From Methanosarcina barkeri MS (GTDB lineage: Archaea > Halobacteriota > Methanosarcinia > Methanosarcinales > Methanosarcinaceae): DNA of 64,000 bases. The stretch is taken from the NCBI RefSeq assembly GCF_000970025.1, contig NZ_CP009528.1, forward strand, positions 3,087,168-3,151,167, written 5' to 3'. This document shows, one piece after another, positions 1 through 64,000 of the stretch (its first letter is position 1; every line of letters begins with the position of its first letter). The position numbers were made by a program, and so were the translations under genes. The notes below the pieces were generated by a model. That model worked only from the letters and a program-made list of their open reading frames with translations, did not search any database and was not told the DNA's origin.

Positions 1-649
1 GCCAGGTTGAAGCAATCCAGGCGAAAAGTCTACTTTCTCCATGAAGAGCTATGTCTTTTGAGATCAATTCCAAACGCTTAATTAAAAAACCTGCATCTTT
101 GAGCCATTTACCGTATTCTTCAGGTCCGTAAAAGCCATATGGAAATACAAAATCCCTGAAATAAGAACTCCATTTTTCGTTTTCAAGCATATAATCAAGA
201 GTTTTGAGAATCTCTGCAGCGTTTCCTTTCCCACCAAGCTGGGCCAGGAATACTCCACCGGGTTTGAGGCTTTTCAAAAAACCCTTCAGAGCAGCTTCAG
301 GAACCTTTATCCAGTGAAGAACAGCATTGGAAAAGACAATATCGAACTCAGAGTCAAAAGTAAGTTCACTTGCATTTGCTTGCATAAAAGCAAGGTTTGG
401 AAACTTCTCTTGAGAATAATGATTCCTGGCAAAAGTAATCATCTCTTCAGAGAGATCGATTCCTAGAACAGAGCCTTCAGGTAGGTTTTTTGCAACTTCA
501 GCACTAAGTTTTCCGTCCCCGCAGCCAACGTCCAGAAACCTTTCATTTCCTTTCAAATTCAGCTTTGCAAGAAGTTCAAACCCCCAGTTTTTCTGAGCTG
601 AGGAATTCGAAGAATAAAGTTTTGGATCCCAGGAATACATAAAAACCAT
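1..649 (-). CDS. Class I SAM-dependent methyltransferase, trans-aconitate methyltransferase-like (3' end outside window)
   Basis: The reverse strand reads open from an ATG at 649 (or the in-frame ATG at 640, giving MYSWDPKLY) to the left edge, so the C-terminus is missing. The N-terminal YSWDPKLY resembles the start of trans-aconitate 2-methyltransferases. Motif I is FLDVGCGDGKL (about residues 38-48), followed by an acidic loop GIDLSEEMI, then FDIVFSNAVLHWI (motif IV region) and LKPGGVF (motif V region), the usual order of a class I Rossmann methyltransferase. The substrate cannot be told from sequence; the tam-like family methylates small carboxylic acids, but many archaeal members are uncharacterised. 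No clear ribosome-binding site precedes either ATG. It is transcribed away from the tandem repeat at 696-760. Confidence 0.85.
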   Translation of the reverse strand, partial: MVFMYSWDPKLYSSNSSAQKNWGFELLAKLNLKGNERFLDVGCGDGKLSAEVAKNLPEGSVLGIDLSEEMITFARNHYSQEKFPNLAFMQANASELTFDSEFDIVFSNAVLHWIKVPEAALKGFLKSLKPGGVFLAQLGGKGNAAEILKTLDYMLENEKWSSYFRDFVFPYGFYGPEEYGKWLKDAGFLIKRLELISKDIALHGESRLFAWIASTW

Positions 650-997
650 TTGTATTTTATCTAGATATTTAACAGTTCCGGCTTCATCAGGTGTCAGGTA
701 GTTTCGAGGTATTAGGTAGTTTCGAGGTATTAGGTAGTTTCGAGGTATCAGGTAGTTTCGTAGTGAACATTAGAAAATTCTATATGAAAAATACTATAAC
801 AAAGCATGCTTGAGGTTTTAACTTTCGTGAATATAACTAGACTCCAAAAATAGCGGAACCTTGCCTCTATTTCTTCGTGCCATTTGGACATGGACTGCCA
901 GAAGACGGAAAAAACAGAGTGATCATTATCGTGTAGACTATTGTGTAGACTAAAATATCCAGTATTTGCGTTAATTCAAAAACAGTTAAACGTTTAC
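650..997. other. Intergenic, no gene recognised
   Basis: Holds the 18-bp tandem repeat at 696-760. The remainder is AT-rich and has stop codons in all frames; no RNA gene or protein remnant was recognised. Confidence 0.5.
696..760. repeat. Tandem repeat, 18-bp unit, 3.6 copies
   Basis: Unit aggtagtttcgaggtatt at 696-713, 714-731 and 732-749 (last base changed), with a partial fourth copy at 750-760. It lies upstream of the methyltransferase start. Confidence 0.95.
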
Positions 998-1252
998 TCA
1001 ACTGCGAAATTTATGAGAAACAGAATATATACCATACAGAACACTTATAACAAAAAAGACACCTGCAACAATTAGAAACCCACAAAAGCCAAAAACGGCA
1101 TAGAATGCTCCAAAAATGATATAAAAGATTCCAGAAAGAATAATAAGAGCTAACCAGTATGAATAGTACTTATTATCCATAATAGTAATTAGGCAAACAG
1201 TAATAAGTAATTTGCCATGTTTGGAAAGAAGAGCGTTCGCAAGAACTTTCAA
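998..1252 (-). CDS. Small hydrophobic membrane protein, hypothetical
   Basis: An 84-codon frame with a TTG start at 1252, or 60 codons from the ATG at 1180 (MDNKYYSYW). It is strongly hydrophobic, with two to three potential membrane segments: LLITVCLITI, WLALIILSGIFYIIFGAFYA and FLIVAGVFFVISVLY. No domain is recognised. No convincing ribosome-binding site is seen before either start, so the gene is only plausible. It ends in a basic tail (SHKFRS), as small archaeal membrane proteins often do. It could be a chance AT-rich frame. Confidence 0.4.
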   Translation of the reverse strand: MKVLANALLSKHGKLLITVCLITIMDNKYYSYWLALIILSGIFYIIFGAFYAVFGFCGFLIVAGVFFVISVLYGIYSVSHKFRS

Positions 1253-1283
1253 ATTAGACCACTACCGCTTTGCGCCCTTTTAC

Positions 1284-1322
1284 AATCAAATTTGTGCTGG
1301 CGTACCCCGCAGCAAGCTATAT
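1284..1322. repeat. Dispersed GCTGGC..CCCCGC.GCAAGC repeat, copy 1
   Basis: Degenerate copy of a short sequence also found at 15370-15420 and 38523-38575. The shared core is atcaaa, about 4-5 bases, gctggc, 2-4 bases, cccgc, one base, gcaagc. The hairpin present in copy 2 is lost here. Confidence 0.6.
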
Positions 1323-1739
1323 GGATATTCGGCTAAAAAGCATAAATCACATATAGGAAATAAATAAAAATATGCAATTGTACTCTTTTCCGTGAAAGAG
1401 GAGCAATTTTATGCAGTACTATGTGAAGAACAGTTCCTTTATAATCAAAAGAGATTTTGAAGCCGTGAGCACGGGTTTAAACGGCGACCGTGCACGAGTA
1501 AAGTACCTATTCAACAAACAGGTGCCAAGAACGTTTAATTCCCTGACCCTCGTGAGTTCTTAAAAGAAGAAACACTGAAACTGGGCCTTGAAGAAACTCA
1601 CTTCGTTCTCCTTACGGCTGTAAAAATGGAATATATTCAGGTAATAGAAAATGACTGCCTGACAGCTTTCATAACCGCTGGCTTGAGCAACGGCTCAGAA
1701 TTCAGGGCAAAAGTCGGAACCATAAATATAATTCTAGTC

Positions 1740-2237
1740 CATGCGTCTTCGGTTAAGTGAGGAATCATGATAAATTGCGTCAATTTCCCAACATTTATTG
1801 AATAGTTTACCTTAATATTTACCGACTATAACTTAATATTTATGGATGCACAATCTGTGTCTCAAGAGTGAAACATGGGTCATACCCTGATCTTTTTAAA
1901 TCATTGTGAGTATAAGCATATGGGGATACTTATGGAAGAAAGAGTAAATGTTTTTGAAACTGCCGGGGAAAACTGCTGCGTTGCTGCCTGTGGTCAGAAA
2001 GTTTATGATATTATTACGGCTGCACTCTGTGAAAATAAGAAAATCGAGCTATCTTTTGCAGAAGTGAGTGAGCTTACACCTGCCTTTTTGAATTCGGCAA
2101 TAGGACAGCTTTACGGCTATAAGTTAGAAGCTGGAACAGGGCATCGATTTCATGTTAATAGGCCAAAATTTAAGGCCGGTTTCTAATGCAAAATCGATAG
2201 CTTTCAGGCAAGAAAATTCCTTAACCGATGACCAATG
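1740..2237. mobile_element. 498-bp non-autonomous inverted-repeat element inserted in cbiZ, 10-bp target duplication
   Basis: The left end starts CATGCGTCTTCGGTTAAG. The right end, read on the other strand, starts CATTGGTCATCGGTTAAG, a match at 15 of 18 positions. The ten bases aattctagtc are present just outside both ends (1730-1739 and 2238-2247), and removing the element plus one copy restores the cbiZ frame. No transposase is encoded; the interior carries a STAS-like gene fragment (1920-2186). A shorter relative lies at 8305-8493 and a left-end remnant at 25787-25865. Confidence 0.9.
1920..2186 (+). CDS. STAS-like (DUF4325-type) protein fragment carried by the inverted-repeat element
   Basis: Frame of 89 codons from ATG 1920 (a further in-frame ATG lies upstream at 1875 and another at 1932). 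VFETAGENCCVAACGQKVYD, a stretch of small helices and KIELSFAEVSELTPAFLN resemble the STAS-like DUF4325 fold, in which a strand-turn-helix unit is often found next to histidine-kinase or nucleotide-binding partners. After AIGQLYG the similarity ends. The last 22 codons (YKLEAGTGHRF onward) are the right end of the mobile element itself, because the same bases occur in the copy at 8305-8493. The gene therefore looks truncated and fused to element sequence. Whether a functional protein is made is doubtful. It lies wholly inside the insertion and has no neighbour of matching function. Confidence 0.5.
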   Translation: MGILMEERVNVFETAGENCCVAACGQKVYDIITAALCENKKIELSFAEVSELTPAFLNSAIGQLYGYKLEAGTGHRFHVNRPKFKAGF

Positions 2238-2644
2238 AATTCTAGTCTCAAAAGCAAGACTATCTGAGAAAGCTCTTCTCGGAGCGATAATCACAGCCAC
2301 AGAAGCAAAAGGGCTCGCACTGCTTGAGAAAGGTTACACTTTCCTGGGTACGAACACGGATGCTATAATTGTTGCTTATGAAATGGACTCAAAACCTGGC
2401 CCGGAAAATAAGGAAAGACAGAAAATTCCTTACGCAGGTTCAAGCACGTATTTTGGGAAAAAGATTACTGAAGCCGTGATAAAATGAGTAAAAGCAAGGC
2501 TTGAGCTACGGGGAGAATGAATCTGAAAGAAATACGTAGAGATAAAGCAAAAAACCTCTTCCCAATTACTTTTTTAAATTAGCTATAAAGAAAGTAGATA
2601 AAACAATTTAAAAAATATTCAGGGCAACATGCAACCATTACATA

Positions 2645-2715
2645 AAGTCAGTATTAGAAAAACGAGATAAAATCATTATGAAAAGTGGTTCAAAAATAGA
2701 TTATGGAAAGTAAAG
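2645..2715 (-). terminator. Probable T-rich termination region of the rRNA operon
   Basis: Read on the minus strand, the DNA just after 5S rRNA has several T runs (ctatttttg, ccacttttc, cgtttttc), as expected for archaeal factor-poor termination. No strong hairpin is seen. Position inferred. Confidence 0.35.
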
Positions 2716-2723
2716 TTTTATAA

Positions 2724-2854
2724 GGTGAGTATGGCAGCGATCCAGAGTTCCCGAAGGCTCGCACACTTCAGTACAGTAAGGAACGCGGGCAGGCTTATCT
2801 ACTGTGTTCGGGATGGGTACAGGAGTTACACTGCCGCTGTGGCCGCCAAACTCG
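2724..2854 (-). rRNA. rrf: 5S ribosomal RNA
   Basis: On the minus strand the sequence runs GAGTTTGGCGGCCACAGC, then the conserved CCCATCCCGAACAC, and closes with GCTGCCATACTCACC. The first and last dozen bases pair as helix I. Length about 130 nt, normal for Methanosarcina. It is the last gene of the operon, about 65 nt after 23S. End positions are set from the helix and are accurate to a few bases. Confidence 0.93.
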
Positions 2855-2877
2855 ACCTATAAATGGGATTGTGAAAA

Positions 2878-2917
2878 GAAGTCATGTACAGTGCTGCATA
2901 CTGAATTTCGCCTGGAC
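2878..2917 (-). other. 23S processing stem, 3' arm
   Basis: On the plus strand 2878-2927 is nearly the same as the reverse complement of 5829-5877 (gaagtcatgta, agtgctg, atactg, tctggacc/cctggacc, ttagg). The two flanks of 23S can therefore pair in the precursor, the usual bulge-helix-bulge substrate of archaeal splicing endonuclease. This arm also includes the last bases of helix 1 of the mature RNA. Confidence 0.75.
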
Positions 2918-5836
<2,919 letters not shown>

Positions 5837-5877
5837 GTCCAGAAAGCGTCCAGTATACAGCACTTATACATGACTTC
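5837..5877 (-). other. 23S processing stem, 5' arm
   Basis: Pairs with 2878-2917 in the primary transcript (see that entry). It lies between tRNA-Ala and mature 23S, so folding of this stem separates 23S from the 16S-tRNA part. Confidence 0.75.
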
Positions 5878-5944
5878 ATGTACCTGCGTGTCAACACAGG
5901 CAATCCGTCCTTCCCCGAAAAGTTACTTTCCGGGTGCATAAAAA

Positions 5945-6017
5945 TGGACTTGCTGGGATTCGAACCCAGGGCCTCTGCCTTGCAAAGGCAGCGATCTTCC
6001 ATCTGATCTACAAGCCC
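5945..6017 (-). tRNA. tRNA-Ala (anticodon TGC) in the 16S-23S spacer
   Basis: Minus strand reads GGGCTTGTAGATCAGATGG, then an anticodon arm with CTTTGCAAG (anticodon TGC), then GGGTTCGAATCCC in the T arm, ending CAAGTCCA. The acceptor stem GGGCTTG/CAAGTCC pairs over seven positions with one G-U. Length 73 nt, with no intron and no encoded CCA. Its place between 16S and 23S is the standard euryarchaeal arrangement. Confidence 0.97.
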
Positions 6018-6053
6018 TAGAGAGACTAGAGATCCACAGCGGATCTCCGGGGT

Positions 6054-6098
6054 GAGGATTTTGTTCGGTTTATCGGCATCTGGGTGGTGAGTTTTTTT
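6054..6098 (-). other. 16S processing stem, 3' arm
   Basis: The plus-strand sequence gaggattttgt, ttcggttta, tctgggtggtgag, ttttt at 6054-6098 is almost the same as the reverse complement of 7681-7726. The flanks of 16S can thus form a stem of roughly 40 pairs with small bulges, typical of archaeal pre-16S excision. Confidence 0.75.
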
Positions 6099-6102
6099 GC
6101 TT

Positions 6103-7580
<1,478 letters not shown>

Positions 7581-7680
7581 TGTTAATGTATCGCACACTT
7601 TAAAATTAAAGGTCTTGGTCGCAGAAACTTGCACTAACAACTATCAATTCAGTTATTTTCGTTTCGCGATGATATGTTAT

Positions 7681-7726
7681 GAAAAACTCTCACCGCCCAG
7701 AATTAACCGAACCGACAAAATCCTCG
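7681..7726 (-). other. 16S processing stem, 5' arm
   Basis: Leader segment that pairs with 6054-6098 (shared gaggattttgt, ttcggtt, tctggg, ggtgag, gttttt in the plus-sense reading). It lies about 100 nt before mature 16S. Confidence 0.75.
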
Positions 7727-7796
7727 TCAGACAGGAAAAAACTCCTGACTCCATTAAAAGATGAAAGAGATTTGTGATTTTTTACCTACGCAATCA

Positions 7797-7842
7797 GTTT
7801 GCGCAGGGACATATACAAGGTATTTCTTGTATATAAAGCTTT
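7797..7842 (-). promoter_or_regulatory. rRNA promoter P1 (proximal) with palindrome at the start site
   Basis: Minus strand: TATA box within gctttatata (plus 7830-7839), 24-30 nt before a near-palindrome cgcaa-tcagt-ttgcg (plus 7789-7803). The whole module of TATA box, aag(g)tat spacer and palindrome repeats at P2 and P3. Strength and start site are inferred from spacing. Confidence 0.75.
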
Positions 7843-7857
7843 GTGTTATTTACCTCG

Positions 7858-7912
7858 ACACAATCACATTGTGAGAGGGATGTATACAAGGTATTTCTCA
7901 TATATAAAGCTT
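7858..7912 (-). promoter_or_regulatory. rRNA promoter P2 (middle) with palindrome
   Basis: TATA box at plus 7901-7910 (tatataaagc). The palindrome cacaat-cac-attgtg lies at 7859-7873. Spacing is the same as at P1, 71 bp further upstream of the rRNA. Confidence 0.75.
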
Positions 7913-8019
7913 TTCCATCAGGCGATTTTTCACCATTAGATCCAAAACAAAAAGAGAAGTTTGCTTGAATCTATAGAGACACTGCCATTTACATGGAAAG
8001 GGATCATAAGAGAGTCGAA

Positions 8020-8079
8020 TGCTCACAATTTTACTTATTGTGAGGGATACATACAAGGAAATTCTTGTATATAAAGCTT
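8020..8079 (-). promoter_or_regulatory. rRNA promoter P3 (distal) with palindrome
   Basis: TATA box at plus 8068-8077 (tatataaagc). The palindrome cacaa, 9 bases, ttgtg lies at 8024-8042. Third copy of the module, 167 bp beyond P2. Confidence 0.7.
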
Positions 8080-8304
8080 TTGTTTGATTTATTTTTTACC
8101 ATAGATTTTATCTCAAAAATAAATTTTTGCAAAATCTATAGATATAATAATTACTGATCCTCTCAGATCAGAGGATCTTCTAAGGGCATTACTAACATAT
8201 AAATCTTTCGGGAAAATCTTTTTAGACAACCTAAACTAAAAGGCTGATAAATATACCTTTTCCAAAAGAGATTAAGTTAAGAAAGAAACAAGATAAAATA
8301 TATT

Positions 8305-8493
8305 CATACGTCTTTGGTTAAGTGAAGAATCGTGATAAATTGCACCAATTTCCTCACATTTACCAAATAGGTCAATAAGTTATAAGCTGGAATACGGTAT
8401 CGATTTCATGTAAATGGACCAAAATTTAAGGCCGGCTTCTAATGCAAAATCAATAGCTTTCAGGCAAGAAAATTCCTTAACCGATGACCAATG
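8305..8493. mobile_element. 189-bp miniature inverted-repeat element, deletion relative of the cbiZ insertion
   Basis: Left end CATACGTCTTTGGTTAAG; right end on the other strand CATTGGTCATCGGTTAAG, identical to that of 1740-2237. Ten bases aaaatatatt flank it on both sides (8295-8304 and 8494-8503). About 65 bp of left end joins directly to about 120 bp of right end, lacking the STAS-like cargo. It lies upstream of the distal rRNA promoter. Confidence 0.9.
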
Positions 8494-9027
8494 AAAATAT
8501 ATTTATTATTAGAGTATAGGATTTTATTTTTAAATTTAGCGAATAATTTTCATTATAAAATGTTTTCTGGCAATTAACTGAACCTGCTGAAAAATAAGAG
8601 CCGCATACTGTTATAAAAATATTATGAACATTAATAATTGTATAGTTTTTAAACTGTATCTGAGTTAAGAAAATTAGTAAAAACTGAACATTAAGAATAA
8701 AAGGTTACTCAATAAAGAAAATAATAGTTTGAAGTTCAGCATTAGAAACTAAAACTTGCTCAGTGAGTTTTATATATATAGGATTCCAATTAAATAAAGG
8801 GGAGCTAGGAGTCCCTTTAAGGAATTGGGAAGAATTTTGGGTTTTTATACCTGTTTGGGCCTCATTTAGCTATCTCTGTGAAAAAATAGAGAAAGTTGAG
8901 TGACAAAATAGATTAAAAATAAAATCAAGATAGATCTCAGGAAAGTGTTGATTTTTAACCCGGTTTTTACCCCTGTAAACAATCAAGGATTATTTGCTCC
9001 TCAAATGCCAAAATGGAGGTTAGACAT
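8494..9027. other. Intergenic region and mtaCB leader
   Basis: No gene seen in 8494-8760. It contains the mtaC promoter (8768-8780). The segment 8800-9027 should be the transcribed leader of mtaCB. Confidence 0.6.
8768..8780 (+). promoter_or_regulatory. Probable TATA box of mtaCB; long untranslated leader follows
   Basis: tttatatatata is the best archaeal TATA match upstream of mtaC. A start about 25 nt later would fall near 8800 (aaaggggagctagg), giving a leader of about 225 nt. Long 5' leaders are known for methanol methyltransferase operons of Methanosarcina acetivorans; here the leader is inferred. Confidence 0.55.
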
Positions 9028-9795
9028 TTGATAGATATAGATCCCAGTGGTATCCTGGTTCGTTACAATGTAAAAATGGAAAAAGAAATGACACCGGAAG
9101 AGGCTGCAGAAGAACTTTACCCAAAGGATTCAATAATTTATCCGATTGCAAAGGCCATCTTTGAAGGCGAAGAGGACGACGTTGTTGAAGGGTTGGAAAA
9201 GGCTATTAGCTCTGGAAAGGACCCAATCTCTCTTATCGATGACGCTCTGATGGTTGGAATGGGAGTGGTCACCAAACTTTATGACGAAGGAATAATTTTC
9301 CTGCCAAACGTTATGATGTCTGCTGATGCCATGCTGGAGGGCATTGAATACGTTAAGCAAAAAGCAGGAAGAGCACCTGTGGTTAAAGGTAAAGTCGTTT
9401 GCCACGTTGCAGAAGGCGACGTCCACGATATAGGAAAGAACATCGTAGCTGCATTGCTCAGAGCTAACGGATATGATGTAGTGGATCTTGGAAGAGATGT
9501 CCCTGTAGATGAGGTAATAGCGGCTGTCGAGAAAGAAAATCCTCTCATGCTTACAGGTACTGCCCTGATGACCACAACCATGTACGCATTTAAAGAAGTT
9601 AATGACAAGCTTCTGGAGAAAGGCTACAAGATTCCGTTCGCCTGTGGCGGCGGTGCTGTGAACCAGGACTTCGTATCCCAGTATGAACTAGGAGTATATG
9701 GCGAAGAAGCAGCCGATGCTCCTAAGATAGCAGATTTCATCAGGGAACACGGAGGCAACATTGTGAAACTGAGGGAGAAATTCCATAAACACTGA
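9028..9795 (+). CDS. mtaC: Methanol-specific corrinoid protein MtaC
   Basis: MtaC carries the methyl group from methanol on its cobalt: MtaB methylates it and MtaA demethylates it to form methyl-coenzyme M in the cytoplasm. The N-terminal helical cap (about residues 10-90, MTPEEAAEELYPKD) is followed by the B12-binding Rossmann domain. This has the base-off/His-on motif EGDVHDIGKNI, whose His133 (codon at 9424) ligates cobalt, then LTGTALMTTTMYAF and ACGGGAVNQDF. I choose the TTG at 9028 over the ATG at 9013, because the ATG overlaps a perfect GGAGGT (9015-9020) that sits 7 nt before the TTG. The TTG start gives 255 residues, with the ligand His placed as expected relative to the roughly 258-residue family members. 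mtaB follows after 12 nt. Confidence 0.95.
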   Translation: MIDIDPSGILVRYNVKMEKEMTPEEAAEELYPKDSIIYPIAKAIFEGEEDDVVEGLEKAISSGKDPISLIDDALMVGMGVVTKLYDEGIIFLPNVMMSADAMLEGIEYVKQKAGRAPVVKGKVVCHVAEGDVHDIGKNIVAALLRANGYDVVDLGRDVPVDEVIAAVEKENPLMLTGTALMTTTMYAFKEVNDKLLEKGYKIPFACGGGAVNQDFVSQYELGVYGEEAADAPKIADFIREHGGNIVKLREKFHKH

Positions 9796-9807
9796 GGAGA
9801 TGGAGTA

Positions 9808-11193
9808 ATGGCAGTAACAAGATGTACTAAAATGGCTTATGCAAGCGCAGATGACATGGTTTTCGGAAAAGCTGTCACGCCAGTTAAAACCGGACTGGAA
9901 CTTGAAATCGGTGCCGGTTACACAACTCCCGAAGTAAACTATGCCCCAAGACCTGAAGCCGGAGCATCCAAAGAAAAGCTCATAAAGGAATACGAAAGGA
10001 TAACCACCGACATTATGGCAAGGATGGTTCAAATCGGAGCTCCTGCTGTTGTACTTGAAACTGAACACGTTCAGCAGATGTCCAATCACCCGGATTGGGG
10101 AGCTGCCGTTGCGCATGCCCAGAAAACTATCATGGAAGATTACCATGATGAATACGGCATAAAGTGCGCACTCCGCCACACCATTGGTGACATCCGTGAG
10201 ACCAGAGACTTCCTCGCACTTAGAGGAGACAAGTACAGCGTCTTTATGGAGGCCTTCGAGCAGTGTGCCCAGAATGGGGCTGACATGCTTGCAGTTGAGT
10301 CAATGGGTGGAAAAGAAGTATTCGACTATGCAATCCTCAGGAACGACATGGCAGGCGTACTTTACGGAATAGGTGTTCTCGGTAGCATAGATATGGAAAT
10401 GATCTGGCAAGACATTGCATCAGTTGCAAAAAAGAACAATGTAATAGCATCAGGTGACACAGACTGTGCCCAAGCAAACACCGCGATGTTCATTGCAGGC
10501 GGGCTGCTGGACAAGAACCTCGCTCACACACTTGCAATCATTGCAAGGACTATTTCTGCCGCAAGATCACTTGTTGCTTACGAGGCCGGTGCAGCCGGCC
10601 CTGGAAAGGACTGTGGCTACGAGAATACCATTGTAAAATCCATTGCAGGTGTCCCGATAGCTCAGGAAGGTAAGACTTCGACCTGTGCTCACTCCGACCT
10701 GATGGGGAACATTGTCATGCAGTGCTGTGACCTCTGGTCCAATGAATCTGTTGAGTATCACGGTGAATTCGGTGGTACCACAGTTCAGTGTTGGGGAGAG
10801 ACCTTAGCTTATGACTGTGCTCTAATGAATGTTGCTCTTGATTCGGGTAATGAAAAAATACTTAGGGACATGTTCGTAGCTTCCGATATATACAGAGACG
10901 CACAGGGCTATGTACTCGCATACCCGAATGCCTACAGAGTAGGACAGGCAATTGCAACAGACGGAAATGATATTTACCTCCGTGCCAAGAACGCTGCTAT
11001 CGAATGCATCAACATTGTAGAAGAAGGAGCAAAGGGCAAACTTGAGCTCTCCAGATTCGAAGCTAAAGCCCTTGCAGATGCAAAAGCAGCTTTCGAGGCC
11101 CTTACCGACGACAAAGAAAAGTTCATGAGTGACTGCCTTACAAAGTATAAACAGGAAGTCAAAGTCTTCAAGCCAGAGAACTACGACCTCTAA
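9808..11193 (+). CDS. mtaB: Methanol:corrinoid methyltransferase MtaB
   Basis: Zinc enzyme that activates methanol and methylates the Co(I) corrinoid of MtaC. At 461 residues it has family length. The three zinc ligands known from the Methanosarcina barkeri enzyme are all present at the same numbers: Glu164 (AVESMGG), Cys220 (GDTDCAQAN) and Cys269 (GKDCGYENT). The fold is a TIM barrel without a separate domain. The start ATG has a good site (gaggagatggagta) and lies 12 nt after mtaC, so the two are one transcript. A T-rich stretch follows the stop. No lesion is seen, and the gene should be active. Confidence 0.97.
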   Translation: MAVTRCTKMAYASADDMVFGKAVTPVKTGLELEIGAGYTTPEVNYAPRPEAGASKEKLIKEYERITTDIMARMVQIGAPAVVLETEHVQQMSNHPDWGAAVAHAQKTIMEDYHDEYGIKCALRHTIGDIRETRDFLALRGDKYSVFMEAFEQCAQNGADMLAVESMGGKEVFDYAILRNDMAGVLYGIGVLGSIDMEMIWQDIASVAKKNNVIASGDTDCAQANTAMFIAGGLLDKNLAHTLAIIARTISAARSLVAYEAGAAGPGKDCGYENTIVKSIAGVPIAQEGKTSTCAHSDLMGNIVMQCCDLWSNESVEYHGEFGGTTVQCWGETLAYDCALMNVALDSGNEKILRDMFVASDIYRDAQGYVLAYPNAYRVGQAIATDGNDIYLRAKNAAIECINIVEEGAKGKLELSRFEAKALADAKAAFEALTDDKEKFMSDCLTKYKQEVKVFKPENYDL

Positions 11194-11196
11194 TCA

Positions 11197-11222
11197 AGGC
11201 AATTCTCTTTTTTCCTTTTTTA
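11197..11222 (+). terminator. T-rich terminator after mtaCB
   Basis: cttttttcctttttt begins about 10 nt after the mtaB stop, a typical archaeal oligo-T termination signal. Confidence 0.6.
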
Positions 11223-11660
11223 AATATAGAGTGTTCCGTTTTTAAAATCCCGAGTGTAGTTTTCTAATTTTCCGGATAAATTCATATAGAAATTTTTAGT
11301 ACTGACAGACTCATTTAGCACTGGATATTTTTCTGTTAAGCAGCAACAGTTGAGTGAAAACTATATAGTTATGATTGTAAAAATTAACACTTAATTTACT
11401 CAAGATCTACAATTACGTAGGACACGAAAAAACTGGTCAAAATAATTACAACGAGAATGTATAATCAGGAAATAGGCTGCTTGAGAGAAAGAAGCGAATA
11501 AGATCCCGTTCTCTCAAGATAAGATACGGATATTACAGACAGCATGTTAAAAAATTGAAAATGACAATAAAAAATATTAATAAAAATTAGTAAAAAATTA
11601 GTAAAAAAAACAATAGAGAAATTAGTGAGAAATTAGTTAAATTCTTTATTCTGTGGTTTT
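11223..11660. other. Intergenic between convergent mtaB and mtaA
   Basis: About 440 AT-rich bases with no recognised gene. Near 11570-11640 there is a loose repeat of aaattagtaaaaaa-like words that may serve as termination for mtaA on the minus strand. Confidence 0.45.
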
Positions 11661-12680
11661 TCAAGCGTAATATTCGTCTCTTGCCTCGACCATCGCTTTA
11701 ATGTGGGAAAGCGGAGTCATAGGTGCAATTCCGCAGCCAGGCGCCAGTACGTCTACACCTTCGGAAATAGCTTTTTTCGATTCTTCTTTTATCTTATCGA
11801 TCGGACCTGGGAGCAGAACAAAGGGGCTTGAGATATTTCCTACGAGCCTTGCCCTATCCCCAAGCACTTCCTTAGCCTTTTTAATACTGCCAACTTTTTC
11901 TTCAACGCTCAGACCTTCGAAACCGCAATCTGCCATATAGTCAAGGATCGGGGCCACACTTCCACAGATATGCAGAACCGTAACCGAATTTACGTTTGAG
12001 GAAAACTTATGCAGCCTTGACTGGAGTTCATTTTTAAAAGAATCCGGACTCATCAGGTCAGGAGATGCTACAGGATCGGCAACGGAGATGACATCTGCTC
12101 CTGCAACAACCATTGAATTTGCATATGCTATTGTAGCATCGGTTGCAAAATCCAGTACCTGATGTAATAGATCTGGCTTTTTAACAGACCATTTCATAAA
12201 GGACTTTACACTCGCCAGATCGGAAGCAAGAGTAACAGGTCCTTCCATTCCTCCTATAATAGGCACATCCGGTCCTACTCTTTCCCTTATAATTTTGATT
12301 GAATCAAGTACAGCTTGGATTCTGCCTATGTCAAGTAGGTTCTCAGGCATTTCCATACCCTCAAGGCTTTTAGGATACGGATGTGCAGTAACTGATGGCT
12401 GCCTATTTTTAGTTCCCATATTAACCTCACAACCCATAGCTTCGGCAAGCACAGTCAGGCAATACGGGACTCTTACAGCTTCAAGCCCGCTTAATTCATA
12501 GTTTGCAATCGCAAGCGTCGCCATTTTTTCAGGGTCAGAATGAGCCTCTGGCCAGGAAGACCCTACTTCATCCATTAGTTCAACGATTCCTGTCTGGGTT
12601 ACAGAACAGACCGGTACTTTATCTACTTCTTTACCTTCCAGCGCATTTAAAAGTCTCTCCTTAAGTGTCATCTCAGTCAT
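11661..12680 (-). CDS. mtaA: Methylcobamide:coenzyme M methyltransferase MtaA
   Basis: Zinc enzyme of the uroporphyrinogen decarboxylase superfamily that transfers the methyl group from methyl-MtaC to coenzyme M, giving methyl-CoM for methanogenesis. At 339 residues it equals the family length. Zinc ligands His237 and Cys239 (VLHICGS) and Cys316 (APGCGIAP) are present. VPVCSVTQTGIVELMD near the N-terminus and RVPYCLTVLAEAMGC are characteristic of MtaA. The start ATG has ggggag 5 nt upstream. It faces mtaCB tail to tail, so all three parts of the methanol system sit within 3.7 kb but on separate transcripts. Confidence 0.95.
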   Translation of the reverse strand: MTEMTLKERLLNALEGKEVDKVPVCSVTQTGIVELMDEVGSSWPEAHSDPEKMATLAIANYELSGLEAVRVPYCLTVLAEAMGCEVNMGTKNRQPSVTAHPYPKSLEGMEMPENLLDIGRIQAVLDSIKIIRERVGPDVPIIGGMEGPVTLASDLASVKSFMKWSVKKPDLLHQVLDFATDATIAYANSMVVAGADVISVADPVASPDLMSPDSFKNELQSRLHKFSSNVNSVTVLHICGSVAPILDYMADCGFEGLSVEEKVGSIKKAKEVLGDRARLVGNISSPFVLLPGPIDKIKEESKKAISEGVDVLAPGCGIAPMTPLSHIKAMVEARDEYYA

Positions 12681-13640
12681 AATTATCTCCCCATGTTAAG
12701 ATTCAATTTGTAAGTTTTTAATCTTTTGAGTTCTCTACGACCTTCTCGTATGCTACTGATCTTTTAGATCGATAACTTATAGTTTTCTAACCCTTAGAGG
12801 CATATCAAAATATTCAGAGTTACTGTCAAAGGCAAGTAACCACCTTCGGAAAAATTAAATCCCCATGCCCAGATTGGCTAGTATGGTCTGAGTCGGTTTC
12901 CCGAATTGCCTCTTCCTGTTTCATTCTTTTCTCTGAGGAGAATAAGTCCACAGGCTCTTGTCCCACTATCCGTATGAAAAACGTGTTTGGTTATAAAATA
13001 ATTTTGCTTAGCAAATATTATTTGAAAGTACCATTTATTTTATGCGTCTATCCCGAAACTAATATTATATTGAAATTATGGCTCTGTAGAAATCCGATCT
13101 TAACTGACACCATCAGACTAAATTATAATAATGAGATTTGATGTGATGAAATCTAATTAAAAATATTTTATATATTTTATACGAGAGGCTTTCTACAAAG
13201 ATATTTTTAGAATAAATATGAATAAAATTTACAAAAGAATTACTATTTCGTAACTATTCAGCCGGGGTAAAACAAGATCAATAGTCATTGTCATTAAGAT
13301 TCAACATACCATTAAGATTCAACGCACAAATATTTTCGAATAAATTTTATTTGATTATTGGCTATTGATTGTGTTTTATCTTTGTTCATCAATCATTTAT
13401 TTAACTCCTTGTTTTCATCAAAATCGACATCAATCAGCTTTTTTGGTGGGTAGAATAGTTACGTTTAAATAATATAAAACAAATTTTACAAAAATTTTGA
13501 GATATTGTCAAATGTAAAAAGCATTTTTATTTATTTATGTGCATTATTCAAAGAAAAAATTGCATTCGTTTTCAAAAATGTACATTTTAATATTTTTAAA
13601 TATAATCGTTTATAATATAAAAAATAAAGGACTTGATTAT
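12681..13640. other. Long intergenic region with probable mtaA leader
   Basis: On the minus strand a TATA-like ttattttataacc lies near 13000-13012. A start near 12980 would give mtaA a leader of about 300 nt with several short inverted repeats. Further right the DNA is very AT-rich, with two direct copies of attaagattcaac near 13290-13322. No RNA or protein gene recognised. Confidence 0.4.
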
Positions 13641-15317
13641 ATGGATAATCTTCATGAAGCACTGGAGAGACAAAATATTGCTTATTTTTCAATGGAGATA
13701 GGCCTTCGTAGTGACATCGCAACATATGCAGGAGGATTAGGGGGTCTTGCAGGTGATGCTATCCGCTCAGCTGCGGATCTAAATATTCCATTTGTAGCAG
13801 TAACACTAGTAAGTAATAAAGGATATTTTAGACAGACTCTTGACCCTGCAGGAAATCAGATAGAACATAAGGATGAGTGGAATCCTGCCCATTTTATGAC
13901 TCTTTGCAAAGAAGAAGTAAAAGTAAAAATTCAGGATAGAGACGTTAAAATCAGAGCCTGGATTTATACTTACAAGAGCCATATCGGAGGCTGCGTGCCA
14001 ATAATTTTTCTAGATACAAATGTTGAAGGAAATGAATCGGAAGACCGCAAGATTACGGATTTTCTATATGGAGGCGATCAACGTTATAGACTCAAGCAGG
14101 AAATAGTACTCGGAATAGGAGGAGTACGGATGCTTAATGCTCTTGGGTTCAGAGTCAGAAAGTACCATATGAATGAAGGGCATTCAAGCTTACTTGCTCT
14201 AGAACTTTTGAAGCAAAACAGCGTAGACCCAAAAAAAGTAAAGGAGCTTTGTATCTTTACTACCCATACTCCAGTGGAAGCAGGGCATGATAAATTTGAT
14301 TACGGGCTTGTAAAAGACCTAATCAAGGATAAAAACAATGTTGAAATCCTCCGTAAGTTTGGAGGGCAAAACTACTTTGATACAAGCATTTTTGCTATGA
14401 ACTTGTCGAATTATATCAATGGCGTTACAAAAAGACACAGCCAGATCTCAAGTGCACTTTACCCTGGTTATAAAATTAATGCCATTACAAATGGTGTTCA
14501 TTCCTATACATGGGCTTCCCCTTATTTCAGAAAGCTTTATGATCGCTATCTTCCGGATTGGGAAAATGAACCTGAACTTCTGATAAGAGTTGGAGAAATT
14601 CCAGACACTGAAATATGGGAAGCACATTGGAGTGCAAAAAGAGATTTAATCGACGAGGTGAACAAAAAAACAGGCGTCGGAATGGATTATGATACTCTTA
14701 CAATAGGCTTTGCACGGCGTATGACATCATATAAGCGTCCAACTTTAATTTTTTCTGATCTTGAGATGCTTAGGAGTATTAATAAAAGAGGTAAAATTCA
14801 GCTTATTTTTGCAGGTAAAGCCCATCCTAATGATGAAGCCGGAAAACAAATTATAAGGGATATTTTTAAAATAATAGAAACTCTTCGTGACGACATAAAA
14901 ATTGTGTTTCTAGAAAATTATAATATGGATCTTGCTGCAAAAATGGTTTCTGGAGTTGATGTCTGGCTTAATACTCCTAACTGTCCCTACGAAGCATCAG
15001 GTACAAGTGGTATGAAAGCTGCTCATAATGGAGTAGTGAATTTTAGCGTGCTTGATGGTTGGTGGATTGAGGGATGGATTGAAGATGTGACAGGCTGGTC
15101 TATTGGGCCCAAACCAGATGAAAAAATTTCGATTGAAGAGATAAGAACTGCTGAGCTTAGAGATCTCTATTACAAACTCTACTACATCATTGTCCCTATG
15201 TACTACGAACAAAAAGACGAATGGCTCAAGCTAATCAATAATTCGATAGGTATGATAGCATCTTATTTTAACAGTCATAGGATGATGAGGTATTATGTCA
15301 CACAGGCTTATCTTTGA
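13641..15317 (+). CDS. glgP: Alpha-glucan (glycogen) phosphorylase, short GT35 form
   Basis: Releases glucose-1-phosphate from storage glycogen by phosphorolysis. The start at ATG 13641 (MDNLHEALERQNIAYFSMEI) has aaagga upstream; the longer upstream frame is AT-rich and unlike the family. Landmarks: YFSMEIGL, TYAGGLGGLAGD (about 25-36), KYHMNEGHSS (active-site His region), TNGVHSYTWASP, FARRMTSYKRP, and GTSGMKAAHNG, where Lys459 should hold pyridoxal phosphate. The 559 residues are short compared with muscle or E. coli phosphorylases (over 800) but usual for the archaeal/bacterial alpha-glucan phosphorylase group. It lies 509 nt before a GT4 glycosyltransferase on the same strand, which suggests a glycogen pair. 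Confidence 0.9.
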   Translation: MDNLHEALERQNIAYFSMEIGLRSDIATYAGGLGGLAGDAIRSAADLNIPFVAVTLVSNKGYFRQTLDPAGNQIEHKDEWNPAHFMTLCKEEVKVKIQDRDVKIRAWIYTYKSHIGGCVPIIFLDTNVEGNESEDRKITDFLYGGDQRYRLKQEIVLGIGGVRMLNALGFRVRKYHMNEGHSSLLALELLKQNSVDPKKVKELCIFTTHTPVEAGHDKFDYGLVKDLIKDKNNVEILRKFGGQNYFDTSIFAMNLSNYINGVTKRHSQISSALYPGYKINAITNGVHSYTWASPYFRKLYDRYLPDWENEPELLIRVGEIPDTEIWEAHWSAKRDLIDEVNKKTGVGMDYDTLTIGFARRMTSYKRPTLIFSDLEMLRSINKRGKIQLIFAGKAHPNDEAGKQIIRDIFKIIETLRDDIKIVFLENYNMDLAAKMVSGVDVWLNTPNCPYEASGTSGMKAAHNGVVNFSVLDGWWIEGWIEDVTGWSIGPKPDEKISIEEIRTAELRDLYYKLYYIIVPMYYEQKDEWLKLINNSIGMIASYFNSHRMMRYYVTQAYL

Positions 15318-15369
15318 AAGTCTTTAAAATCTAACTGGATTCAATTTAGAAAAAGTACTTAAACTGACG

Positions 15370-15420
15370 AATCAAAGTTGCGCTGGCACACCCCGCTGCA
15401 AGCAACGGGGTATGTTGACG
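15370..15420. repeat. Dispersed hairpin repeat, copy 2
   Basis: atcaaagttgcgctggca, then accccg (15390-15395), a 10-base loop and cggggt (15406-15411): a perfect 6-bp stem. Relatives at 1284-1322 and 38523-38575. It lies about 50 nt after the glgP stop, so it could act as a 3'-end structure. Confidence 0.65.
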
Positions 15421-15464
15421 CTGCCACTCAAAAATTCGACTGAAATAGATGATAATTTATAGTG

Positions 15465-15548
15465 AGATCATATAAATTATACATATTTATGTAGATCATA
15501 TAAATTATACATATTTTTGCAGATCATATAAATTATATGTATTTCTGT
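15465..15548. repeat. Tandem repeat, 28-bp unit, 3 copies
   Basis: Units at 15465-15492, 15493-15520 and 15521-15548, each starting agatcatataaattata. Not CRISPR: the copies abut without spacers. The rest of 15549-15826 is AT-rich intergenic DNA upstream of the GT4 gene. Confidence 0.95.
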
Positions 15549-15826
15549 TTAATTGTTTGTCTCTTTAACTGTATTTTTAGCAGAAAGAACTGCAAATTGT
15601 TAGATTAGCAAAAGAAATGAAGTAAAAAATATTTAGACGTAAATATAAAAAGAGAACTATTTAGAGCCTATTCAAAAAGTGATTAGATGTTATAACTTTT
15701 ACAATACGAAACATAATAATGGAACTGATATTCTAATACTACAGACCTATTGTAACCTTTCAACATTCATTACCAACTTTTTGGATAAGCTCTCGTTCTC
15801 TGTTACAAAAAGAGGTAAGTAGGGTT

Positions 15827-17011
15827 ATGAAAAAAATGAGAATAGGAATGTTTACCTGGGAAAGTTTATATTCAATGCGGGTTGGAGGTATTTCGCCCCA
15901 TGTATCCGAACTCTCTGAGGCTCTTGCAGCAGAGGGACATGAGATTCACCTGTTTACACGAGACCGTAAAGATAAAGATGAAATAATAAATGGGGTTTAT
16001 TATCACAAAATTGCCTGTGATCAAAGCGGGGGAATTGTTGAACAGATGAACCGGATGTGTGATGCCATGTACTGCCGGTTCCTTGAAGTGAGAGAAAGCA
16101 CAGGAGAGTTTAATGTATTACATGGTCACGACTGGCACCCAGTAAATGTTCTTTGCAGGATAAAAGCCCAGTTTGGACTGCCCTTTGTGCTAACTTTCCA
16201 CAGTACAGAATGGGGACGTAATGGAAATCATCATGGAGATTGGTGGGAAGCAAAGGAAATCTCACATAGAGAGTGGCTTGGAGGCTATGAATCTTCGGAA
16301 ATTATCATAACCTCGACCATATTGAAAGAAGAAATCAAGCAAATTTACAAAATCCCTGACTACAAGCTCTGGGAAATTCCTAACGGCATAAACGTGGGAA
16401 AAATAAAAAGGCAAATCGACCCTGGTGATGTGAAAAGGCAATACGGTATCCATCCCTGTCTTCCAGTGGTGCTTTTCACGGGAAGGATGTCTTATCAGAA
16501 AGGGCCTGACCTGCTGGTGGAAGCTGCTGCTAAAGTCCTGAAGAAGAGGAATGCCCAGTTTGTGCTTATCGGTGAAGGAGAAATGCGCGCTCATTGTGAA
16601 TATAGAGCTCAAAAACTTGGCATTGGAGATTCATGCAATTTCCTCGGGTATGCTCCGGATAATACCGTAATAGACTGGTTCAATGCCTGCGACCTCGTGT
16701 GCGTGCCCAGCCGGAATGAACCCTTCGGAATTGTGGTGCTTGAAGCCTGGGATGCAAAAAAACCTGTCGTTGCAAGTGATGCAGTAGCCCTTGTAGAAAA
16801 TTTCAAGACAGGCGTTATTACTCATAAGGAACCGTCTTCTATTGCATGGGGCCTTAATTATGTCCTTGAAGGGCTTGGCCACAACCGGATGGGAGAGAAA
16901 GGTTACGACCTTATTAAAAAGCGATATAACTGGAAAATAATAGCTGAAAAAACTCAAGAAGTATACAAAAAAATTATAGAAAAACAAGAATTAAAGGACA
17001 AAAATGCATAA
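15827..17011 (+). CDS. GT4-family glycosyltransferase, probable glycogen synthase
   Basis: A 394-residue GT-B enzyme. The N-terminal domain has MFTWESLYSMRVGGISPHVS with the glycine-rich acceptor loop, LFTRD, and HGHDWHPVNV (about 100-110). The C-terminal nucleotide-sugar domain has VVLFTGRMSYQKGPDLL and EPFGIVVLEAWDAKKPVVAS, the E-x7-E motif of GT4. The closest assignment is an archaeal glycogen/starch synthase-like GT4 enzyme that adds glucose from ADP- or UDP-glucose to glycogen; the donor cannot be read from sequence. The start ATG follows agaggtaagtagggtt. Position next to glgP supports a role in storage polysaccharide. Other GT4 roles, such as cell-surface glycosylation, remain possible. 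Confidence 0.85.
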   Translation: MKKMRIGMFTWESLYSMRVGGISPHVSELSEALAAEGHEIHLFTRDRKDKDEIINGVYYHKIACDQSGGIVEQMNRMCDAMYCRFLEVRESTGEFNVLHGHDWHPVNVLCRIKAQFGLPFVLTFHSTEWGRNGNHHGDWWEAKEISHREWLGGYESSEIIITSTILKEEIKQIYKIPDYKLWEIPNGINVGKIKRQIDPGDVKRQYGIHPCLPVVLFTGRMSYQKGPDLLVEAAAKVLKKRNAQFVLIGEGEMRAHCEYRAQKLGIGDSCNFLGYAPDNTVIDWFNACDLVCVPSRNEPFGIVVLEAWDAKKPVVASDAVALVENFKTGVITHKEPSSIAWGLNYVLEGLGHNRMGEKGYDLIKKRYNWKIIAEKTQEVYKKIIEKQELKDKNA

Positions 17012-17255
17012 GACAAATATTTAAAAGGCACTGTGCTTAATTTAGCTTGAAAATGTTGCCATTTGCAAGCACTTTCATTGGTTGTGCATGTTATTCAAAG
17101 AATATCACGTTCGTTTTCTGTAAAACTTGCTCTATAACATTTATTCTTCTTTTTAATTACTAAACGATGCATTCAACTTTACAACTGTGTAATAAAATTA
17201 TTATATATTAACAGAAAGTTGCAGATAATACAAATAATATATGTAAATACATCAG

Positions 17256-17268
17256 ACAATATATAAAG
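17256..17268 (+). promoter_or_regulatory. TATA box of the macrodomain gene; near-leaderless transcript expected
   Basis: aatatataaag ends 23 nt before the ATG at 17291, so transcription should start at or a few bases before the start codon. The region 17012-17255 shows nothing else. Confidence 0.6.
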
Positions 17269-17290
17269 AACCGAAGCAAAAGAGCAGGTT

Positions 17291-17791
17291 ATGGTACGTA
17301 TTTCGGACAGGATAACAGTAATTAAGGGAGACATCGTAAAACTGAAAGTGGATGCAATCGTAAATGCCGCAAATTCAACTCTACTTGGAGGCGGAGGAGT
17401 TGATGGCGCTATCCATAGATCTGCAGGGCCAGGATTGTTGGAAGAATGTAAAGGTTTAAAAGGCTGTGCCACAGGAGAAGCAAAAATTACAAAAGGATAT
17501 TTTCTGCCTGCAAAATGGGTAATACATACTGTTGGGCCGGTATGGCAGGGGGGACAGAAAGGAGAGGATAGCTTGCTGGCTTCCTGCTACAGAAAAAGCC
17601 TTGAACTTGCAAGAGAGTATACTATAAAAACCATTGCCTTTCCAGCTATAAGTACTGGAGCATATAACTTTCCTTCAGAAAGAGCTGCAGGAATTGCAAT
17701 TTTCGAAATCACTAAATTCCTTCAGGAAAATGAATTGCCTGAAAAGGTTTTTCTTGTTTGTTTCAATAAAGAAACATGCAGGCATCTTTAG
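17291..17791 (+). CDS. Macrodomain protein, probable O-acetyl-ADP-ribose / ADP-ribose hydrolase
   Basis: A single-domain protein of 166 residues, normal for stand-alone macrodomains. Motifs: [20 protein letters not shown] (GDI and the VNAAN ligand loop, residues 5-29), [17 protein letters not shown] (glycine-rich phosphate loop), and [14 protein letters not shown] (residues 117-130, second phosphate loop). These define the MacroD/YmdB-like group, which removes ADP-ribose from proteins or deacetylates O-acetyl-ADP-ribose in the cytoplasm. A TATA box 23 nt upstream suggests its own near-leaderless promoter. The C-terminus is slightly short (ends [11 protein letters not shown]) just before the 12-bp satellite. 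Confidence 0.92.
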
Positions 17792-17843
17792 GAAGCATCT
17801 TCAAAAATCTTTAAAGTTTAATTTAAATTTTAGACAAATTAGC

Positions 17844-18060
17844 TTTAGATATTATTTTAGGTATTATTTTAGAGATTATTTTAGAGATTATTTTAGAGAT
17901 TATTTTAGAGATTATTTTAGAGATTATTTTAGAGATTATTTTAGAGATTATTTTAGAGATTATTTTAGAGATTATTTTAGAGATTATTTTAGAGATTATT
18001 TTAGAGATTATTTTAGAGATTATTTTAGAGATTATTTTAGAGATTATTTTAGAGATTATA
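17844..18060. repeat. 12-bp satellite, about 18 copies
   Basis: Unit tttagagattat, with the first two copies variant (tttagatattat, tttaggtattat) and then near-perfect to 18060. Since 12 is a multiple of 3, every frame stays periodic; the plus frame would read (YFRD)n and the minus frame (IISK)n. It begins 53 nt after the macrodomain stop. Confidence 0.97.
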
Positions 18061-18410
18061 AGTATTTTCATTCACAGTATATTTATAATACGGTTGCCTG
18101 CAAAGTACATGAGAACATTTGTTAAAAAAGACATTTCAAAAAGAAACTGAAAATTGGCCTCCCACACTCAATTATTGAAGATCATTTATATACAATATTA
18201 GAAAATTAGATTTTAAACAAAAATTAATAATGACAATATACTTCGGGTTGGATGCCGTACTAAATTTAACGGTTAACACTGGTAAATCGTTAATGTTCTG
18301 GAAAAGAGGTTTAAACAATAAGTGAGAGGCAAAAACTCGCAAAAACTCATAAGTTGGAGAAAACAGAGCAAAATATTATAAAGGTCTGATAAAAAACTAG
18401 TACTTAAGTT

Positions 18411-18550
18411 TCGGCAGTGTCTCAAACTTGCTGTAAACTTGAAGTTAAGTTCTTGCATACTATGGAGAAATTGATATTTCGATATGAAATTTTCTACCCA
18501 ATAACTTATTGAGATTTGTAATTTTACAGAAAACAAACATGAAATTCTTC
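18411..18550. repeat. Dispersed ~140-bp repeat, copy A
   Basis: From tcggcagtgtctcaaac to ttttacagaaaacaaacatg it aligns along its length with 25650-25786 (cggcagtgtctcaaa, ttgctgtaaa, ttttacagaaaa, aacatga, attctt in the same order and spacing). No coding potential. Likely remnant of a mobile element. Confidence 0.7.
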
Positions 18551-18645
18551 GAATAACAGGCACAAAGAAATGAAAGTACTTTTCAAATCACAGTACTTTC
18601 ATGCTAAATTAGTACACTGCCCAAGTGTTAGATCTTTGAGCTTTC

Positions 18646-18745
18646 AGGAACAAAAGCAGGAAAGTGCAGAAATAGAATTAAGAAGTACAGGAACAGAAGC
18701 AGGAAAGTGCAGAAATAGAATTTGAAAGTACAGGAACAGAATTAG
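18646..18745. repeat. Tandem repeat, 43-bp unit, 2.3 copies
   Basis: Units at 18646-18688 and 18689-18731 and a partial third to 18745, each starting aggaacaaaagcaggaaagt or aggaacagaagcaggaaagt. It ends about 10 bp before the GGAGG of the TPR gene. Confidence 0.95.
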
Positions 18746-18762
18746 AAAAAAGACCGGAGGAG

Positions 18763-21700
18763 TTGGTTATCAATCACGATGAAGCTTTTCAAAGAGGACT
18801 GGGCCTGATTAAACAGAAAAGGTACGAAAAATCAATTAATGTCTTCAACAAGATTGTGGACAAAGATCCAGGTCATACAGGAGCTCTATTTAACAGAGGA
18901 CTCGCGCTACTGAAAATCAAAAAACCAGAAGAAGCCCTCGACTCCTTTGACCAGGTCCTGCACTTAGAGCCCGAAAATTTCGATGCCCTGTACAAAAAAG
19001 GAATTGCTCTGGCCACCCTTGAAAAGTTTGAAGCAGCTCTCGAAGCCTATGACAACGCACTTGAAATAAATCCTGAAAATCCAAAAATCTGGTACCATAA
19101 AGGACTGGCGTTTGCTGAACTGGAAAAAAATGAGGCTTCAATTCTTTGTTTTGAGAAAGCACTTGAGCTTGAACCGAAATGCGAAAGCGCCTGGTATGCC
19201 CGAGGCACCGTAACTGGAAAAGCCGGTAGCTATGAAGAAGCACTGGAATGTTTTGAGCACGCACTTGAGATCAACCCGAAAAACGCAGACGCTTGCTACT
19301 CAAAAGGCCTGGTTCTTGCAAAGCTTGAGAAGTACGAAAAAGCGCTGGAATGCTTTGATTCTCTGATTCGGGAAAACTCCAGACATAAAGATGCCTGGAA
19401 ACAAAAATATATTTCGTTGATAAAGCTGGGGAAGAACGAAGAAGCTCTGGAATGTGTTGACGTATTTTTAAGGAAATTTCCTGTTAGCGAGACTGCTCTC
19501 TATCAGAAGGGTATTCTTTTAAACAAACTTTCCCACTATGAAGATGCCGAGAAAACGTTTACTAAAATTTTAAAAATAAACCCAGGAAATAAAGAAATCT
19601 GGCTCAAGAAAGGTCTTGCTCTTATCCAGCTGCTCAGGCTCAATGATGCTATAAAAGCTTTCGAAGAAGCCATTAAGCTGGACCCTACTTATTTCGAAGC
19701 CTGGAATTACAAATGCCTTGCTCTAATGAAGCTTGAGGTCTATGAAGAAGCTCTGGAAGCCTTTGATTCTGTTCTTGAAATGTATCCAGAAACTAAAGAA
19801 ATCTGGTACAATAGGGCTCTTGCTCTCGTGAAACTGCAGCGCTTTGGAGAAGCTGCAAAATCTTTTTCCAAGACTGCCGAACTGGACCCTGCATACGGTG
19901 ATGCCCTTTACCAGCAGGGACGTTTGCTTGCCAGAGAAGGAAAGTATGAAGAAGCTCTCAAAGCCTTCGATTCCATGCTTGAACAAAATCCAGAATTTAT
20001 TAAGGCCCAAAAGCTCAGGGGCACTATGCTGATCAAGTTAGGCCGTATCGAAGAGGCTCTTGACTCTCTTTCACAGAGCCTTGAAAAAGAACCCGAAAAT
20101 TATGGGCTATGGCTGCAGCAAGGATTAATTCTCCTTGACAACGGAAAATTCGAGCCTGCCCTGAAAGCTCTTGAGAAAGTTGCGGAACTCAAACCCGATA
20201 ACGACGCATGCTGGATGAATAAGGGCTTTGCACTCTATTCCATGGATCGCTATGAAGAATCTCTGGAAGCTTTTGAAGAGGGTCTGCGGCTAAACCCATA
20301 TCTTGAGAAAGGCTGGAATAATAAAGGAATAGTGCTGGGAAAGCTTGGAAAAACGGAAGAAGCCCTAGAAGCTTTTGAAAAAGCTGTAAGCCTCAGGCCT
20401 GACTTTGAAGATGCCTGGAGAAATAGAGGACTGATTTTACTGGATGCCAACGAATATGAAAAAGCCGGCGAAGCCTTTGCCGAAGTTATTAAAATAAGTC
20501 CTGAAGACCTTGACTCCATTTACAACAGGGGAACAGCCCTGCTAAAACTCGGAAAAACGGAAACTGCCCTGGAATGCTTTGAAAAAGTTCTGTCCCTTAA
20601 TCCCGATTATCCTGATTTATTATATAGCCTTGCAGCTGCACAGGCGAAGCTAGGAAAGCAGAAAGAAGCCCTGGAAACCTTTGAAAAACTAGTTGCCAAA
20701 AATCCCGAAGATCTGGAAATCCAGTGCAGGAAAGGAAAATTTGCAATGGAAATCGGAAAATATGAGACTGCACTTAAAGCTTTTGATCAGGTTCTCAGTG
20801 AGAATCCGGATTTTAGGGAAGCCTGGTATAGAAAAGGGCTTGCCCTGATAAAACTGGAACGCTTTGAAGAGGCTATCAGAGCTTTTGATGAAGTAATTAT
20901 AGAAAATCTAAATTATAAAGAGATAGGTAGCTCTGATTATAAAGAGCTAAAAAATCTCGATCATGATGACATAGATAACCCAGTATGTGATGAGATAAAG
21001 AGTCCTGATTACGAAGACGAGAACCCTGATTACGAAGATGAAAATCCGGACTACGAAAACGCAAGTACTTACAAAGGATTTGCGCAAATGCAGCTTGGAA
21101 AGTATCTCCCTGCCCTAGAAACCTTTGAGAGCGCTCTTGAAGAAAAGCCAGATTCTGATATTCTCTGGTACTACAGAGGCCTTAGCCTGTATAGGATAAA
21201 CATGTTAGAAGAAGCAGCGTGTGCCTTTGAGTCTGCAATTCGTCTTAATCCTAAAATGCAAGAAGCCCTCGAGTATAGAGCTCTATGTCTGTTTGAAACC
21301 GAACAATACAAAGCTGCCCTGGAGTCTCTTGAAGCTGTACTTGAAAGAAATCCGGAGAACCTTTCCGTACTCCATAAAAAAGCTATTTGTTTCCTGCAGT
21401 TAAGGAAGTATAAATCCGGAGCTAAAACCCTTTCCAGAGTACTGGAACTTGACCCTGACAACAAAGAAGCAAAGTTTGAGCTGGGGATCGCCAGTTTCGA
21501 ATCCGGAGAGTACAATAAAGCCCTGTCTCTTTTTGAAGAAGTAAGTAAGGACTCAGATAAAGGCTTTTTTGTATACTGCCCTGAAAAAAACTCATCTGAA
21601 CAAAATAACTCTAAACAAAATCTTTCTGGGCAAAATAACTCTAAACAAAGTATATCTGAACAAAATTTCACTAAACAAAACTTCTCTAAACAAAGTATGT

Positions 21701-24700
21701 CTGAACAAAACTTCACTAAACAAAATTTCTCTAAACAAGGCTTATTTAAACAAAATAACTCTAAACAATATCTTTCTGAGCAAAATAACTCTAAACAAAA
21801 TCTTTCTGAACAAAGTACATCTGAGCAAAATAACTCTAAACAAAATAATTATGACGAAAAGTACTCTTCGCTCTACTGGAAAGGGCTTGCACTTATCAGG
21901 CTGAAAGCTTACGAAAAAGCGCTTGAGGTTTTTTCAAGGCTTACTGAAAATAATCCCCTGTTTGTAGAGGCCTGGTATTTTAAAGGAATATCCCATTCAA
22001 AACTGAAACAACATGAGGAAGCAACAAAAGACTTTGAGAAAGTCCTTGAGATTGAACCTGCTTATCAGGATACCTGTTATCAGTTGGGACTTTCCTGTTT
22101 TGAGCTTGGGGACTTTGAGGAAGCTATAAGGATTTTTGAAGCCGCCCTGAAAATAGATCCTGAAAACCTTGAAACCCTTTACATGAGAAGCCTCGCTTTA
22201 CTGCGGTCGAAGAGATATAAGGAATCGGCTTCAGGTTTCAGGGAAGTACTTGAAAGAAATCCATTCGATACTGAAGCTCTTGCACACCTGAGCACAGCCT
22301 GCTTCAAGCAGGGGTTTTATGAAGAAGCCCTTAGACTCTTTGATCAGGTTCTGGAGATGAATCCAGAGCGAAAAACTGTCCTTTTCAGAAAAGGAGTTGC
22401 TTTAAAAGCTCTTGGAGAAGTAAAGAGGGCTTCTAGTATGTTTGACTCTGTTCTTAAATTGAAGCCAGACTGTACTTACGCCCTTGAACAAAAAGCCTAT
22501 ACTCATTTAGAGCTTGAGGAATATCCTGAGGCCGTTGAAGCATTTAAGACGGCTCTGGAATATTGCCAGAAAAAGGAAGATCTGCATTACTATAGGGGTA
22601 TTGCCTTTTTCAGGCTTGGGAATTTTGAAGAAGCCGTAAAATCCTTTGAAAACGCTTTTGACCTCGGCTGCCAGCAACCCGAAATTTCTTATTACACAGG
22701 AATCGCCTACTTTGAAAGCAGAGAATATAAAAAAGCCGTGGAAGTTTTTAATACTATCCTTGATTCCAGAGCACCGGATCCCGAAATTTTATACAAAAAA
22801 GCCCTGTCCCTTTTCGAACTTGGAAAGCCAGAAGAAATGGTTTCTACAGTTTATGCTCTTCTCGAACTTGAAACCGAGAACTTTAATATTAAAGACGCTG
22901 GAGAGTTTGAAGAAGAAAATTATGAGGAAAACGCAGGAGAAAGCACAGGAGAAGAAAACGCAGAAGAAATTCCGGCTTTCGAGAATACAAAAGCTTTTGA
23001 AGAACTCCTCGAAAAGTTTGCATTCTCCCTGATAGAGCTTGGAAGATATGAAGAAGCCCTGCTACCTCTTGGAAAACTTACAGCAAACGAATCGATTTCA
23101 AAAGAGGTCTTTTACAGCAAAGGGATTGTGTTTCAGGAGCTCGGCAGATATGAGGAAGCCCTTGAAATATTTTCTGAACTACTTTCCCTTTATCCTAACT
23201 TTGAAAAAGCCTGGTATAGAAGAGGACTCATTCTATTTTCTCTTGGATACTATGTTGAAGCTCTGGAGTCCTTCGAACAGGCTGCCCTGGAAGATCAAAC
23301 AGAAACTCCTGAAAAAGTTAACGAATTAAGCCTGGAAGAAACTCAGATAGAAAAAATGAGAGAAAGCCCTGAGTTGGAAGATGAAATAAGATTAGAAGAT
23401 GAAATAAGATTAGAAGATGAAATAAGATTAGAAAATGAAACAAGATTAGAAGATAAATTTGGATTAAAAGAGAAATTAAGTGACACTGAACTTGAAGATG
23501 TCTGGATGAAAATGGGGCTTTCCCAGCTCAAACTGGAACGTTATGAAGACGCCATAGATATATTTGAGAAACTTCTTGAAGTAAAACCCGAGGTTGCCGA
23601 CCTCTGGTACGTCGCAGGGCTCGCTCTAAGGGGGCTTGACCAGGATGAACAAGCCGTTGAAGCTTTTGAAAAGGCCGTGGAACTCGATCCAACTCTAGAA
23701 GCTGCCTGGGAGCAGATAGGGCTTTCCCTTCTTAGATTAAATATGTACGAGGAAGCAAGCCAGGCTTTCAGTTCTGCTCTAACCCTGAAACCTGACAACG
23801 TAAACACTCTCTACAGCCGATCAGTTGCCAGTTTCAATCTCCAGCGCTTTGAGGAAGCCGCTCAAGACCTAGAAAGGGTACTCCTGTCCACCCCTGATTT
23901 CCCGAATTATATTGAAGCCTGTTACAGGCTCGGGATTGCTAGAATGGAACTTCAGGAGTATGAAAAAGCCCTTGAGGCTTTTGATATTATTTTGCAGCAG
24001 GACCCGGCGCATAAGGAAGCTCTCTATTACAGAGGGCTTGTGCTTTTTAATCTTGGTGAATACGAAGCTGCTGCTGATACTTTTGGAGTGCTGCTGGAAG
24101 CCTCACCCGAAGACCCTGAAAGCCTGAACTATCTTGGGCTCTGCCTGCTGGAACTCGAAAGCCCAGAAGCGGCATTGAAAGCCTTTGAAAAAGCCGCCCT
24201 TTTCAATCCGAAGAATGAAGAAGCTCTGTATAACGCAGCCACGACTCTTATCAAGCTTAACCGTCCCCAGGAATCAATCGGCTATTTTGACCGTATCCTT
24301 GACATTTCCCCTGAGAATCTCGATGTCCTGAACTACAAAGGAATTGCCTTCTGCAAGCTTGAAATGTACAGAGAAGCCCTGAAAGCCTTTGACCTTGCGT
24401 TAGAAAAAGACCCTGAAAACATCAAGGCAATTTATAGTGTAGGGGTTGTCTGTTTCAAACAGAAACTCTATGAAACTGCCTGCCGGGCCTTTGACGAAGC
24501 CCTTGCCATTAACCCCTGGCACGAGCAGTCACTGAAATATCTCGGGATATCTCTTGCAAAAATAGAAGAATATGAGGATGCCCTGAGAACCTTTGATAGG
24601 CTGCTTAGGATAAGACCTCATGATATGCAAGCTATGAATTACAGGGGAGTTATCCTCGGGAAACTGGGAAAGTATACCGAGGCCATAAACACCTTCAATG

Positions 24701-24801
24701 AAATCCTTCGCCTCTATCCCGAAATGTCAGACGCGAAAAGGAAACTTGAAGCCTTAAAATGCATTGAAAACAAAGAGGATTCCAGTGAAGATCTCTACTA
24801 A
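18763..24801 (+). CDS. Giant tetratricopeptide-repeat protein (2012 residues)
   Basis: Almost the whole chain consists of 34-residue TPRs with the pattern AWYxKGLALxKLxxYEEALExFDxALEINP, roughly 50 copies. TPRs form a superhelix for protein binding, so a scaffold role in the cytoplasm is likely; no signal peptide, membrane segment or catalytic domain is seen. Three acidic or Ser/Gln-rich inserts interrupt the helix: about 717-765 (DYEDENP repeats), 940-1030 (SKQN/SEQN pentads) and 1520-1570 (LEDEIR repeats). Each is encoded by short DNA repeats. The TTG start at 18763 lies only 2-3 nt after GGAGG (18756-18760), an unusually short spacing, so the true start may be elsewhere; no in-frame ATG is near. 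It appears monocistronic. Confidence 0.9.
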   Translation: MVINHDEAFQRGLGLIKQKRYEKSINVFNKIVDKDPGHTGALFNRGLALLKIKKPEEALDSFDQVLHLEPENFDALYKKGIALATLEKFEAALEAYDNALEINPENPKIWYHKGLAFAELEKNEASILCFEKALELEPKCESAWYARGTVTGKAGSYEEALECFEHALEINPKNADACYSKGLVLAKLEKYEKALECFDSLIRENSRHKDAWKQKYISLIKLGKNEEALECVDVFLRKFPVSETALYQKGILLNKLSHYEDAEKTFTKILKINPGNKEIWLKKGLALIQLLRLNDAIKAFEEAIKLDPTYFEAWNYKCLALMKLEVYEEALEAFDSVLEMYPETKEIWYNRALALVKLQRFGEAAKSFSKTAELDPAYGDALYQQGRLLAREGKYEEALKAFDSMLEQNPEFIKAQKLRGTMLIKLGRIEEALDSLSQSLEKEPENYGLWLQQGLILLDNGKFEPALKALEKVAELKPDNDACWMNKGFALYSMDRYEESLEAFEEGLRLNPYLEKGWNNKGIVLGKLGKTEEALEAFEKAVSLRPDFEDAWRNRGLILLDANEYEKAGEAFAEVIKISPEDLDSIYNRGTALLKLGKTETALECFEKVLSLNPDYPDLLYSLAAAQAKLGKQKEALETFEKLVAKNPEDLEIQCRKGKFAMEIGKYETALKAFDQVLSENPDFREAWYRKGLALIKLERFEEAIRAFDEVIIENLNYKEIGSSDYKELKNLDHDDIDNPVCDEIKSPDYEDENPDYEDENPDYENASTYKGFAQMQLGKYLPALETFESALEEKPDSDILWYYRGLSLYRINMLEEAACAFESAIRLNPKMQEALEYRALCLFETEQYKAALESLEAVLERNPENLSVLHKKAICFLQLRKYKSGAKTLSRVLELDPDNKEAKFELGIASFESGEYNKALSLFEEVSKDSDKGFFVYCPEKNSSEQNNSKQNLSGQNNSKQSISEQNFTKQNFSKQSMSEQNFTKQNFSKQGLFKQNNSKQYLSEQNNSKQNLSEQSTSEQNNSKQNNYDEKYSSLYWKGLALIRLKAYEKALEVFSRLTENNPLFVEAWYFKGISHSKLKQHEEATKDFEKVLEIEPAYQDTCYQLGLSCFELGDFEEAIRIFEAALKIDPENLETLYMRSLALLRSKRYKESASGFREVLERNPFDTEALAHLSTACFKQGFYEEALRLFDQVLEMNPERKTVLFRKGVALKALGEVKRASSMFDSVLKLKPDCTYALEQKAYTHLELEEYPEAVEAFKTALEYCQKKEDLHYYRGIAFFRLGNFEEAVKSFENAFDLGCQQPEISYYTGIAYFESREYKKAVEVFNTILDSRAPDPEILYKKALSLFELGKPEEMVSTVYALLELETENFNIKDAGEFEEENYEENAGESTGEENAEEIPAFENTKAFEELLEKFAFSLIELGRYEEALLPLGKLTANESISKEVFYSKGIVFQELGRYEEALEIFSELLSLYPNFEKAWYRRGLILFSLGYYVEALESFEQAALEDQTETPEKVNELSLEETQIEKMRESPELEDEIRLEDEIRLEDEIRLENETRLEDKFGLKEKLSDTELEDVWMKMGLSQLKLERYEDAIDIFEKLLEVKPEVADLWYVAGLALRGLDQDEQAVEAFEKAVELDPTLEAAWEQIGLSLLRLNMYEEASQAFSSALTLKPDNVNTLYSRSVASFNLQRFEEAAQDLERVLLSTPDFPNYIEACYRLGIARMELQEYEKALEAFDIILQQDPAHKEALYYRGLVLFNLGEYEAAADTFGVLLEASPEDPESLNYLGLCLLELESPEAALKAFEKAALFNPKNEEALYNAATTLIKLNRPQESIGYFDRILDISPENLDVLNYKGIAFCKLEMYREALKAFDLALEKDPENIKAIYSVGVVCFKQKLYETACRAFDEALAINPWHEQSLKYLGISLAKIEEYEDALRTFDRLLRIRPHDMQAMNYRGVILGKLGKYTEAINTFNEILRLYPEMSDAKRKLEALKCIENKEDSSEDLY

Positions 24802-24851
24802 TGTTTTTAGTAGAGGAGAGATTTAGGAGAAAAGAAGAGAGGATTTTACAG

Positions 24852-24920
24852 ATAAGAGGTGGAGTTAAAAAATAATAAGAGGTAGAGTTAAAAAATAATA
24901 AGAGGTAGAGTTAAAAAAAT
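24852..24920. repeat. Tandem repeat, 23-bp unit, 3 copies
   Basis: ataagaggtggagttaaaaa-type units at 24852-24874, 24875-24897 and 24898-24920, between the convergent TPR gene and the secreted-protein gene. Confidence 0.95.
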
Positions 24921-24940
24921 AAAAAGAGGTTGCTTTATCT

Positions 24941-25438
24941 TCAAGTATTCAAGCCTGCTTTATAGCCTCTTGGGAAACAGTCACTATAACCTCTTTCATA
25001 GCCTCTTGCATAATCGCTTTTCCTGGCTTCTTTCTTTATAAATGCACTGTAGGGCTTCCTGCTGTCAGCTTTGCCTTCTCTAAATCCGTCTCTATAACCA
25101 TCTCTGCAGCCGTCTTTGTAGCCTCTATCATATTCTTTTTGATTTCCGCCTGCTGACCCAGCTTTCAGGCCTGCCTGATAGCCTTTCGGGAAGCAGTCGC
25201 TATAACCTCTTTCGTAGCCTTTATCATAATCGCTTTTCTTGGCTTCTTTCTTTATAAATGCACTGTAGGGCTTCTTGCTATCGGCTTTACCTTCTCTAAA
25301 TCCATCTTTATAGCCATCTCTGCAGCCGTCTTTGTAGCCCCTGTTGTATTCTTGCTGATTTGCGCTTACCGCCGCAACTGTCACTGATACTATAAAACAG
25401 GCTACCAGCAAAATAGCCAATGTCTTTTTTATACCCAT
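24941..25438 (-). CDS. Secreted protein with two near-identical GYxDG-rich repeats
   Basis: A 165-residue chain with a clear signal peptide (MGIKKTLAILLVACFIVSV, cleavage near VSA-NQ). The mature part is two copies, about residues 28-93 and 98-163, of a module containing YxRGYKDGCRDGYxDGFREG, ADSxKPYSAFIKKEA, SDYxxGYERGYSDCFP and GYxAGL. Each copy has two cysteines, which could form a disulphide outside the cell. The Gly-Tyr-Asp spacing every four residues suggests a helical or beta-roll repeat. The family is not recognised beyond this. DNA identity between the copies points to recent duplication. No binding motif allows a function to be named. Confidence 0.8.
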   Translation of the reverse strand: MGIKKTLAILLVACFIVSVTVAAVSANQQEYNRGYKDGCRDGYKDGFREGKADSKKPYSAFIKKEAKKSDYDKGYERGYSDCFPKGYQAGLKAGSAGGNQKEYDRGYKDGCRDGYRDGFREGKADSRKPYSAFIKKEARKSDYARGYERGYSDCFPRGYKAGLNT

Positions 25439-25649
25439 TTATTCACTCCCAAAATCTGTTTCAACTTTGCCAATTGCCAACAAAATCAATTTCAAACATA
25501 TGCAACATAACAGTCATTAGTAATAGAATATAATATTAATAGAAATATAAATAAGGAAGAAATAAAAATCTTCGCATCGAAAGAACCAGGATGTACATAG
25601 GCACAAAAACTTGACTTCAAACAGTATATCCGAATTACTGATTATTTTC

Positions 25650-25786
25650 CGGCAGTGTCTCAAATTTGCTGTAAATTCGAAATCAAATCGTTGTGTACGT
25701 GAGGAAATTAATCTTCTGAGATGGTGTTTTCTGCCATATAACTCTTTAAAGTTGTGATTTTACAGAAAAAGAACATGACATTCTTT
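25650..25786. repeat. Dispersed ~140-bp repeat, copy B
   Basis: Aligns with 18411-18550 (see there). Its right end abuts the CAT-element remnant at 25787. Confidence 0.7.
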
Positions 25787-25865
25787 CATGCGTCTTCGGT
25801 TAAGTGAGAAATCGTGATAAATTGCGTCAATTTCTCCAACATTTATCAAATATTTTAATAAATTA
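25787..25865. mobile_element. Left-end remnant of the CAT-type inverted-repeat element
   Basis: CATGCGTCTTCGGTTAAG, then gataaattgcgtcaattt and atttatcaaatattttaata, collinear with 1740-1810 and 8305-8375. No right end is present, so it is one-sided. Confidence 0.75.
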
Positions 25866-25884
25866 GGATTTATCATTCCTCAAA

Positions 25885-25985
25885 ATAGATAAAAGTTTCA
25901 GAACTATTTTCCGTGATCTGAAACTCATTGACCATTCTTGATCCGAGATTTGGAGAAGCAATTTTGAGTTATGGAATAGGCTCTT
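25885..25985. mobile_element. Partial relative of the GAGCCTATCCC element
   Basis: The segment from ttttccgtgatctgaaact to gcaattttgagttatgg followed by aataggctc resembles the interior and right end of 27327-27456. The left end is not seen. Confidence 0.5.
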
Positions 25986-26093
25986 CTGAATATTCTTTTA
26001 TGAAATATATCCTGAAACTCAAAATTGTTTATTTAGACTTCTGAATATTCGTTTATGGAATATATCCTGAAACTCAAAATTGTTTATTTAGAC
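25984..26093. repeat. Direct repeat, 55-bp unit, 2 copies
   Basis: ttctgaatattcttttatga to tttagac at 25984-26038 and again at 26039-26093 with two to three base changes. The unit includes cctgaaactcaaaattg, similar to the ends of the neighbouring element, so it may be derived from it. Confidence 0.9.
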
Positions 26094-26121
26094 CTCGGAT
26101 TTGAGATAATCAATCAAGTTA

Positions 26122-27198
26122 TTAATCTTGAAAAATCTTCCCAAAAACCTTACTGAGTGAGAAAATAACTGATTTTGGGATAAATCCATGTAGTAGTGTA
26201 AACAACTTCTGTCTGAAGAAATCAATAATCAAACACGAAATTAAAACGCCAATTCCCGAAAATAGCATATGACGAACAAAAAGAGGACTGTAAGAATAAT
26301 CAGCGCAATGCAAGATCTTGGAATACAACACATCTAGTACAAATGGATGATTTGAGATTAGATATATACCAAAAACAGATGTTGCCATAAAATTTATTGT
26401 TGTGGATTGTATTTTGATACTTTTGAACACCATAAAAAAACAAATTGCTCCTAATTCTACAAAAATAAAATTGTAGTTCCATGGGTCGGCAAAGAAGTAC
26501 TCGGGAGTTTCAGGAAGTGTATTAAGAAGCATGGCTCCAAAGAATACTAAAAGACTACACATAAGATATCCTAATAAGAAATAGGTTCGATTCTTGACTG
26601 GAAGATCATACTTTCTGATATATGCGCCTACACAATAAAGAAAAACGAAATTATATACACTGTATCCTGTATCAGTAAAATAAGTGAAATTAATTGACGG
26701 CAAGATTACAAAAAAAACTGCGGAAACTAAAATTAATTTTTTATGATATTCTTTTTTCATATTTTGAAGTGCCGTGTTTAAAAATGGAGAAAAGAGATAC
26801 AGAACGATGTATATTGTCACAAACCAGTATGTCCCAGTAATAACTGGTAAAAATGCTTGTAACATTGTGGGTACGGTCAGAGGCTCAATCCCAGTAAACC
26901 AAAATATTGATGAAATCGTTACCGAATAAAAAATAACCTGAGCCCAGAGATCAATGATTTTTTTTAATTTAAATTTTCCATTAATTTGATAGTATCCAGT
27001 TATAAGTATAAAACAATCTACTGCAATGATAAATAGGCTTTCCAATCCATAAGTAAAATAATAATTTGAATCCGAAGGTGTTAGTACATGAAGTGCCTCT
27101 CCATACTTAAAATAATGGAGACATATGATCATTGAGATTAAAACAATCCTTAATAACTCAAAATTTGAGTCGCGAATAGTGCTTTCATTAGATGACAT
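26122..27198 (-). CDS. Membrane acyltransferase, family 3 (OafA-like)
   Basis: A multi-pass integral membrane protein of 358 residues from the ATG at 27198 (MSSNESTIRDSNFELLRIVL). The family transfers acetyl or other acyl groups to sugars of surface polysaccharide. The N-terminus RDSNFELLRIVLISMIICLH carries the family R-x10-H pattern, and about ten hydrophobic segments follow, including FIIAVDCFILITGYY and YWFVTIYIVLYLFSPF. The longer upstream frame (to 27321) runs through a 43-bp duplication and is unlikely to be coding. No good ribosome-binding site precedes the start. Nearby GT2 and GH16-like genes fit a role in decorating an extracellular glycan. Confidence 0.8.
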   Translation of the reverse strand: MSSNESTIRDSNFELLRIVLISMIICLHYFKYGEALHVLTPSDSNYYFTYGLESLFIIAVDCFILITGYYQINGKFKLKKIIDLWAQVIFYSVTISSIFWFTGIEPLTVPTMLQAFLPVITGTYWFVTIYIVLYLFSPFLNTALQNMKKEYHKKLILVSAVFFVILPSINFTYFTDTGYSVYNFVFLYCVGAYIRKYDLPVKNRTYFLLGYLMCSLLVFFGAMLLNTLPETPEYFFADPWNYNFIFVELGAICFFMVFKSIKIQSTTINFMATSVFGIYLISNHPFVLDVLYSKILHCADYSYSPLFVRHMLFSGIGVLISCLIIDFFRQKLFTLLHGFIPKSVIFSLSKVFGKIFQD

Positions 27199-27279
27199 AG
27201 ATATCGTTTTATTATTGTTTTGCGTTTTGTGCCGGTGACATAGATATCGTTTTATTATTGTTTTGTGCTTTGTACCGAC
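27194..27279. repeat. Direct repeat, 43-bp unit, 2 copies, over the acyltransferase start
   Basis: gacatagatatcgttttatt onward at 27194-27236 and 27237-27279. The first copy includes the start codon; the second holds an out-of-frame ATG, so duplication has remodelled the 5' end. Confidence 0.9.
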
Positions 27280-27326
27280 CGTTGTCAATGCCATATATAA
27301 AGTAAAATGAAATAAAAACAAAAGAT

Positions 27327-27456
27327 GAGCCTATCCCAAAAGCCATTTAGTCCTTAATCATCAAGAATTTTCAGGATTGTTTTCATGATCAGAAACTTGA
27401 TTGATTATTCGAAATACATGATTCAGATAAGCAATTTTGAGTTTTGGGATCAGCTC
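27327..27456. mobile_element. 130-bp miniature inverted-repeat element (GAGCCTATCCCAAAA ends)
   Basis: Left end gagcctatcccaaaa; right end on the other strand gagctgatcccaaaa. gat flanks both sides, a possible 3-bp target duplication. No coding capacity. A partial relative lies at 25885-25985. Confidence 0.75.
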
Positions 27457-27540
27457 GATATTAATCTAAGGTATTGAACACAATTTGTTAATTTTCATAA
27501 AATATTTACTTTATCATAGTTTATATATCTTATAAATATA

Positions 27541-28675
27541 GGAGTTACGCAGTTGGCTCCTAGCATATTGTTTTTTCCAAACTTTCAAATATTTGAATTA
27601 ATTTAACGTGTATTGGGGATTCCTTAAGTATTCTGTCACTGCCACTCTTCTAATTTTCATAGCACTTTCAAACCAGGATATTCCACTTTTGATTCTTTGT
27701 AATTCCAGTCTAAGAAAAGCTCTTAATGAGAACATTATATGTGCTCTTTGTGATTCTTCCTTTCTTGCCTGACATTTTTCGACACCACAGAACTGTTTTA
27801 TTCCCCTATGATATTCCTCAATTTTCCATGACTTCTTTGCCAAATCTTCACGTTTTGCTTCATCCATCTCTTGCACATCTGTAACCCAGTGTTGCGTGTC
27901 TCCATTTTTTGAAACTATCCTAAACACCTTTACAAATCCATATGCTTTGAGGTGAACCACACGTCCTTTTGGAGGAATATCTACTGTTTCAAGTGGCACA
28001 TTTCCCTTGTTGTCAGGATTTACCAAACGATTATTTTTCAATCTTGTAAGGAAATGCCACTCTTTCTGTCTAATGGCTTTAAGGTTTTTCACACTTGCAT
28101 ACCATGTATCAAATAAAACGAATTTGGGATTAAAACCACGTTCTTCGGCCTTGTCAAGCATATCACGGAAATGGTCATTCTTTGTTTTGTCGTCTACATC
28201 GATGTTATAAATTCGAAAATCGATAGGTATAACGGTTGTACCGTCAGTCCAAACTAAGGTAACCAGGCCTATTCCCTTTACAGTACGATGATGTTTTCCA
28301 CTCCACATACGACGAACAAAAGCAATTTCTTCTGCGTATGGTTTATCTAATGTTGAATCATCAACAATTAGGTATCCTCCCTTAAGCTTGACATAACTTT
28401 TTACTTCCTCCCATAGTGCTTCCGTGTCTGGAGGTTGCCTTTGAAGGCAACGAGTAAAAGCATCATGAGAAGGAGCATTAGCTATGTCTGGATAACATCT
28501 AGCAGCTTCAGTACAGCTAAAAACGTTAGAAGCCGCAATGAGAAAATTAATGTAGTCAATGTCGGTACACTTAGGTGGATTTATGTCCATAACTCCGTAC
28601 GTTTTTAGAGAAACACTAAGCCATAAGTATATTTATAAAGATATCAAGTTTTCGGCATTTTAACTGCGTAAGTCC
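27541..28675 (-). mobile_element. IS701-like insertion sequence, 1135 bp
   Basis: Ends GGAGTTACGCAGTT (27541) and, on the other strand, GGACTTACGCAGTT (from 28675), enclosing one intact transposase. TA stands outside each end; no longer target duplication could be confirmed. Confidence 0.85.
27598..28590 (-). CDS. DDE transposase, IS701-like
   Basis: A 330-residue transposase of the IS701/DDE_5 type that cuts and joins the element ends. The catalytic acids are visible as LIVDDSTLDKP (first Asp, about residue 76), KFVLFDTWYAS (second Asp, about 158) and KKSWKIEEYHRGIKQF (Glu with the YHRGIKQ signature, about 259). It spans nearly the entire element and has no frameshift, so the element may still move. 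It is somewhat shorter than many IS701 transposases (about 400), with the N-terminus starting MDINPPKCTDIDYINF. Confidence 0.88.
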   Translation of the reverse strand: MDINPPKCTDIDYINFLIAASNVFSCTEAARCYPDIANAPSHDAFTRCLQRQPPDTEALWEEVKSYVKLKGGYLIVDDSTLDKPYAEEIAFVRRMWSGKHHRTVKGIGLVTLVWTDGTTVIPIDFRIYNIDVDDKTKNDHFRDMLDKAEERGFNPKFVLFDTWYASVKNLKAIRQKEWHFLTRLKNNRLVNPDNKGNVPLETVDIPPKGRVVHLKAYGFVKVFRIVSKNGDTQHWVTDVQEMDEAKREDLAKKSWKIEEYHRGIKQFCGVEKCQARKEESQRAHIMFSLRAFLRLELQRIKSGISWFESAMKIRRVAVTEYLRNPQYTLN

Positions 28676-29178
28676 TAAAATAAAAAACATTAACGTTAGG
28701 TATATCATATTAAGTTTTAAACATTTCCTTTCGAACTTTGTATACACGTCTTTATCATGGACTAAAGATATCAATAGTTAGAAGATACCTGTGAAAGGTC
28801 AACTCTTTTTGAGACTTATAGCTGTTTTGTGCGGATCGTGAATTGTTTATCAAATAAAAAGATCATAAAAAACAAATAAACAGCGAACTTAAATTTGATA
28901 ATAAATCGTAAATATTTTTATAAGTTATTTTACAGTATATATTTTTATAATAAAGTGTTGTAAAATTACCAATTCAAAAATAAAGCCTAAAGACCTTAGA
29001 ATAAACAAATCAAGATGTGCAGCCTTGTGCGATTATTACTAAGCTGATAAAATCCAGCAAAATTTGGATTTTGAGACACTCTCTTTGAAAGTGGCTATAA
29101 AACTCACTATAAACTACTACTCGAAATAGCGAAGAGATAGCTTTGAGATATTTGCATTAAAACACACTAGAGGGTAAA
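28676..29178. other. Intergenic, AT-rich
   Basis: No gene recognised. Near 29060 the word ttttgagacact is shared, in reverse, with the dispersed repeats at 18411 and 25650. A TATA-like ttacagtatatatttttat lies at 28930-28950. Confidence 0.45.
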
Positions 29179-30012
29179 ATGAAGACAATTAAGTACTTGA
29201 TAATTTTATTTGTTCTGCTAATTGTGGTGATTTTGGCTATTCCATCAGAAGACACATCTTTACAGGGAATACTTAACTGGAAAGGGCAAGATTGGCCTTT
29301 GACATCTGGCTACGCAGACCCCGGTAATAATTACCGGAATAATACAGGTGCACGGATAGATAATCAACCATCAGGAGTGAATACATACCCTTTAGATGGA
29401 GTACTTAACTGGAAAGAGCAAGATTGGTATCTAACATCTGGCTACGCAAATCCCGGTAATAATTACTGGAACAATACAGGTGCATGGATAGATGACCAAG
29501 ATAGACTGCACTTAACAGTTGTAAACGATAGCGGTACATGGAAAAGCACAATGTTAAATAGCCAAAACACATATTGTTATGGTACTTTTACATGGAATGT
29601 AGCTTCACCTGTTTTTACTTTTGGCAAAAATTGCGTGGTTGGACTTTGTACTTATTTAGATGATTATAATGCGTCAAATGTAGTGATTTCAAGATGGGGT
29701 GACCCTAATGGGAATCAACTCTGGTATTACAAAGAACCTTCTACAGTTAAAGGAAATAGTAAAGAGTATCTGGTTTCACCGAGCATTGAAGGCGCAAACA
29801 CAACTTATAGAATTGAGTGGAAACCCAATTATATAAGATTCACATCCATGCAGGCAGATGGAACAGTAATAGCAGACTATAATAATACAAATAGTTCTAC
29901 AATTCCGAAAGAGCCTGAAAGTGTCATAATGAATTTATGGTTAGTGGCTCCTCCATCCGATGGAAAAAACATTGAACTTATAATTAGTAACTTCACAGTT
30001 ACTAATAATTGA
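29179..30012 (+). CDS. Secreted/anchored GH16-like lectin-fold protein without the catalytic motif
   Basis: A 277-residue chain with an N-terminal membrane anchor or signal (KYLIILFVLLIVVILAI). The rest resembles the GH16 jelly-roll domains of 32925-34298 (LNWKxQDWYLTSGYANPGNN, WIDDQDRLHLTVVNDSGTW, YGTFTWNVASPVF, YRIEWKPNYIRF, IMNLWLVAPPSDG). At the place of the catalytic EIDIE it has NVVISRWGD, so glycosidase activity is unlikely and a sugar-binding role is possible. The first strand segment is duplicated (29271 onward and 29403 onward, 132 bp apart; LNWKGQDWPLTSGYADPGNN and its copy), probably by slippage. Extracellular location expected. Confidence 0.75.
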   Translation: MKTIKYLIILFVLLIVVILAIPSEDTSLQGILNWKGQDWPLTSGYADPGNNYRNNTGARIDNQPSGVNTYPLDGVLNWKEQDWYLTSGYANPGNNYWNNTGAWIDDQDRLHLTVVNDSGTWKSTMLNSQNTYCYGTFTWNVASPVFTFGKNCVVGLCTYLDDYNASNVVISRWGDPNGNQLWYYKEPSTVKGNSKEYLVSPSIEGANTTYRIEWKPNYIRFTSMQADGTVIADYNNTNSSTIPKEPESVIMNLWLVAPPSDGKNIELIISNFTVTNN

Positions 30013-30157
30013 GTTACAAAGTGGCTTTTAAGCCACTAAACTCCTTTCTTATAAATATTTAGAAAATTGATGCCAAAAATGCTTCAATTAGAGTTGTTAG
30101 TATAAAGCCTGAACAAAAAAATATTAAGTTTGTTATGGCTAATAAAATTAAAGATTT

Positions 30158-31261
30158 TTACAAACCGATCTTCCGTATTCCTGTCAGCTTAGACACGATT
30201 GTATTGAACAAATTGGTTTTAAGATGAGATACAAACCAGCTAATGGGGCATGAAAAGTAGTTATTAGTGATCAATTTAGTAAACGCCAATAGGAATTTAA
30301 CATTTTTATCCACATCCTTCTTGCTCAATCGCGGAACTTTTTCAAGCATTTCTATAGATTCTTCCTCGTCTAAGCCGTATTTTCTAGCCTGGGACCGGAA
30401 AAATTCATAGTCTATAGTCTCATCTTCAAAAAAAAACTGCCCTGTAAAGACATTGGCGACATAAGCACCACCTATCATAAAAGGAGCTGCTATGGACCAT
30501 ATGTTGGTCTGACTCCTGTAAATCTTAAACTCTCCAAGAGAAACATTCACGAATAACTTTTTATCGTTTTCCATGCAGAGTTTGCAGTCTTTGGGATATA
30601 CACTATAGAATCTAATCAAGGTATCATGCCACCCGACACCTGCTAGAACATTGCCTTTGAGATCAACCAGGGCTATTGGAATGGAAGAACGTTTATAGAA
30701 ATCACTCATAAGAGACTGGATTGCCTGGGTTTCGATAATATTATTAACCTCTAAGTTCTCTGCCTTCTTTGTAGACAAAAGAATACTCCACAATAATAAC
30801 ATCATGCACTGTTTACTTTTACTCAGTACATCCCCTACCTGTTTTTGCTTGAAAATGTTTTGATTTATGTAGAAGCAATCGAGAAGCGCGCCGCATTTGT
30901 CAAAGCCAAGATGTGACTTCTTATGCACCCACCTGGGGATTGTCCAGTTTAATTCTAATAGTCCTTTTCGCTTCTTCTGTAAAACTTTTGTTTTGTAAAT
31001 GTCTTTTGATAATTTAATAGTGACATCAGCCAAAACTAATACGGACACAAAAGTCTGTAGGTATCTCGGCAGTAATTTATTCCAATTACTGAATTGATAA
31101 TAAATATGATACGTGAAAATCAAATGAAGGTATCGTGTCAATAACACATGCCAGATGTTGAGTTGATCAGGTACACTATACGCAAAAATCATATGCAAGT
31201 ACTGCATCAATGACATATTACCAATCCTGATTAGGTTTAAAGAGAAAGAGGTAGTATGCAC
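30158..31261 (-). CDS. PocR-type ligand-binding domain protein, possibly a remnant of a larger sensor
   Basis: The region after about residue 172 (NNIIETQAIQSLMSDFYKRS, IALVDLKGNVLAGVGWHD, CKLCMEND, IWSIAAPFMIGGAYVANVFT) matches the PocR sensory domain, a PAS-like fold found in front of histidine kinases and regulators and often tied to methanogenic or cobamide metabolism. No kinase or DNA-binding domain follows; the chain ends about 50 residues later. The N-terminal 110 residues come from imperfect 69-72-bp tandem repeats (31050-31205) and overlap the GT2 gene by 44 nt, with a GTG start and no ribosome-binding site. The real protein may therefore start later, for example at Met153. Best seen as a truncated sensor. 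Confidence 0.55.
   Translation of the reverse strand: MHTTSFSLNLIRIGNMSLMQYLHMIFAYSVPDQLNIWHVLLTRYLHLIFTYHIYYQFSNWNKLLPRYLQTFVSVLVLADVTIKLSKDIYKTKVLQKKRKGLLELNWTIPRWVHKKSHLGFDKCGALLDCFYINQNIFKQKQVGDVLSKSKQCMMLLLWSILLSTKKAENLEVNNIIETQAIQSLMSDFYKRSSIPIALVDLKGNVLAGVGWHDTLIRFYSVYPKDCKLCMENDKKLFVNVSLGEFKIYRSQTNIWSIAAPFMIGGAYVANVFTGQFFFEDETIDYEFFRSQARKYGLDEEESIEMLEKVPRLSKKDVDKNVKFLLAFTKLITNNYFSCPISWFVSHLKTNLFNTIVSKLTGIRKIGL
31050..31206. repeat. Imperfect 69-72-bp tandem repeat
   Basis: On the minus strand, caGTACTTGCATATGATTTTT and cgATACCTTCATTTGATTTTC recur 72 bp apart, and a third truncated unit (agATACCTACAG) follows 69 bp later. In the PocR frame they read QYLHMIF, RYLHLIF and RYLQTF. Confidence 0.65.
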
Positions 31262-32315
31262 AGACTAGCTGAGCAATAGTAAACCACGCATAAAATATCT
31301 GAGGAATAAACGTTATTCTCACAAGATAATCCCACTTACTAGGGTCCTGCACATATCGCAGTGTGTAAACACTGTCCACGTACATTAAACTCATTACCAG
31401 TATGAACATCCAGTTGGGATGATAAACACCCTTAACTATGTCATACAAAGCATAATTTAGCAAAAGAATCTGGAAAGATAGCATAATCCAGAAGAGTCCG
31501 GCGTTCAGGATGTCTTTTCTGGTGCTTTTATTCCATCCATGCTCCCACAATGTATCAAGCCCACCGCGAAGCCAGCGGACTCGTTGCTTCCATAACTCGC
31601 TTAGTTTTAATGGGACATCTGTCCAGGCATGCATCCCAAAACCTGCAGCTGTGTGGTAACCAAGCTCTTTTAGAGTTACCGTTAACTCGTAATCTTCGGT
31701 GATGTTATGCACATCATATAAAGTGCAGTCAAGTTTTTCGGTAGCTATGCGTCTTGCCATAACTGCTTTTATTGCTTCTACCTTATATACCGTGCACATT
31801 CCGTGCGCGACTTTAATCCCTCGATCCTGACTAACTCGACTTCTGTCGAACTCTGCGTATTCGACATATTGCCAGTGATAAACTAGTTTTTCAAAAAACC
31901 CATTAGTTGTCTGTTTGACTACACCGGCACGAGAGCACACTGCCCCAAGCAGTGGATCTAGCTGAAATTCTATTAATGCTTGCTCAACAAGATCTGGAGC
32001 TACGACTGTATCACCATCGACTGATAGTACATAATCATATGAATTCAGATCTACACTTTTATAAGCAGTGTTCAATGCCCCAGATTTTTTAAATTTATTT
32101 CCAACAGTTTCTATCAAACTTACGCGGTTATCAATGGCAGCTATACTTCTTACTATACTAACCGTGTCATCTGTACTGTTATCACTTATTACAATAACAT
32201 CGACTTTGACTGTTTGAGTAAGAATGGATTCAATGGTTGAGCGGATTATATCCGCCTCATTATGAGCTGGCACAAACGCGATGACATTGTTCTGTGGAGG
32301 CAGAACGGGTGTCAT
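31218..32315 (-). CDS. Processive family 2 glycosyltransferase, polysaccharide synthase-like
   Basis: Membrane-bound GT2 enzyme of the cellulose/hyaluronan/poly-GlcNAc synthase type. I start it at ATG 32315 (MTPVLPPQNNVIAFVPAHNE), because AGGAGG lies 9 nt upstream; the longer frame uses a GTG whose following codons form that site. The catalytic domain has FVPAHNEADII, ISDNSTDDT, LSVDGDTVV (DxD), HNITEDYELT (catalytic ED) and KQRVRWLRGG (QxxRW, acceptor/product site). Three to four C-terminal membrane helices follow (LFWIMLSFQILLLNYALYDI onward). It probably makes a beta-linked extracellular polymer; the sugar is unknown. GH16-like secreted genes on both sides suggest one polysaccharide function. 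Confidence 0.85.
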   Translation of the reverse strand: MTPVLPPQNNVIAFVPAHNEADIIRSTIESILTQTVKVDVIVISDNSTDDTVSIVRSIAAIDNRVSLIETVGNKFKKSGALNTAYKSVDLNSYDYVLSVDGDTVVAPDLVEQALIEFQLDPLLGAVCSRAGVVKQTTNGFFEKLVYHWQYVEYAEFDRSRVSQDRGIKVAHGMCTVYKVEAIKAVMARRIATEKLDCTLYDVHNITEDYELTVTLKELGYHTAAGFGMHAWTDVPLKLSELWKQRVRWLRGGLDTLWEHGWNKSTRKDILNAGLFWIMLSFQILLLNYALYDIVKGVYHPNWMFILVMSLMYVDSVYTLRYVQDPSKWDYLVRITFIPQIFYAWFTIAQLVCAYYLFLFKPNQDW

Positions 32316-32585
32316 TTCGCAATTCCTCCTAATCACTTACTGCTAATAAATTTTGAGTAATATAATAATCTTTGACAATAATGCAAAATCAGATTAAAAA
32401 TTATATTATATAAATTATTAAAATCATGTTTTGCAATTAATTGACAGATTACGGAGAAACAAAACCTAGTTCAAATATATAAATTTAGTAGAATACTGCT
32501 GTATTTAGAAGATAAATTGCAGTTCTGTATACTTAAATATACAAAAATCTTGAATTTTATTGAAGAGAACTTTTAATTTTCCATT

Positions 32586-32712
32586 CTGTAGATGTACACA
32601 GTAGTAGAGATTATTTGCCTATTTGCTCAAAATGACTCATCAAAGAATGATCAACTTTTTAAATGGCTGCCATTTTGAGAAAATGAGTGGTATTTTTGTG
32701 TACATCTACGGA
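32586..32712. repeat. 127-bp palindromic element
   Basis: gtagatgtacaca at the left and, inverted, tgtgtacatctac at the right. Inside are ctcaaaatg and, inverted, cattttgag. The whole can fold into one long hairpin; it has the form of a miniature inverted-repeat element. No target duplication could be set. Confidence 0.7.
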
Positions 32713-32730
32713 AAGCCAAATTAAAGTTGA

Positions 32731-32871
32731 AGTTATAGACAAAAACAGCGTTTATTAGAGCTAGTGAAAGAGAACAAGTTTTTACTTAAAAATTCTAATT
32801 TGAAAACTCTACGAGATAGATTCCCGAACACTCCTCAAAAAGAGACAGAGAGGCACCTGTTAAGTGAATGA
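32731..32871 (+). other. Short coding-like frame, possible gene remnant
   Basis: 46 codons open between stops: SYRQKQRLLELVKENKFLLK, then LKTLRDRFPNTP and ERHLLSE. The amino-acid composition looks like real protein (basic helices), but there is no start codon and no recognised family. Confidence 0.25.
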
Positions 32872-32924
32872 AATGTTCCTATCAATCCATCTAAGTTAAA
32901 AAAGAAAAGAGGCTTTCGCCTCAA

Positions 32925-34298
32925 TTAAGCTGGTATATAACTAAAGTCAGATAAAACCATTTCTGCGTTCTGTCCATTTATCGGCGCTAAATGATTCATA
33001 AGCCACATCTGCATTGCAACTCCACCTGCTACATGTGGGATACTTGTCTGATCTGTACAGTTCCAGTCAGATATGACAGTTCCGTTAGAAAGCTTTGCGG
33101 TGAAGTGAACATACGTTGGCTCCCAATCGAAACTGTATGTAACGTCTGTAGCGTTTTGGTAAGGAGAGTCATAAGGTATTGTACTCTGATATGCATTTGG
33201 CTGGACACTATAACTAAGTCTGTCACTGTATATCCAGCCCCACTGAGTAGCTTCAATATCTATCTCATTAGTATCGTTATGGCGGAAGAACATAGCAGCT
33301 ACAATGTTTGGATCAAGATTCAGTATTGATGATGAAACCGTCCACGAATATACACCATAAGTATAGTTTGCGGATGTGGTATCAACCTCTGTTGAATACC
33401 ACGTATCTCCGACTTTTTGGATTGTCAGGTGTAGTTTCTGGTTTTCATCAACCCAAACACTGTTTCCTGAACTGTTCCAGTTGTTACTACCAGGATTACC
33501 AGTTCCACTTCTTACCCACCATTCTTTGCCGCACCAATTTAGATAAGTGTCTGAAGTGTCTGAAGTATCTGAAGTGTCTGAAGTGTCTGGAGCGACAGAA
33601 AATGGTACATAGCTAAAGTTAGATAAAACCATCTCTGCATTCTGTCCATTTATCGGCGCCAAATGATTCATAAGCCACATCTGCATCGTAACTCCGCCTT
33701 CTACGTGTGGGATACTTGTCTGATCTGTACAGTTCCAGTCAGATATGACAGTTCCGTTAGAAAGCTTTGCGGTGAAGTGAACATACGTTGGCTCCCAATC
33801 GAAACTGTATGTAACGTCTGTAGCGTTTTGGTTAGGAGAGTCATAAGGTATTGCACTCTGGTATGCATTTGGCGCAACACCATAGTTAAGCCTGTCACTG
33901 TACATCCAACCCCACTGAGTAGCTCCGATATCTATCTCATTGGTATCGTTATGACGATAGAACATAGTAGCTACAATGTTTGGATCAAGATTCAGTATTG
34001 GTGATGAAACCGTCCACGAATATACACCATAAGTATAGTTTGCGGATGTGGTATCAACCTCTGTTGAATACCACGTATCTCCGACTTTTTGGATTGTCAG
34101 GTGTAGTTTCTGGTTTTCATCAACCCAAACACTGTTTCCTGAACTGTTCCAGTTGTTACTACCAGGATTACCAGTTCCGTCTCTTACGCACCACTCTTTA
34201 CCACACCAAGTTAGATAGGTGTCTGCAGCAGCGGTGTTTGCAATCAAAAGCAAGCCTAATGTACTTAACATTACGAGCTGTAGATATTTTTTGTTCAT
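32925..34298 (-). CDS. Secreted protein with two tandem GH16-like domains
   Basis: A 457-residue extracellular protein: signal peptide MNKKYLQLVMLSTLGLLLIA, domain 1 (about 30-235), a short (SDT)n linker, and domain 2 (about 250-457). Each domain starts TYLxWCGKEWxVRxGTGNPG and carries the GH16 active-site position in NDTNEIDI-x-ATQWGW. Domain 2 has EIDIE, the complete nucleophile-Asp-acid/base motif of lichenase-type GH16. Domain 1 has EIDIG, lacking the acid/base Glu. The difference is one base (GAA at 33252-33254, GGA at 33924-33926 on the coding strand). The two halves are nearly identical in DNA, so the duplication is recent. Predicted role: binding and cutting a beta-glucan-like polymer at the cell surface. 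An ATG at 34307 is an alternative start. Confidence 0.85.
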   Translation of the reverse strand: MNKKYLQLVMLSTLGLLLIANTAAADTYLTWCGKEWCVRDGTGNPGSNNWNSSGNSVWVDENQKLHLTIQKVGDTWYSTEVDTTSANYTYGVYSWTVSSPILNLDPNIVATMFYRHNDTNEIDIGATQWGWMYSDRLNYGVAPNAYQSAIPYDSPNQNATDVTYSFDWEPTYVHFTAKLSNGTVISDWNCTDQTSIPHVEGGVTMQMWLMNHLAPINGQNAEMVLSNFSYVPFSVAPDTSDTSDTSDTSDTYLNWCGKEWWVRSGTGNPGSNNWNSSGNSVWVDENQKLHLTIQKVGDTWYSTEVDTTSANYTYGVYSWTVSSSILNLDPNIVAAMFFRHNDTNEIDIEATQWGWIYSDRLSYSVQPNAYQSTIPYDSPYQNATDVTYSFDWEPTYVHFTAKLSNGTVISDWNCTDQTSIPHVAGGVAMQMWLMNHLAPINGQNAEMVLSDFSYIPA

Positions 34299-34828
34299 AT
34301 TAATCATGACATCAATAGCAAAACTTTTTGAAAAATTTTCCTATATGCCATTAAATAGAAAAGTTGAAGTATTTTTAAAATAATATATAATTTTGCAAAA
34401 TTCGAACCTTAATATATGAAAAATTAGAGAACAAAGATTATTAAATTTTAAGATAGTAGCTAAGAGAAAAATATATCCAACAACCAGACCCCCCCAAAAT
34501 TTCCGGCATAAATTAATAATTTATTTGTAAACTAACTATATAAAGTATTTCATCCCCGAAAGTTGTAGTTTATGGCTTATAAGAGAAGTTTAATAAGTTA
34601 AAAAATTTAGATAAAGATTTTTTTATATCCCTCAATCTCAAAATAAGAGTCTCACTCCACAATGCATCTGCGTCCAAGTTGCAGAGTCCTTTTATTAAAT
34701 ACTCTTAAAGTCGTGATTTGCTCATTTTTACGAAATTATTCACCGACCAGAGTATCGTTTTTACATAATATTAAATATATATTTTAAATAATACAGATAA
34801 TTATTTATAAACAATCAGTTCTGTATTT
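34299..34828. other. Intergenic, AT-rich
   Basis: No gene recognised. Contains a C run (cagacccccccaaa, near 34486) and, at the right end, the TATA box of the DUF1232 gene. Confidence 0.5.
34801..34811 (+). promoter_or_regulatory. TATA box of the DUF1232 gene, near-leaderless start
   Basis: ttatttataa lies about 30 nt before ATG 34838, placing the start of transcription near 34832, after the upstream ATG at 34829. This supports 34838 as the true start codon. Confidence 0.5.
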
Positions 34829-34837
34829 ATGTTAGTT

Positions 34838-35113
34838 ATGTTGAAACTAAAAGAAATAAAGAATAATGCAAAAAAGTACATAGAACTATGCAAACTTATA
34901 TATGTAGATCCTAGAACTCCCAAAACCGCAAAAATACTGTTATGGATCGCCATAGGCTATGCATTATCACCAATTGATTTAATACCAGATTTCATACCTG
35001 TAATTGGTCATATTGATGATATAATAATCGTCCCTGTGCTTTTATACATTGCAATGAGATCAGTACCCAAAAATGTGTATATAGAAAACTATGTTCAGAT
35101 TTTAAGTAAATAA
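34838..35113 (+). CDS. YkvA-like DUF1232 membrane protein
   Basis: 91 residues from ATG 34838 (MLKLKEIKNNAKKY). The DUF1232 core is complete: YVDPRTPKTAKILLWIAIGY, ALSPIDLIPDFIPVIGHIDD and IIIVPVLLYIAM, giving two short hydrophobic segments around the invariant SPIDLIPDFIPxxGxxDD. The family is widespread and small; its biochemical role is not established. It appears to stand alone with its own promoter. Confidence 0.85.
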   Translation: MLKLKEIKNNAKKYIELCKLIYVDPRTPKTAKILLWIAIGYALSPIDLIPDFIPVIGHIDDIIIVPVLLYIAMRSVPKNVYIENYVQILSK

Positions 35114-35459
35114 TTTTCTAGCCAGAAAATGCGGTGTAATTCTTAGATTTTCGTTTTTTAAATTCTACTCAGGATCTATTTAGACTTAACTCTGGCACAA
35201 GGTTATAAAATTTCTTAATATTTTAACCAGAGACAACTTGAGCTTTATCTCAGACAGATCTCAAACAGAGCAAACAAAAATAAAAACGTTTTTCGTACCT
35301 GTTTTGCTGAACATTTGTTCCTAAAAGTATATGCCCGTTTGAAGAGAAACACAATACTTAACTTTACCAGATGTATTTTTAAAGCTGATTCGAGTTTGGT
35401 AGAACAAAATTTCGATGAAATGGGATTCAAACCAATTTTGATATTGGGGGTATGAGGAA
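35114..35459. other. Intergenic
   Basis: 346 bases with no recognised feature. The reverse-strand frame at 35245-35430 has no start signal or family similarity. Confidence 0.4.
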
Positions 35460-35870
35460 ATGTTACTGATGGATATAATAACTTGGGAGCCGAAAGACTC
35501 CCTAAAAGTTGCGGAATTCTATGCGAATTATGACTACCCGAAGGGAATAAAAGTAATTGAGGAATGGACTGACCTTACTGGATACCGCACGTTTATAATA
35601 TATGAAACTGAAGACGAAAAAACATATGCAGCATCCGTTTTTCCATTTACAGGGCTGTGCAAATTCGAAACGTTTCCGGTTATGAAACTAGATAAATTTA
35701 TGCAGCTTGCCCAAAAATTTGCCGAGAAAACCGGAGGAGAAGGTCCAGAAGCTGAGCAGGGCGAGGGAGGAAAAGCCTCAGAGGAACTTCTTAAGCAAAT
35801 AGGGAACCTTGAAAAGAGAATTGAACGCCTTGAACACCACTCTTATATTCAGCAGGAAGATGTAACGTGA
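35460..35870 (+). CDS. DUF3303-like small protein with C-terminal coiled coil
   Basis: 136 residues. MDIITWEPKDSLKVAEFYAN, YPKGIKVIEEWTDLTGYRTF and YETEDEKTYAASVFPFTGLC match the DUF3303 family (dimeric ferredoxin-like fold) common in Methanosarcina. The last 45 residues (ELLKQIGNLEKRIERLEHHS) form a short coiled coil after an acidic linker, which is not part of the basic domain and may drive oligomerisation. Gagga lies a few bases before the start (ggtatgaggaaATG). An ATG four codons downstream is an alternative. Function unknown. Confidence 0.75.
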   Translation: MLLMDIITWEPKDSLKVAEFYANYDYPKGIKVIEEWTDLTGYRTFIIYETEDEKTYAASVFPFTGLCKFETFPVMKLDKFMQLAQKFAEKTGGEGPEAEQGEGGKASEELLKQIGNLEKRIERLEHHSYIQQEDVT

Positions 35871-36048
35871 AACTTAGATCCAACATGAAGATCTAGATTC
35901 AACTCAAAAACGTAGTCCAACTTAAAAACTTAGTTCCAACATAAAGACCCGAATATAAAGACCCGGCCACAAGGTAAAGAGCTGGTTCCAACGTAGAAAT
36001 CGTGATCAGAAACCAACTTTAGCTCTGTTGAGAAATTTTACCTCAAAT

Positions 36049-36588
36049 TCATTTTTCAAATGCACTTTCAAATTTTTCTTCATCCATCCGATAAATCTGC
36101 CACCCATCTGCAGGGCTTCCTCCAAGATGTTTGTAAAATTCCCTTGCAGGGTTCCATTCAAGGACTGCCCATTCTATTCTTCCGCAGTTTCTTTCTTTTG
36201 CAAGCTTTACACAGTGGAGAAACATTGCTTTCCCGATTCCTTTTCCCCGAAACTCAGGTTTTACAAAAATGTCCTCGATATAGAGCCCAGGCTTTCCCAC
36301 AAAAGTAGAGAAATTGTGGAAAAAAACAGTAAACCCGACCGGAACCCCATCCAATTCAGCAAAGAAAACCTCGGCATAGGGTTTATTTCCAAACATGGCA
36401 TCTGCCAGGGTTTCTTCTGTCGCTGTGACCAGGTGGGAAAGGTTTTCAAACCTTGCAATGCCTTTAACGAACTCAAGAATCAAGTGTACATCTTTAATTT
36501 CTGCGGCGCGGATTTTCAATCCAGGTTTTACTCCGTCTTCTGTGAACTTTATTTTATCCTCTGTAAGTTTCATTTCAGGCCCTGACAT
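36049..36588 (-). CDS. GNAT acetyltransferase, diamine/polyamine N-acetyltransferase-like
   Basis: 179 residues; the GNAT domain starts near residue 24 (LKIRAAEIKDVHLILEFVKG). Features typical of the spermidine/spermine acetyltransferase-like subfamily: RFENLSHLVTATEETL, GFTVFFHNFSTFVGKPGLY, IEDIFVKPEFRGKGIGKAMF (acetyl-CoA pyrophosphate loop RGKGIG) and RIEWAVLEWNPAREFYKHLG. It should transfer acetyl from acetyl-CoA to a small amine; the exact substrate is unknown. The N-terminal 20 residues are an extra charged stretch (KLTEDKIKFTEDGVK), itself a short duplication. Transcribed away from the 26-bp repeat region. Confidence 0.88.
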   Translation of the reverse strand: MSGPEMKLTEDKIKFTEDGVKPGLKIRAAEIKDVHLILEFVKGIARFENLSHLVTATEETLADAMFGNKPYAEVFFAELDGVPVGFTVFFHNFSTFVGKPGLYIEDIFVKPEFRGKGIGKAMFLHCVKLAKERNCGRIEWAVLEWNPAREFYKHLGGSPADGWQIYRMDEEKFESAFEK

Positions 36589-36669
36589 TTTTTGATTCCT
36601 TTATTAAATCGATAGATATAGATAATTTCATAGGTTTAATGAAACTAAATTTATGAAACTGAATTTATA

Positions 36670-36771
36670 AAACTGAATAGAGACTAAGTTTATGAAACTG
36701 AATATGAGACTAAGTTTATGAAACTGAATATGAGACTAAGTTTATGAAACTAAATATGAGACTAAGTTTAT
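36670..36771. repeat. Tandem repeat, 26-bp unit, about 4 copies
   Basis: aaactgaatatgagactaag plus tttatg; copies at 36670-36694 (25 bp), 36695-36720, 36721-36746 and 36747-36771. Located between divergent GNAT and DUF2156 genes. Confidence 0.93.
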
Positions 36772-36861
36772 TTGAATCCACTCTTCATGTATGTAATTTT
36801 TGCTAGCTCGAGATTTCCAACAAAAATAAGTATGAAGCAATAAGTATGAAGCAAAAAAGTC

Positions 36862-37794
36862 TTGTTTAAAATGCTTTGTCAAAAAGATTTCAAACCGGTA
36901 ACGCTTGCAGATTGGGCTTTTTTTGAGCGCCATTACGCAATCTACCCGCAAACCCACAGCGACAATACTTTCACGAATATGATCTGCTGGAATCATTTCA
37001 TGCATTACCGGTATGCATACGTGAAAGGAAATGTAATTCTAGCGTGCACTGCCGCAGGAATAAGCCGCCTACATCCGCCTATAGGCCCCCGTGATCCTGA
37101 ACTCATGCGGGAGGTAATACGGCTGGCGCTGGACATAGGCGACGACAATAAACCCCTTATGCTCATCGACCCTGAGACTGCAAAATGGATGAAGAAAATA
37201 GATCCTGCCCTTATGTTGGTTCCGGACCTTAACCATTTTGAGTATGTGTACCGTGCTCTCGACCTTGCTAAACTTCCTGGAAAGAAATACCTCAAAATCC
37301 GCAGCCAGCTTAACAAATTCCGGAAAAATTACCGGCACACTGTCGAGCCAATAACCCCAGAAAATCGAGAAGAAATAATGGAGTTCCTGGTAAAGTGGTG
37401 TGAGAGCAAAAGGTGCAAGAACAATTTCACCCTTGCCCACGAAATAGAAGCATGTTCCTACGCAATCGAGCACTTAACCGAACTGCACCTGCGAGGTCTT
37501 TTGATAAGGGTAGGTTCAAAGATAGGTGCCATCTCTCTTTTTGAGCGTCTCAACGCTAATACAGCGTTAATCCATTTTGAGAAAGGGCTAACTGAGTATG
37601 AAGGAATATACAAGGTAATCAATGCCGAAACCGCAGCAGTTCTTGCCAGCGAGGTGGAGTATATCAACCGGGAAAGCGATCTCGGTGTCAGTGGACTTCG
37701 AGAAGCAAAGCTGAGATATCATCCGCACCACATGGTAGAGGTATATTCGCTCAAACAACAAACCTGCTTTCCATTTCATGAGTATGCACTCTAA
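36862..37794 (+). CDS. DUF2156 (LPG-synthase C-terminal-like) protein
   Basis: 310 residues. This domain is a tandem-GNAT fold, related to the lysyl/alanyl transferase part of phosphatidylglycerol lysyltransferase (MprF). Here it occurs as a soluble stand-alone protein, as is common in archaea and anaerobes. Landmarks: FKPVTLADWAFFERHYAIYP, SDNTFTNMICWNHFMHYRYA, DLAKLPGKKYLKIRSQLNKF, FRKNYRHTVEPI and HFEKGLTEYEGIYKVINAET. It may transfer an aminoacyl or acyl group, but the substrate is unknown. There are two possible starts, ATG 36862 and ATG 36871 (MLCQKDF); neither has a clear ribosome-binding site. Confidence 0.82.
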   Translation: MFKMLCQKDFKPVTLADWAFFERHYAIYPQTHSDNTFTNMICWNHFMHYRYAYVKGNVILACTAAGISRLHPPIGPRDPELMREVIRLALDIGDDNKPLMLIDPETAKWMKKIDPALMLVPDLNHFEYVYRALDLAKLPGKKYLKIRSQLNKFRKNYRHTVEPITPENREEIMEFLVKWCESKRCKNNFTLAHEIEACSYAIEHLTELHLRGLLIRVGSKIGAISLFERLNANTALIHFEKGLTEYEGIYKVINAETAAVLASEVEYINRESDLGVSGLREAKLRYHPHHMVEVYSLKQQTCFPFHEYAL

Positions 37795-38925
37795 CATACC
37801 AGCATGTGAACTACCTCTAAGCCAAGTTTAGGTATCCTTGGAGCAAGTATGTCTTTCACAAAAAAAGAGATAAAACAACATCTCAAAAAGAGAAGAAATC
37901 TTAAAAAGAACGGAATCCATTTACTTTTTGAACTTAAAAAGGATCAATCTATTAGAGCTTAAATTCAAGTGAATTTTATGTGATTAAAATTTAAGATTCA
38001 TTAAAAGATATAGTCCCATATTTGTGCTGATTTACCTTTTATTGTCGAAATTTTTAAGAAATAGATATAAGAGGATAATAATAAAAATTATTGTGTATCT
38101 TTCAGGGATTCCTAATTCAGTGAAACTCTTGAATAGTAATGTAGGAGACATGTTATTTTCCAAATTTTTTATAAATTAGATATAAAACACATATAAAAAT
38201 AATAAAAAATATAATATCGATTACAGGGATTCAAAACAAAGTTACGACACTGGAGCTTATTGTTGACATGCTTTTAAAATTGTTTTAAATAATTATAAAA
38301 TTTTGCACAGGCTACGCATAGGAAAATTAAAAGTAACTTTTCAGTTGTTCTTGCAAAAACTCAGGTCCCTGCGAACCAATACAATTAATTTTTCCTTGCT
38401 TTTTTTGTTTAAAGGTATTCTTCAAAAAGAAATCTTATCATGGGCTGTGCTAAATATTTGTGACCAATAATTGTATTTTTCAAGTTTGTGTTTTCTGTTT
38501 CAAACAGATCAAGGAGAGATATAGAATCAAAGTTTTGCTGGCATATCCCGCTGCAAGCAACAGGCATCTTCGCGTCACCATTCCAAATAACTCATACAAA
38601 ATAGCGGAGAACTTTATTAAAAATCTTGTTTTTATTTTTTATTTCGTATTAGAAACTCATTTCAAAATATTATTTTTTAATATCCAAGTTTTAACATGAG
38701 AACATTTAAAATTTATAAAGTAGTTTTAGGTGTAATGACAACTTGGGAGATTGATATGTGAAAACACTATATGAACCATAACATCATTGCGCCTTATTCA
38801 AATAATTATTTTTTGGAAGTTGACACTGTTGAAAAATACATATAGAAAATTTTCAATTATTTTGAATATATATTACTAAAAAATTCCAGACTTTATGCTG
38901 GAAGATACAAGAAAGGAGAAATAAA
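37795..38925. other. 1.1-kb intergenic region
   Basis: Very AT-rich, without a supported gene. The third copy of the dispersed hairpin repeat lies at 38523-38575. A TATA-like gaatatatatta near 38866 and aaaggag at 38913-38919 belong to the decarboxylase gene. Confidence 0.55.
38523..38575. repeat. Dispersed GCTGGC..CCCGCTGCAAGCAA repeat, copy 3
   Basis: agaatcaaagttttgctggc, atatcccgctgcaagcaac and aggcatcttcgcgtcacc align with 15370-15420. The stem has decayed. Confidence 0.6.
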
Positions 38926-41157
38926 ATGAAAACCTCGTCCTCAAATAGACATCAGGAATTTGCCAGACTCATGACTAAATATCTTGAAAAACAGGATGTG
39001 AATCAACGCTTTCATCTAGAAGGTCCCGGCACCAATTCGTTAGCTGCCTGGTTCCTGGGGCCAAAAGCTGAAAACCAGACTTTGTTTTCGGACCTCATAT
39101 TAAAAGGAATTGATGCTAACTGCAAAGATAGAATTGGGTATTTTCCAAACGATCCTCCTTATGTTACGCCTGAAAGAAAAGACGAAGAATATTATCAAAG
39201 CGTAGACAAGCTAGAAACTGAGTACCAAAAACTTCTGGACAACCTGAAAGGCTCTGTTCCTTTTTCCAGTTATCGTTATCAAGCTCACATGAATTGGGAC
39301 TTAACCATTCCGGGAATGCTGGGGTACTTTGCAGCCATGCTCTATAATCAGAACAATGTTGCACTGGAGGCTTCTCCGGTAACATCTCAACTTGAAGCGT
39401 TGGTAGGAGATGACCTCTGCAAAATGCTGGGGTTCTCGATACCTCAAAATGTAAACTCCGGTATCATATCTTCTCAAAAATCTTCTGTAGAAATAAGACC
39501 ATGGGGTCATATTACCTGTGATGGCTCGGTCGCTAATCTGGAAGCAATGTGGGCCGCACGAAATCTAAAATACTATCCTCTTTCAGTAGTTGCAGCTCTA
39601 AGAAACGAAAAAATTCTTGAGCCGGCGAAAAATATGACCGTTCCTTTAAACGATGGTAGCAGGGCTCAATTAATTAAATTGGATACATGGATACTTCTTA
39701 ACCTCAATATTGATGTTATACTTAACCTGACCACGCGAATGGAAAATGAGTACGGGATCTCTTCTCAGGATATTACCAATGCTCTGGATCCGTACCTGCT
39801 TCAAAGTATGGGTTTTGCTTCCTTCAGCAGAGAATTTGTAAGCGGTTTTCTCGAGCCTGTCGTAATGGGCTGTTCTACAAAACACTATTCCTGGCCTAAG
39901 AATGCAGCTGTTCTGGGTATCGGAAAAGACAACTTTATAAATATTAGCATAGATATGAATGCCAGGATGGATGTCAAACACCTGCGTACAGAGCTGGACA
40001 GGTGTTTAGAAAGAAGGCAGCCGGTAATTATGGTTGTGGTGGTTCTGGGTTCCACAGAAGAAAGTGCAGTCGATCCTCTATCCGAAGTGCTTTCGACACG
40101 CGAAGAGTATAGGAAGGCCGGACTGGAATTTGTAGTACACGTTGATGCCGCCTGGGGTGGATATTTTGCCAGCCTTCTTAGAAAGCCGGAGAATAACATT
40201 GCCAGAAAAACTAACAATAACAATCTACAGGATACCCCTGTATTGCAGCTAAGCGAATACGTTACAGAACAATACAAAGCTCTACCTGCTGCAGACTCAA
40301 TAACAATAGATCCCCATAAAGCTGGTTATATTCCTTATCCAGCCGGAGGGCTCTGCTATCGCAATTCGTGTATGCGAAACCTGGTGGCTTTTCTGGCACC
40401 GGAAGTATATCATAGCGACAGTCTTGATGCAAGTATGGGAATATATGGAATTGAAGGCTCAAAACCTGGGGCAGCAGCGGCTGGAGTGTATCTAAGTCAT
40501 CGTATTATTCGCCCTGATCAAAGCGGTTATGGGCAAATCCTCGGAAAAGCGCTTTTTAACAGCAAGAGGTTTTATGCAGCAATTGTTACTATGGCAGAAC
40601 CGGATGACCCATTTATTGTTGTTCCGGTACAACAGATACCAGCTGAAAAACAAGGTAAAAGCCAAAAGGAAATTGAACAACAGCTAGAATACATTCGGGA
40701 AAACATTGCCAACAAAGAAAATGATGATCTGGTTAATGATCCTGAAGCTATGTCCTTGTTAAAGGAATTGGGCTCTGACCAAATCATAATTACCTATGCC
40801 TTTAATTTCAAAAACAAGGATGGAAAACTCAATACAGACCCTGTTTTGGTTAACAACTTCAATAAAGCGATTTTTAAGAAACTAAGTCTTTCCGCGGATC
40901 CGGATCAGACACAAAAGACTCCTTTGATTATCACAACTTCCGAATTTGATCCGGAGGCCTATGGAGAGAATTTTGTGAGAAACTTCATGGCACGCCTGGG
41001 TGTGAATCATGACAGTCTGCTCACGATGAACTTCATTTCTTCTACAACCATGAGTCCCTGGCTTACAGCAACAAGGGATGGGAACTTTATCCCGACGCTA
41101 ATTAAGGATTTTAGAGAAGCTATTCTTACGACAGTTAGCGATTTCACTGAACAATAA
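38926..41157 (+). CDS. Group II PLP-dependent amino-acid decarboxylase, large form
   Basis: 743 residues. The core is the glutamate/tyrosine/aromatic decarboxylase fold: FSSYRYQAHMNWDLTIPGML, HITCDGSVANLEAMWAARNL (cofactor phosphate region), VVHVDAAWGGYFASLL (Asp binding the pyridine nitrogen) and SITIDPHKAGYIPYPAGGLC with Lys465 as the pyridoxal-phosphate lysine. These match the tyrosine-decarboxylase branch best, but substrate choice cannot be read from sequence. The chain is longer than most family members (450-620) because of insertions and a C-terminal domain after about residue 560. A good site (aaaggag) precedes the ATG. No amino-acid antiporter is adjacent, unlike in bacterial decarboxylase operons. 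Gene transfer from bacteria is possible. Confidence 0.85.
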   Translation: MKTSSSNRHQEFARLMTKYLEKQDVNQRFHLEGPGTNSLAAWFLGPKAENQTLFSDLILKGIDANCKDRIGYFPNDPPYVTPERKDEEYYQSVDKLETEYQKLLDNLKGSVPFSSYRYQAHMNWDLTIPGMLGYFAAMLYNQNNVALEASPVTSQLEALVGDDLCKMLGFSIPQNVNSGIISSQKSSVEIRPWGHITCDGSVANLEAMWAARNLKYYPLSVVAALRNEKILEPAKNMTVPLNDGSRAQLIKLDTWILLNLNIDVILNLTTRMENEYGISSQDITNALDPYLLQSMGFASFSREFVSGFLEPVVMGCSTKHYSWPKNAAVLGIGKDNFINISIDMNARMDVKHLRTELDRCLERRQPVIMVVVVLGSTEESAVDPLSEVLSTREEYRKAGLEFVVHVDAAWGGYFASLLRKPENNIARKTNNNNLQDTPVLQLSEYVTEQYKALPAADSITIDPHKAGYIPYPAGGLCYRNSCMRNLVAFLAPEVYHSDSLDASMGIYGIEGSKPGAAAAGVYLSHRIIRPDQSGYGQILGKALFNSKRFYAAIVTMAEPDDPFIVVPVQQIPAEKQGKSQKEIEQQLEYIRENIANKENDDLVNDPEAMSLLKELGSDQIIITYAFNFKNKDGKLNTDPVLVNNFNKAIFKKLSLSADPDQTQKTPLIITTSEFDPEAYGENFVRNFMARLGVNHDSLLTMNFISSTTMSPWLTATRDGNFIPTLIKDFREAILTTVSDFTEQ

Positions 41158-41354
41158 ATACATTAGGAGAAATACCTCAAAGCTGACGGTACTGTGAATT
41201 CAGTGATGTTAATTTAACGATTTGAAAAACTAAGGTTCTACATAAGAAAGAATCAAAAAGAAAGTTGAAGGATGGCTGAAAAAACATAAGAAGGGTTGAA
41301 AAAGAGTTAATAAAAGTTGAAAAAAGAGTTAAATGAGAGAAGAATCGAAAAAAT

Positions 41355-42641
41355 TCATTCTTCCGTTTTCTTATTCTCAAAAGCCTCCTTTACGATTTTC
41401 AAAGCACAGAGATCCCCGCACATCGAACAGGTATCGCTTTCAGTTTTTCGGGCATCCCGGATTTTGCGGGCCCTGTTGCCATCGATTGCCAGTTCGAACT
41501 GTTTTTCCCAGTCAAGGTCCCTGCGGGCATATGCCATAGCAAGATCCTTTTCCCAGGCGCGTTCTCTCGGGCCTTCTTTTATAAGGTCAATAGTGTGGGC
41601 TGCAACCTTTGTTACGAGCAGACCTTCTTTTATATCCTCAAGGGCTGGAAGAGCAAGGTGTTCCGAGGGAGTTACCATGCAGAGGAAATCCGTACCGTAC
41701 ATCCCTGCAACTGCGCCTCCTATTGCACCTGTAATGTGGTCAAAGCCGGGAGCAATATCAGTCACAAGCGGGCCCAGAAGATAGAGAGGAGCACCATTAC
41801 AGAGCTCTTTCATGCCCCTAACGCTGAGTTCGATTTCGTTCAAAGGCACATGGCCGGGACCTTCTACAAAAGTCTGGACATTGGCAGCCCTTGCCCGCTT
41901 TACGAGTTCACCAAGCGTGATAAATTCCATGAACTTCGGGCGGTCAGAGGCATCGGCAATGCAGCCGGGACGCATGCCGTCTCCAAGGCTCAGAGTCATA
42001 TCATATTCTTTTGCGATTTCAAGTAGATAATCAAATTCGGCATAGAAAGGATTGTCTTCTCCGTTATGCAGCATCCAGGCAAGGGTAAAAGAGCCTCCAC
42101 GGCTCACGACATTCATGATCCTGTCGCTCTGGCGCAGCCGCTCAAGTGAGTTTAAGTTAACCCCGGCGTGCACGGTCACAAAGTCGACTCCCTGTTTGGC
42201 ATGTTTCCGGACGGCGTTGAACATATCATCCGAAGTCATTTCCACAACAACTTTCCTGGAAGCTGCAGCCTGGTAGATTGGAACCGTCCCGACTGGAATG
42301 TTAACGGATTTCAGGATTCGAGTGCGAATTTCATCAAGATTTCCGCCTGTAGAAAGATCCATTACGGCATGAGCACCGAAAGTTTCGGCTGCCTTTGCTT
42401 TTTCAACTTCGGCATCAATGTCTATATAATCTCTCGATGTTCCTACATTGGCATTGATCTTTGTGCTCATGTACTTGCCAATACCTATAGGAAGGGTCTC
42501 TCGCCTGTTATTTACGGGGATAGCGATTAGCCCTTTTACCACGCAGGAGCGGACAGTCTCAGCGTCTATTCCTTCAGCTTTTGCCACGGCTTCTATAGAG
42601 GGGGTGACGATTCCCTTCTTTGCATCTTCCATTAGTGTCAT
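41355..42641 (-). CDS. thiC: Phosphomethylpyrimidine synthase ThiC
   Basis: Radical SAM enzyme that converts aminoimidazole ribotide to hydroxymethylpyrimidine phosphate for thiamine. 428 residues, the usual archaeal length. Motifs: [78 protein letters not shown] and [13 protein letters not shown]. The C-terminal CSMCGDLC (CxxCxxxxC pattern of ThiC) binds the [4Fe-4S] cluster. The start ATG has ggag 5 nt upstream. No thiamine riboswitch is seen in the short leader. It stands alone on its strand. Confidence 0.96.
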
Positions 42642-43282
42642 TGTTACTCCAGACTGCAGGTTAATGAGACAATTATAATATTATATTAATTAATAGATAT
42701 CAATAAAAAAATGTCAAATAACAGCAATATCATTGACTGTAACTAACCGACATTTCATAAGCATATTATAAGGTTGACCAGAATAATAAGGATAAAGATA
42801 AATCCAGTACTTATATCTTGCAGACTAGAACAGACAACTCATATATATCTTTTCACATATCTTTTCACGTCTGGTAAGTCATATAATATGTATAAGCAAA
42901 CAAATATATAAATAATGTATGTATATTATTTAGAGCATGCGCAGAAAGAAAACCACGGAAACTGTTTTTAAGTAAAGGCTTTTACAGCTTACTGATATAA
43001 TTGAATCTGACCAGTAAAATAATTGAATTTAGCCAGTAAAATAATTGAATCTGACCAGTAAAATGATTGAACCTAACCAGTAAAATGATTGAACCTAACC
43101 AGTAAGATTAAGCCGATGCACATAAAAGAAACGAGAAAAAGAAGGGAAATCTTTCAGGTGCATTTCCTGATTCACTTTATTATGTGTTTCAATTAGCTTC
43201 ATTATGCGTTTCCTTACACATTTCTTATTAATACTATTTTAGATCCCAATATAATCTCAAGAACGGAATCAGGGTATTTTAT
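42642..43282. other. Intergenic between divergent thiC and topoisomerase genes
   Basis: AT-rich, with probable divergent promoters; holds the 22-bp tandem repeat at 42999-43108. No other gene recognised. Confidence 0.5.
42999..43108. repeat. Tandem repeat, 22-bp unit, exactly 5 copies
   Basis: aattgaatctgaccagtaaa plus at, at 42999-43020, 43021-43042, 43043-43064, 43065-43086 and 43087-43108, with a few substitutions. Confidence 0.96.
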
Positions 43283-45883
43283 ATGACAGTTGTCGCATTT
43301 GCAGAAAAGAATAAGGCAGCATCCCAGATTGCCAGCATCCTGGGCGAGGGGGAAGTTGAGAGGATAACAGTTGAAGGGCTGCCTGTATACGAATTCAAGT
43401 GGAAAGGTGAAGAGTGGCTGGTAATGGGACTTTCCGGGCATATTATGAATTATGACTTTCCGGAACAGTATAATAAATGGAGGGAAGTAAATCCGGGTGT
43501 GCTTCTTGAAGTCGACCCGCAAAAACTTGTAACTCGAACTGATTACGCTGCTGCAGTAAAAAATCTGGCAAAAAGAGCAAACAAGATCGTCCTTGCCTGC
43601 GACTATGACAGGGAAGGAGAAAACATAGGATTTGAAGCCAAGACACTTGCAGAGGAAGTAACAAATGTGCCGGTTGAAAGGGCACGTTTTTCGTCTCTCT
43701 CCCCAAAGGAGGTAAAAAAAGCTTTTGAAAGCCTGATAGACCCGGACTACAACATGGCAATGGCTGCAGAAGCCAGACAGATTCTGGACCTTAAAATGGG
43801 AGCAGCTTTCACCCGCTTTGTCACGCTTTCGGTCAGGGAGAGAGCAAGAACAAAAGATATACTTTCTATCGGTCCCTGCCAGACGCCTACCTGCGGGTTT
43901 GTATACGAAAGAGAAAAGGCAATCCGGGCTTTTCAGGCAAAGGACTTCTGGAAGATAACGGCGATTTTCTCGGCAGGAAGTGGAAAAGAAAGGGAAAAAG
44001 AAGGAGAAAAAGAAGAAGGAAAAGAAAGAGAGAAAAAAAGAGGAAAAAAAGGAGGAAAAGAAAGAGGAGATTTTGAAGGTACTCACAGAGCAGGAAATAT
44101 TCACGATAAAGAAAAAGCCGCTGAGATCTTCAAGCGGCTGAAAGGGGCAAAGGAAGGATTAGTTGCGAAAAAGACAGTAAAAGAAACAAAAACCAGCCCT
44201 CCTAATCCATTAAATACTACAGAATTCCTCAAAAGGGCCTCCAAGTTTCTCGGAATAAGCCCGGAACTTGCCCTTGAGGTTGCAGAACAGCTTTACCTTG
44301 CAGGGTTTACCAGCTACCCCAGGACCGAGACAAACAAATACGCTGACGACTTTGATTTCAAGTCCCTTGTCTTTGACTTTGCACGCCAGAAGGAGTACAA
44401 GCCTTTTGCAGAGTCTATCCTTATAGCCCCAATTGTCCCAAAAAACGGGGAAAAAGATGCACACGACCACCCCCCTATCCACCCAATCAGGGCGGCTTCA
44501 AGAGGAGAGGTTAGCTCTGCAGTAAATATCCCTCAGGCCCCTGCAGTCTATGACCTTATAGCAAGGCATTTCCTGGCAAACCTTATGCCTGCAGCCGTTT
44601 TCGAAAAAACGCACCTCCACCTGCTCGTAAATGAAGAGCCTTTTGACTCGTCCGGAACCGTGCTTAAGGATTCAGGCTGGCTTGAAGCCTATCCATTCGA
44701 AAATAAGAAGGATAAACTTCTCCCATTTGTAGAAGAAGGCCAGAAAGTAGGCATAAAAAAGCTCAGCAATACAAAGTCCAAAACCAGCCCGCCAAAAAAA
44801 CTGACCGAAGCCGAACTTTTGACCCTTATGGACAAAAACGGGATAGGGACAAAGGCAACAGCTCCTACTCATATCGAAACAAACAAGAAGCGAGGGTATC
44901 TTGAGACAAAGGGAAAAACCATCTCTATTCTCGATACAGGTTTTACCCTTATGGATGGGCTCTCTCTGACCGTCCCGATTCTAGTAAAGCCGGAAATAAG
45001 GGCAAAGATCGAAGCCCTTATTCAGGAAGTCGAAGATGGAAAAAAAGAGTTTGAAGCTGCCCTTGAAGAAGGCACAGCCCTGATCAAGGAGATGTACGCC
45101 CAGCTTGAAGCAAATAAAAAGGAGCTGACTTCAAACATAGCAGGCACAATTAAGGATGAAGCTGCCCTTGAAGACAAGAAAAACTACATCGGAACCTGTA
45201 AGGTTTGCGGGCATGTGTTAAGAATTGTGCAGACGGATTCAGGCCGCTTTGTAGGTTGCACAGGCTATCCCGACTGCAGAAACTCGTATCCTCTGCCAAA
45301 AGCCGGGGCTTTGACCGTACTAAGGAGCAAGGAATGTAAAAAAGGAGGAGCAGCTGTCCTGAAAGTCGGAAACAAATATAACTGGGCTGTAGGCATAGGC
45401 CCCTGTTTTACCTGCGACCTTGAAAAAGAATGTTATCCCCCAGAAACGGTCGGCCCCTGTCCGGAATGTGATGGAAGCATGTTCCTGATAAACTTTAAAG
45501 ACACACGATTCCTGGGCTGCACGAAACGCTGCGGATACACTCATTCAGTCCCCAAAACCGGAAAACTGACCCTGCTTGACAAGACCTGTGAAACCTGCGG
45601 CTGGAAGTTGTTCAGGTTAAAAGACGGCGACCGCCCTGAAGAAGAGTTCTGTATAAACCGGCGCTGCCCAGAAGGCAGAAAGTACTGGAAAAAACCAGGC
45701 AAAGGAGCCGAAACAAGGATCAAGGTAAAGGCTTCTGTAAGCCGCCCTGCAGCAAGTTCAGTAGCAAAACCGGCATCAAGTTCAGCGACAAGTTCAGCAG
45801 CAAGCCCAGAAGTAACCCAAGCAAAAAGAAAAACTTCAGAATTATCGGCTGCGGGCCTGAAAAAAAGTAAGTTAAAAACCTGA
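43283..45883 (+). CDS. topA: Type IA DNA topoisomerase (topoisomerase I/III) with zinc ribbons
   Basis: Relaxes negative supercoils by single-strand passage. 866 residues: Toprim domain first (FAEKNKAASQIASILGEGE, then ACDYDREGENIGFEA with the acidic DxDxE metal site at about 108-116), then the arch and core with SIGPCQTPTCGFVYEREKAI. The catalytic Tyr345 lies in FTSYPRTETNKY. Three C-terminal four-cysteine ribbons follow (CKVCGH/CTGYPDC, CPECDG/CTKRC, CETCGW/CINRRC), then a Ser/Ala/Lys-rich tail. An oddity is a 36-residue Lys/Glu/Gly run (about 232-268, bases 43978-44085) inserted in the core, encoded by a purine-only tract. The gene is divergent from thiC. Confidence 0.95.
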   Translation: MTVVAFAEKNKAASQIASILGEGEVERITVEGLPVYEFKWKGEEWLVMGLSGHIMNYDFPEQYNKWREVNPGVLLEVDPQKLVTRTDYAAAVKNLAKRANKIVLACDYDREGENIGFEAKTLAEEVTNVPVERARFSSLSPKEVKKAFESLIDPDYNMAMAAEARQILDLKMGAAFTRFVTLSVRERARTKDILSIGPCQTPTCGFVYEREKAIRAFQAKDFWKITAIFSAGSGKEREKEGEKEEGKEREKKRGKKGGKERGDFEGTHRAGNIHDKEKAAEIFKRLKGAKEGLVAKKTVKETKTSPPNPLNTTEFLKRASKFLGISPELALEVAEQLYLAGFTSYPRTETNKYADDFDFKSLVFDFARQKEYKPFAESILIAPIVPKNGEKDAHDHPPIHPIRAASRGEVSSAVNIPQAPAVYDLIARHFLANLMPAAVFEKTHLHLLVNEEPFDSSGTVLKDSGWLEAYPFENKKDKLLPFVEEGQKVGIKKLSNTKSKTSPPKKLTEAELLTLMDKNGIGTKATAPTHIETNKKRGYLETKGKTISILDTGFTLMDGLSLTVPILVKPEIRAKIEALIQEVEDGKKEFEAALEEGTALIKEMYAQLEANKKELTSNIAGTIKDEAALEDKKNYIGTCKVCGHVLRIVQTDSGRFVGCTGYPDCRNSYPLPKAGALTVLRSKECKKGGAAVLKVGNKYNWAVGIGPCFTCDLEKECYPPETVGPCPECDGSMFLINFKDTRFLGCTKRCGYTHSVPKTGKLTLLDKTCETCGWKLFRLKDGDRPEEEFCINRRCPEGRKYWKKPGKGAETRIKVKASVSRPAASSVAKPASSSATSSAASPEVTQAKRKTSELSAAGLKKSKLKT

Positions 45884-45911
45884 AATTCGGCAAGCAGAGA
45901 AGTCCAATTAT

Positions 45912-45955
45912 TGTCTCGTCCAAGTCCTGTCCTTGGAGAGACAGCGCCTTTTTCA
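45912..45955 (+). terminator. Hairpin with T run after the topoisomerase gene
   Basis: tgtctcgtccaag, loop tcctgtc, cttggagagaca (one bulge), then gcgcctttttc. Strong stem at 45912-45943, about 30 nt after the stop codon. Confidence 0.65.
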
Positions 45956-46266
45956 TTACGTTCCGCTTCGCTCAAAAGGCTGAACTATAACGAAGAATGA
46001 AGATACTGAATTGAGCCAAGAAGGATAAATTTTAAGTTTCTGAATTTTCCTTTTTTCTGCGATTAGATAATTTAGAGTGGGTTTTTCACACTTCTACTGG
46101 TAGATAATCTGGAACCAAAAAGAGCCTTAGAAATACAATTAGAACAGTGAAGAAGAACAATTAGAACAGTAAAAATAAGAAATTCATATACTAAAAGAAA
46201 CCAAGAAAGGAGATAAGAAAATCCTTTCGGATTTTCCCCTGCTTCTTGATATTAAACCAGAACGAA

Positions 46267-47544
<1,278 letters not shown>

Positions 47545-49049
47545 TTAAAGGAAACGGATTCCTTTCGGCATTTCACCTACTCTCTTTCTAAACTCCTCAG
47601 GCCAATTTGCAGGGTCAAGCCCTTTCTGCGCAAGGAAGACCGCAGTCCATCTTTCAAGCCCGACTCCGGAACAGCCAGACCAAATCTTCTCCAGACTGAA
47701 GTTTTACATTGAAGCCTTTGGGATACTTGTCTCCGTTGATACTCACATTCTGGAACTCGAGCCACTCTCCATCCGGCCCACGGTAAGGCAGGCAGGCCTC
47801 GTAATCGGTGGTCCCGACAGTGTTTTCTTCGGTAAGTCCGAGCAGCCCTTCCTGTGCCATGAACCAGAAAGTAACTCTTGCTTTTCTCCACCGATGTCCA
47901 GGATGTCGTTGAAGATATGCATATAACGATCATGCAGTTCTTCTGCGCACTTTGTTACCTCTTCTTTTGTCCCGATCCAGACAATTTCGACCCTGTGGAA
48001 TTCATCGACCCTTTCGATACCGTGAATTCCGCCACTCTCATATCTGTGAGAGGTTCCAGACCTGTCAAAGACCTTTACAGGAATTTCCTCATTTGGAAGG
48101 GTTTCCCTTGCTACGTACATCCAGAAAGGCGGGCATTGGGCATAGCACATGCCTCCGATTGGCTCTGCGATTTTTTCCTTGATCAGTTTTGTGGGCGCTT
48201 CATGAGTAACCTTGTAGTAATCGGCAACCTCTTCCCAGTAATCGGGATCCCTTGTCTGCGGAGGACACACATAATATATCTCAGAGTAGACACCCTTTGC
48301 ATGCCCGGATTTCATCCAGACTTCCCAGGTGACCAGTTTCGGGAAAATCATTTCCCTGTATCCGAGAGGTTCTAGAAGTTCTTCAAGGACGATTTTTTTG
48401 AAAGTCCGAAAGATCTTTGTGGACTGTGGCCCGTGGATCCACTGTCCGCGGCTTGACCCACGTTTGAGCCAGCCTTCTTTCATCATAGCCTGGGTCGGGT
48501 CTTCCTTGAAAGGATGCTCCATTGGCTCTCTCTGCCAGAGCAGATTCCAGTGCTCAGCCTTTGCTCCATACTGGGCAGCCTCGATCTTTTCTTCAAGAAG
48601 GGTGAGAATCCTGTCCGGAACCCGGTTCTTCATCTCAGCTTCTCCGACCTCAAGTTAGAGCTGAATCCCGCCTTCAATGTTTTCCATACTTTTTATATAA
48701 GGCACTTTGAGCATCCTGAGCTCGTGGTCAGCCGGCACTCTAATTGTGAGAGTTCAACCTCGATTCCGCGAATTCCTATCTTGTATTTCTTGCCGAGTGC
48801 CTCAGCAAGCTGTTTTCTCAGACGGAAAATTGCATCGTGCACCCTGACATACCTGCCGGACTGGAGCACAAGCTTGATCCTGTCCTCCCCGAGCTTCCAT
48901 TCCGTAACCTTTGCTCCCTATCCTTCAGGCACCCCTCGGGTGAGAAGGGTATTGTTTGCTTCTTCAAAAAGCGCAGCTATAGCATCCTTTGCAGTAGCGG
49001 GATCTGCGCTTGTTTTAAAATAAGCTTTGGGATTGAACTGTAATTTCAA
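47545..49049 (-). pseudogene. serS: Methanogen-type (class 2) seryl-tRNA synthetase, inactivated
   Basis: The intact enzyme charges tRNA-Ser. The frame starts at TTG 49049 ([20 protein letters not shown]) and is recognisable to [10 protein letters not shown] before TAA 47545-47547, the full family length of about 500 codons. It carries five lesions: TAG at 48918-48920; a frameshift near 48741-48755; TAA at 48655-48657; a frameshift near 47890 (after DILDI); and a frameshift near 47683 (after LQSGE). The longest intact stretch (48633-47893) includes the zinc-binding core with [32 protein letters not shown] and [12 protein letters not shown]. Two stops and three frame changes cannot be sequencing noise alone. 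A bacterial-type SerRS elsewhere would have to serve the cell; Methanosarcina barkeri is known to hold both types. Confidence 0.9.
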
Positions 49050-49849
49050 AGTTTGAGCCTCTTTTATTTGGTATGGAATAAGGTAATTGTGAATTAGATA
49101 ACGACGTAAACAGAGTCTAAAATCAATTTCTGATATGAATGCCTATTCTATAGCAAAAATTCGTAACTCAATAGTAGAATACTGAGTATTCTGATGCTTT
49201 TTATCTATAAACTGGATGGGAACACTGAGTTTTTGTACATTAAAATTATAGTTTGATAGAATTACATATAATTCAGATATAGAATTAGATATAGATATTT
49301 ATAACCTGATCACCCATGCTGTCTAATAAAAATCCGACCAGCCATTTAAGTATTAAATGTTTAAAAAATATCTGTTTCATATAAATTAATTTAATTCATA
49401 AAAATTATATTATCATAGAGAAATATTAATAATTATATATAATTACTTATTAAGCTATCATTGTCAGCTATTTATATCAACTATTGATGTCAGCTATTGA
49501 TGTCAGCTATTGATGTCAGCTATTGATGTCAGCTATTGATGTCAGCTATTGATGTCAGAGCTATTGGTTACACACTATTTTAAAAGATCTGTTTCAACAA
49601 CTATGCAACTAAAACTTAAATCTAGCGACGGAGGAGAAACAGAAAGAAATAGAATCCCGGACAGGTTCACGGTCACGCAGTGACCGGCCTTTCCGAAAAA
49701 ATGGATGTGAAAAAAAGAATTGCAAATTTGCAATGCAGCAGGTTATATATTATACAAAGGACAGTACTTTATAAGCTGGGAGATCACTCAAACGTAGATT
49801 AACGTAAAAGTGGGTAGAAACAAATATTGCGGGATACAGAGGAACATAT
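49050..49849. other. 800-bp intergenic region
   Basis: AT-rich with a 13-bp satellite (49455-49558). At 49667-49686 a short perfect hairpin (cggtcac-gca-gtgaccg) is followed by a weak T run. TATA-like ttatatatta at 49742-49752 may drive mntA-hepT. No gene recognised. Confidence 0.5.
49455..49558. repeat. 13-bp satellite, 8 copies
   Basis: ctattgatgtcag: two degenerate units at 49455-49480, then six perfect ones from 49481 to 49558. Confidence 0.97.
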
Positions 49850-50140
49850 ATGGATGTTAACCAGATCCGGCTCCTTATCTTAGAAAGAAAGGACGAAATA
49901 AAAGAAAAGTTCAAAGCTGAAGTCCTGGGCGTTTTCGGCTCATACGCACGTGGCGAAGAAAAAAAAGAAAGTGATATTGACGTCCTTGTGAGGTTTGGAG
50001 AAGGAGCTACCCTCTTACACCTTGTGGGACTTGGATATTATCTTGAGGACTTATTTGGAGTTCCAGTTGATGTTGTTTCAGAAAGGGCTCTCCACCCGAT
50101 GATGAAAGATGACGTGTTAAAAGAGCTGGTACCGGTATGA
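49850..50140 (+). CDS. mntA: MntA-type nucleotidyltransferase antitoxin
   Basis: 96 residues, a minimal nucleotidyltransferase. GVFGSYARGEEKKESDIDVL has the GS-x10-DxD signature, and a third acid lies in PVDVVSERAL. MntA proteins AMPylate a tyrosine of the HepT toxin and thereby silence it (type VII toxin-antitoxin). The stop overlaps the start of the next gene by 4 nt (ATGA), giving strict coupling. A TATA-like element stands about 100 nt upstream. It opens the defence-rich stretch to the right. Confidence 0.93.
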   Translation: MDVNQIRLLILERKDEIKEKFKAEVLGVFGSYARGEEKKESDIDVLVRFGEGATLLHLVGLGYYLEDLFGVPVDVVSERALHPMMKDDVLKELVPV

Positions 50141-50481
50141 GATCCCCTCTTCTCTATCTTTCCGAGATAATGTCCGCCGCTGTAGCTATACAAGATTTCA
50201 CTGAGGGAATGGACAGAGAAACTTTTCTGAATGATGAGAAAACAAAAAGTGCAGTTGTCCGCCAGTTAGAAATAATAGGTGAAGCTGCAAAAGCTATTCC
50301 TGCAGATATAAAGGCTTTAGCTCCTGATATAGATTGGAGAAATATATCAGGTATGAGAGATCGAATAATACACGCTTATTTTAATGTTGATTATAACCTT
50401 GTCTGGGATACCATAGTAAGTGATATTCCAGTGCTTGAGAGCAGAATTGAAATGCTAGTTAACGAGTTAAAAAATAGCTGA
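50137..50481 (+). CDS. hepT: HepT-type ribonuclease toxin (DUF86)
   Basis: 114 residues, all helical. MRDRIIHAYFNVDYNLVWDT holds the R-x4-H-x-Y active site, whose Tyr is the AMPylation target in characterised pairs. RQLEIIGEAAKAIP is the other conserved helix. The toxin cuts RNA (tRNA in characterised cases) when not modified by MntA. The 4-nt overlap with mntA makes the pair one operon. Both genes look intact. Confidence 0.93.
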   Translation: MRSPLLYLSEIMSAAVAIQDFTEGMDRETFLNDEKTKSAVVRQLEIIGEAAKAIPADIKALAPDIDWRNISGMRDRIIHAYFNVDYNLVWDTIVSDIPVLESRIEMLVNELKNS

Positions 50482-50776
50482 ACAAATGTTCTTCCCGATG
50501 GTTTTCAAGAAATGCAGTAAAAGATTCTCTGCTCTGCGGAGAAGCATACTACACTCCAGAAATTTCAAGAAAAATCAACATAGTTATGAAAAAGTTCCAT
50601 GAGTTCAAACTTCTCCTGCATCCTTTAGTTGCCAACGAGTTGAGTTTTGAAGAAATAGTTGCATGATATTGCGTTTACTTTTTATTTTTACCCCTATCCG
50701 AAAAGTTGATTGAAAGCAAAATAAAAAGAAAAAAGACAAAGTAAAAAAGAGAAAAAAACGAGAATTAAATAAATCG

Positions 50777-51619
50777 TTAAAAATATTCAATTTGCAGGCC
50801 AACTCCAACTTCTTTAAGCCTGCAAACCTTTGAAAGTTCGATTTTTGAGTTTAAGTCCGTACAGTGGCAGGCATGCACGCAGCCAGGGTCAAGTTTTTTA
50901 AGGTATTCAATAGTCCCATGCATCCGTTCTTCTGAGGGTTCCAGAAGATGAAAGCCACCTATTATATCAAGGACCCTGCTGTCTCCACATACTTCTTTTG
51001 CATATTTGGTAATATTGCAGATCCCGGAGTGGGAACAGCCCGTGATAATTACGAGCCCTGCTTCTGCCCTGTATACGAGTGCCGTGTCATCCGGAATAAG
51101 GTCGGGAATTTTGTTCCCCTCGCTGTCCTGCACATATCCGACAGCTGCCTCTACCTCAAAAGTGAAGTTCCTGGGGATTTCCCCAAGGAAAACGAGCTTC
51201 TCACTCAGCCAGAGGGGAGTACTTGAGAGCTGTAGCCTGAAGTGTTCTGAAAGCTTTTTGGGAGTGAACAAACTTCCGATTTCCCCTATCTCTTCAGTTT
51301 TTTTGCTTTCGAAGACCAGGGGATGGGCAACGAGAACCGGAGATCTGCTGGGAAGCTTTTCTATCCCTGCTTCCGTGAATAAACGTATCAGAGGTTCGAG
51401 TCCCCAGGTGTGGTCCAGGTGTCCGTGGGAGAGTACCAGATAGTCAAGGTCCAGAAGTGAAAGCCCCATTTTCCGGGCATTTGTGAGGAAGATATCCGAA
51501 TACCCGGTATCAAAAAGAACTCGTATGCCGGAATCCTCCAGCAGAAAAGACAAACCGGGCTCGGCAAAGAAATACCTGTCAATAAGGGTGTTGTTATCAA
51601 CAAGGACAGTGAGTTTCAT
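50777..51619 (-). CDS. MBL-fold hydrolase, MJ0301-like (dihydropterin-ribofuranosyl-aminobenzene-phosphate synthase-type)
   Basis: 280 residues from ATG 51619 (MKLTVLVDNNTLIDRYFFAE). Metallo-beta-lactamase fold with LSHGHLDHTWGLEPLIRL (HxHxDH metal motif, about 72-77), ITGCSHSGICNITKYA (third metal ligand area) and IIGGFHLL. The closest named group is the 7,8-dihydropterin-6-methyl-4-(beta-D-ribofuranosyl)-aminobenzene-5'-phosphate synthase-like family, possibly linked to tetrahydromethanopterin synthesis, though members are mostly uncharacterised. The longer frame to 51667 lacks support. It is opposite in strand to the type I locus next door and probably unrelated to it. Confidence 0.85.
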   Translation of the reverse strand: MKLTVLVDNNTLIDRYFFAEPGLSFLLEDSGIRVLFDTGYSDIFLTNARKMGLSLLDLDYLVLSHGHLDHTWGLEPLIRLFTEAGIEKLPSRSPVLVAHPLVFESKKTEEIGEIGSLFTPKKLSEHFRLQLSSTPLWLSEKLVFLGEIPRNFTFEVEAAVGYVQDSEGNKIPDLIPDDTALVYRAEAGLVIITGCSHSGICNITKYAKEVCGDSRVLDIIGGFHLLEPSEERMHGTIEYLKKLDPGCVHACHCTDLNSKIELSKVCRLKEVGVGLQIEYF

Positions 51620-51975
51620 AAAGTGTTTATTTTGCCTGCGGGGTATAATAGTATTATTACCAAACATTTGAAAAAATATTTAGAGTTGAGTTTAGTACTG
51701 TACGTGATCCGTAAGAAAATAAAAAAGGTATTAAAGATTGTCTCCTGTCGAATAGTATATACGCTTACTGTAAAAGTTATAGCAGGTCACAATACTTTTT
51801 GGATAGGGTCTAAGTTGGGATTAAGTCTAGAATGCTCCGTTTAAGAAAATGTTAGAACTCTACTTTTGTTTTATATAATCGGCACTTTTTTAAATCATTT
51901 TAGCGCTTAACTTTGAAACACATATAATTGTCTTCACTTTACTTACTGACGTTTGAAATGCGGAGAATTAGAAAA
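51620..51975. other. Intergenic between the MBL-fold and hsdM genes
   Basis: Should hold the promoter of the hsdMMS operon; no clear TATA box stood out, and no gene is recognised. Confidence 0.4.
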
Positions 51976-53460
51976 ATGAACAAAATGACCCTTTCAGAAT
52001 TAGAGCAGTCACTCTGGGGTGCCGCCAATATATTGCGAGGCCCTGTCGATGCTTCTGATTTTAAATCATATATATTTCCCGTACTTTTTTTCAAAAGAAT
52101 CTCTGATGTTTATGATGAAGAATATAAAGAAGCTCTTGAAGAATCAGAAGGTGACGAAGAATACGCTGGATTAAGCGAATTTCACGACTTCAACATCCCT
52201 GAAAAAGCTCACTGGAAAGATATCCTGGAAACAACCCAGAATGTTGGTCAAGCTCTTCAATACGCCTTCAGAGAAATCGAAAAATCAAATCCTGATCAGC
52301 TTTACGGCATATTTGGAGATGTGAACTGGACAAACAAAGACAGATTATCCGATGAGCTCTTGATTAACCTTATCCAACACTTTAACTCTCTCGTACTTTC
52401 AAAATCCAATGTAGAACCTGACATGCTTGGCCAAGCTTATGAATACCTTATTAAAAAATTTGCAGACCTTACGAACAGAAAAGCAGGCGAGTTCTATACA
52501 CCAAGGCCGATAGTCCATTTAATGGGCAGTATTCTGAAACCCCAGGAGGGAGAAACAATTTACGATCCTGCATGCGGTTCAGGCGGTATGCTTCTCGAGT
52601 CCTATCATTATGTTAAAAGTAATGGAGGAGATGCAAGAACACTAAAACTGTACGGCCAGGAAAAAAACCTGACAACCTCTTCAATTTCAAGAATCAATTT
52701 ATTTATCCATGCAGTACAGAGCTTCCAGATAATTCGAGGCGATACATTAAGAGAGCCTGCTTTTCTTGAGGGTGATAGGCTTGCTCAATTTGATATCGTA
52801 ATTGCAAATCCTCCATTTTCACTGAAAAAGTGGGGGTATGAAAACTGGTCGCAAGATCCATACGGCAGAAATATTGTAGGCACTCCACCCAAAAGTAACG
52901 GAGACTATGCCTGGGTCCAGCACATGATTGCTTCAATGGATCCTGAAACCGGAAGAATGGCAATTGTGCTGCCTCATGGGGCTCTCTTCAGGCAGGGAGC
53001 CGAAGGAAAAATCAGAAAAGCACTGATTGAAATGGACCTGCTGGAGGCTGTTATCGGGCTTGGTCCAAACCTGTTTTACGGAACCGGAATTAGTGCCTGT
53101 ATTCTCGTTTTCCGCTCAAAGAAAACCAATGAAAGAAAGAACAGGGTACTTTTCATCGATGCATCTGAACAGTACCAGAAAGGCAGAAGCCAGAACATTT
53201 TCCTGCCAGAGAATGCGGAAACCGTACTTAAGTGGTATGAGAATTATGGAGATATTGAAAATATATCTCAGGTAGTTGAGCTTTCAGAAATTCAGAAAAA
53301 CGAATTCAACCTTAATATTCCACTCTATGTCAAAAAAATCCATGAAGTAGAAAAGATTGACCTGAAAGTCACCCTTGAACAGCTAAAAAAGGATTACAAA
53401 GCTTTTCTGGAGTCCGAAGAAAAAATGAAGCGGTTACTTAAAGAAGTGAATGTTCTATGA
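51976..53460 (+). CDS. hsdM: Type I restriction-modification DNA methyltransferase subunit HsdM, paralogue 1
   Basis: N6-adenine methyltransferase subunit that works with HsdS. I start at ATG 51976 (MNKMTLSELEQSLWGAANIL), because ggag lies 10 nt upstream; 494 residues. HsdM N-terminal domain (SYIFPVLFFKRISDVYDEEY), then AGEFYTPRPIVHLMG (motif X), IYDPACGSGGMLLES (motif I, SAM), YGQEKNLTTSSISRINLFIH and IVIANPPFSLKKW (catalytic NPPF, motif IV). The C-terminal helices (VEKIDLKVTLEQLKKDYKAF) should meet HsdS. Its stop overlaps the start of a second HsdM gene by 4 nt (ATGA), so both are made from one message. Confidence 0.95.
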   Translation: MNKMTLSELEQSLWGAANILRGPVDASDFKSYIFPVLFFKRISDVYDEEYKEALEESEGDEEYAGLSEFHDFNIPEKAHWKDILETTQNVGQALQYAFREIEKSNPDQLYGIFGDVNWTNKDRLSDELLINLIQHFNSLVLSKSNVEPDMLGQAYEYLIKKFADLTNRKAGEFYTPRPIVHLMGSILKPQEGETIYDPACGSGGMLLESYHYVKSNGGDARTLKLYGQEKNLTTSSISRINLFIHAVQSFQIIRGDTLREPAFLEGDRLAQFDIVIANPPFSLKKWGYENWSQDPYGRNIVGTPPKSNGDYAWVQHMIASMDPETGRMAIVLPHGALFRQGAEGKIRKALIEMDLLEAVIGLGPNLFYGTGISACILVFRSKKTNERKNRVLFIDASEQYQKGRSQNIFLPENAETVLKWYENYGDIENISQVVELSEIQKNEFNLNIPLYVKKIHEVEKIDLKVTLEQLKKDYKAFLESEEKMKRLLKEVNVL

Positions 53461-54959
53461 ACTCAGATAATTCTCACGTAAGCCAGCAGGAACTTGAGCA
53501 GTACCTGTGGGGTGCAGCTACTCTTCTCAGGGGAGGCGTTGACCCTGGAGAATACAAAAATATCATTTTTCCCCTGATGTTTTTCAAACGAATTTCCGAT
53601 GTATACGAGGAAGAATTCGAAGAAGCTCTCAGGGAATCTGACGGAGACCTTGAATACGCCCAGTTTGCAGAAAATCACCGTTTCATAGTTCCAGACGGCT
53701 CACACTGGAAAGATGTAAGGGAAATCACCACTGATGTAGGAAAAGCGATCCGAGATGCAATGCGTGAAATCGAAAAAGCCAACCCTGACAAACTTGAGGG
53801 CATCTTCGGGGACGGAAACTGGACAAATAAAGACCGTTTGAGCGATAAAACCCTCATAGATCTGCTAGAACACTTTTCAAGCCTGAGTCTCACTATAAAA
53901 AACGTTCCTCAGGACCAGTTTGGGAATGCCTATGAGTATCTTATTAAAAAATTCGCGGATGATAGTGGCCACACCGCAGCCGAATTTTATACCAACAGAA
54001 CAGTTGTCCGTCTGATGGCTTTAATTATGGACCCTAAATCAGGAGAATCTATTTACGACCCGACCTGCGGCTCTGGCGGAATGCTTCTGAACTCCCTCCT
54101 TCTGGTGAAAGAAAGAGGTGAAGAATACCGCAATATCAAACTCTACGGCCAGGAAATTAACCTTATAACTTCAGCTATTGCTCGCATGAATATGTTCATC
54201 CACGATGTCGGCGATTTCCAGATCATAAGAGGTGACACTCTTGAAGACCCAGCCTTCATCAAAAACGATAGGGTTCAGCAATTCGACATTGTAATTGCAA
54301 ATCCTCCTTATTCAATCAAAAAATGGAACCATAGCGGCTGGACAAAAGACCCCTGGGGCAGAAATATATACGGAACTCCTCCTCAGAGCTGTGCCGATTA
54401 CGCTTTTTTCCAGCATATTATATGTTCAATGAAAGAAGATACTGGCAGATGTGCAATTCTCTGGCCTCATGGAGTTCTATTCAGGGATTCTGAACAGAGT
54501 ATGAGGGCAAAATTGATTGAGGACGATTATGTGGATTGCGTGATAGGCCTGGGACCAAATTTATTCTACAATTCTCCAATGGAAGCCTGTATTGTCATTT
54601 GCAGAAAAAGCAAACCAGCCGAAAGAAAAGGAAAAATCATGTTTATAAACGGTTTTGAAGAAGTTATACAAGAAAAGCAACAAGCATTTTTGTCAGACGA
54701 AAACATCCAGACCCTCTTTGACCTGTACATAAACTATGAGAATGTCTCCAGAAAATCTTACGTTGCCACGATAAAAGAAGTGAAAGAAAACGACTACAAT
54801 CTCAACGTACCTCTCTATGTCGAGAAGTACGATCTTGGAGAAGTAAAAGAACCGTTAGAAGTACTGATTCAGGAATGGACAGAAAGCAGCCAGAGAATAA
54901 AAGAAGCAAATGAAGAGATATTTTCAATCTTATCAGAGGTAGGATTAAATGACCAGTAA
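53457..54959 (+). CDS. hsdM: Type I restriction-modification DNA methyltransferase subunit HsdM, paralogue 2
   Basis: 500 residues, collinear over the full length with paralogue 1, with about half the residues shared by eye. Motif I IYDPTCGSGGMLLN and motif IV IVIANPPYSIKKW are intact. Motif X reads AAEFYTNRTVVRLM, with Asn where paralogue 1 and most HsdM proteins have Pro. It overlaps paralogue 1 by 4 nt and hsdS by 11 nt, so M1-M2-S is one tightly coupled operon. A usual type I methyltransferase is M2S with identical M subunits; here a mixed M1M2S enzyme is possible, or one of the two may be preferred. Both reading frames are undamaged. Confidence 0.95.
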   Translation: MNSDNSHVSQQELEQYLWGAATLLRGGVDPGEYKNIIFPLMFFKRISDVYEEEFEEALRESDGDLEYAQFAENHRFIVPDGSHWKDVREITTDVGKAIRDAMREIEKANPDKLEGIFGDGNWTNKDRLSDKTLIDLLEHFSSLSLTIKNVPQDQFGNAYEYLIKKFADDSGHTAAEFYTNRTVVRLMALIMDPKSGESIYDPTCGSGGMLLNSLLLVKERGEEYRNIKLYGQEINLITSAIARMNMFIHDVGDFQIIRGDTLEDPAFIKNDRVQQFDIVIANPPYSIKKWNHSGWTKDPWGRNIYGTPPQSCADYAFFQHIICSMKEDTGRCAILWPHGVLFRDSEQSMRAKLIEDDYVDCVIGLGPNLFYNSPMEACIVICRKSKPAERKGKIMFINGFEEVIQEKQQAFLSDENIQTLFDLYINYENVSRKSYVATIKEVKENDYNLNVPLYVEKYDLGEVKEPLEVLIQEWTESSQRIKEANEEIFSILSEVGLNDQ

Positions 54960-56190
54960 CCTGAAAAACGTTCCTCCAAACTGGCAAAAAGTAAGATTTG
55001 ATGAAATTGCCACAATTGTTACAGATAGGATAGAAAAACCTATCGAATCAGGACTCAAAGACTACATTGGCCTGGAGCATCTGGACACTGACTGTATAAG
55101 AATCAAGAGATTTGGTTCAACGGAAGATGTTGACGCAACAAAATTCCTCTGTAAAAAAGGAGACATCATTTTCGGAAAACGCCGTGCATATTTGAGAAAA
55201 GTTGCAGTAAGCGACCGAGACGCTGTAGTTTCAGCTCACTCAATGGTTCTTCGCCCAACGGGAGATAAAATCTACCCTGACTTTTTACCTTGTTTCATGC
55301 AATCAAGTATCTTCTGGAAGACTGCACACTCAATTTCCGAAGGATCAATGTCCCCAACAATAAAATGGAAAAACCTTGCCGCACAGGAATTCTGGCTTCC
55401 AAGCATCGAAGAACAAAAGAAGATCTCTGGACTTCTCTGGTCCATCGAAGATAACATCCAGAAAACCGAAAAACTCATAGAAACAACTGAAACACTCAAA
55501 CAGGGGCTTCTTAATGAACTGCTGACAAAAGGAATTGGGCATACCCGATTTAAAGATAGTGAACTGGGGAGGATTCCGGAGGAATGGGAAGTTGTGAGAT
55601 TAGGGAATATATCAAATGTGAGGAGAGGAGCATCACCACGTCCAATTAACGATTCTAGATATTTTGATTCAGAAGGGACTGGTTGGATCAGGATTGCAGA
55701 TGTTACCTCCACATATAAATATATCAATAAAACATCTCAATATCTCTCGGAGTTAGGAGTTTCTAAAAGTGTACCAGTGCATAGAGGGGATCTGATAATG
55801 AGCATATGTGCTACAATAGGTAAGCCTGTAATTGTTGATATGGATGCCTGTATACATGATGGATTCGTTCTATTTTCTGATATAAAGAAAGGAATTATCA
55901 ATGACTTTTTGTTTTATGTATTACTAAAGAGTGAAAAAGAATTTGAGAATAAAAGACAAGTTGGAACTCAAGGAAATTTAAATACTGATATAGTTAAAAA
56001 AACAAAAATTGCGTTGCCTAGCTCTTTAGAAGAACAAAAAAAGATAGTTAGTATTTTTGAGAATATAGACAGTATAATAGAAACATATCATTTAAGTTTA
56101 AGTAATCTTGGTCACCTCAAAAAGAAAATATTAAATGAAATGCTCTCAGGGAATCTAATGCTTAAGTGTATTCCAGTAATCATTTCATGA
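54949..56190 (+). CDS. hsdS: Type I restriction-modification specificity subunit HsdS
   Basis: 413 residues with two target-recognition domains (about 1-150 and 205-350), each followed by a helical spacer. The central conserved region is LWSIEDNIQKTEKLIETTET and LKQGLLNELLTKGIGHTRFK. The C-terminal one is EEQKKIVSIFENIDSIIETY, ending KKILNEMLSGNL. Between the halves, GRIPEEWEVVRLGNISNVRR is the standard start of the second domain. It sets the bipartite DNA site; the site cannot be predicted from sequence. The start overlaps hsdM2 by 11 nt. The stop lies 4 nt from the stop of the opposite-strand nuclease gene. Confidence 0.95.
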   Translation: MTSNLKNVPPNWQKVRFDEIATIVTDRIEKPIESGLKDYIGLEHLDTDCIRIKRFGSTEDVDATKFLCKKGDIIFGKRRAYLRKVAVSDRDAVVSAHSMVLRPTGDKIYPDFLPCFMQSSIFWKTAHSISEGSMSPTIKWKNLAAQEFWLPSIEEQKKISGLLWSIEDNIQKTEKLIETTETLKQGLLNELLTKGIGHTRFKDSELGRIPEEWEVVRLGNISNVRRGASPRPINDSRYFDSEGTGWIRIADVTSTYKYINKTSQYLSELGVSKSVPVHRGDLIMSICATIGKPVIVDMDACIHDGFVLFSDIKKGIINDFLFYVLLKSEKEFENKRQVGTQGNLNTDIVKKTKIALPSSLEEQKKIVSIFENIDSIIETYHLSLSNLGHLKKKILNEMLSGNLMLKCIPVIIS

Positions 56191-56194
56191 AAAT

Positions 56195-57184
56195 TCAGGG
56201 GGAGTGCCCTATAATTTCCTCCACCATTTCAACAACATTTTTAGGAAAATCCAGATTATTGATCGCATCAGAAACAATATGAAGGTTCTCAAAATTAGTT
56301 ATACCTTTAGACTCATGGAACTTATTAGTCACCATAATTCCATTATCTATTTTTAGTAATTGGGTTACACCATAGAGTTTCATGACATCATACATCTTCG
56401 CTTCGGTGTTTTTGCATTCTATGATACAAACAGGTTTATCGTTCTTTGTGATAAGGACATCAAGTTCAGTAACTTCCGAGATTTCAGATTTCGAAGAGTT
56501 GCTTTCGATTAAGGCTTCAATTGTTTCGGGTTGTTCTCTCGCTCCTTTGTTGTATACCTGTACACTGTGAAAGATCTCAATATCTTCATTTGATTTGAAA
56601 TGTTCTTTTAAGGTATGGTAAACCCAGACTTCAAGAAACAAGCCGGTATATTCTGGTTTTATCCAGATTTCATAAAGGGCTTCTGAGATTTTGTAGAAAC
56701 AAAACTTTTCGGGAGTGCAAAGGGGAAAGTCTTCAGAATTAGATTCTTCATCTGCGAAAGTGACTTTATCGAATTCCTTTCCTTTGTGTTGTACCGAGTC
56801 AATGTAAATGTCAGGAGTTATTATCCCTATTTTTTCGGCTTTTTCACAAACATGAGCAAGAGATCTGTTTATTGTATTGGAGAATAATTGATCTGCGATA
56901 TTGGACAGGTTGGAAATATAGGTATAGTATTTTGAGGTTGATTTTCCGGGCATTGCTTTGGGAAGTAGGCGGGATTCCCGGATGAAGTCAAAAAAGTACT
57001 GGTAAGTGTTGTTTTCTTTGCTTATTTCTTGGGAATCGTCTTTTGAAGATAGGCCTGAAAAAGTTTGTTTTATAAAAAAGTTACGTAGAGTCCTGTCGTC
57101 TTCAAAAGCAAAGATTAGTTTCTTAATTTCTTCAGATTCCACGTAATCAAGAGGTTTGATAACTAAAGGAAAACCGTTATGCAT
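56195..57184 (-). CDS. PD-(D/E)XK nuclease-like protein, Card1/DUF1887-type C-terminus
   Basis: 329 residues from ATG 57184, chosen because it overlaps the upstream stop by 8 nt (ATGCATAA); an upstream start at 57223 also exists. The last third holds TELDVLITKNDKPVCIIECK, that is an acid, then D, a beta turn and ExK, the PD-(D/E)XK nuclease core, followed by a helix and a Leu-rich strand. FLEVWVYHTLKEHF before it resembles the helix that precedes the core in Card1/DUF1887 nucleases. The N-terminal 200 residues are not recognised and could be a sensor. It is co-transcribed with the YwgA-like gene and embedded between hsdS and hsdR, suggesting a defence role. The nuclease call rests on motifs alone. 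Confidence 0.6.
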   Translation of the reverse strand: MHNGFPLVIKPLDYVESEEIKKLIFAFEDDRTLRNFFIKQTFSGLSSKDDSQEISKENNTYQYFFDFIRESRLLPKAMPGKSTSKYYTYISNLSNIADQLFSNTINRSLAHVCEKAEKIGIITPDIYIDSVQHKGKEFDKVTFADEESNSEDFPLCTPEKFCFYKISEALYEIWIKPEYTGLFLEVWVYHTLKEHFKSNEDIEIFHSVQVYNKGAREQPETIEALIESNSSKSEISEVTELDVLITKNDKPVCIIECKNTEAKMYDVMKLYGVTQLLKIDNGIMVTNKFHESKGITNFENLHIVSDAINNLDFPKNVVEMVEEIIGHSP

Positions 57185-57599
57185 TAAGTCTTTCTGGGAG
57201 GTATTTCCTGTAGACGTATTCAATTATTGCACTCCTGGGAAGTTCAGAAAGTTTTTTCAGGGTCTCTATTTTATCTCCAGGGATATATTCGGATGGAAGT
57301 TTAATTTCGGATTGGGCAAAATCCGAAAGCTTGTAGACATATGTGACAAAATCTCCGCAGTGCTCTTTTTCTTCTTTGATGTAGCCGGTTGCAATCAAAT
57401 CTTCAATGGTTTCAGTAAGATCCCAGGAATAAGGCCCGTAGTGATATTTATCGAATTTGAAAAATTCAGGGAGCCCAAGCTCCATTTGTCCTAAAAATAC
57501 TATTTTTTGTAATTTGGTTCTGCCTTCTATTTTACCCAGTCCTGAGAGAAGTTCAAGAATGAAAGCTTTTCTGGAACTGGATTTGTCCTCTTCTGGCAT
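57177..57599 (-). CDS. YwgA-like protein of unknown function
   Basis: 140 residues from ATG 57599 (MPEEDKSSSRKAFILELLSG); a longer frame starts at 57623. RTKLQKIVFLGQMELGLPEF, YHYGPYSWDLTETIEDLIAT and GYIKEE follow the pattern K-LQK-iYl, YGPYS, L, L-GyI of Bacillus YwgA and the related SocA/DUF4065-like proteins, which adopt a winged-helix-like fold and include antitoxins and proteolytic adaptors. The stop overlaps the start of the nuclease gene by 8 nt, so the two proteins are made together. A partner or antitoxin role for the nuclease is inferred from this coupling only. Confidence 0.6.
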   Translation of the reverse strand: MPEEDKSSSRKAFILELLSGLGKIEGRTKLQKIVFLGQMELGLPEFFKFDKYHYGPYSWDLTETIEDLIATGYIKEEKEHCGDFVTYVYKLSDFAQSEIKLPSEYIPGDKIETLKKLSELPRSAIIEYVYRKYLPERLNA

Positions 57600-57716
57600 A
57601 CAATCCCCTTGTAACAACCGCATTTTTTGTATAATTTTTAATTAAATCTGTAGCGTTGTAGTGCTTAATACTGAAGCACTATTACCTATATGCACTATTA
57701 GTATTTGTCGTTTATT

Positions 57717-58598
57717 TCAAGATTTTGATTTCAAGAGGGATTTAAGTTCTTCAACACGCTCTATGTCTGCAATCATATCCGAAATGTCATTTAAATCCAG
57801 ATTATTTTTATCCATTATTTTGATCAACTTTTTTGGAGAATACTGATTTCTAAAGTTACTTGGAACCAGACTTCTGGTTGCTTCATAATACCAGAGAGCA
57901 ATCCCTGCAAAATAAATATCTGCTTTTATCAATTCACAAATCGAGGAAAAGTGCGTATTAACAACGAAAAAGTCATTAGTTGTGTGTACTTTACATTCTT
58001 CCAGAAACTTAATTGAATGATTGTTATTTGGAATCAGGTCGAGGCAAATTCCACAATTATGAAGCCAGATCAAAGCTTTGGTATAAGCTATTCCATAAAT
58101 CTTATTTTTGTGCCATGCTGATTTTAGTCCTATGATCTTGTAAGCCTCATTTGAAGAAGCAACTTCTACAAGCAGGTTTTTCTGTTGATCTAAATCTTCA
58201 GATATACTTTGAATGTATTCGGCATTTAATTTTATAGAGTTAAAAACAGAATCTGCAGACTTTAGGATAATTTCAATATCTGTGATTCCAGCATCCAGTT
58301 TATTGATAGCGGCAATCTTCCCTCTTTTGTTTGGCTCTTCTACAGCCTCTTTTTCAGCCAACAAATGAGTCTTTGCTGTCATGATCCAGCCGTAATCCAG
58401 CTTTTCTCGGTCAAGGAGCCTATATTTATTGAGAATATTGAATTCATAATTTACTTCTGCATCAGTCAGGTTTCCACCAAGAAGCGCAGCTATACAGAAG
58501 TTGTACCAGAGAGAATCATCGTCTGTTATCATTCCAGGTTTGTCCCAGGTCTCTTCAACTCTATTAACAAGCTTTTCAAAATCAGATGGAATTGTCAT
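57717..58598 (-). CDS. Unrecognised protein within the type I locus
   Basis: 293 residues from ATG 58598 (MTIPSDFEKLVNRVEETWDK); an upstream start at 58613 is possible. It is soluble and mostly helical. Two stretches, SLWYNFCIAALLGGNLTDAE near the N-terminus and AWHKNKIYGIAYTKALIWLH plus NNNHSIKFLEE in the middle, vaguely recall the layout of helix-hairpin-helix DNA glycosylases, but the catalytic Lys/Asp pair is not evident, so this is only a hint. It lies between the YwgA-nuclease pair and hsdR on the minus strand, 117 nt from the former. Base composition is like its neighbours. No function can be named. Confidence 0.7.
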   Translation of the reverse strand: MTIPSDFEKLVNRVEETWDKPGMITDDDSLWYNFCIAALLGGNLTDAEVNYEFNILNKYRLLDREKLDYGWIMTAKTHLLAEKEAVEEPNKRGKIAAINKLDAGITDIEIILKSADSVFNSIKLNAEYIQSISEDLDQQKNLLVEVASSNEAYKIIGLKSAWHKNKIYGIAYTKALIWLHNCGICLDLIPNNNHSIKFLEECKVHTTNDFFVVNTHFSSICELIKADIYFAGIALWYYEATRSLVPSNFRNQYSPKKLIKIMDKNNLDLNDISDMIADIERVEELKSLLKSKS

Positions 58599-58802
58599 AT
58601 TTACAGATATCACTCAACAAGTATTAATTTTTTTGTAAGTTTGCAGGGGGTAAATATCATTCACTACAAATGGAGTTTAGGTCTTCAAACATATAATTAA
58701 TACAAAAATATTCTATTATATTTAGTAAAAGTTAATTAGAGGTAATCAAAAATATGTTACAATAGTTTTACTCAAGATTTAATTAAAAGGAATGGGTTTC
58801 TG

Positions 58803-61700
58803 GTGTTCAACGAGGAAAATTCAGTTGAAAATTTTATTCGGGATCTATTGAAGAATATTGGATGGAGATTTGTCCCAAGAAGTGAACTCAACAGGGCAGA
58901 ATCAGATATTCTTGTAGAAGAAAATCTTGTAAATGCACTGGTCAGATTGAACCCTCTCGTTGCAGAAAACCCAAACCGTGCAGATGAAATCATCTATAAA
59001 TTAAGAGCTATTCTCATTTCTGTCAGAGGCTTAGGGCTTGTAAAAGCCAATGAAGAATTTTCCCGGTGGCTCAAAAATGAAAAAACCATGCCTTTTGGAG
59101 AGAGAGGGGAACACGTTTCTATAAAATTGATTGATTACGAGAAGCCGGAAAACAATGAATTCATAGTTACCACTCAGTACAGTTTCACACCGAAAAGAAA
59201 CCTGAACAGAAGACCAGACCTTGTACTACTGGTAAACGGGATTCCTCTGGTCATTGGGGAAGCAAAAAGTCCGGTGAGACCTTCAATATCCTGGCTTGAT
59301 GGAGCTATTCAGCTTGATGAGTATCAGAAATCCGTTCCGGAATTATTTGTGCCAAGCGTTTTCTGTTTTGCAAGCGAAGGGAAAAATTATCGTGTAGGGT
59401 CGGTCAAGCTTCCGATCGAAAAGTGGCAGCCCTGGAGAAAAACTACGGATACTACTTTTGAGCAACTGGAAGAAGTAAAACATGCTGTAAACCTGATGTT
59501 AAGTCCGGAAACTGTGCTTGATATTACGAAGAATTTTACAATATTCAGCACGGACCAGAACAGCCAGAAAATCAAAGTTCTCTGCCGGTACCAGCAGTAT
59601 GAAGCAACAAAGCAGATAATAAAAAGGGTAATTGAAGGTCGGATCAAAAAAGGGCTTATCTGGCATTTTCAGGGATCTGGAAAGTCTCTACTGATGGTCT
59701 ATGCAGCTCTGCAGCTTCGGCAGAATCCAGAACTTAAAAGTCCTACTGTTATCATTGTTGTGGATCGAATTGACCTGAACTCCCAGATTACCGGTACATT
59801 CAATGCTGCAAATATTCCAAATACAGTAACAACGGAATCAAGAGAAGAGTTGAAACGCTTACTTGAGCAGGATACACGAAAGATAATCATTACTACAATT
59901 CATAAATTCGCAGAGGCAGACGGCATTTTAAATGAAAGGGATAATATCATTGTGCTGGTTGACGAAGCCCATAGGACTCAGGAAGGCGATCTGGGAAAGA
60001 AGATGAGAGAAGCCCTGCCAAATGCGTTTCTTTTCGGGCTTACCGGCACTCCGATAAACACAAGAGATCGAAATACTTTCTGGGCTTTTGGGGCTGAAGA
60101 AGATAAAAACGGGTACATGAATAAATACGGTTTTGAGCAGTCACTGAAAGATAAAGCAACCCTTCCAATCTATTTTGTACCAAGACCCGTAGAACTCCAT
60201 ATCAACCAGAAAGCTATTGATGAAGCCTTCCATGAGATGATTGACCAGCTGGAAGAAGATGATAAAATCCAGCTATCAAAACGTGCCGCAAAATTCGGTG
60301 TACTTGTAAAGTCTCCAGATCGGATAAGAAAGGTCTGTAAAAACATTGTGGATCACTATAAAGAACATATAGAACCAAGTAATTTTAAAGGTCAAATCGT
60401 CACTTTCGATAGAGAGGCATGTCATCTCTACAAACAGGAAATTAATAAATACCTGAGTCCAGAGGAGTCTGCTGTTGTTATGACTCTAGGACAAAAAGAC
60501 CCGGAAGACTGGAAAGATAAATACTCACTAACTGATGATGAACTCGCAAAACTGCTGGATCGTTTCAGAGACCCGTCTGACCCTCTCAAACTCCTGATTG
60601 TAACCTCTAAACTCTTAACAGGTTTCGATGCTCCAATTAATGAGGTTATGTATCTTGACAAACCCATGAAAGACCATACTCTTCTTCAGGCAATTTGCCG
60701 GGTAAACCGTCCGTATAAAAACAAAGATCATGGGCTTGTAGTTGATTATTTAGGGATCTTTGATAATGTTGCAAATGCTCTCAACTTTGATATTAAAGAG
60801 ATACAGAACGTAATATCTAATCTTAACAAATTAAAAGACGAATTCCCGCTTGCCCTTGAAACATGCTTAGCTTATTTTGAAGGAATTGACCGGAGTCTTG
60901 AAGGATACGAGGGGTTACTTCCCGCCCAGGAATGTCTGCTCACAAATGAACGAAGGGATCAATTTGCAGCAGATTATTCATATCTTGCGAGACACTGGGA
61001 AGCTCTCTCTCCAGACTCATTTTTAAATCCGTATGAAACCGATTACAAATGGCTCACTCAGGTATATCAATCTATAAGACCAACAGACAGCAATGGGAAA
61101 CTTGTATGGTATGTACTTGGTCCTAAAACTCTTGATCTTATACATGAGAACACCACCGTTCAAATAATTCGAGATGATCTTGAAACGCTTATAATGGATG
61201 CAGATATCCTTGAGAAAATCTCAGAAAAAGAAGCATCCAAGAGAGCTAAAAATATTGAAATAAAAATTGAGTGGAAGCTACACAAGAATGCAAACGATCC
61301 ACGGTTTGAAGAGCTGGGTAAAAAACTTGAAGAGCTAAAAAACAAACATTATAAAAATACAATCAATAGCATTGAATTCTTAAAAGGACTTCTTGAGATT
61401 GCAAAGGAAACTGTCATACTTGAAAGAGAAACTCCTGCTGAACCTGTTGACAATACAAAGGAAGCTCTTACTCAATTATTTATGGAATGTAAAATCGAGC
61501 AAACCCCAGTAATAGTAGAAAAAATAGTAAACGACATCGATAGCGTTGTAAAATATACCAGATTTGACGGCTGGCAGTGGACTGATACGGGTGAAAAAGA
61601 GATAAAGAAAGCTCTGCGCAAAACATTGTTGAAATACAAGCTTCACAAAGATCAGGAGCTTTTCGATAAAGCTTATGAATATATAAGGGAACATTATTAA
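58803..61700 (+). CDS. hsdR: Type I restriction endonuclease subunit HsdR
   Basis: Translocase and nuclease subunit of the type I enzyme, 965 residues. The start is GTG 58803 with aaagga about 12 nt upstream. The N-terminal nuclease has NLNRRPDLVLLVNGIPLVIG then EAKSPVR (D-x12-ExK). The SF2 helicase motor has WHFQGSGKSLLMVYAA (Walker A), VLVDEAHRTQEGD (DEAH-type Walker B), FGLTGTPINTRD and AICRVNRPYKNKD. The C-terminal helical region (after about 700) binds the methyltransferase. It is 2.6 kb from hsdS with three opposite-strand genes between, so it has its own transcript. Intact. Confidence 0.95.
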   Translation: MFNEENSVENFIRDLLKNIGWRFVPRSELNRAESDILVEENLVNALVRLNPLVAENPNRADEIIYKLRAILISVRGLGLVKANEEFSRWLKNEKTMPFGERGEHVSIKLIDYEKPENNEFIVTTQYSFTPKRNLNRRPDLVLLVNGIPLVIGEAKSPVRPSISWLDGAIQLDEYQKSVPELFVPSVFCFASEGKNYRVGSVKLPIEKWQPWRKTTDTTFEQLEEVKHAVNLMLSPETVLDITKNFTIFSTDQNSQKIKVLCRYQQYEATKQIIKRVIEGRIKKGLIWHFQGSGKSLLMVYAALQLRQNPELKSPTVIIVVDRIDLNSQITGTFNAANIPNTVTTESREELKRLLEQDTRKIIITTIHKFAEADGILNERDNIIVLVDEAHRTQEGDLGKKMREALPNAFLFGLTGTPINTRDRNTFWAFGAEEDKNGYMNKYGFEQSLKDKATLPIYFVPRPVELHINQKAIDEAFHEMIDQLEEDDKIQLSKRAAKFGVLVKSPDRIRKVCKNIVDHYKEHIEPSNFKGQIVTFDREACHLYKQEINKYLSPEESAVVMTLGQKDPEDWKDKYSLTDDELAKLLDRFRDPSDPLKLLIVTSKLLTGFDAPINEVMYLDKPMKDHTLLQAICRVNRPYKNKDHGLVVDYLGIFDNVANALNFDIKEIQNVISNLNKLKDEFPLALETCLAYFEGIDRSLEGYEGLLPAQECLLTNERRDQFAADYSYLARHWEALSPDSFLNPYETDYKWLTQVYQSIRPTDSNGKLVWYVLGPKTLDLIHENTTVQIIRDDLETLIMDADILEKISEKEASKRAKNIEIKIEWKLHKNANDPRFEELGKKLEELKNKHYKNTINSIEFLKGLLEIAKETVILERETPAEPVDNTKEALTQLFMECKIEQTPVIVEKIVNDIDSVVKYTRFDGWQWTDTGEKEIKKALRKTLLKYKLHKDQELFDKAYEYIREHY

Positions 61701-61891
61701 TTTTCTGTTCACTTATTCACTTTTGGTCAGTAGTTAATTCTTTAATAATTTATTATCTATCGAAGGAACAGATGTACTCATTCTTCACTGTTCCTTAATT
61801 TCCTATTTATTCGATTTAAACGTTTTAGGAAGGTTTTTAAATTTTTCCCATTAGTAGATAGACAGATCCTGAAATAACCGAAGGGTAAAAA

Positions 61892-63685
61892 ATGAGTGCG
61901 ATTACAACTTTTGACAGCACAAAGTCGTTCATGAAAGATATACTGAAAGACATCACAATCGGAAAAGTTCAACTTCCTGACTTTCAGCGTGGCTGGGTCT
62001 GGGACGATGAACGCATAAAAAGCTTGCTCGCGAGTGTTTCCCTTTCTTTTCCGATCGGAGCTGTAATGATGCTTCAAACTGGGAACGATGAGGTTCGTTT
62101 TAAGCCAAGACTCATCGAAGGTCTGATACTTGATCCACAACCAGAACCGAGTCAGCTGATTCTTGATGGACAGCAAAGATTAACTGCACTCTACCAGTCT
62201 ATTTTGAGAAAAAAAGCGGTTGATACTGAAGATATAAGGAAAAAACCGATTAAAAGGCACTATTACATCGATATTGAAAGATCCCTTAATCCATACGTGG
62301 ATAGAGAAGATTGTATCAGGAGCATCGCTGAAGATAGAATTGTCAGAAACTTCAGGGGGGAATCTATCGAGGATTACTCCACACCTGAAAATGAGTTTGA
62401 AGCAGGTCTATTTCCACTTAATCAGATTCTGGACAGCTCTAACTGGCGGATGGCGTATCAGGAGTACTGGTGGAACAGAGAATACGGAAAAAACAAGATA
62501 ATGATGTTTAGCGAATTTGAAAAGGAAGTAATAAGCCGCTTTGTGGAATATCAGATCCCCCTTATAATGATGAACAATAGTACACCAAAAGAAGCTGTAT
62601 GCCTCGTTTTTGAAAAGGTCAATACTGGCGGTGTAACGCTTACTGTATTTGAACTTCTTACAGCAACCTTTGCTGCGGATAATTTTAATCTTAGAGAAGA
62701 CTGGGAGAGAATCCGTAATAGTCATTTAAAGAAATTTAGTGTACTGCAAGGTATAGAAAATACAGACTTCCTTCAAGCCGTATGTCTTCTAGCCACTTTA
62801 AAAAAGAGGATAAAAAAACTTGAGGAAGGAGAAGCTGAAGAAAAAGCCCCTGCTGTCAGCTGTAAGCGTAAAGATATTCTCAAAATGAAACTGGAAGAAT
62901 ACACAGAAAATGCCGATAAAGTTGCCAAAGGTTTTGAAAAGGCTGCAAAACTTCTCAATATTCAAAATGTATTCACACCTAGAGATATTCCCTATAGAAC
63001 TCAGATAACTCCGCTAGCCGCAACCCTTGCAGTACTTGGAGACGAAGCCGATACAGACGGAGTTAGAAAGAAAATATTCCAGTGGTACTGGTGCGGTGTG
63101 CTGGGAGAATTATATGGAAGTGCCATAGAGACCCGTTTTGCAAAAGACTTACTTGAACTTCTCGATTGGATCAATGGAGGTCCAGAACCTTCAACTGTAA
63201 AGGAAGCAAGCTTTGACCCGGAACGCCTTAACACACTTCGAACCCGTAATAGTGCAGCATACAAAGGAATTTATGCGCTTCTCATGAGGGATGGAGGGAT
63301 AGACTTCAGAACCGGTGAGCCAATTGATATCCAGACATACTATGAGGACAATATCGATATTCATCATATCTTTCCTCAAGATTGGTGTAAAAACCATGGA
63401 ATTAGCCAAGATGAGTACAACAGCATTATCAACAAAACGCCCCTTTCTGCAAAAACCAACCGTATAATAGGTGGCAGTGCACCGAGTTTCTACGTAGAAA
63501 AGATTCAAAAAACTGCAGGAATCGATGAATTCAGGATGAATGAAATACTTTCAAGTCATGTAATAGAACCTTCACTTATCAGGAATGATGATTTCAATAA
63601 ATTCTTTGAAACTCGTAAAAAAGCAATTCTTAAAAGAATAGAAAAAGCAATGGGAAAGCCTGTTATTCATAGGGAAGAAGAATAA
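61892..63685 (+). CDS. DUF262/HNH endonuclease, GmrSD-like
   Basis: 597 residues. N-terminal DUF262 (ParB-like NTPase) domain: VQLPDFQRGWVWDDERIKSL, SFPIGAVMML and LILDGQQRLTALYQS (DGQQR is the family signature). C-terminal HNH/DUF1524-like nuclease: DIDIHHIFPQDWC (conserved His-His), NKTPLSAKTNRIIGG. Proteins of this build include the GmrSD enzymes that cut modified (glucosylated hydroxymethyl) cytosine DNA, and BrxU. It lies 191 nt after hsdR on the same strand. The pair could give complementary defence: type I against unmodified DNA, GmrSD-like against modified phage DNA. That division of labour is inferred. Confidence 0.9.
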   Translation: MSAITTFDSTKSFMKDILKDITIGKVQLPDFQRGWVWDDERIKSLLASVSLSFPIGAVMMLQTGNDEVRFKPRLIEGLILDPQPEPSQLILDGQQRLTALYQSILRKKAVDTEDIRKKPIKRHYYIDIERSLNPYVDREDCIRSIAEDRIVRNFRGESIEDYSTPENEFEAGLFPLNQILDSSNWRMAYQEYWWNREYGKNKIMMFSEFEKEVISRFVEYQIPLIMMNNSTPKEAVCLVFEKVNTGGVTLTVFELLTATFAADNFNLREDWERIRNSHLKKFSVLQGIENTDFLQAVCLLATLKKRIKKLEEGEAEEKAPAVSCKRKDILKMKLEEYTENADKVAKGFEKAAKLLNIQNVFTPRDIPYRTQITPLAATLAVLGDEADTDGVRKKIFQWYWCGVLGELYGSAIETRFAKDLLELLDWINGGPEPSTVKEASFDPERLNTLRTRNSAAYKGIYALLMRDGGIDFRTGEPIDIQTYYEDNIDIHHIFPQDWCKNHGISQDEYNSIINKTPLSAKTNRIIGGSAPSFYVEKIQKTAGIDEFRMNEILSSHVIEPSLIRNDDFNKFFETRKKAILKRIEKAMGKPVIHREEE

Positions 63686-64000
63686 CAAATTATTTATGAA
63701 ATCCTCTTTTTTCCTTTTCAACAGAGAACTCTTTTCTCTCTATTCCTCTCCAGCACCCTTAGAACATCCTCAGACTCCATGATCCCGGCAAGTTCAAACG
63801 ACCTCCTTCACACCACCCAGTTCCTCAAGAGATATTCCCAGTAAATTCCAGAACCCCCTCTTCAGCTTTTAACAAGTATCTTAGGAATTCCCGGTCGCTA
63901 TCAAAAATTTTGCATTCAGGGGTCCGGTTTGAGGATTTCACGATCTAGAGATTCTGTCGCGGATCGGTTTGGTGAAGGATCAAAAACTAAAAACGGTAGG
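63686..64000. other. Intergenic with a degraded gene
   Basis: Holds the minus-strand coding remnants described at 63718-63930. Confidence 0.4.
63718..63930 (-). pseudogene. Degraded protein-coding remnant, family unknown
   Basis: On the minus strand two coding-like pieces lie in different frames: CKIFDSDREFLRYLLKAEEG followed by VLEFTGNIS and a stop, and then RSFELAGIMESEDVLRVLER ending RVLC at TGA 63718-63720. At least one frameshift separates them. Family not recognised. Confidence 0.35.

Follow-up and report, generated by a model that had tools for sequence, protein, structure and literature searches.

A PacII-like type I restriction-modification locus of Methanosarcina barkeri MS with two classes of HsdM and an apparent cargo cassette between hsdS and hsdR

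In Methanosarcina barkeri MS, a type I restriction-modification (RM) locus carries two hsdM genes in tandem, and three genes on the opposite strand separate hsdS from hsdR. This raises the question whether both methylases serve a single enzyme, and whether the embedded genes belong to it. The locus lies in a 64,000-nt stretch of contig NZ_CP009528.1, here called the window, and all coordinates are positions within it. The following features were identified:

51976..53460, plus strand: hsdM1, 494 aa from an ATG start, M1-type (NPPF/AGEF) subunit, predicted m6A
53457..54959, plus strand: hsdM2, 500 aa, M2-type (NPPY/AAEF) subunit, predicted m4C
54949..56190, plus strand: hsdS, 413 aa, two target-recognition domains (TRDs)
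56195..57223, minus strand: PD-(D/E)XK nuclease-like gene, 342 aa from a TTG or 329 aa from an ATG at 57184, apparent cargo
57177..57623, minus strand: 'YwgA-like' gene, 148 aa, apparent cargo, overlapping the nuclease-like gene
57717..58613, minus strand: gene of no recognised family, 298 aa, apparent cargo
58803..61700, plus strand: hsdR, 965 aa, restriction/translocation subunit
61892..63685, plus strand: DUF262 (GmrSD N-domain)/HNH gene, 597 aa, probable type IV-like, modification-dependent nuclease

The open reading frame coordinates bore out the arrangement given in the preliminary description: hsdM1 overlaps hsdM2 by 4 nt and hsdM2 overlaps hsdS by 11 nt, followed by three minus-strand genes and then by hsdR and the DUF262/HNH gene. 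A longer frame for hsdM1 with a TTG start opens at 51928, and use of the internal ATG of the PD-(D/E)XK gene would leave an 8-nt overlap with the YwgA-like gene. The label 'YwgA-like' stems from the first, sequence-only reading and was returned by none of the searches carried out here. No internal stops were found in the locus genes in any frame checked. Both HsdM proteins matched the Pfam families N6_Mtase (E 7.8e-102 for HsdM1 and 2.8e-92 for HsdM2) and HsdM_N; other Pfam matches at the locus were Methylase_S, HSDR_N with SWI2_SNF2, and GmrSD_N.

The PacII-type system was reportedly first described by Morgan et al. in 2016. PacII is a non-canonical type I system with a hetero M1M2S methyltransferase (PDB 7VRU; PMC9613975). 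In searches against solved structures, each HsdM of the window matched its own PacII counterpart best: HsdM1 hit 7vru_A (PacII M1, E 2.8e-169) before 7vru_B (9.1e-155), and HsdM2 hit 7vru_B (PacII M2, E 2.6e-190) before 7vru_A (8.1e-136). Like PacII, the locus encodes two different HsdM proteins (AGEF/NPPF and AAEF/NPPY), one HsdS with two TRDs, and HsdR. We consider it highly probable (roughly 0.92) that this is a non-canonical type I RM system of the PacII kind, predicted to form an M1M2S methyltransferase, with a separate cassette as cargo and a linked DUF262/HNH nuclease. A hetero M1M2S enzyme had been one of two initial suggestions, and the homology to PacII M1M2S together with the class-specific pocket motifs strongly supports it. 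This kind of type I system is already known, if uncommon, and the locus is a further example. It differs from PacII in its archaeal host and in the genes between hsdS and hsdR. In the collection of papers searched, none dealt with N4-methylcytosine and type I restriction together with archaea and Methanosarcina.

The distribution of the tandem was analysed in a genome sample with one genome per species, in which many named loci come from metagenome bins and several end at contig ends. The order is represented by 149 genomes, that of the window among them; nine have a best M2 match of at least 52% identity, and each of the nine carries a second hsdM directly next to it. By comparison, 40 loci with a canonical HsdM had no further complete hsdM closer than 3 kb; in this set one locus (L060) has a second hsdM ∼5.9 kb away, in another (L089) a single gene appears as two neighbouring pieces, and some loci end at contig ends. 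The tandem is thus not due to chance. M1–M2 tandems recurred in archaea, bacteria and plasmids when they were sought elsewhere, as had been proposed, and the M1-M2-S-R arrangement was present on two plasmids. The archaeal carriers belong to the same order as the window or to the Pacearchaeota, which places the m6A/m4C M1M2S kind of type I system in archaea. In these counts L038, which lies within L108, and L039, which is identical to L109, were each counted once; L042 and L043 are on one contig. The tandem is therefore less unusual than first suggested, being already described and widely recurrent.

Comparison of these loci bears directly on the three embedded genes. The gap between hsdS and hsdR was filled in 6 and empty in 13 of 20 loci, L114 being ambiguous owing to a 92-aa hsdR-like fragment between the two genes; the count omits L109 and L047, where hsdR is out of view, and L044 shows just the start of hsdR. 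Four of the filled gaps hold defence genes recognised by PADLOC, namely Gabija, DarTG, OLD-like and TmtA/IetS-like genes. The gap thus looks like a cargo slot. The sequence that the window shares with L038 and L048 sets in just 9–14 nt before hsdR starts, and neither an insertion junction nor a target-site duplication could therefore be assigned. A precedent is the RRDM island of EPEC, in which DarTG2 is embedded between hsdS and hsdR and the site is described as a potential recombination hotspot (PMC12255303). As in that island, a separate module occupies the hsdS–hsdR gap of the window, and the YwgA-like protein shows weak similarity to a section of DarG. The window cassette differs from the island in lying on the opposite strand and in having no DarT or macro domain detected. 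Domain, PADLOC and NCBIfam searches with the cassette proteins found neither a DarT ADP-ribosyltransferase nor a DarG macro domain.

The YwgA-like protein matched PDC-M19A (1.8e-11) and DarG (1.2e-6) in PADLOC and reached 19 bits against DarG in NCBIfam, where the cut-off is 250. The PD-(D/E)XK protein matched PD_DExK in PADLOC (E 4.5e-11) and carries an LDVL..ECK motif; its Pfam match was below the cut-off. For the 298-aa protein no family was found in domain, defence or PHROGs searches, and relatives occur in two genomes (G145 and G120). In PHROGs the YwgA-like protein hit families of unknown function and the other two cassette proteins had no match. Searches against solved structures with the cassette proteins gave nothing credible. 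The model of the 298-aa protein was all-helical at low confidence (mean pLDDT 61.6), and that of the PD-(D/E)XK protein was unusable (mean pLDDT 33.4).

The PD-(D/E)XK gene was found in 2 of 392 genomes of the phylum, own included, and the protein had no match on plasmids. Its single relative (G065) again lies directly adjacent to a YwgA-like gene, and this pair sits among housekeeping genes, between those for 4-HFC-P synthase and CDC48, with no M, S or R matches in 18 kb around it. In our judgement the YwgA-like and PD-(D/E)XK genes probably form a unit of their own, serving defence or resembling a toxin-antitoxin pair; they are a candidate defence module because four related loci carry recognised defence genes at this position. 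The competing view, that the cassette is neutral cargo inserted by chance and without a role in defence, is possible but doubtful. It is favoured by the rarity of the nuclease-like gene and by the housekeeping surroundings of the sole related pair; the defence genes in the same slot of four relatives, the direct adjacency of the two genes in the second genome as well, and their PADLOC resemblances speak against it. One tentative reading, which we hold to be rather less than even in likelihood, is that the pair represents an undescribed two-gene anti-viral module that moves between genomes on its own and is lodged here in the slot; a partner similar to part of DarG would restrain a nuclease of the type that is elsewhere fused to CARF sensors, here without the sensor.

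It is improbable that the cassette works as a functional part of the RM system, either as a controller or as a guard acting upon RM inhibition, as PrrC does with EcoprrI. Its position between hsdS and hsdR would fit such a role, and precedents exist in PrrC (PMC3874165) and in DarTG2 under a shared repressor (PMC12255303). However, the cassette runs against the direction of the hsd genes, which none of the five other cargoes in the slot does; all three of its genes are absent from each of the other 19 loci; relatives of these genes were found elsewhere without hsd genes nearby; and the slot is mostly empty. An obligate RM part was rejected as the main reading on the absence from the 19 loci and the relatives elsewhere; judged by these comparisons, the cassette is not part of the RM enzyme. 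The recurrence of the pair between hsdS and hsdR, envisaged in the preliminary description, was not observed in these loci. Its idea that the cassette controls this RM system is not supported by that distribution, and its suggestion of additional defence remains plausible. The pair that sits between the locus genes is small, has not been studied before and may be anti-viral. Since some members of this family carry known defence genes in the hsdS–hsdR gap, uncharacterised genes in that place, the pair of the window included, are reasonable candidates for new defence modules.

The pocket motifs of the two methylases are part of the support for an M1M2S enzyme. AGEF and NPPF (m6A type) are read directly in HsdM1, and AAEF and NPPY (m4C type) in HsdM2. 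AGEF with NPPF occurs in 19/19 M1 proteins; the M2 proteins carry NPPY in 19/19 and AAEF in 18/19, the exception (L115) having AQEF. NPPY was absent from all 21 outgroup HsdM proteins of the tree, which were hand-chosen (12 with NPPF, one with NPPW and eight without a detectable NPP motif). A tree built from 61 HsdM proteins placed M1 (SH-aLRT 95) and M2 (SH-aLRT 100) in separate clades, each containing the PacII counterpart; this was a quick tree, for which the program warned about long branches. The tree suggests a single M1/M2 split, with the pairing since maintained across archaea and bacteria. All 10 PacII M1 residues checked are kept in HsdM1, and 17 of 22 PacII M2 residues in HsdM2; the five departures (R11H, K15Q, D19Q, D36E and R410K) include DNA-contact and interface residues. 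The R29-type arginine of PacII M2 is present in HsdM2 and, differing from PacII, also at the same position in HsdM1. R29 was reported to be conserved in M2 and not in M1, and it is a weak class marker because ∼80% of classical HsdM proteins carry it (PMC9613975).

A rival reading is that HsdM1 and HsdM2 are redundant paralogues, for example with different expression, and that M1-M1 and M2-M2 homodimers each combine with the single HsdS into a classical M2S enzyme, both making m6A. The N6_Mtase and HsdM_N domains kept in both proteins agree with it, and PacII M2 also methylates adenine in vitro, so that NPPY is no proof of m4C (PMC9613975). Against it, the pairs examined retain the pocket motifs specific to M1 and to M2, in the 19 loci no M2-type gene lacks an M1 gene beside or near it, and PacII M2 alone shows no S binding while M1 alone gives a partial M1S complex only. 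We regard redundancy as very improbable. Decay or inactivity of HsdM2 as a duplicated copy is the least credible reading. Nothing speaks for it beyond the general commonness of gene duplicates, and HsdM2 is of full length with intact catalytic motifs, is 93–94% identical to the Methanosarcina copy in L048 and is conserved across phyla in the HsdM tree. Both readings were rejected as main readings, since the two proteins are intact with class-specific pockets and the pair is conserved.

For the M1M2S reading, HsdS indicates how the two methylases might be placed. It matched PacII S (7vru_C, E 5e-55) mainly over residues 6–292 and, nearly equally, the S subunit 1yf2_A (E 1.3e-54), mainly in its second half; the match to PacII S falls mainly on TRD1. 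TRD1 (residues ∼1–150) is PacII-like and TRD2 (residues ∼206–350) divergent. Identities to L048, L108 and L110 are 95, 79 and 83% in TRD1 and 27, 30 and 27% in TRD2. Five of the six PacII TRD1 residues contacting the cytosine half-site are identical in the window. By analogy, TRD1 probably recognises a CCC-like m4C half-site, which gives a testable prediction; since TRD2 differs from PacII, the adenine half-site is probably another one. Taking PacII as the model for subunit assembly, base specificity and division of labour, we infer that one copy each of HsdM1, HsdM2 and HsdS would form the methyltransferase. TRD2 would present the adenine half-site to HsdM1 for m6A on one strand, and TRD1 the cytosine half-site to HsdM2 for m4C on the other, so that the two methylases probably mark adenine and cytosine on opposite strands. 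Two HsdR subunits would join M1M2S and cut DNA unmodified at the site; the three minus-strand genes would remain separate cargo in the defence slot.

HsdR matched TIGR00348 above the cut-off (E 5.7e-164) and retains the PD-ExK nuclease motif and the motor motifs GSGKS (Walker A) and DEAH. The protein encoded downstream matched PF03235 above the cut-off (E 5.5e-28) and has a DGQQR motif; its C-terminus carries an HNH-like IHHIFP motif without any Pfam HNH or DUF1524 match. Sequence searches of solved structures gave no credible match for it, and PHROGs returned solely families of unknown function. It is a probable linked type IV-like nuclease, putatively modification-dependent, which probably targets modified viral DNA. 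TgvAB and other type IV enzymes of the GmrSD family are encoded in type I loci (PMC11411939). As in these cases, the window has a DUF262 protein in or beside a type I locus, and the C-terminal motif of the protein is HNH-like; it differs in having a single protein 3' of hsdR, where the others are a pair of proteins encoded among the hsd genes. A DUF262 gene 3' of hsdR was also present in L048 and in L140, the latter showing S and R genes, no M genes, and presumably continuing the M1–M2 contig of genome G126; a relic was seen in L138. Separately, a partial DUF262 match was noticed in genome G016.

The restriction genes of the window lie as follows (coordinates, strand, gene):

51976-53460, plus: hsdM1, in a tight operon with hsdM2 and hsdS
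53457-54959, plus: hsdM2, overlapping hsdM1 by 4 nt
54949-56190, plus: hsdS, overlapping hsdM2 by 11 nt
56195-57223, minus: PD-(D/E)XK nuclease-like gene, the first gene after hsdS
57177-57623, minus: 'YwgA-like' gene, a label from the preliminary description that no search returned
57717-58613, minus: gene for a protein of 298 aa without a known family
58803-61700, plus: hsdR
61892-63685, plus: DUF262/HNH gene

The arrangement is real and had been drawn correctly: all reported genes are present, both overlaps are found, and an ORF check revealed no internal stops in any gene of the locus. For the nuclease-like gene the ATG at 57184 is the probable start, and from there the gene shares 8 nt with the end of its YwgA-like neighbour. 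HsdR keeps the PD-ExK, GSGKS and DEAH motifs. The host genome comprises 4.57 Mb in 2 contigs. In L048, a locus from a Methanosarcina record, M1 is 92% and M2 93-94% identical to the window proteins.

Judged by sequence, the locus is an archaeal member of the already known M1M2S m6A/m4C kind of type I system. The reference is PacII, a solved non-canonical type I methyltransferase that forms an M1M2S heterotrimer (PDB 7VRU, PMC9613975). Against all solved structures, HsdM1 matched PacII M1 best (7vru_A, E 2.8e-169; next 7vru_B, 9.1e-155) and HsdM2 matched PacII M2 best (7vru_B, 2.6e-190; next 7vru_A, 8.1e-136). HsdS aligned with PacII S (7vru_C, 5e-55) chiefly over residues 6-292, and nearly as well with the S subunit 1yf2_A (1.3e-54), chiefly over its second half. 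PacII M1, with the motifs AGEF and NPPF, places m6A on one strand, and M2, with AAEF and NPPY, places m4C on the other (PMC9613975); the same motif sets are present in the window pair. Across 19 loci (the window, eight genomes of its order and ten loci from other records), M1 carries AGEF and NPPF in every case, and M2 carries NPPY in all 19 and AAEF in 18, the exception being AQEF in L115. None of 21 hand-chosen outgroup HsdM proteins has NPPY (NPPF in 12, NPPW in one, no NPP motif found in eight). PMC9613975 describes occurrence in 'many bacterial species', and among the titles and abstract openings listed by literature searches none names an archaeal member.

The residues compared with PacII are largely kept. 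All 10 checked positions of M1 are identical, as are 17 of 22 in M2, including the pocket residues F180, N285-Y288 and F373. The five departures in M2 are R11H, K15Q, D19Q, D36E and R410K, and some of these positions are DNA-contact or interface residues in PacII. An arginine, R29, is presented as an M2 feature, and the same source places it in ~80% of classical HsdM (PMC9613975), so that it separates the classes poorly; window M1 carries an arginine of this type too. In the first target-recognition domain (TRD1) of HsdS, five of six PacII contacts are identical (R75, R76, Y78, K81, H94) and Q79 is replaced by L. Because these five are kept, a CCC-like cytosine half-site can be predicted for TRD1. 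Compared with L048, L108 and L110, TRD1 of the window is 95, 79 and 83% identical, and the second domain, TRD2, 27, 30 and 27%. Among these close relatives TRD2, the adenine-side domain, has been exchanged and TRD1, the cytosine-side domain, kept. In the remaining 14 loci compared, TRD1 is divergent too (22-47%).

A quick maximum-likelihood tree was built from 61 proteins, 20 M1 and 20 M2 (PacII in each) and 21 other HsdM. M1 and M2 form clades with SH-aLRT values of 95 and 100, each with its PacII counterpart, and the two are jointly separate from the other HsdM. By eye their subtrees are mostly mirror images, with L113 placed differently. These mirrored clades point to a single M1/M2 split followed by joint inheritance. 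The tree program flagged long branches (PacII, L115, several outgroup rows), which makes fine placements unsure. A best M2 match of at least 52% was found in 9 of 149 genomes of the order, the window's own included, and a second hsdM directly adjoins it in all nine. At canonical-HsdM loci, some of them truncated, a second complete hsdM lay within 3 kb in 0 of 40; in L060 it lies ~5.9 kb off, and in L089 one hsdM gene is split in two pieces. The suggested search for hsdM-hsdM-hsdS operons elsewhere was successful in archaea and bacteria. Beyond the order they occur in records, several of them metagenome bins, that bear the labels Bacteroidota, Bdellovibrionota, Pseudomonadota, Bacillota and Pacearchaeota, and also on two plasmids (Exiguobacterium, Streptomyces). 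The Pacearchaeota contig JAGVXH010000003.1 holds two complete M1-M2-S-R loci (L042, L043), whose stretches start ~38 kb apart.

The gap between hsdS and hsdR was compared in 20 loci with both genes in view (window, L040-L046, L048, L049, L108, L110-L115, L129, L130 and L140, the last with no M genes shown). Six of these gaps are filled and 13 are empty; L114, which has an hsdR-like fragment there, is ambiguous.

Content of the filled hsdS-hsdR gaps
Window: the three-gene cassette
L048: OLD-like ATPase-TOPRIM protein
L049: DarT and DarG
L044: five ORFs, including TmtA-like, AAA and IetS-like S8-peptidase proteins
L140: GajA and GajB (Gabija)
L112 (in genome G065): 7041-8792, minus, a 583-aa protein with no Pfam or PADLOC match, a candidate for another defence gene

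Only the window cassette runs opposite to its operon. Published precedents for embedding are DarTG2 between hsdS and hsdR (PMC12255303), GmrSD-like genes in type I loci (PMC11411939) and prrC (PMC3874165). Genes also lie between M1 and M2 (L044, L046, L047) and between M2 and S (L042 and L043, a 162-aa gene each; the L042 protein has no Pfam or PADLOC match). In L047 (Leucothrix), the gene at 7671-10001 encodes a fusion of a DUF262 protein with an AlbA/Schlafen domain and overlaps both hsdM1 and hsdM2.

The cassette had been regarded as a possible module of the same restriction system, a view that the comparison does not bear out. None of its three genes was matched in the other 19 loci, nor in L047 or L109 (E 1e-3). 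The nuclease-like protein has a single relative among 149 order genomes, in G065 (37%), and the same one among 392 phylum genomes. There its gene again directly follows a YwgA-like gene (52-53%). The neighbours of this pair are hisA-like and 4-HFC-P synthase genes at one end and a CDC48 gene at the other. The 18-kb stretch around this pair gave no M, S or R match, and the pair lies >1 Mb from the M1M2S locus of G065; the proposed recurrence of the pair between hsdS and hsdR was seen at none of the other 19 loci compared. The YwgA-like protein was matched in 28 of 149 order genomes, its own included; besides G065, four close relatives (51-55%) have other genes as neighbours. Two clear relatives of the 298-aa protein (G145, G120) lie near a YgjP-like gene, a Lon protease gene and others, with no hsd match within 17 kb. 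Because it is absent from the other loci and its relatives occur without hsd genes nearby, the cassette is, as far as gene content indicates, not integral to this system. The gap is thus a cargo slot, and the gene pair that it carries in the window is uncharacterised and possibly has a defensive role.

The DUF262 gene recurs 99-204 nt past the hsdR stop in L048 (84% over the initial 156 residues, up to the contig end), L140 (pieces of 85% and 73% flanking an N run) and L138 (89%, intact); the L108 contig stops after hsdR. In L138 (G073:C1:1692000-1711500, 2236-12651), PglZ, BrxL and helicase genes precede the last 225 HsdR residues and the DUF262 gene. Since only these HsdR residues remain, L138 is likely the remnant of such a locus, next to a BREX-type island. 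Other DUF262 relatives are found in L047 (46%, between M1 and M2) and G023 (L139; 47-48%, no hsd match in 15 kb), and G016 has a partial match. The gene is thus a recurrent neighbour in close relatives and no obligate part of the locus.

Two overlapping genes at 49850-50481, one for a nucleotidyltransferase (NTP_transf_2) and one HepT-like, lie upstream of the locus and are likely a toxin-antitoxin module. An ORF at 47743-48633 on the minus strand has a translation that presumably resembles methanogen-type seryl-tRNA synthetase. By eye, we noticed a TATA-like tttatataat at 51870-51879, ~100 nt before hsdM1, a possible archaeal promoter.

What the first reader, a model, noticed from the sequence alone, without database searches (positions are those of the whole stretch)
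56195..57599. Coupled YwgA-like / PD-(D/E)XK nuclease pair, a candidate unnamed defence or toxin-antitoxin module
The two genes overlap by 8 nt. The second has a LDV-x10-ECK nuclease core like Card1/DUF1887 and an unrecognised 200-residue N-terminal part; the first resembles YwgA/SocA/DUF4065 proteins, a group that includes antitoxins. The location inside a restriction locus supports a role against foreign DNA.
Basis: inference. Interest (0 to 1): 0.7.

Follow-up and report, generated by a model that had tools for sequence, protein, structure and literature searches.

The report
Archaeal nuclease with DarG-like antitoxin partner
Two overlapping genes in a methane-producing archaeon, a DNA-cutting-type enzyme and a small protein folded like a known antitoxin domain, travel together between defence-gene sites, so they are probably an unnamed toxin-antitoxin or antiviral pair; no activity has been tested.

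Summary
The pair is real. A 148-codon YwgA-like gene (57177-57623, likely start 57599) overlaps a 342-codon nuclease gene (56195-57223), both on the minus strand. The nuclease C-terminus is a PD-(D/E)XK domain (PADLOC PD_DExK E=4.5e-11; Mrr_cat above cut-off in a relative); its N-terminal ~190 residues match nothing and no CARF domain aligns. The pair occurs in 3 of 238 Methanosarcinia genomes, always adjacent and overlapping, at three unrelated loci; the partner also occurs alone in four. Here it lies between hsdS and hsdR of a type I restriction locus. That interval is closed in five relatives and carries Gabija, an OLD-like gene or another gene in three; the second copy sits in another variable site where relatives carry defence-like genes. 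The partner's predicted structure (pLDDT 86) best matches, over nearly its whole length, the DarG chain of the DarTG complex (Z 9.6). Best reading: a mobile antiviral or toxin-antitoxin module in which the DarG-CTD-like protein restrains the nuclease. Inhibition, toxicity and antiviral effect are inferred. Main rival: a two-subunit Mrr-like restriction enzyme.

The parts
57177..57599 (-). YwgA-like partner gene, 140 aa from ATG 57599 (open frame to 57623, 148 aa); winged-helix domain plus C-terminal helices like the DarG C-terminal domain; candidate inhibitor/antitoxin
   Evidence: ORF, AAGGGG before ATG; Bacillus YwgA, E 8e-16; DarG models; model pLDDT 86.3; 7yk3_B Z 9.6 over 123 residues
56195..57223 (-). 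PD-(D/E)XK nuclease gene, 342 aa from TTG 57223 (alternative ATG 57181)
   Evidence: PD_DExK 4.5e-11; Mrr_cat 25.3 bits versus cut-off 21 in the G127 homologue; invariant E198, D255, E269, K271; AGGAGTG before TTG
56411..56632 (-). stretch from the conserved Glu (E198, 56630-56632) to D255 (56459-56461), E269 (56417-56419) and K271 (56411-56413): putative catalytic core
   Evidence: invariant in the three homologues; aligned to the core of CARF-PDDEXK proteins
57177..57223 (-). 47-nt overlap of the two reading frames, within the codons for the partner's C-terminal EYVYRKYLPERLNA
   Evidence: equivalent overlaps of 35 nt and about 41 nt in L044 (G170) and L158 (G127)
57659..57681 (.). perfect inverted repeat TAGTGCTT-7 nt-AAGCACTA upstream of the partner gene; operator or end of the neighbouring transcript; this sequence is not among the repeats found upstream in the two relatives
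54949..56190 (+). hsdS, left border of the insertion interval (context, not part of the module)
58803..61700 (+). hsdR, right border of the insertion interval (context, not part of the module)
57717..58613 (-). unknown 298-aa gene inserted with the pair between hsdS and hsdR; absent beside the other two copies, so probably separate cargo
   Evidence: no credible family; no match in the other 59 relatives; loci L044 and L158 lack it

Best explanation
A mobile two-gene antiviral or toxin-antitoxin-type module. The second gene makes a metal-dependent PD-(D/E)XK DNase with its own N-terminal domain. The first makes a small acidic YwgA-like protein with the fold of the DarG C-terminal domain. I propose that the small protein binds the nuclease and keeps it off DNA in healthy cells, as DarG-CTD sequesters DarT, and that the two are made together from overlapping genes. 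When infection or loss of the locus removes or titrates the inhibitor, the nuclease cuts DNA and stops the virus or the cell. Shown here: the two genes, their overlap, co-inheritance at three loci, the nuclease core, the partner's predicted fold, and insertion sites shared with defence genes. Inferred: DNA as substrate, direct inhibition, trigger and outcome.
For: Co-inheritance: 3 of 3 nuclease homologues in 238 class genomes are adjacent to and overlapped by the partner, at hsdS-hsdR, mfnB-cdc48, and between an ABC permease-type gene and a tnpB-like gene. The partner exists without the nuclease in G117-G120, as orphan antitoxins do; no orphan nuclease was seen. Partner fold: the top VIA-align match is the 7yk3 DarTG complex, Z 9.6 over 123 residues (15-148), while the ordinary winged-helix rows shown cover about 70-101. 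DarG profiles match all four partner proteins tested. DarG-CTD binds DarT and mimics DNA (PMC8385414; PMC11481870). Nuclease: PADLOC PD_DExK and Pfam Mrr_cat/HSDR_N/NERD matches at one motif with invariant catalytic residues. Context: hsdS-hsdR is closed (10 to about 140 nt) in five relatives and holds Gabija (G120), an OLD-like gene (G004) or a 583-aa unknown gene (G170) in three. In G170's genus mfnB-cdc48 is closed (104-217 nt) in 11 genomes and elsewhere holds, for example, an AbiL/PDC-M38-like ATPase pair or an HNH effector-like gene.
Against: No activity was tested. The partner's winged-helix fold is also that of DNA-binding regulators (PadR/LmrR, Z about 8; VanR Z 9.1 is tied with DarG on Z alone), so binding to DNA instead of to the nuclease is possible. 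Antitoxin-before-toxin order and overlap are also common in ordinary operons. The Foldseek E-value for 7yk3 is weak (4.2e-3, TM 0.43). Only three pairs are known, all in one family of archaea. The G127 nuclease has an in-frame TAG and may be a pseudogene. The nuclease is acidic overall (pI about 5), which is not typical of a free DNA binder.
Confidence: 0.52

Rival explanations
1. A two-subunit type IV-like restriction enzyme: the winged-helix partner recognises (perhaps modified) DNA and recruits the Mrr-like nuclease, so it is an aiming subunit and not an inhibitor.
For: Mrr_cat is matched above cut-off in the G127 copy. The partner has a winged-helix core with close fold matches to DNA-binding regulators. 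PADLOC type I specificity model PDLC03184 matches the partner at profile positions 431-538, which suggests that a similar domain occurs fused to specificity subunits.
Against: The partner is acidic (pI 5.3-5.9) and its best, longest fold match is DarG-CTD, a protein-binding DNA mimic. The partner persists alone in four species, where an aiming subunit would have no enzyme.
Confidence: 0.25
2. The partner is only a transcriptional autoregulator of the nuclease gene (PadR-like repressor), with no direct protein contact.
For: Winged-helix fold; inverted repeat 57659-57681 upstream of the partner gene.
Against: That repeat is not among those found upstream of the pair in G170 or G127. The 35-47 nt gene overlap favours fixed co-production. 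The match to DarG-CTD includes the C-terminal helices absent from PadR matches.
Confidence: 0.15
3. An accessory of the type I restriction system in which it sits.
For: Position between hsdS and hsdR.
Against: The other two copies are not next to hsd genes; G170 has the orthologous hsd locus elsewhere with a different gene in the interval; five relatives have hsdS next to hsdR.
Confidence: 0.04
4. Two unrelated neighbouring genes.
For: None beyond the small sample of three copies.
Against: Three of three homologues are adjacent and overlapping at three different loci.
Confidence: 0.01

Closest known systems
DarTG toxin-antitoxin system (DarG C-terminal domain)
   Same: The partner has the DarG-CTD fold and matches DarG profiles; small inhibitor-type protein encoded with a DNA-acting enzyme
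   Different: No macrodomain in the partner; the enzyme is a PD-(D/E)XK nuclease, not an ADP-ribosyltransferase
Bacillus YwgA family
   Same: Sequence homologue over residues 17-116, 35-40% identity
   Different: YwgA lies beside an HD-domain gene without a nuclease in the annotated example and has a longer C-terminus; its function is unknown to me
Panacea/SocA/DUF4065 antitoxins (PanAT)
   Same: By analogy: small antitoxin domains paired with diverse toxins in bacteria and archaea (PMC8832971)
   Different: No DUF4065 match at E<=1 for any partner protein
Card1/Can2/DUF1887 (CARF-PD-(D/E)XK)
   Same: Same type of nuclease core: upstream E, xDV, ECK
   Different: No CARF domain aligned; two-gene arrangement with a YwgA-like partner
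Mrr-type restriction endonucleases
   Same: Mrr_cat domain, above cut-off in one homologue
   Different: About 190-residue N-terminal part of unknown fold; separate partner protein

Membership tests
PD-(D/E)XK nuclease superfamily | E ... D-x(n)-E-x-K catalytic core in a matching profile | tested here: met
   PD_DExK E 4.5e-11; E198, D255, E269, K271 invariant; Mrr_cat 25.3 bits (cut-off 21) in the G127 copy
Card1/Can2/DUF1887 | N-terminal CARF domain binding cyclic oligoadenylate | tested here: not met
   alignment to CARF-PDDEXK proteins covers only residues 193-274; no CARF match in Pfam; the full-length CARF_PDDEXK hits align only from residue 161 or 193 on
DarTG | DarG C-terminal toxin-binding domain fold | tested here: met
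   DarG profiles 1.2e-6 to 2.1e-5 in PADLOC, 7e-4 in NCBIfam, the latter below its cut-off; 7yk3_B, Z 9.6, 123 residues
DarTG | DarG macrodomain and DarT ADP-ribosyltransferase | tested here: not met
   the partner is 140-148 aa and matches only the C-terminal part of DarG; the second gene is a PD-(D/E)XK protein
YwgA family | sequence homology to Bacillus YwgA | tested here: met
   51 loci, nearly all Bacillales, best E 8e-16
Panacea/SocA (DUF4065) | DUF4065 domain profile match | tested here: not met
   no DUF4065 match at E<=1 for the window partner or three homologues; fold relation not tested directly
Mrr type IV restriction enzyme | Mrr_cat domain | tested here: inconclusive
   window copy 14.2 bits (below 21); G127 copy 25.3 bits (above)
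Type II toxin-antitoxin system | toxicity of one protein and neutralisation by direct binding of the other | not testable with these tools
   needs expression and pull-down experiments
Type I restriction-modification subunit | constant association with hsd genes | tested here: not met
   two of three copies lie elsewhere; five hsd loci lack it
PADLOC PDC-M19 | full-length PDC-M19A protein (294 positions) | tested here: not met
   only positions 3-129 matched

The most novel reading that the evidence does not exclude
A new kind of antiviral toxin-antitoxin system: a DarG-CTD-like DNA-mimic protein directly plugs the active site of a PD-(D/E)XK DNase, and archaeal viruses carry the same fold (top BFVD matches are Sulfolobus virus proteins) as antidotes that keep such nucleases silent.
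Probability: 0.15. Interest if true: 0.75.

Novelty: new variant of a known kind. Interest (0 to 1): 0.5.

Why it matters
It links a widespread but uncharacterised protein family (YwgA, found across Bacillales) to a known antitoxin fold, and shows the fold paired with a DNA-cutting-type enzyme in archaea. If right, it gives YwgA-like proteins a testable function, namely direct inhibition of nucleic-acid enzymes. It also adds a compact defence module to methanogens and identifies two archaeal insertion sites (hsdS-hsdR and mfnB-cdc48) where further defence systems can be looked for.

Tried and rejected
Plasmid, phage and viral-contig searches with the nuclease and viral-contig searches with the partner gave no relatives. 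AlphaFold of the nuclease with two sequences was poor (pLDDT 42); fold searches with it gave no usable match (EcoT38I and EcoRI appear at Z 3.4-3.6, not interpreted). The G139 hit to PD_DExK is a spurious match to a different protein. YwgA relatives on plasmids and in other Methanosarcinia lack an adjacent nuclease like this one. No paper on YwgA function was found. PDB sequence searches were empty or chance. The profile comparison used overlapping sequence sets and is not used as evidence.

Full report
WHAT IS THERE. The window lies in a 4.57 Mb archaeal genome (G000). Two minus-strand genes lie at 56195-57623. The first, YwgA-like, is 148 codons from 57623, but the ATG at 57599 has the better ribosome-binding sequence. 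The second, 342 codons, starts at TTG 57223, preceded by AGGAGTG, so the frames overlap by 47 nt; from ATG 57181 the overlap is 5 nt. In two relatives the second gene starts with an ATG inside the partner's tyrosine-valine codons; in the window this is ACG. The core is LDV-x12-ECK.

THE NUCLEASE. PADLOC PD_DExK ('same family as the one fused to CARF, 1XMX') matches residues 249-303 at 4.5e-11. Weaker Pfam matches (HSDR_N, Mrr_cat, NERD, NucS) fall on the same motif. In the G127 homologue Mrr_cat exceeds its cut-off. Across three homologues at 37-40% identity, E198, D255, E269 and K271 are invariant. Profile comparison with CARF-PDDEXK proteins from related genomes aligns only residues 193-274, so this is not a Card1 protein. 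Residues 1 to about 190 match no library. They contain conserved blocks (LRNFFI, VCEKAEKxGI), so this part is real protein; its fold stays unknown because the AlphaFold model was poor.

THE PARTNER. It is a genuine relative of Bacillus YwgA and matches the C-terminal part of DarG in PADLOC and NCBIfam. A 26-sequence AlphaFold model has mean pLDDT 86.3. VIA-align ranks chain B of the M. tuberculosis DarTG complex (7yk3) first at Z 9.6, rmsd 3.4, 123 residues (15-148). The other rows shown are mostly PadR/LmrR-type winged helices at Z 7.3-9.1 that cover about 70-101 residues and lack the C-terminal helices. The top two rows are within 1 Z unit, so the preference for DarG rests on coverage plus the independent sequence-profile matches. 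The plain Foldseek score is modest. DarG's C-terminal domain sequesters DarT (PMC8385414) and mimics single-stranded DNA in its active site (PMC11481870). This makes an inhibitor role the best-supported guess for the partner, but it is an inference from fold.

CO-INHERITANCE. All 238 class genomes held were searched with profiles of both proteins. The nuclease occurs in three (G000, G170, G127), each time directly downstream of and overlapping the partner. The three places differ: hsdS-hsdR in the window; mfnB-cdc48 in G170; and in G127 a site between an ABC permease-type gene and a tnpB-like gene. The partner occurs without a nuclease in G117-G120. The G127 nuclease has one in-frame TAG at a tyrosine position. 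G127 encodes PylS, so the codon may be read as pyrrolysine or the gene may be broken.

THE SITES. The hsdM-hsdM-hsdS-hsdR locus is conserved in relatives. hsdS and hsdR lie within 10 to about 140 nt in G118, G171, G143, G151 and G152. In G120 the interval holds a complete Gabija pair (GajA E 6.5e-232, GajB E 1.8e-196), in G004 an OLD-like ATPase-TOPRIM gene, and in G170 a 583-aa protein of unknown family. In the window it holds this pair and an unrelated unknown gene (57717-58613). The mfnB-cdc48 site of G170 is closed (104-217 nt) in 11 genus members and open with varied genes in others. These include an AbiL/PDC-M38-like ATPase with a DUF3226 partner and an HNH protein like CBASS effectors. 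Both intact copies thus sit where relatives keep defence genes. This is the strongest evidence for a defence role, and it shows that the pair is not an accessory of restriction.

MECHANISM AND LIMITS. Shown: genes, overlap, invariant catalytic residues, partner's predicted fold, three separate placements, defence-gene sites. Inferred: DNA cleavage, direct inhibition, trigger, protection. I put the defence or toxin-antitoxin module with an inhibitor partner at about 0.5, a two-subunit Mrr-like restriction enzyme at 0.25, and a purely transcriptional partner at 0.15. Presence outside Halobacteriota is not known, because the one scan of all genomes was saturated by Bacillus YwgA.

VERDICT. A real, rare, mobile two-gene module whose combination (DarG-CTD/YwgA-like protein plus PD-(D/E)XK nuclease) I could not match to a named system in PADLOC, NCBIfam, Pfam or the papers searched. 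It is a new variant of a known kind: a familiar antitoxin-type fold with a different enzyme.

Noticed in passing
51928-54959: Two consecutive hsdM genes (about 50% identical, both with intact NPPF/NPPY and G-S-G-G motifs) in one operon with hsdS; both copies are conserved in the relatives examined whose contigs reach that far (loci L121, L122, L124-L128).
   Followed up: partly
57717-58613: 298-aa minus-strand gene with no credible family match and no homologue in the other 59 related genomes searched; inserted together with the pair between hsdS and hsdR.
   Followed up: partly
61892-63685: GmrSD/DUF262-like gene downstream of hsdR; matches also follow hsdR in G004 and G120, so it may belong to the restriction locus.
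   Followed up: no
49850-50481: Overlapping nucleotidyltransferase and HepT-like genes, an MNT/HEPN-type toxin-antitoxin pair; homologues also lie near the hsd locus in G004 and G118.
   Followed up: partly
47743-48633: Looks like an archaeal type-2 seryl-tRNA synthetase that ends early (296 aa with an odd C-terminus); may be frameshifted or a pseudogene.
   Followed up: no
L123:1254-5205, L121:3660-6016, L127:4642-6391: The hsdS-hsdR interval in relatives holds Gabija, an OLD-like gene, or a 583-aa protein without family: an insertion site for defence genes inside a type I restriction operon.
   Followed up: yes
L131-L154, downstream of mfnB: The mfnB-cdc48 interval in G170's genus is a second variable site with AbiL-like, HNH, staphylococcal-nuclease-like, transposase and unknown genes.
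   Followed up: partly
L158:519-1532: G127 nuclease homologue with one in-frame TAG at a tyrosine position in a genome with PylS: possible pyrrolysine-containing nuclease or a pseudogene.
   Followed up: partly
L175 (G000:C2:240651-241577): The window's own genome also encodes a separate CARF_PDDEXK-profile protein (about 404 aa), distinct from the nuclease studied here.
   Followed up: no
model of 57177-57623 against BFVD: The closest viral fold matches to the partner are uncharacterised proteins of Sulfolobus viruses (SEV1, SSV4, SPV2); they could be virus-borne inhibitors.
   Followed up: no
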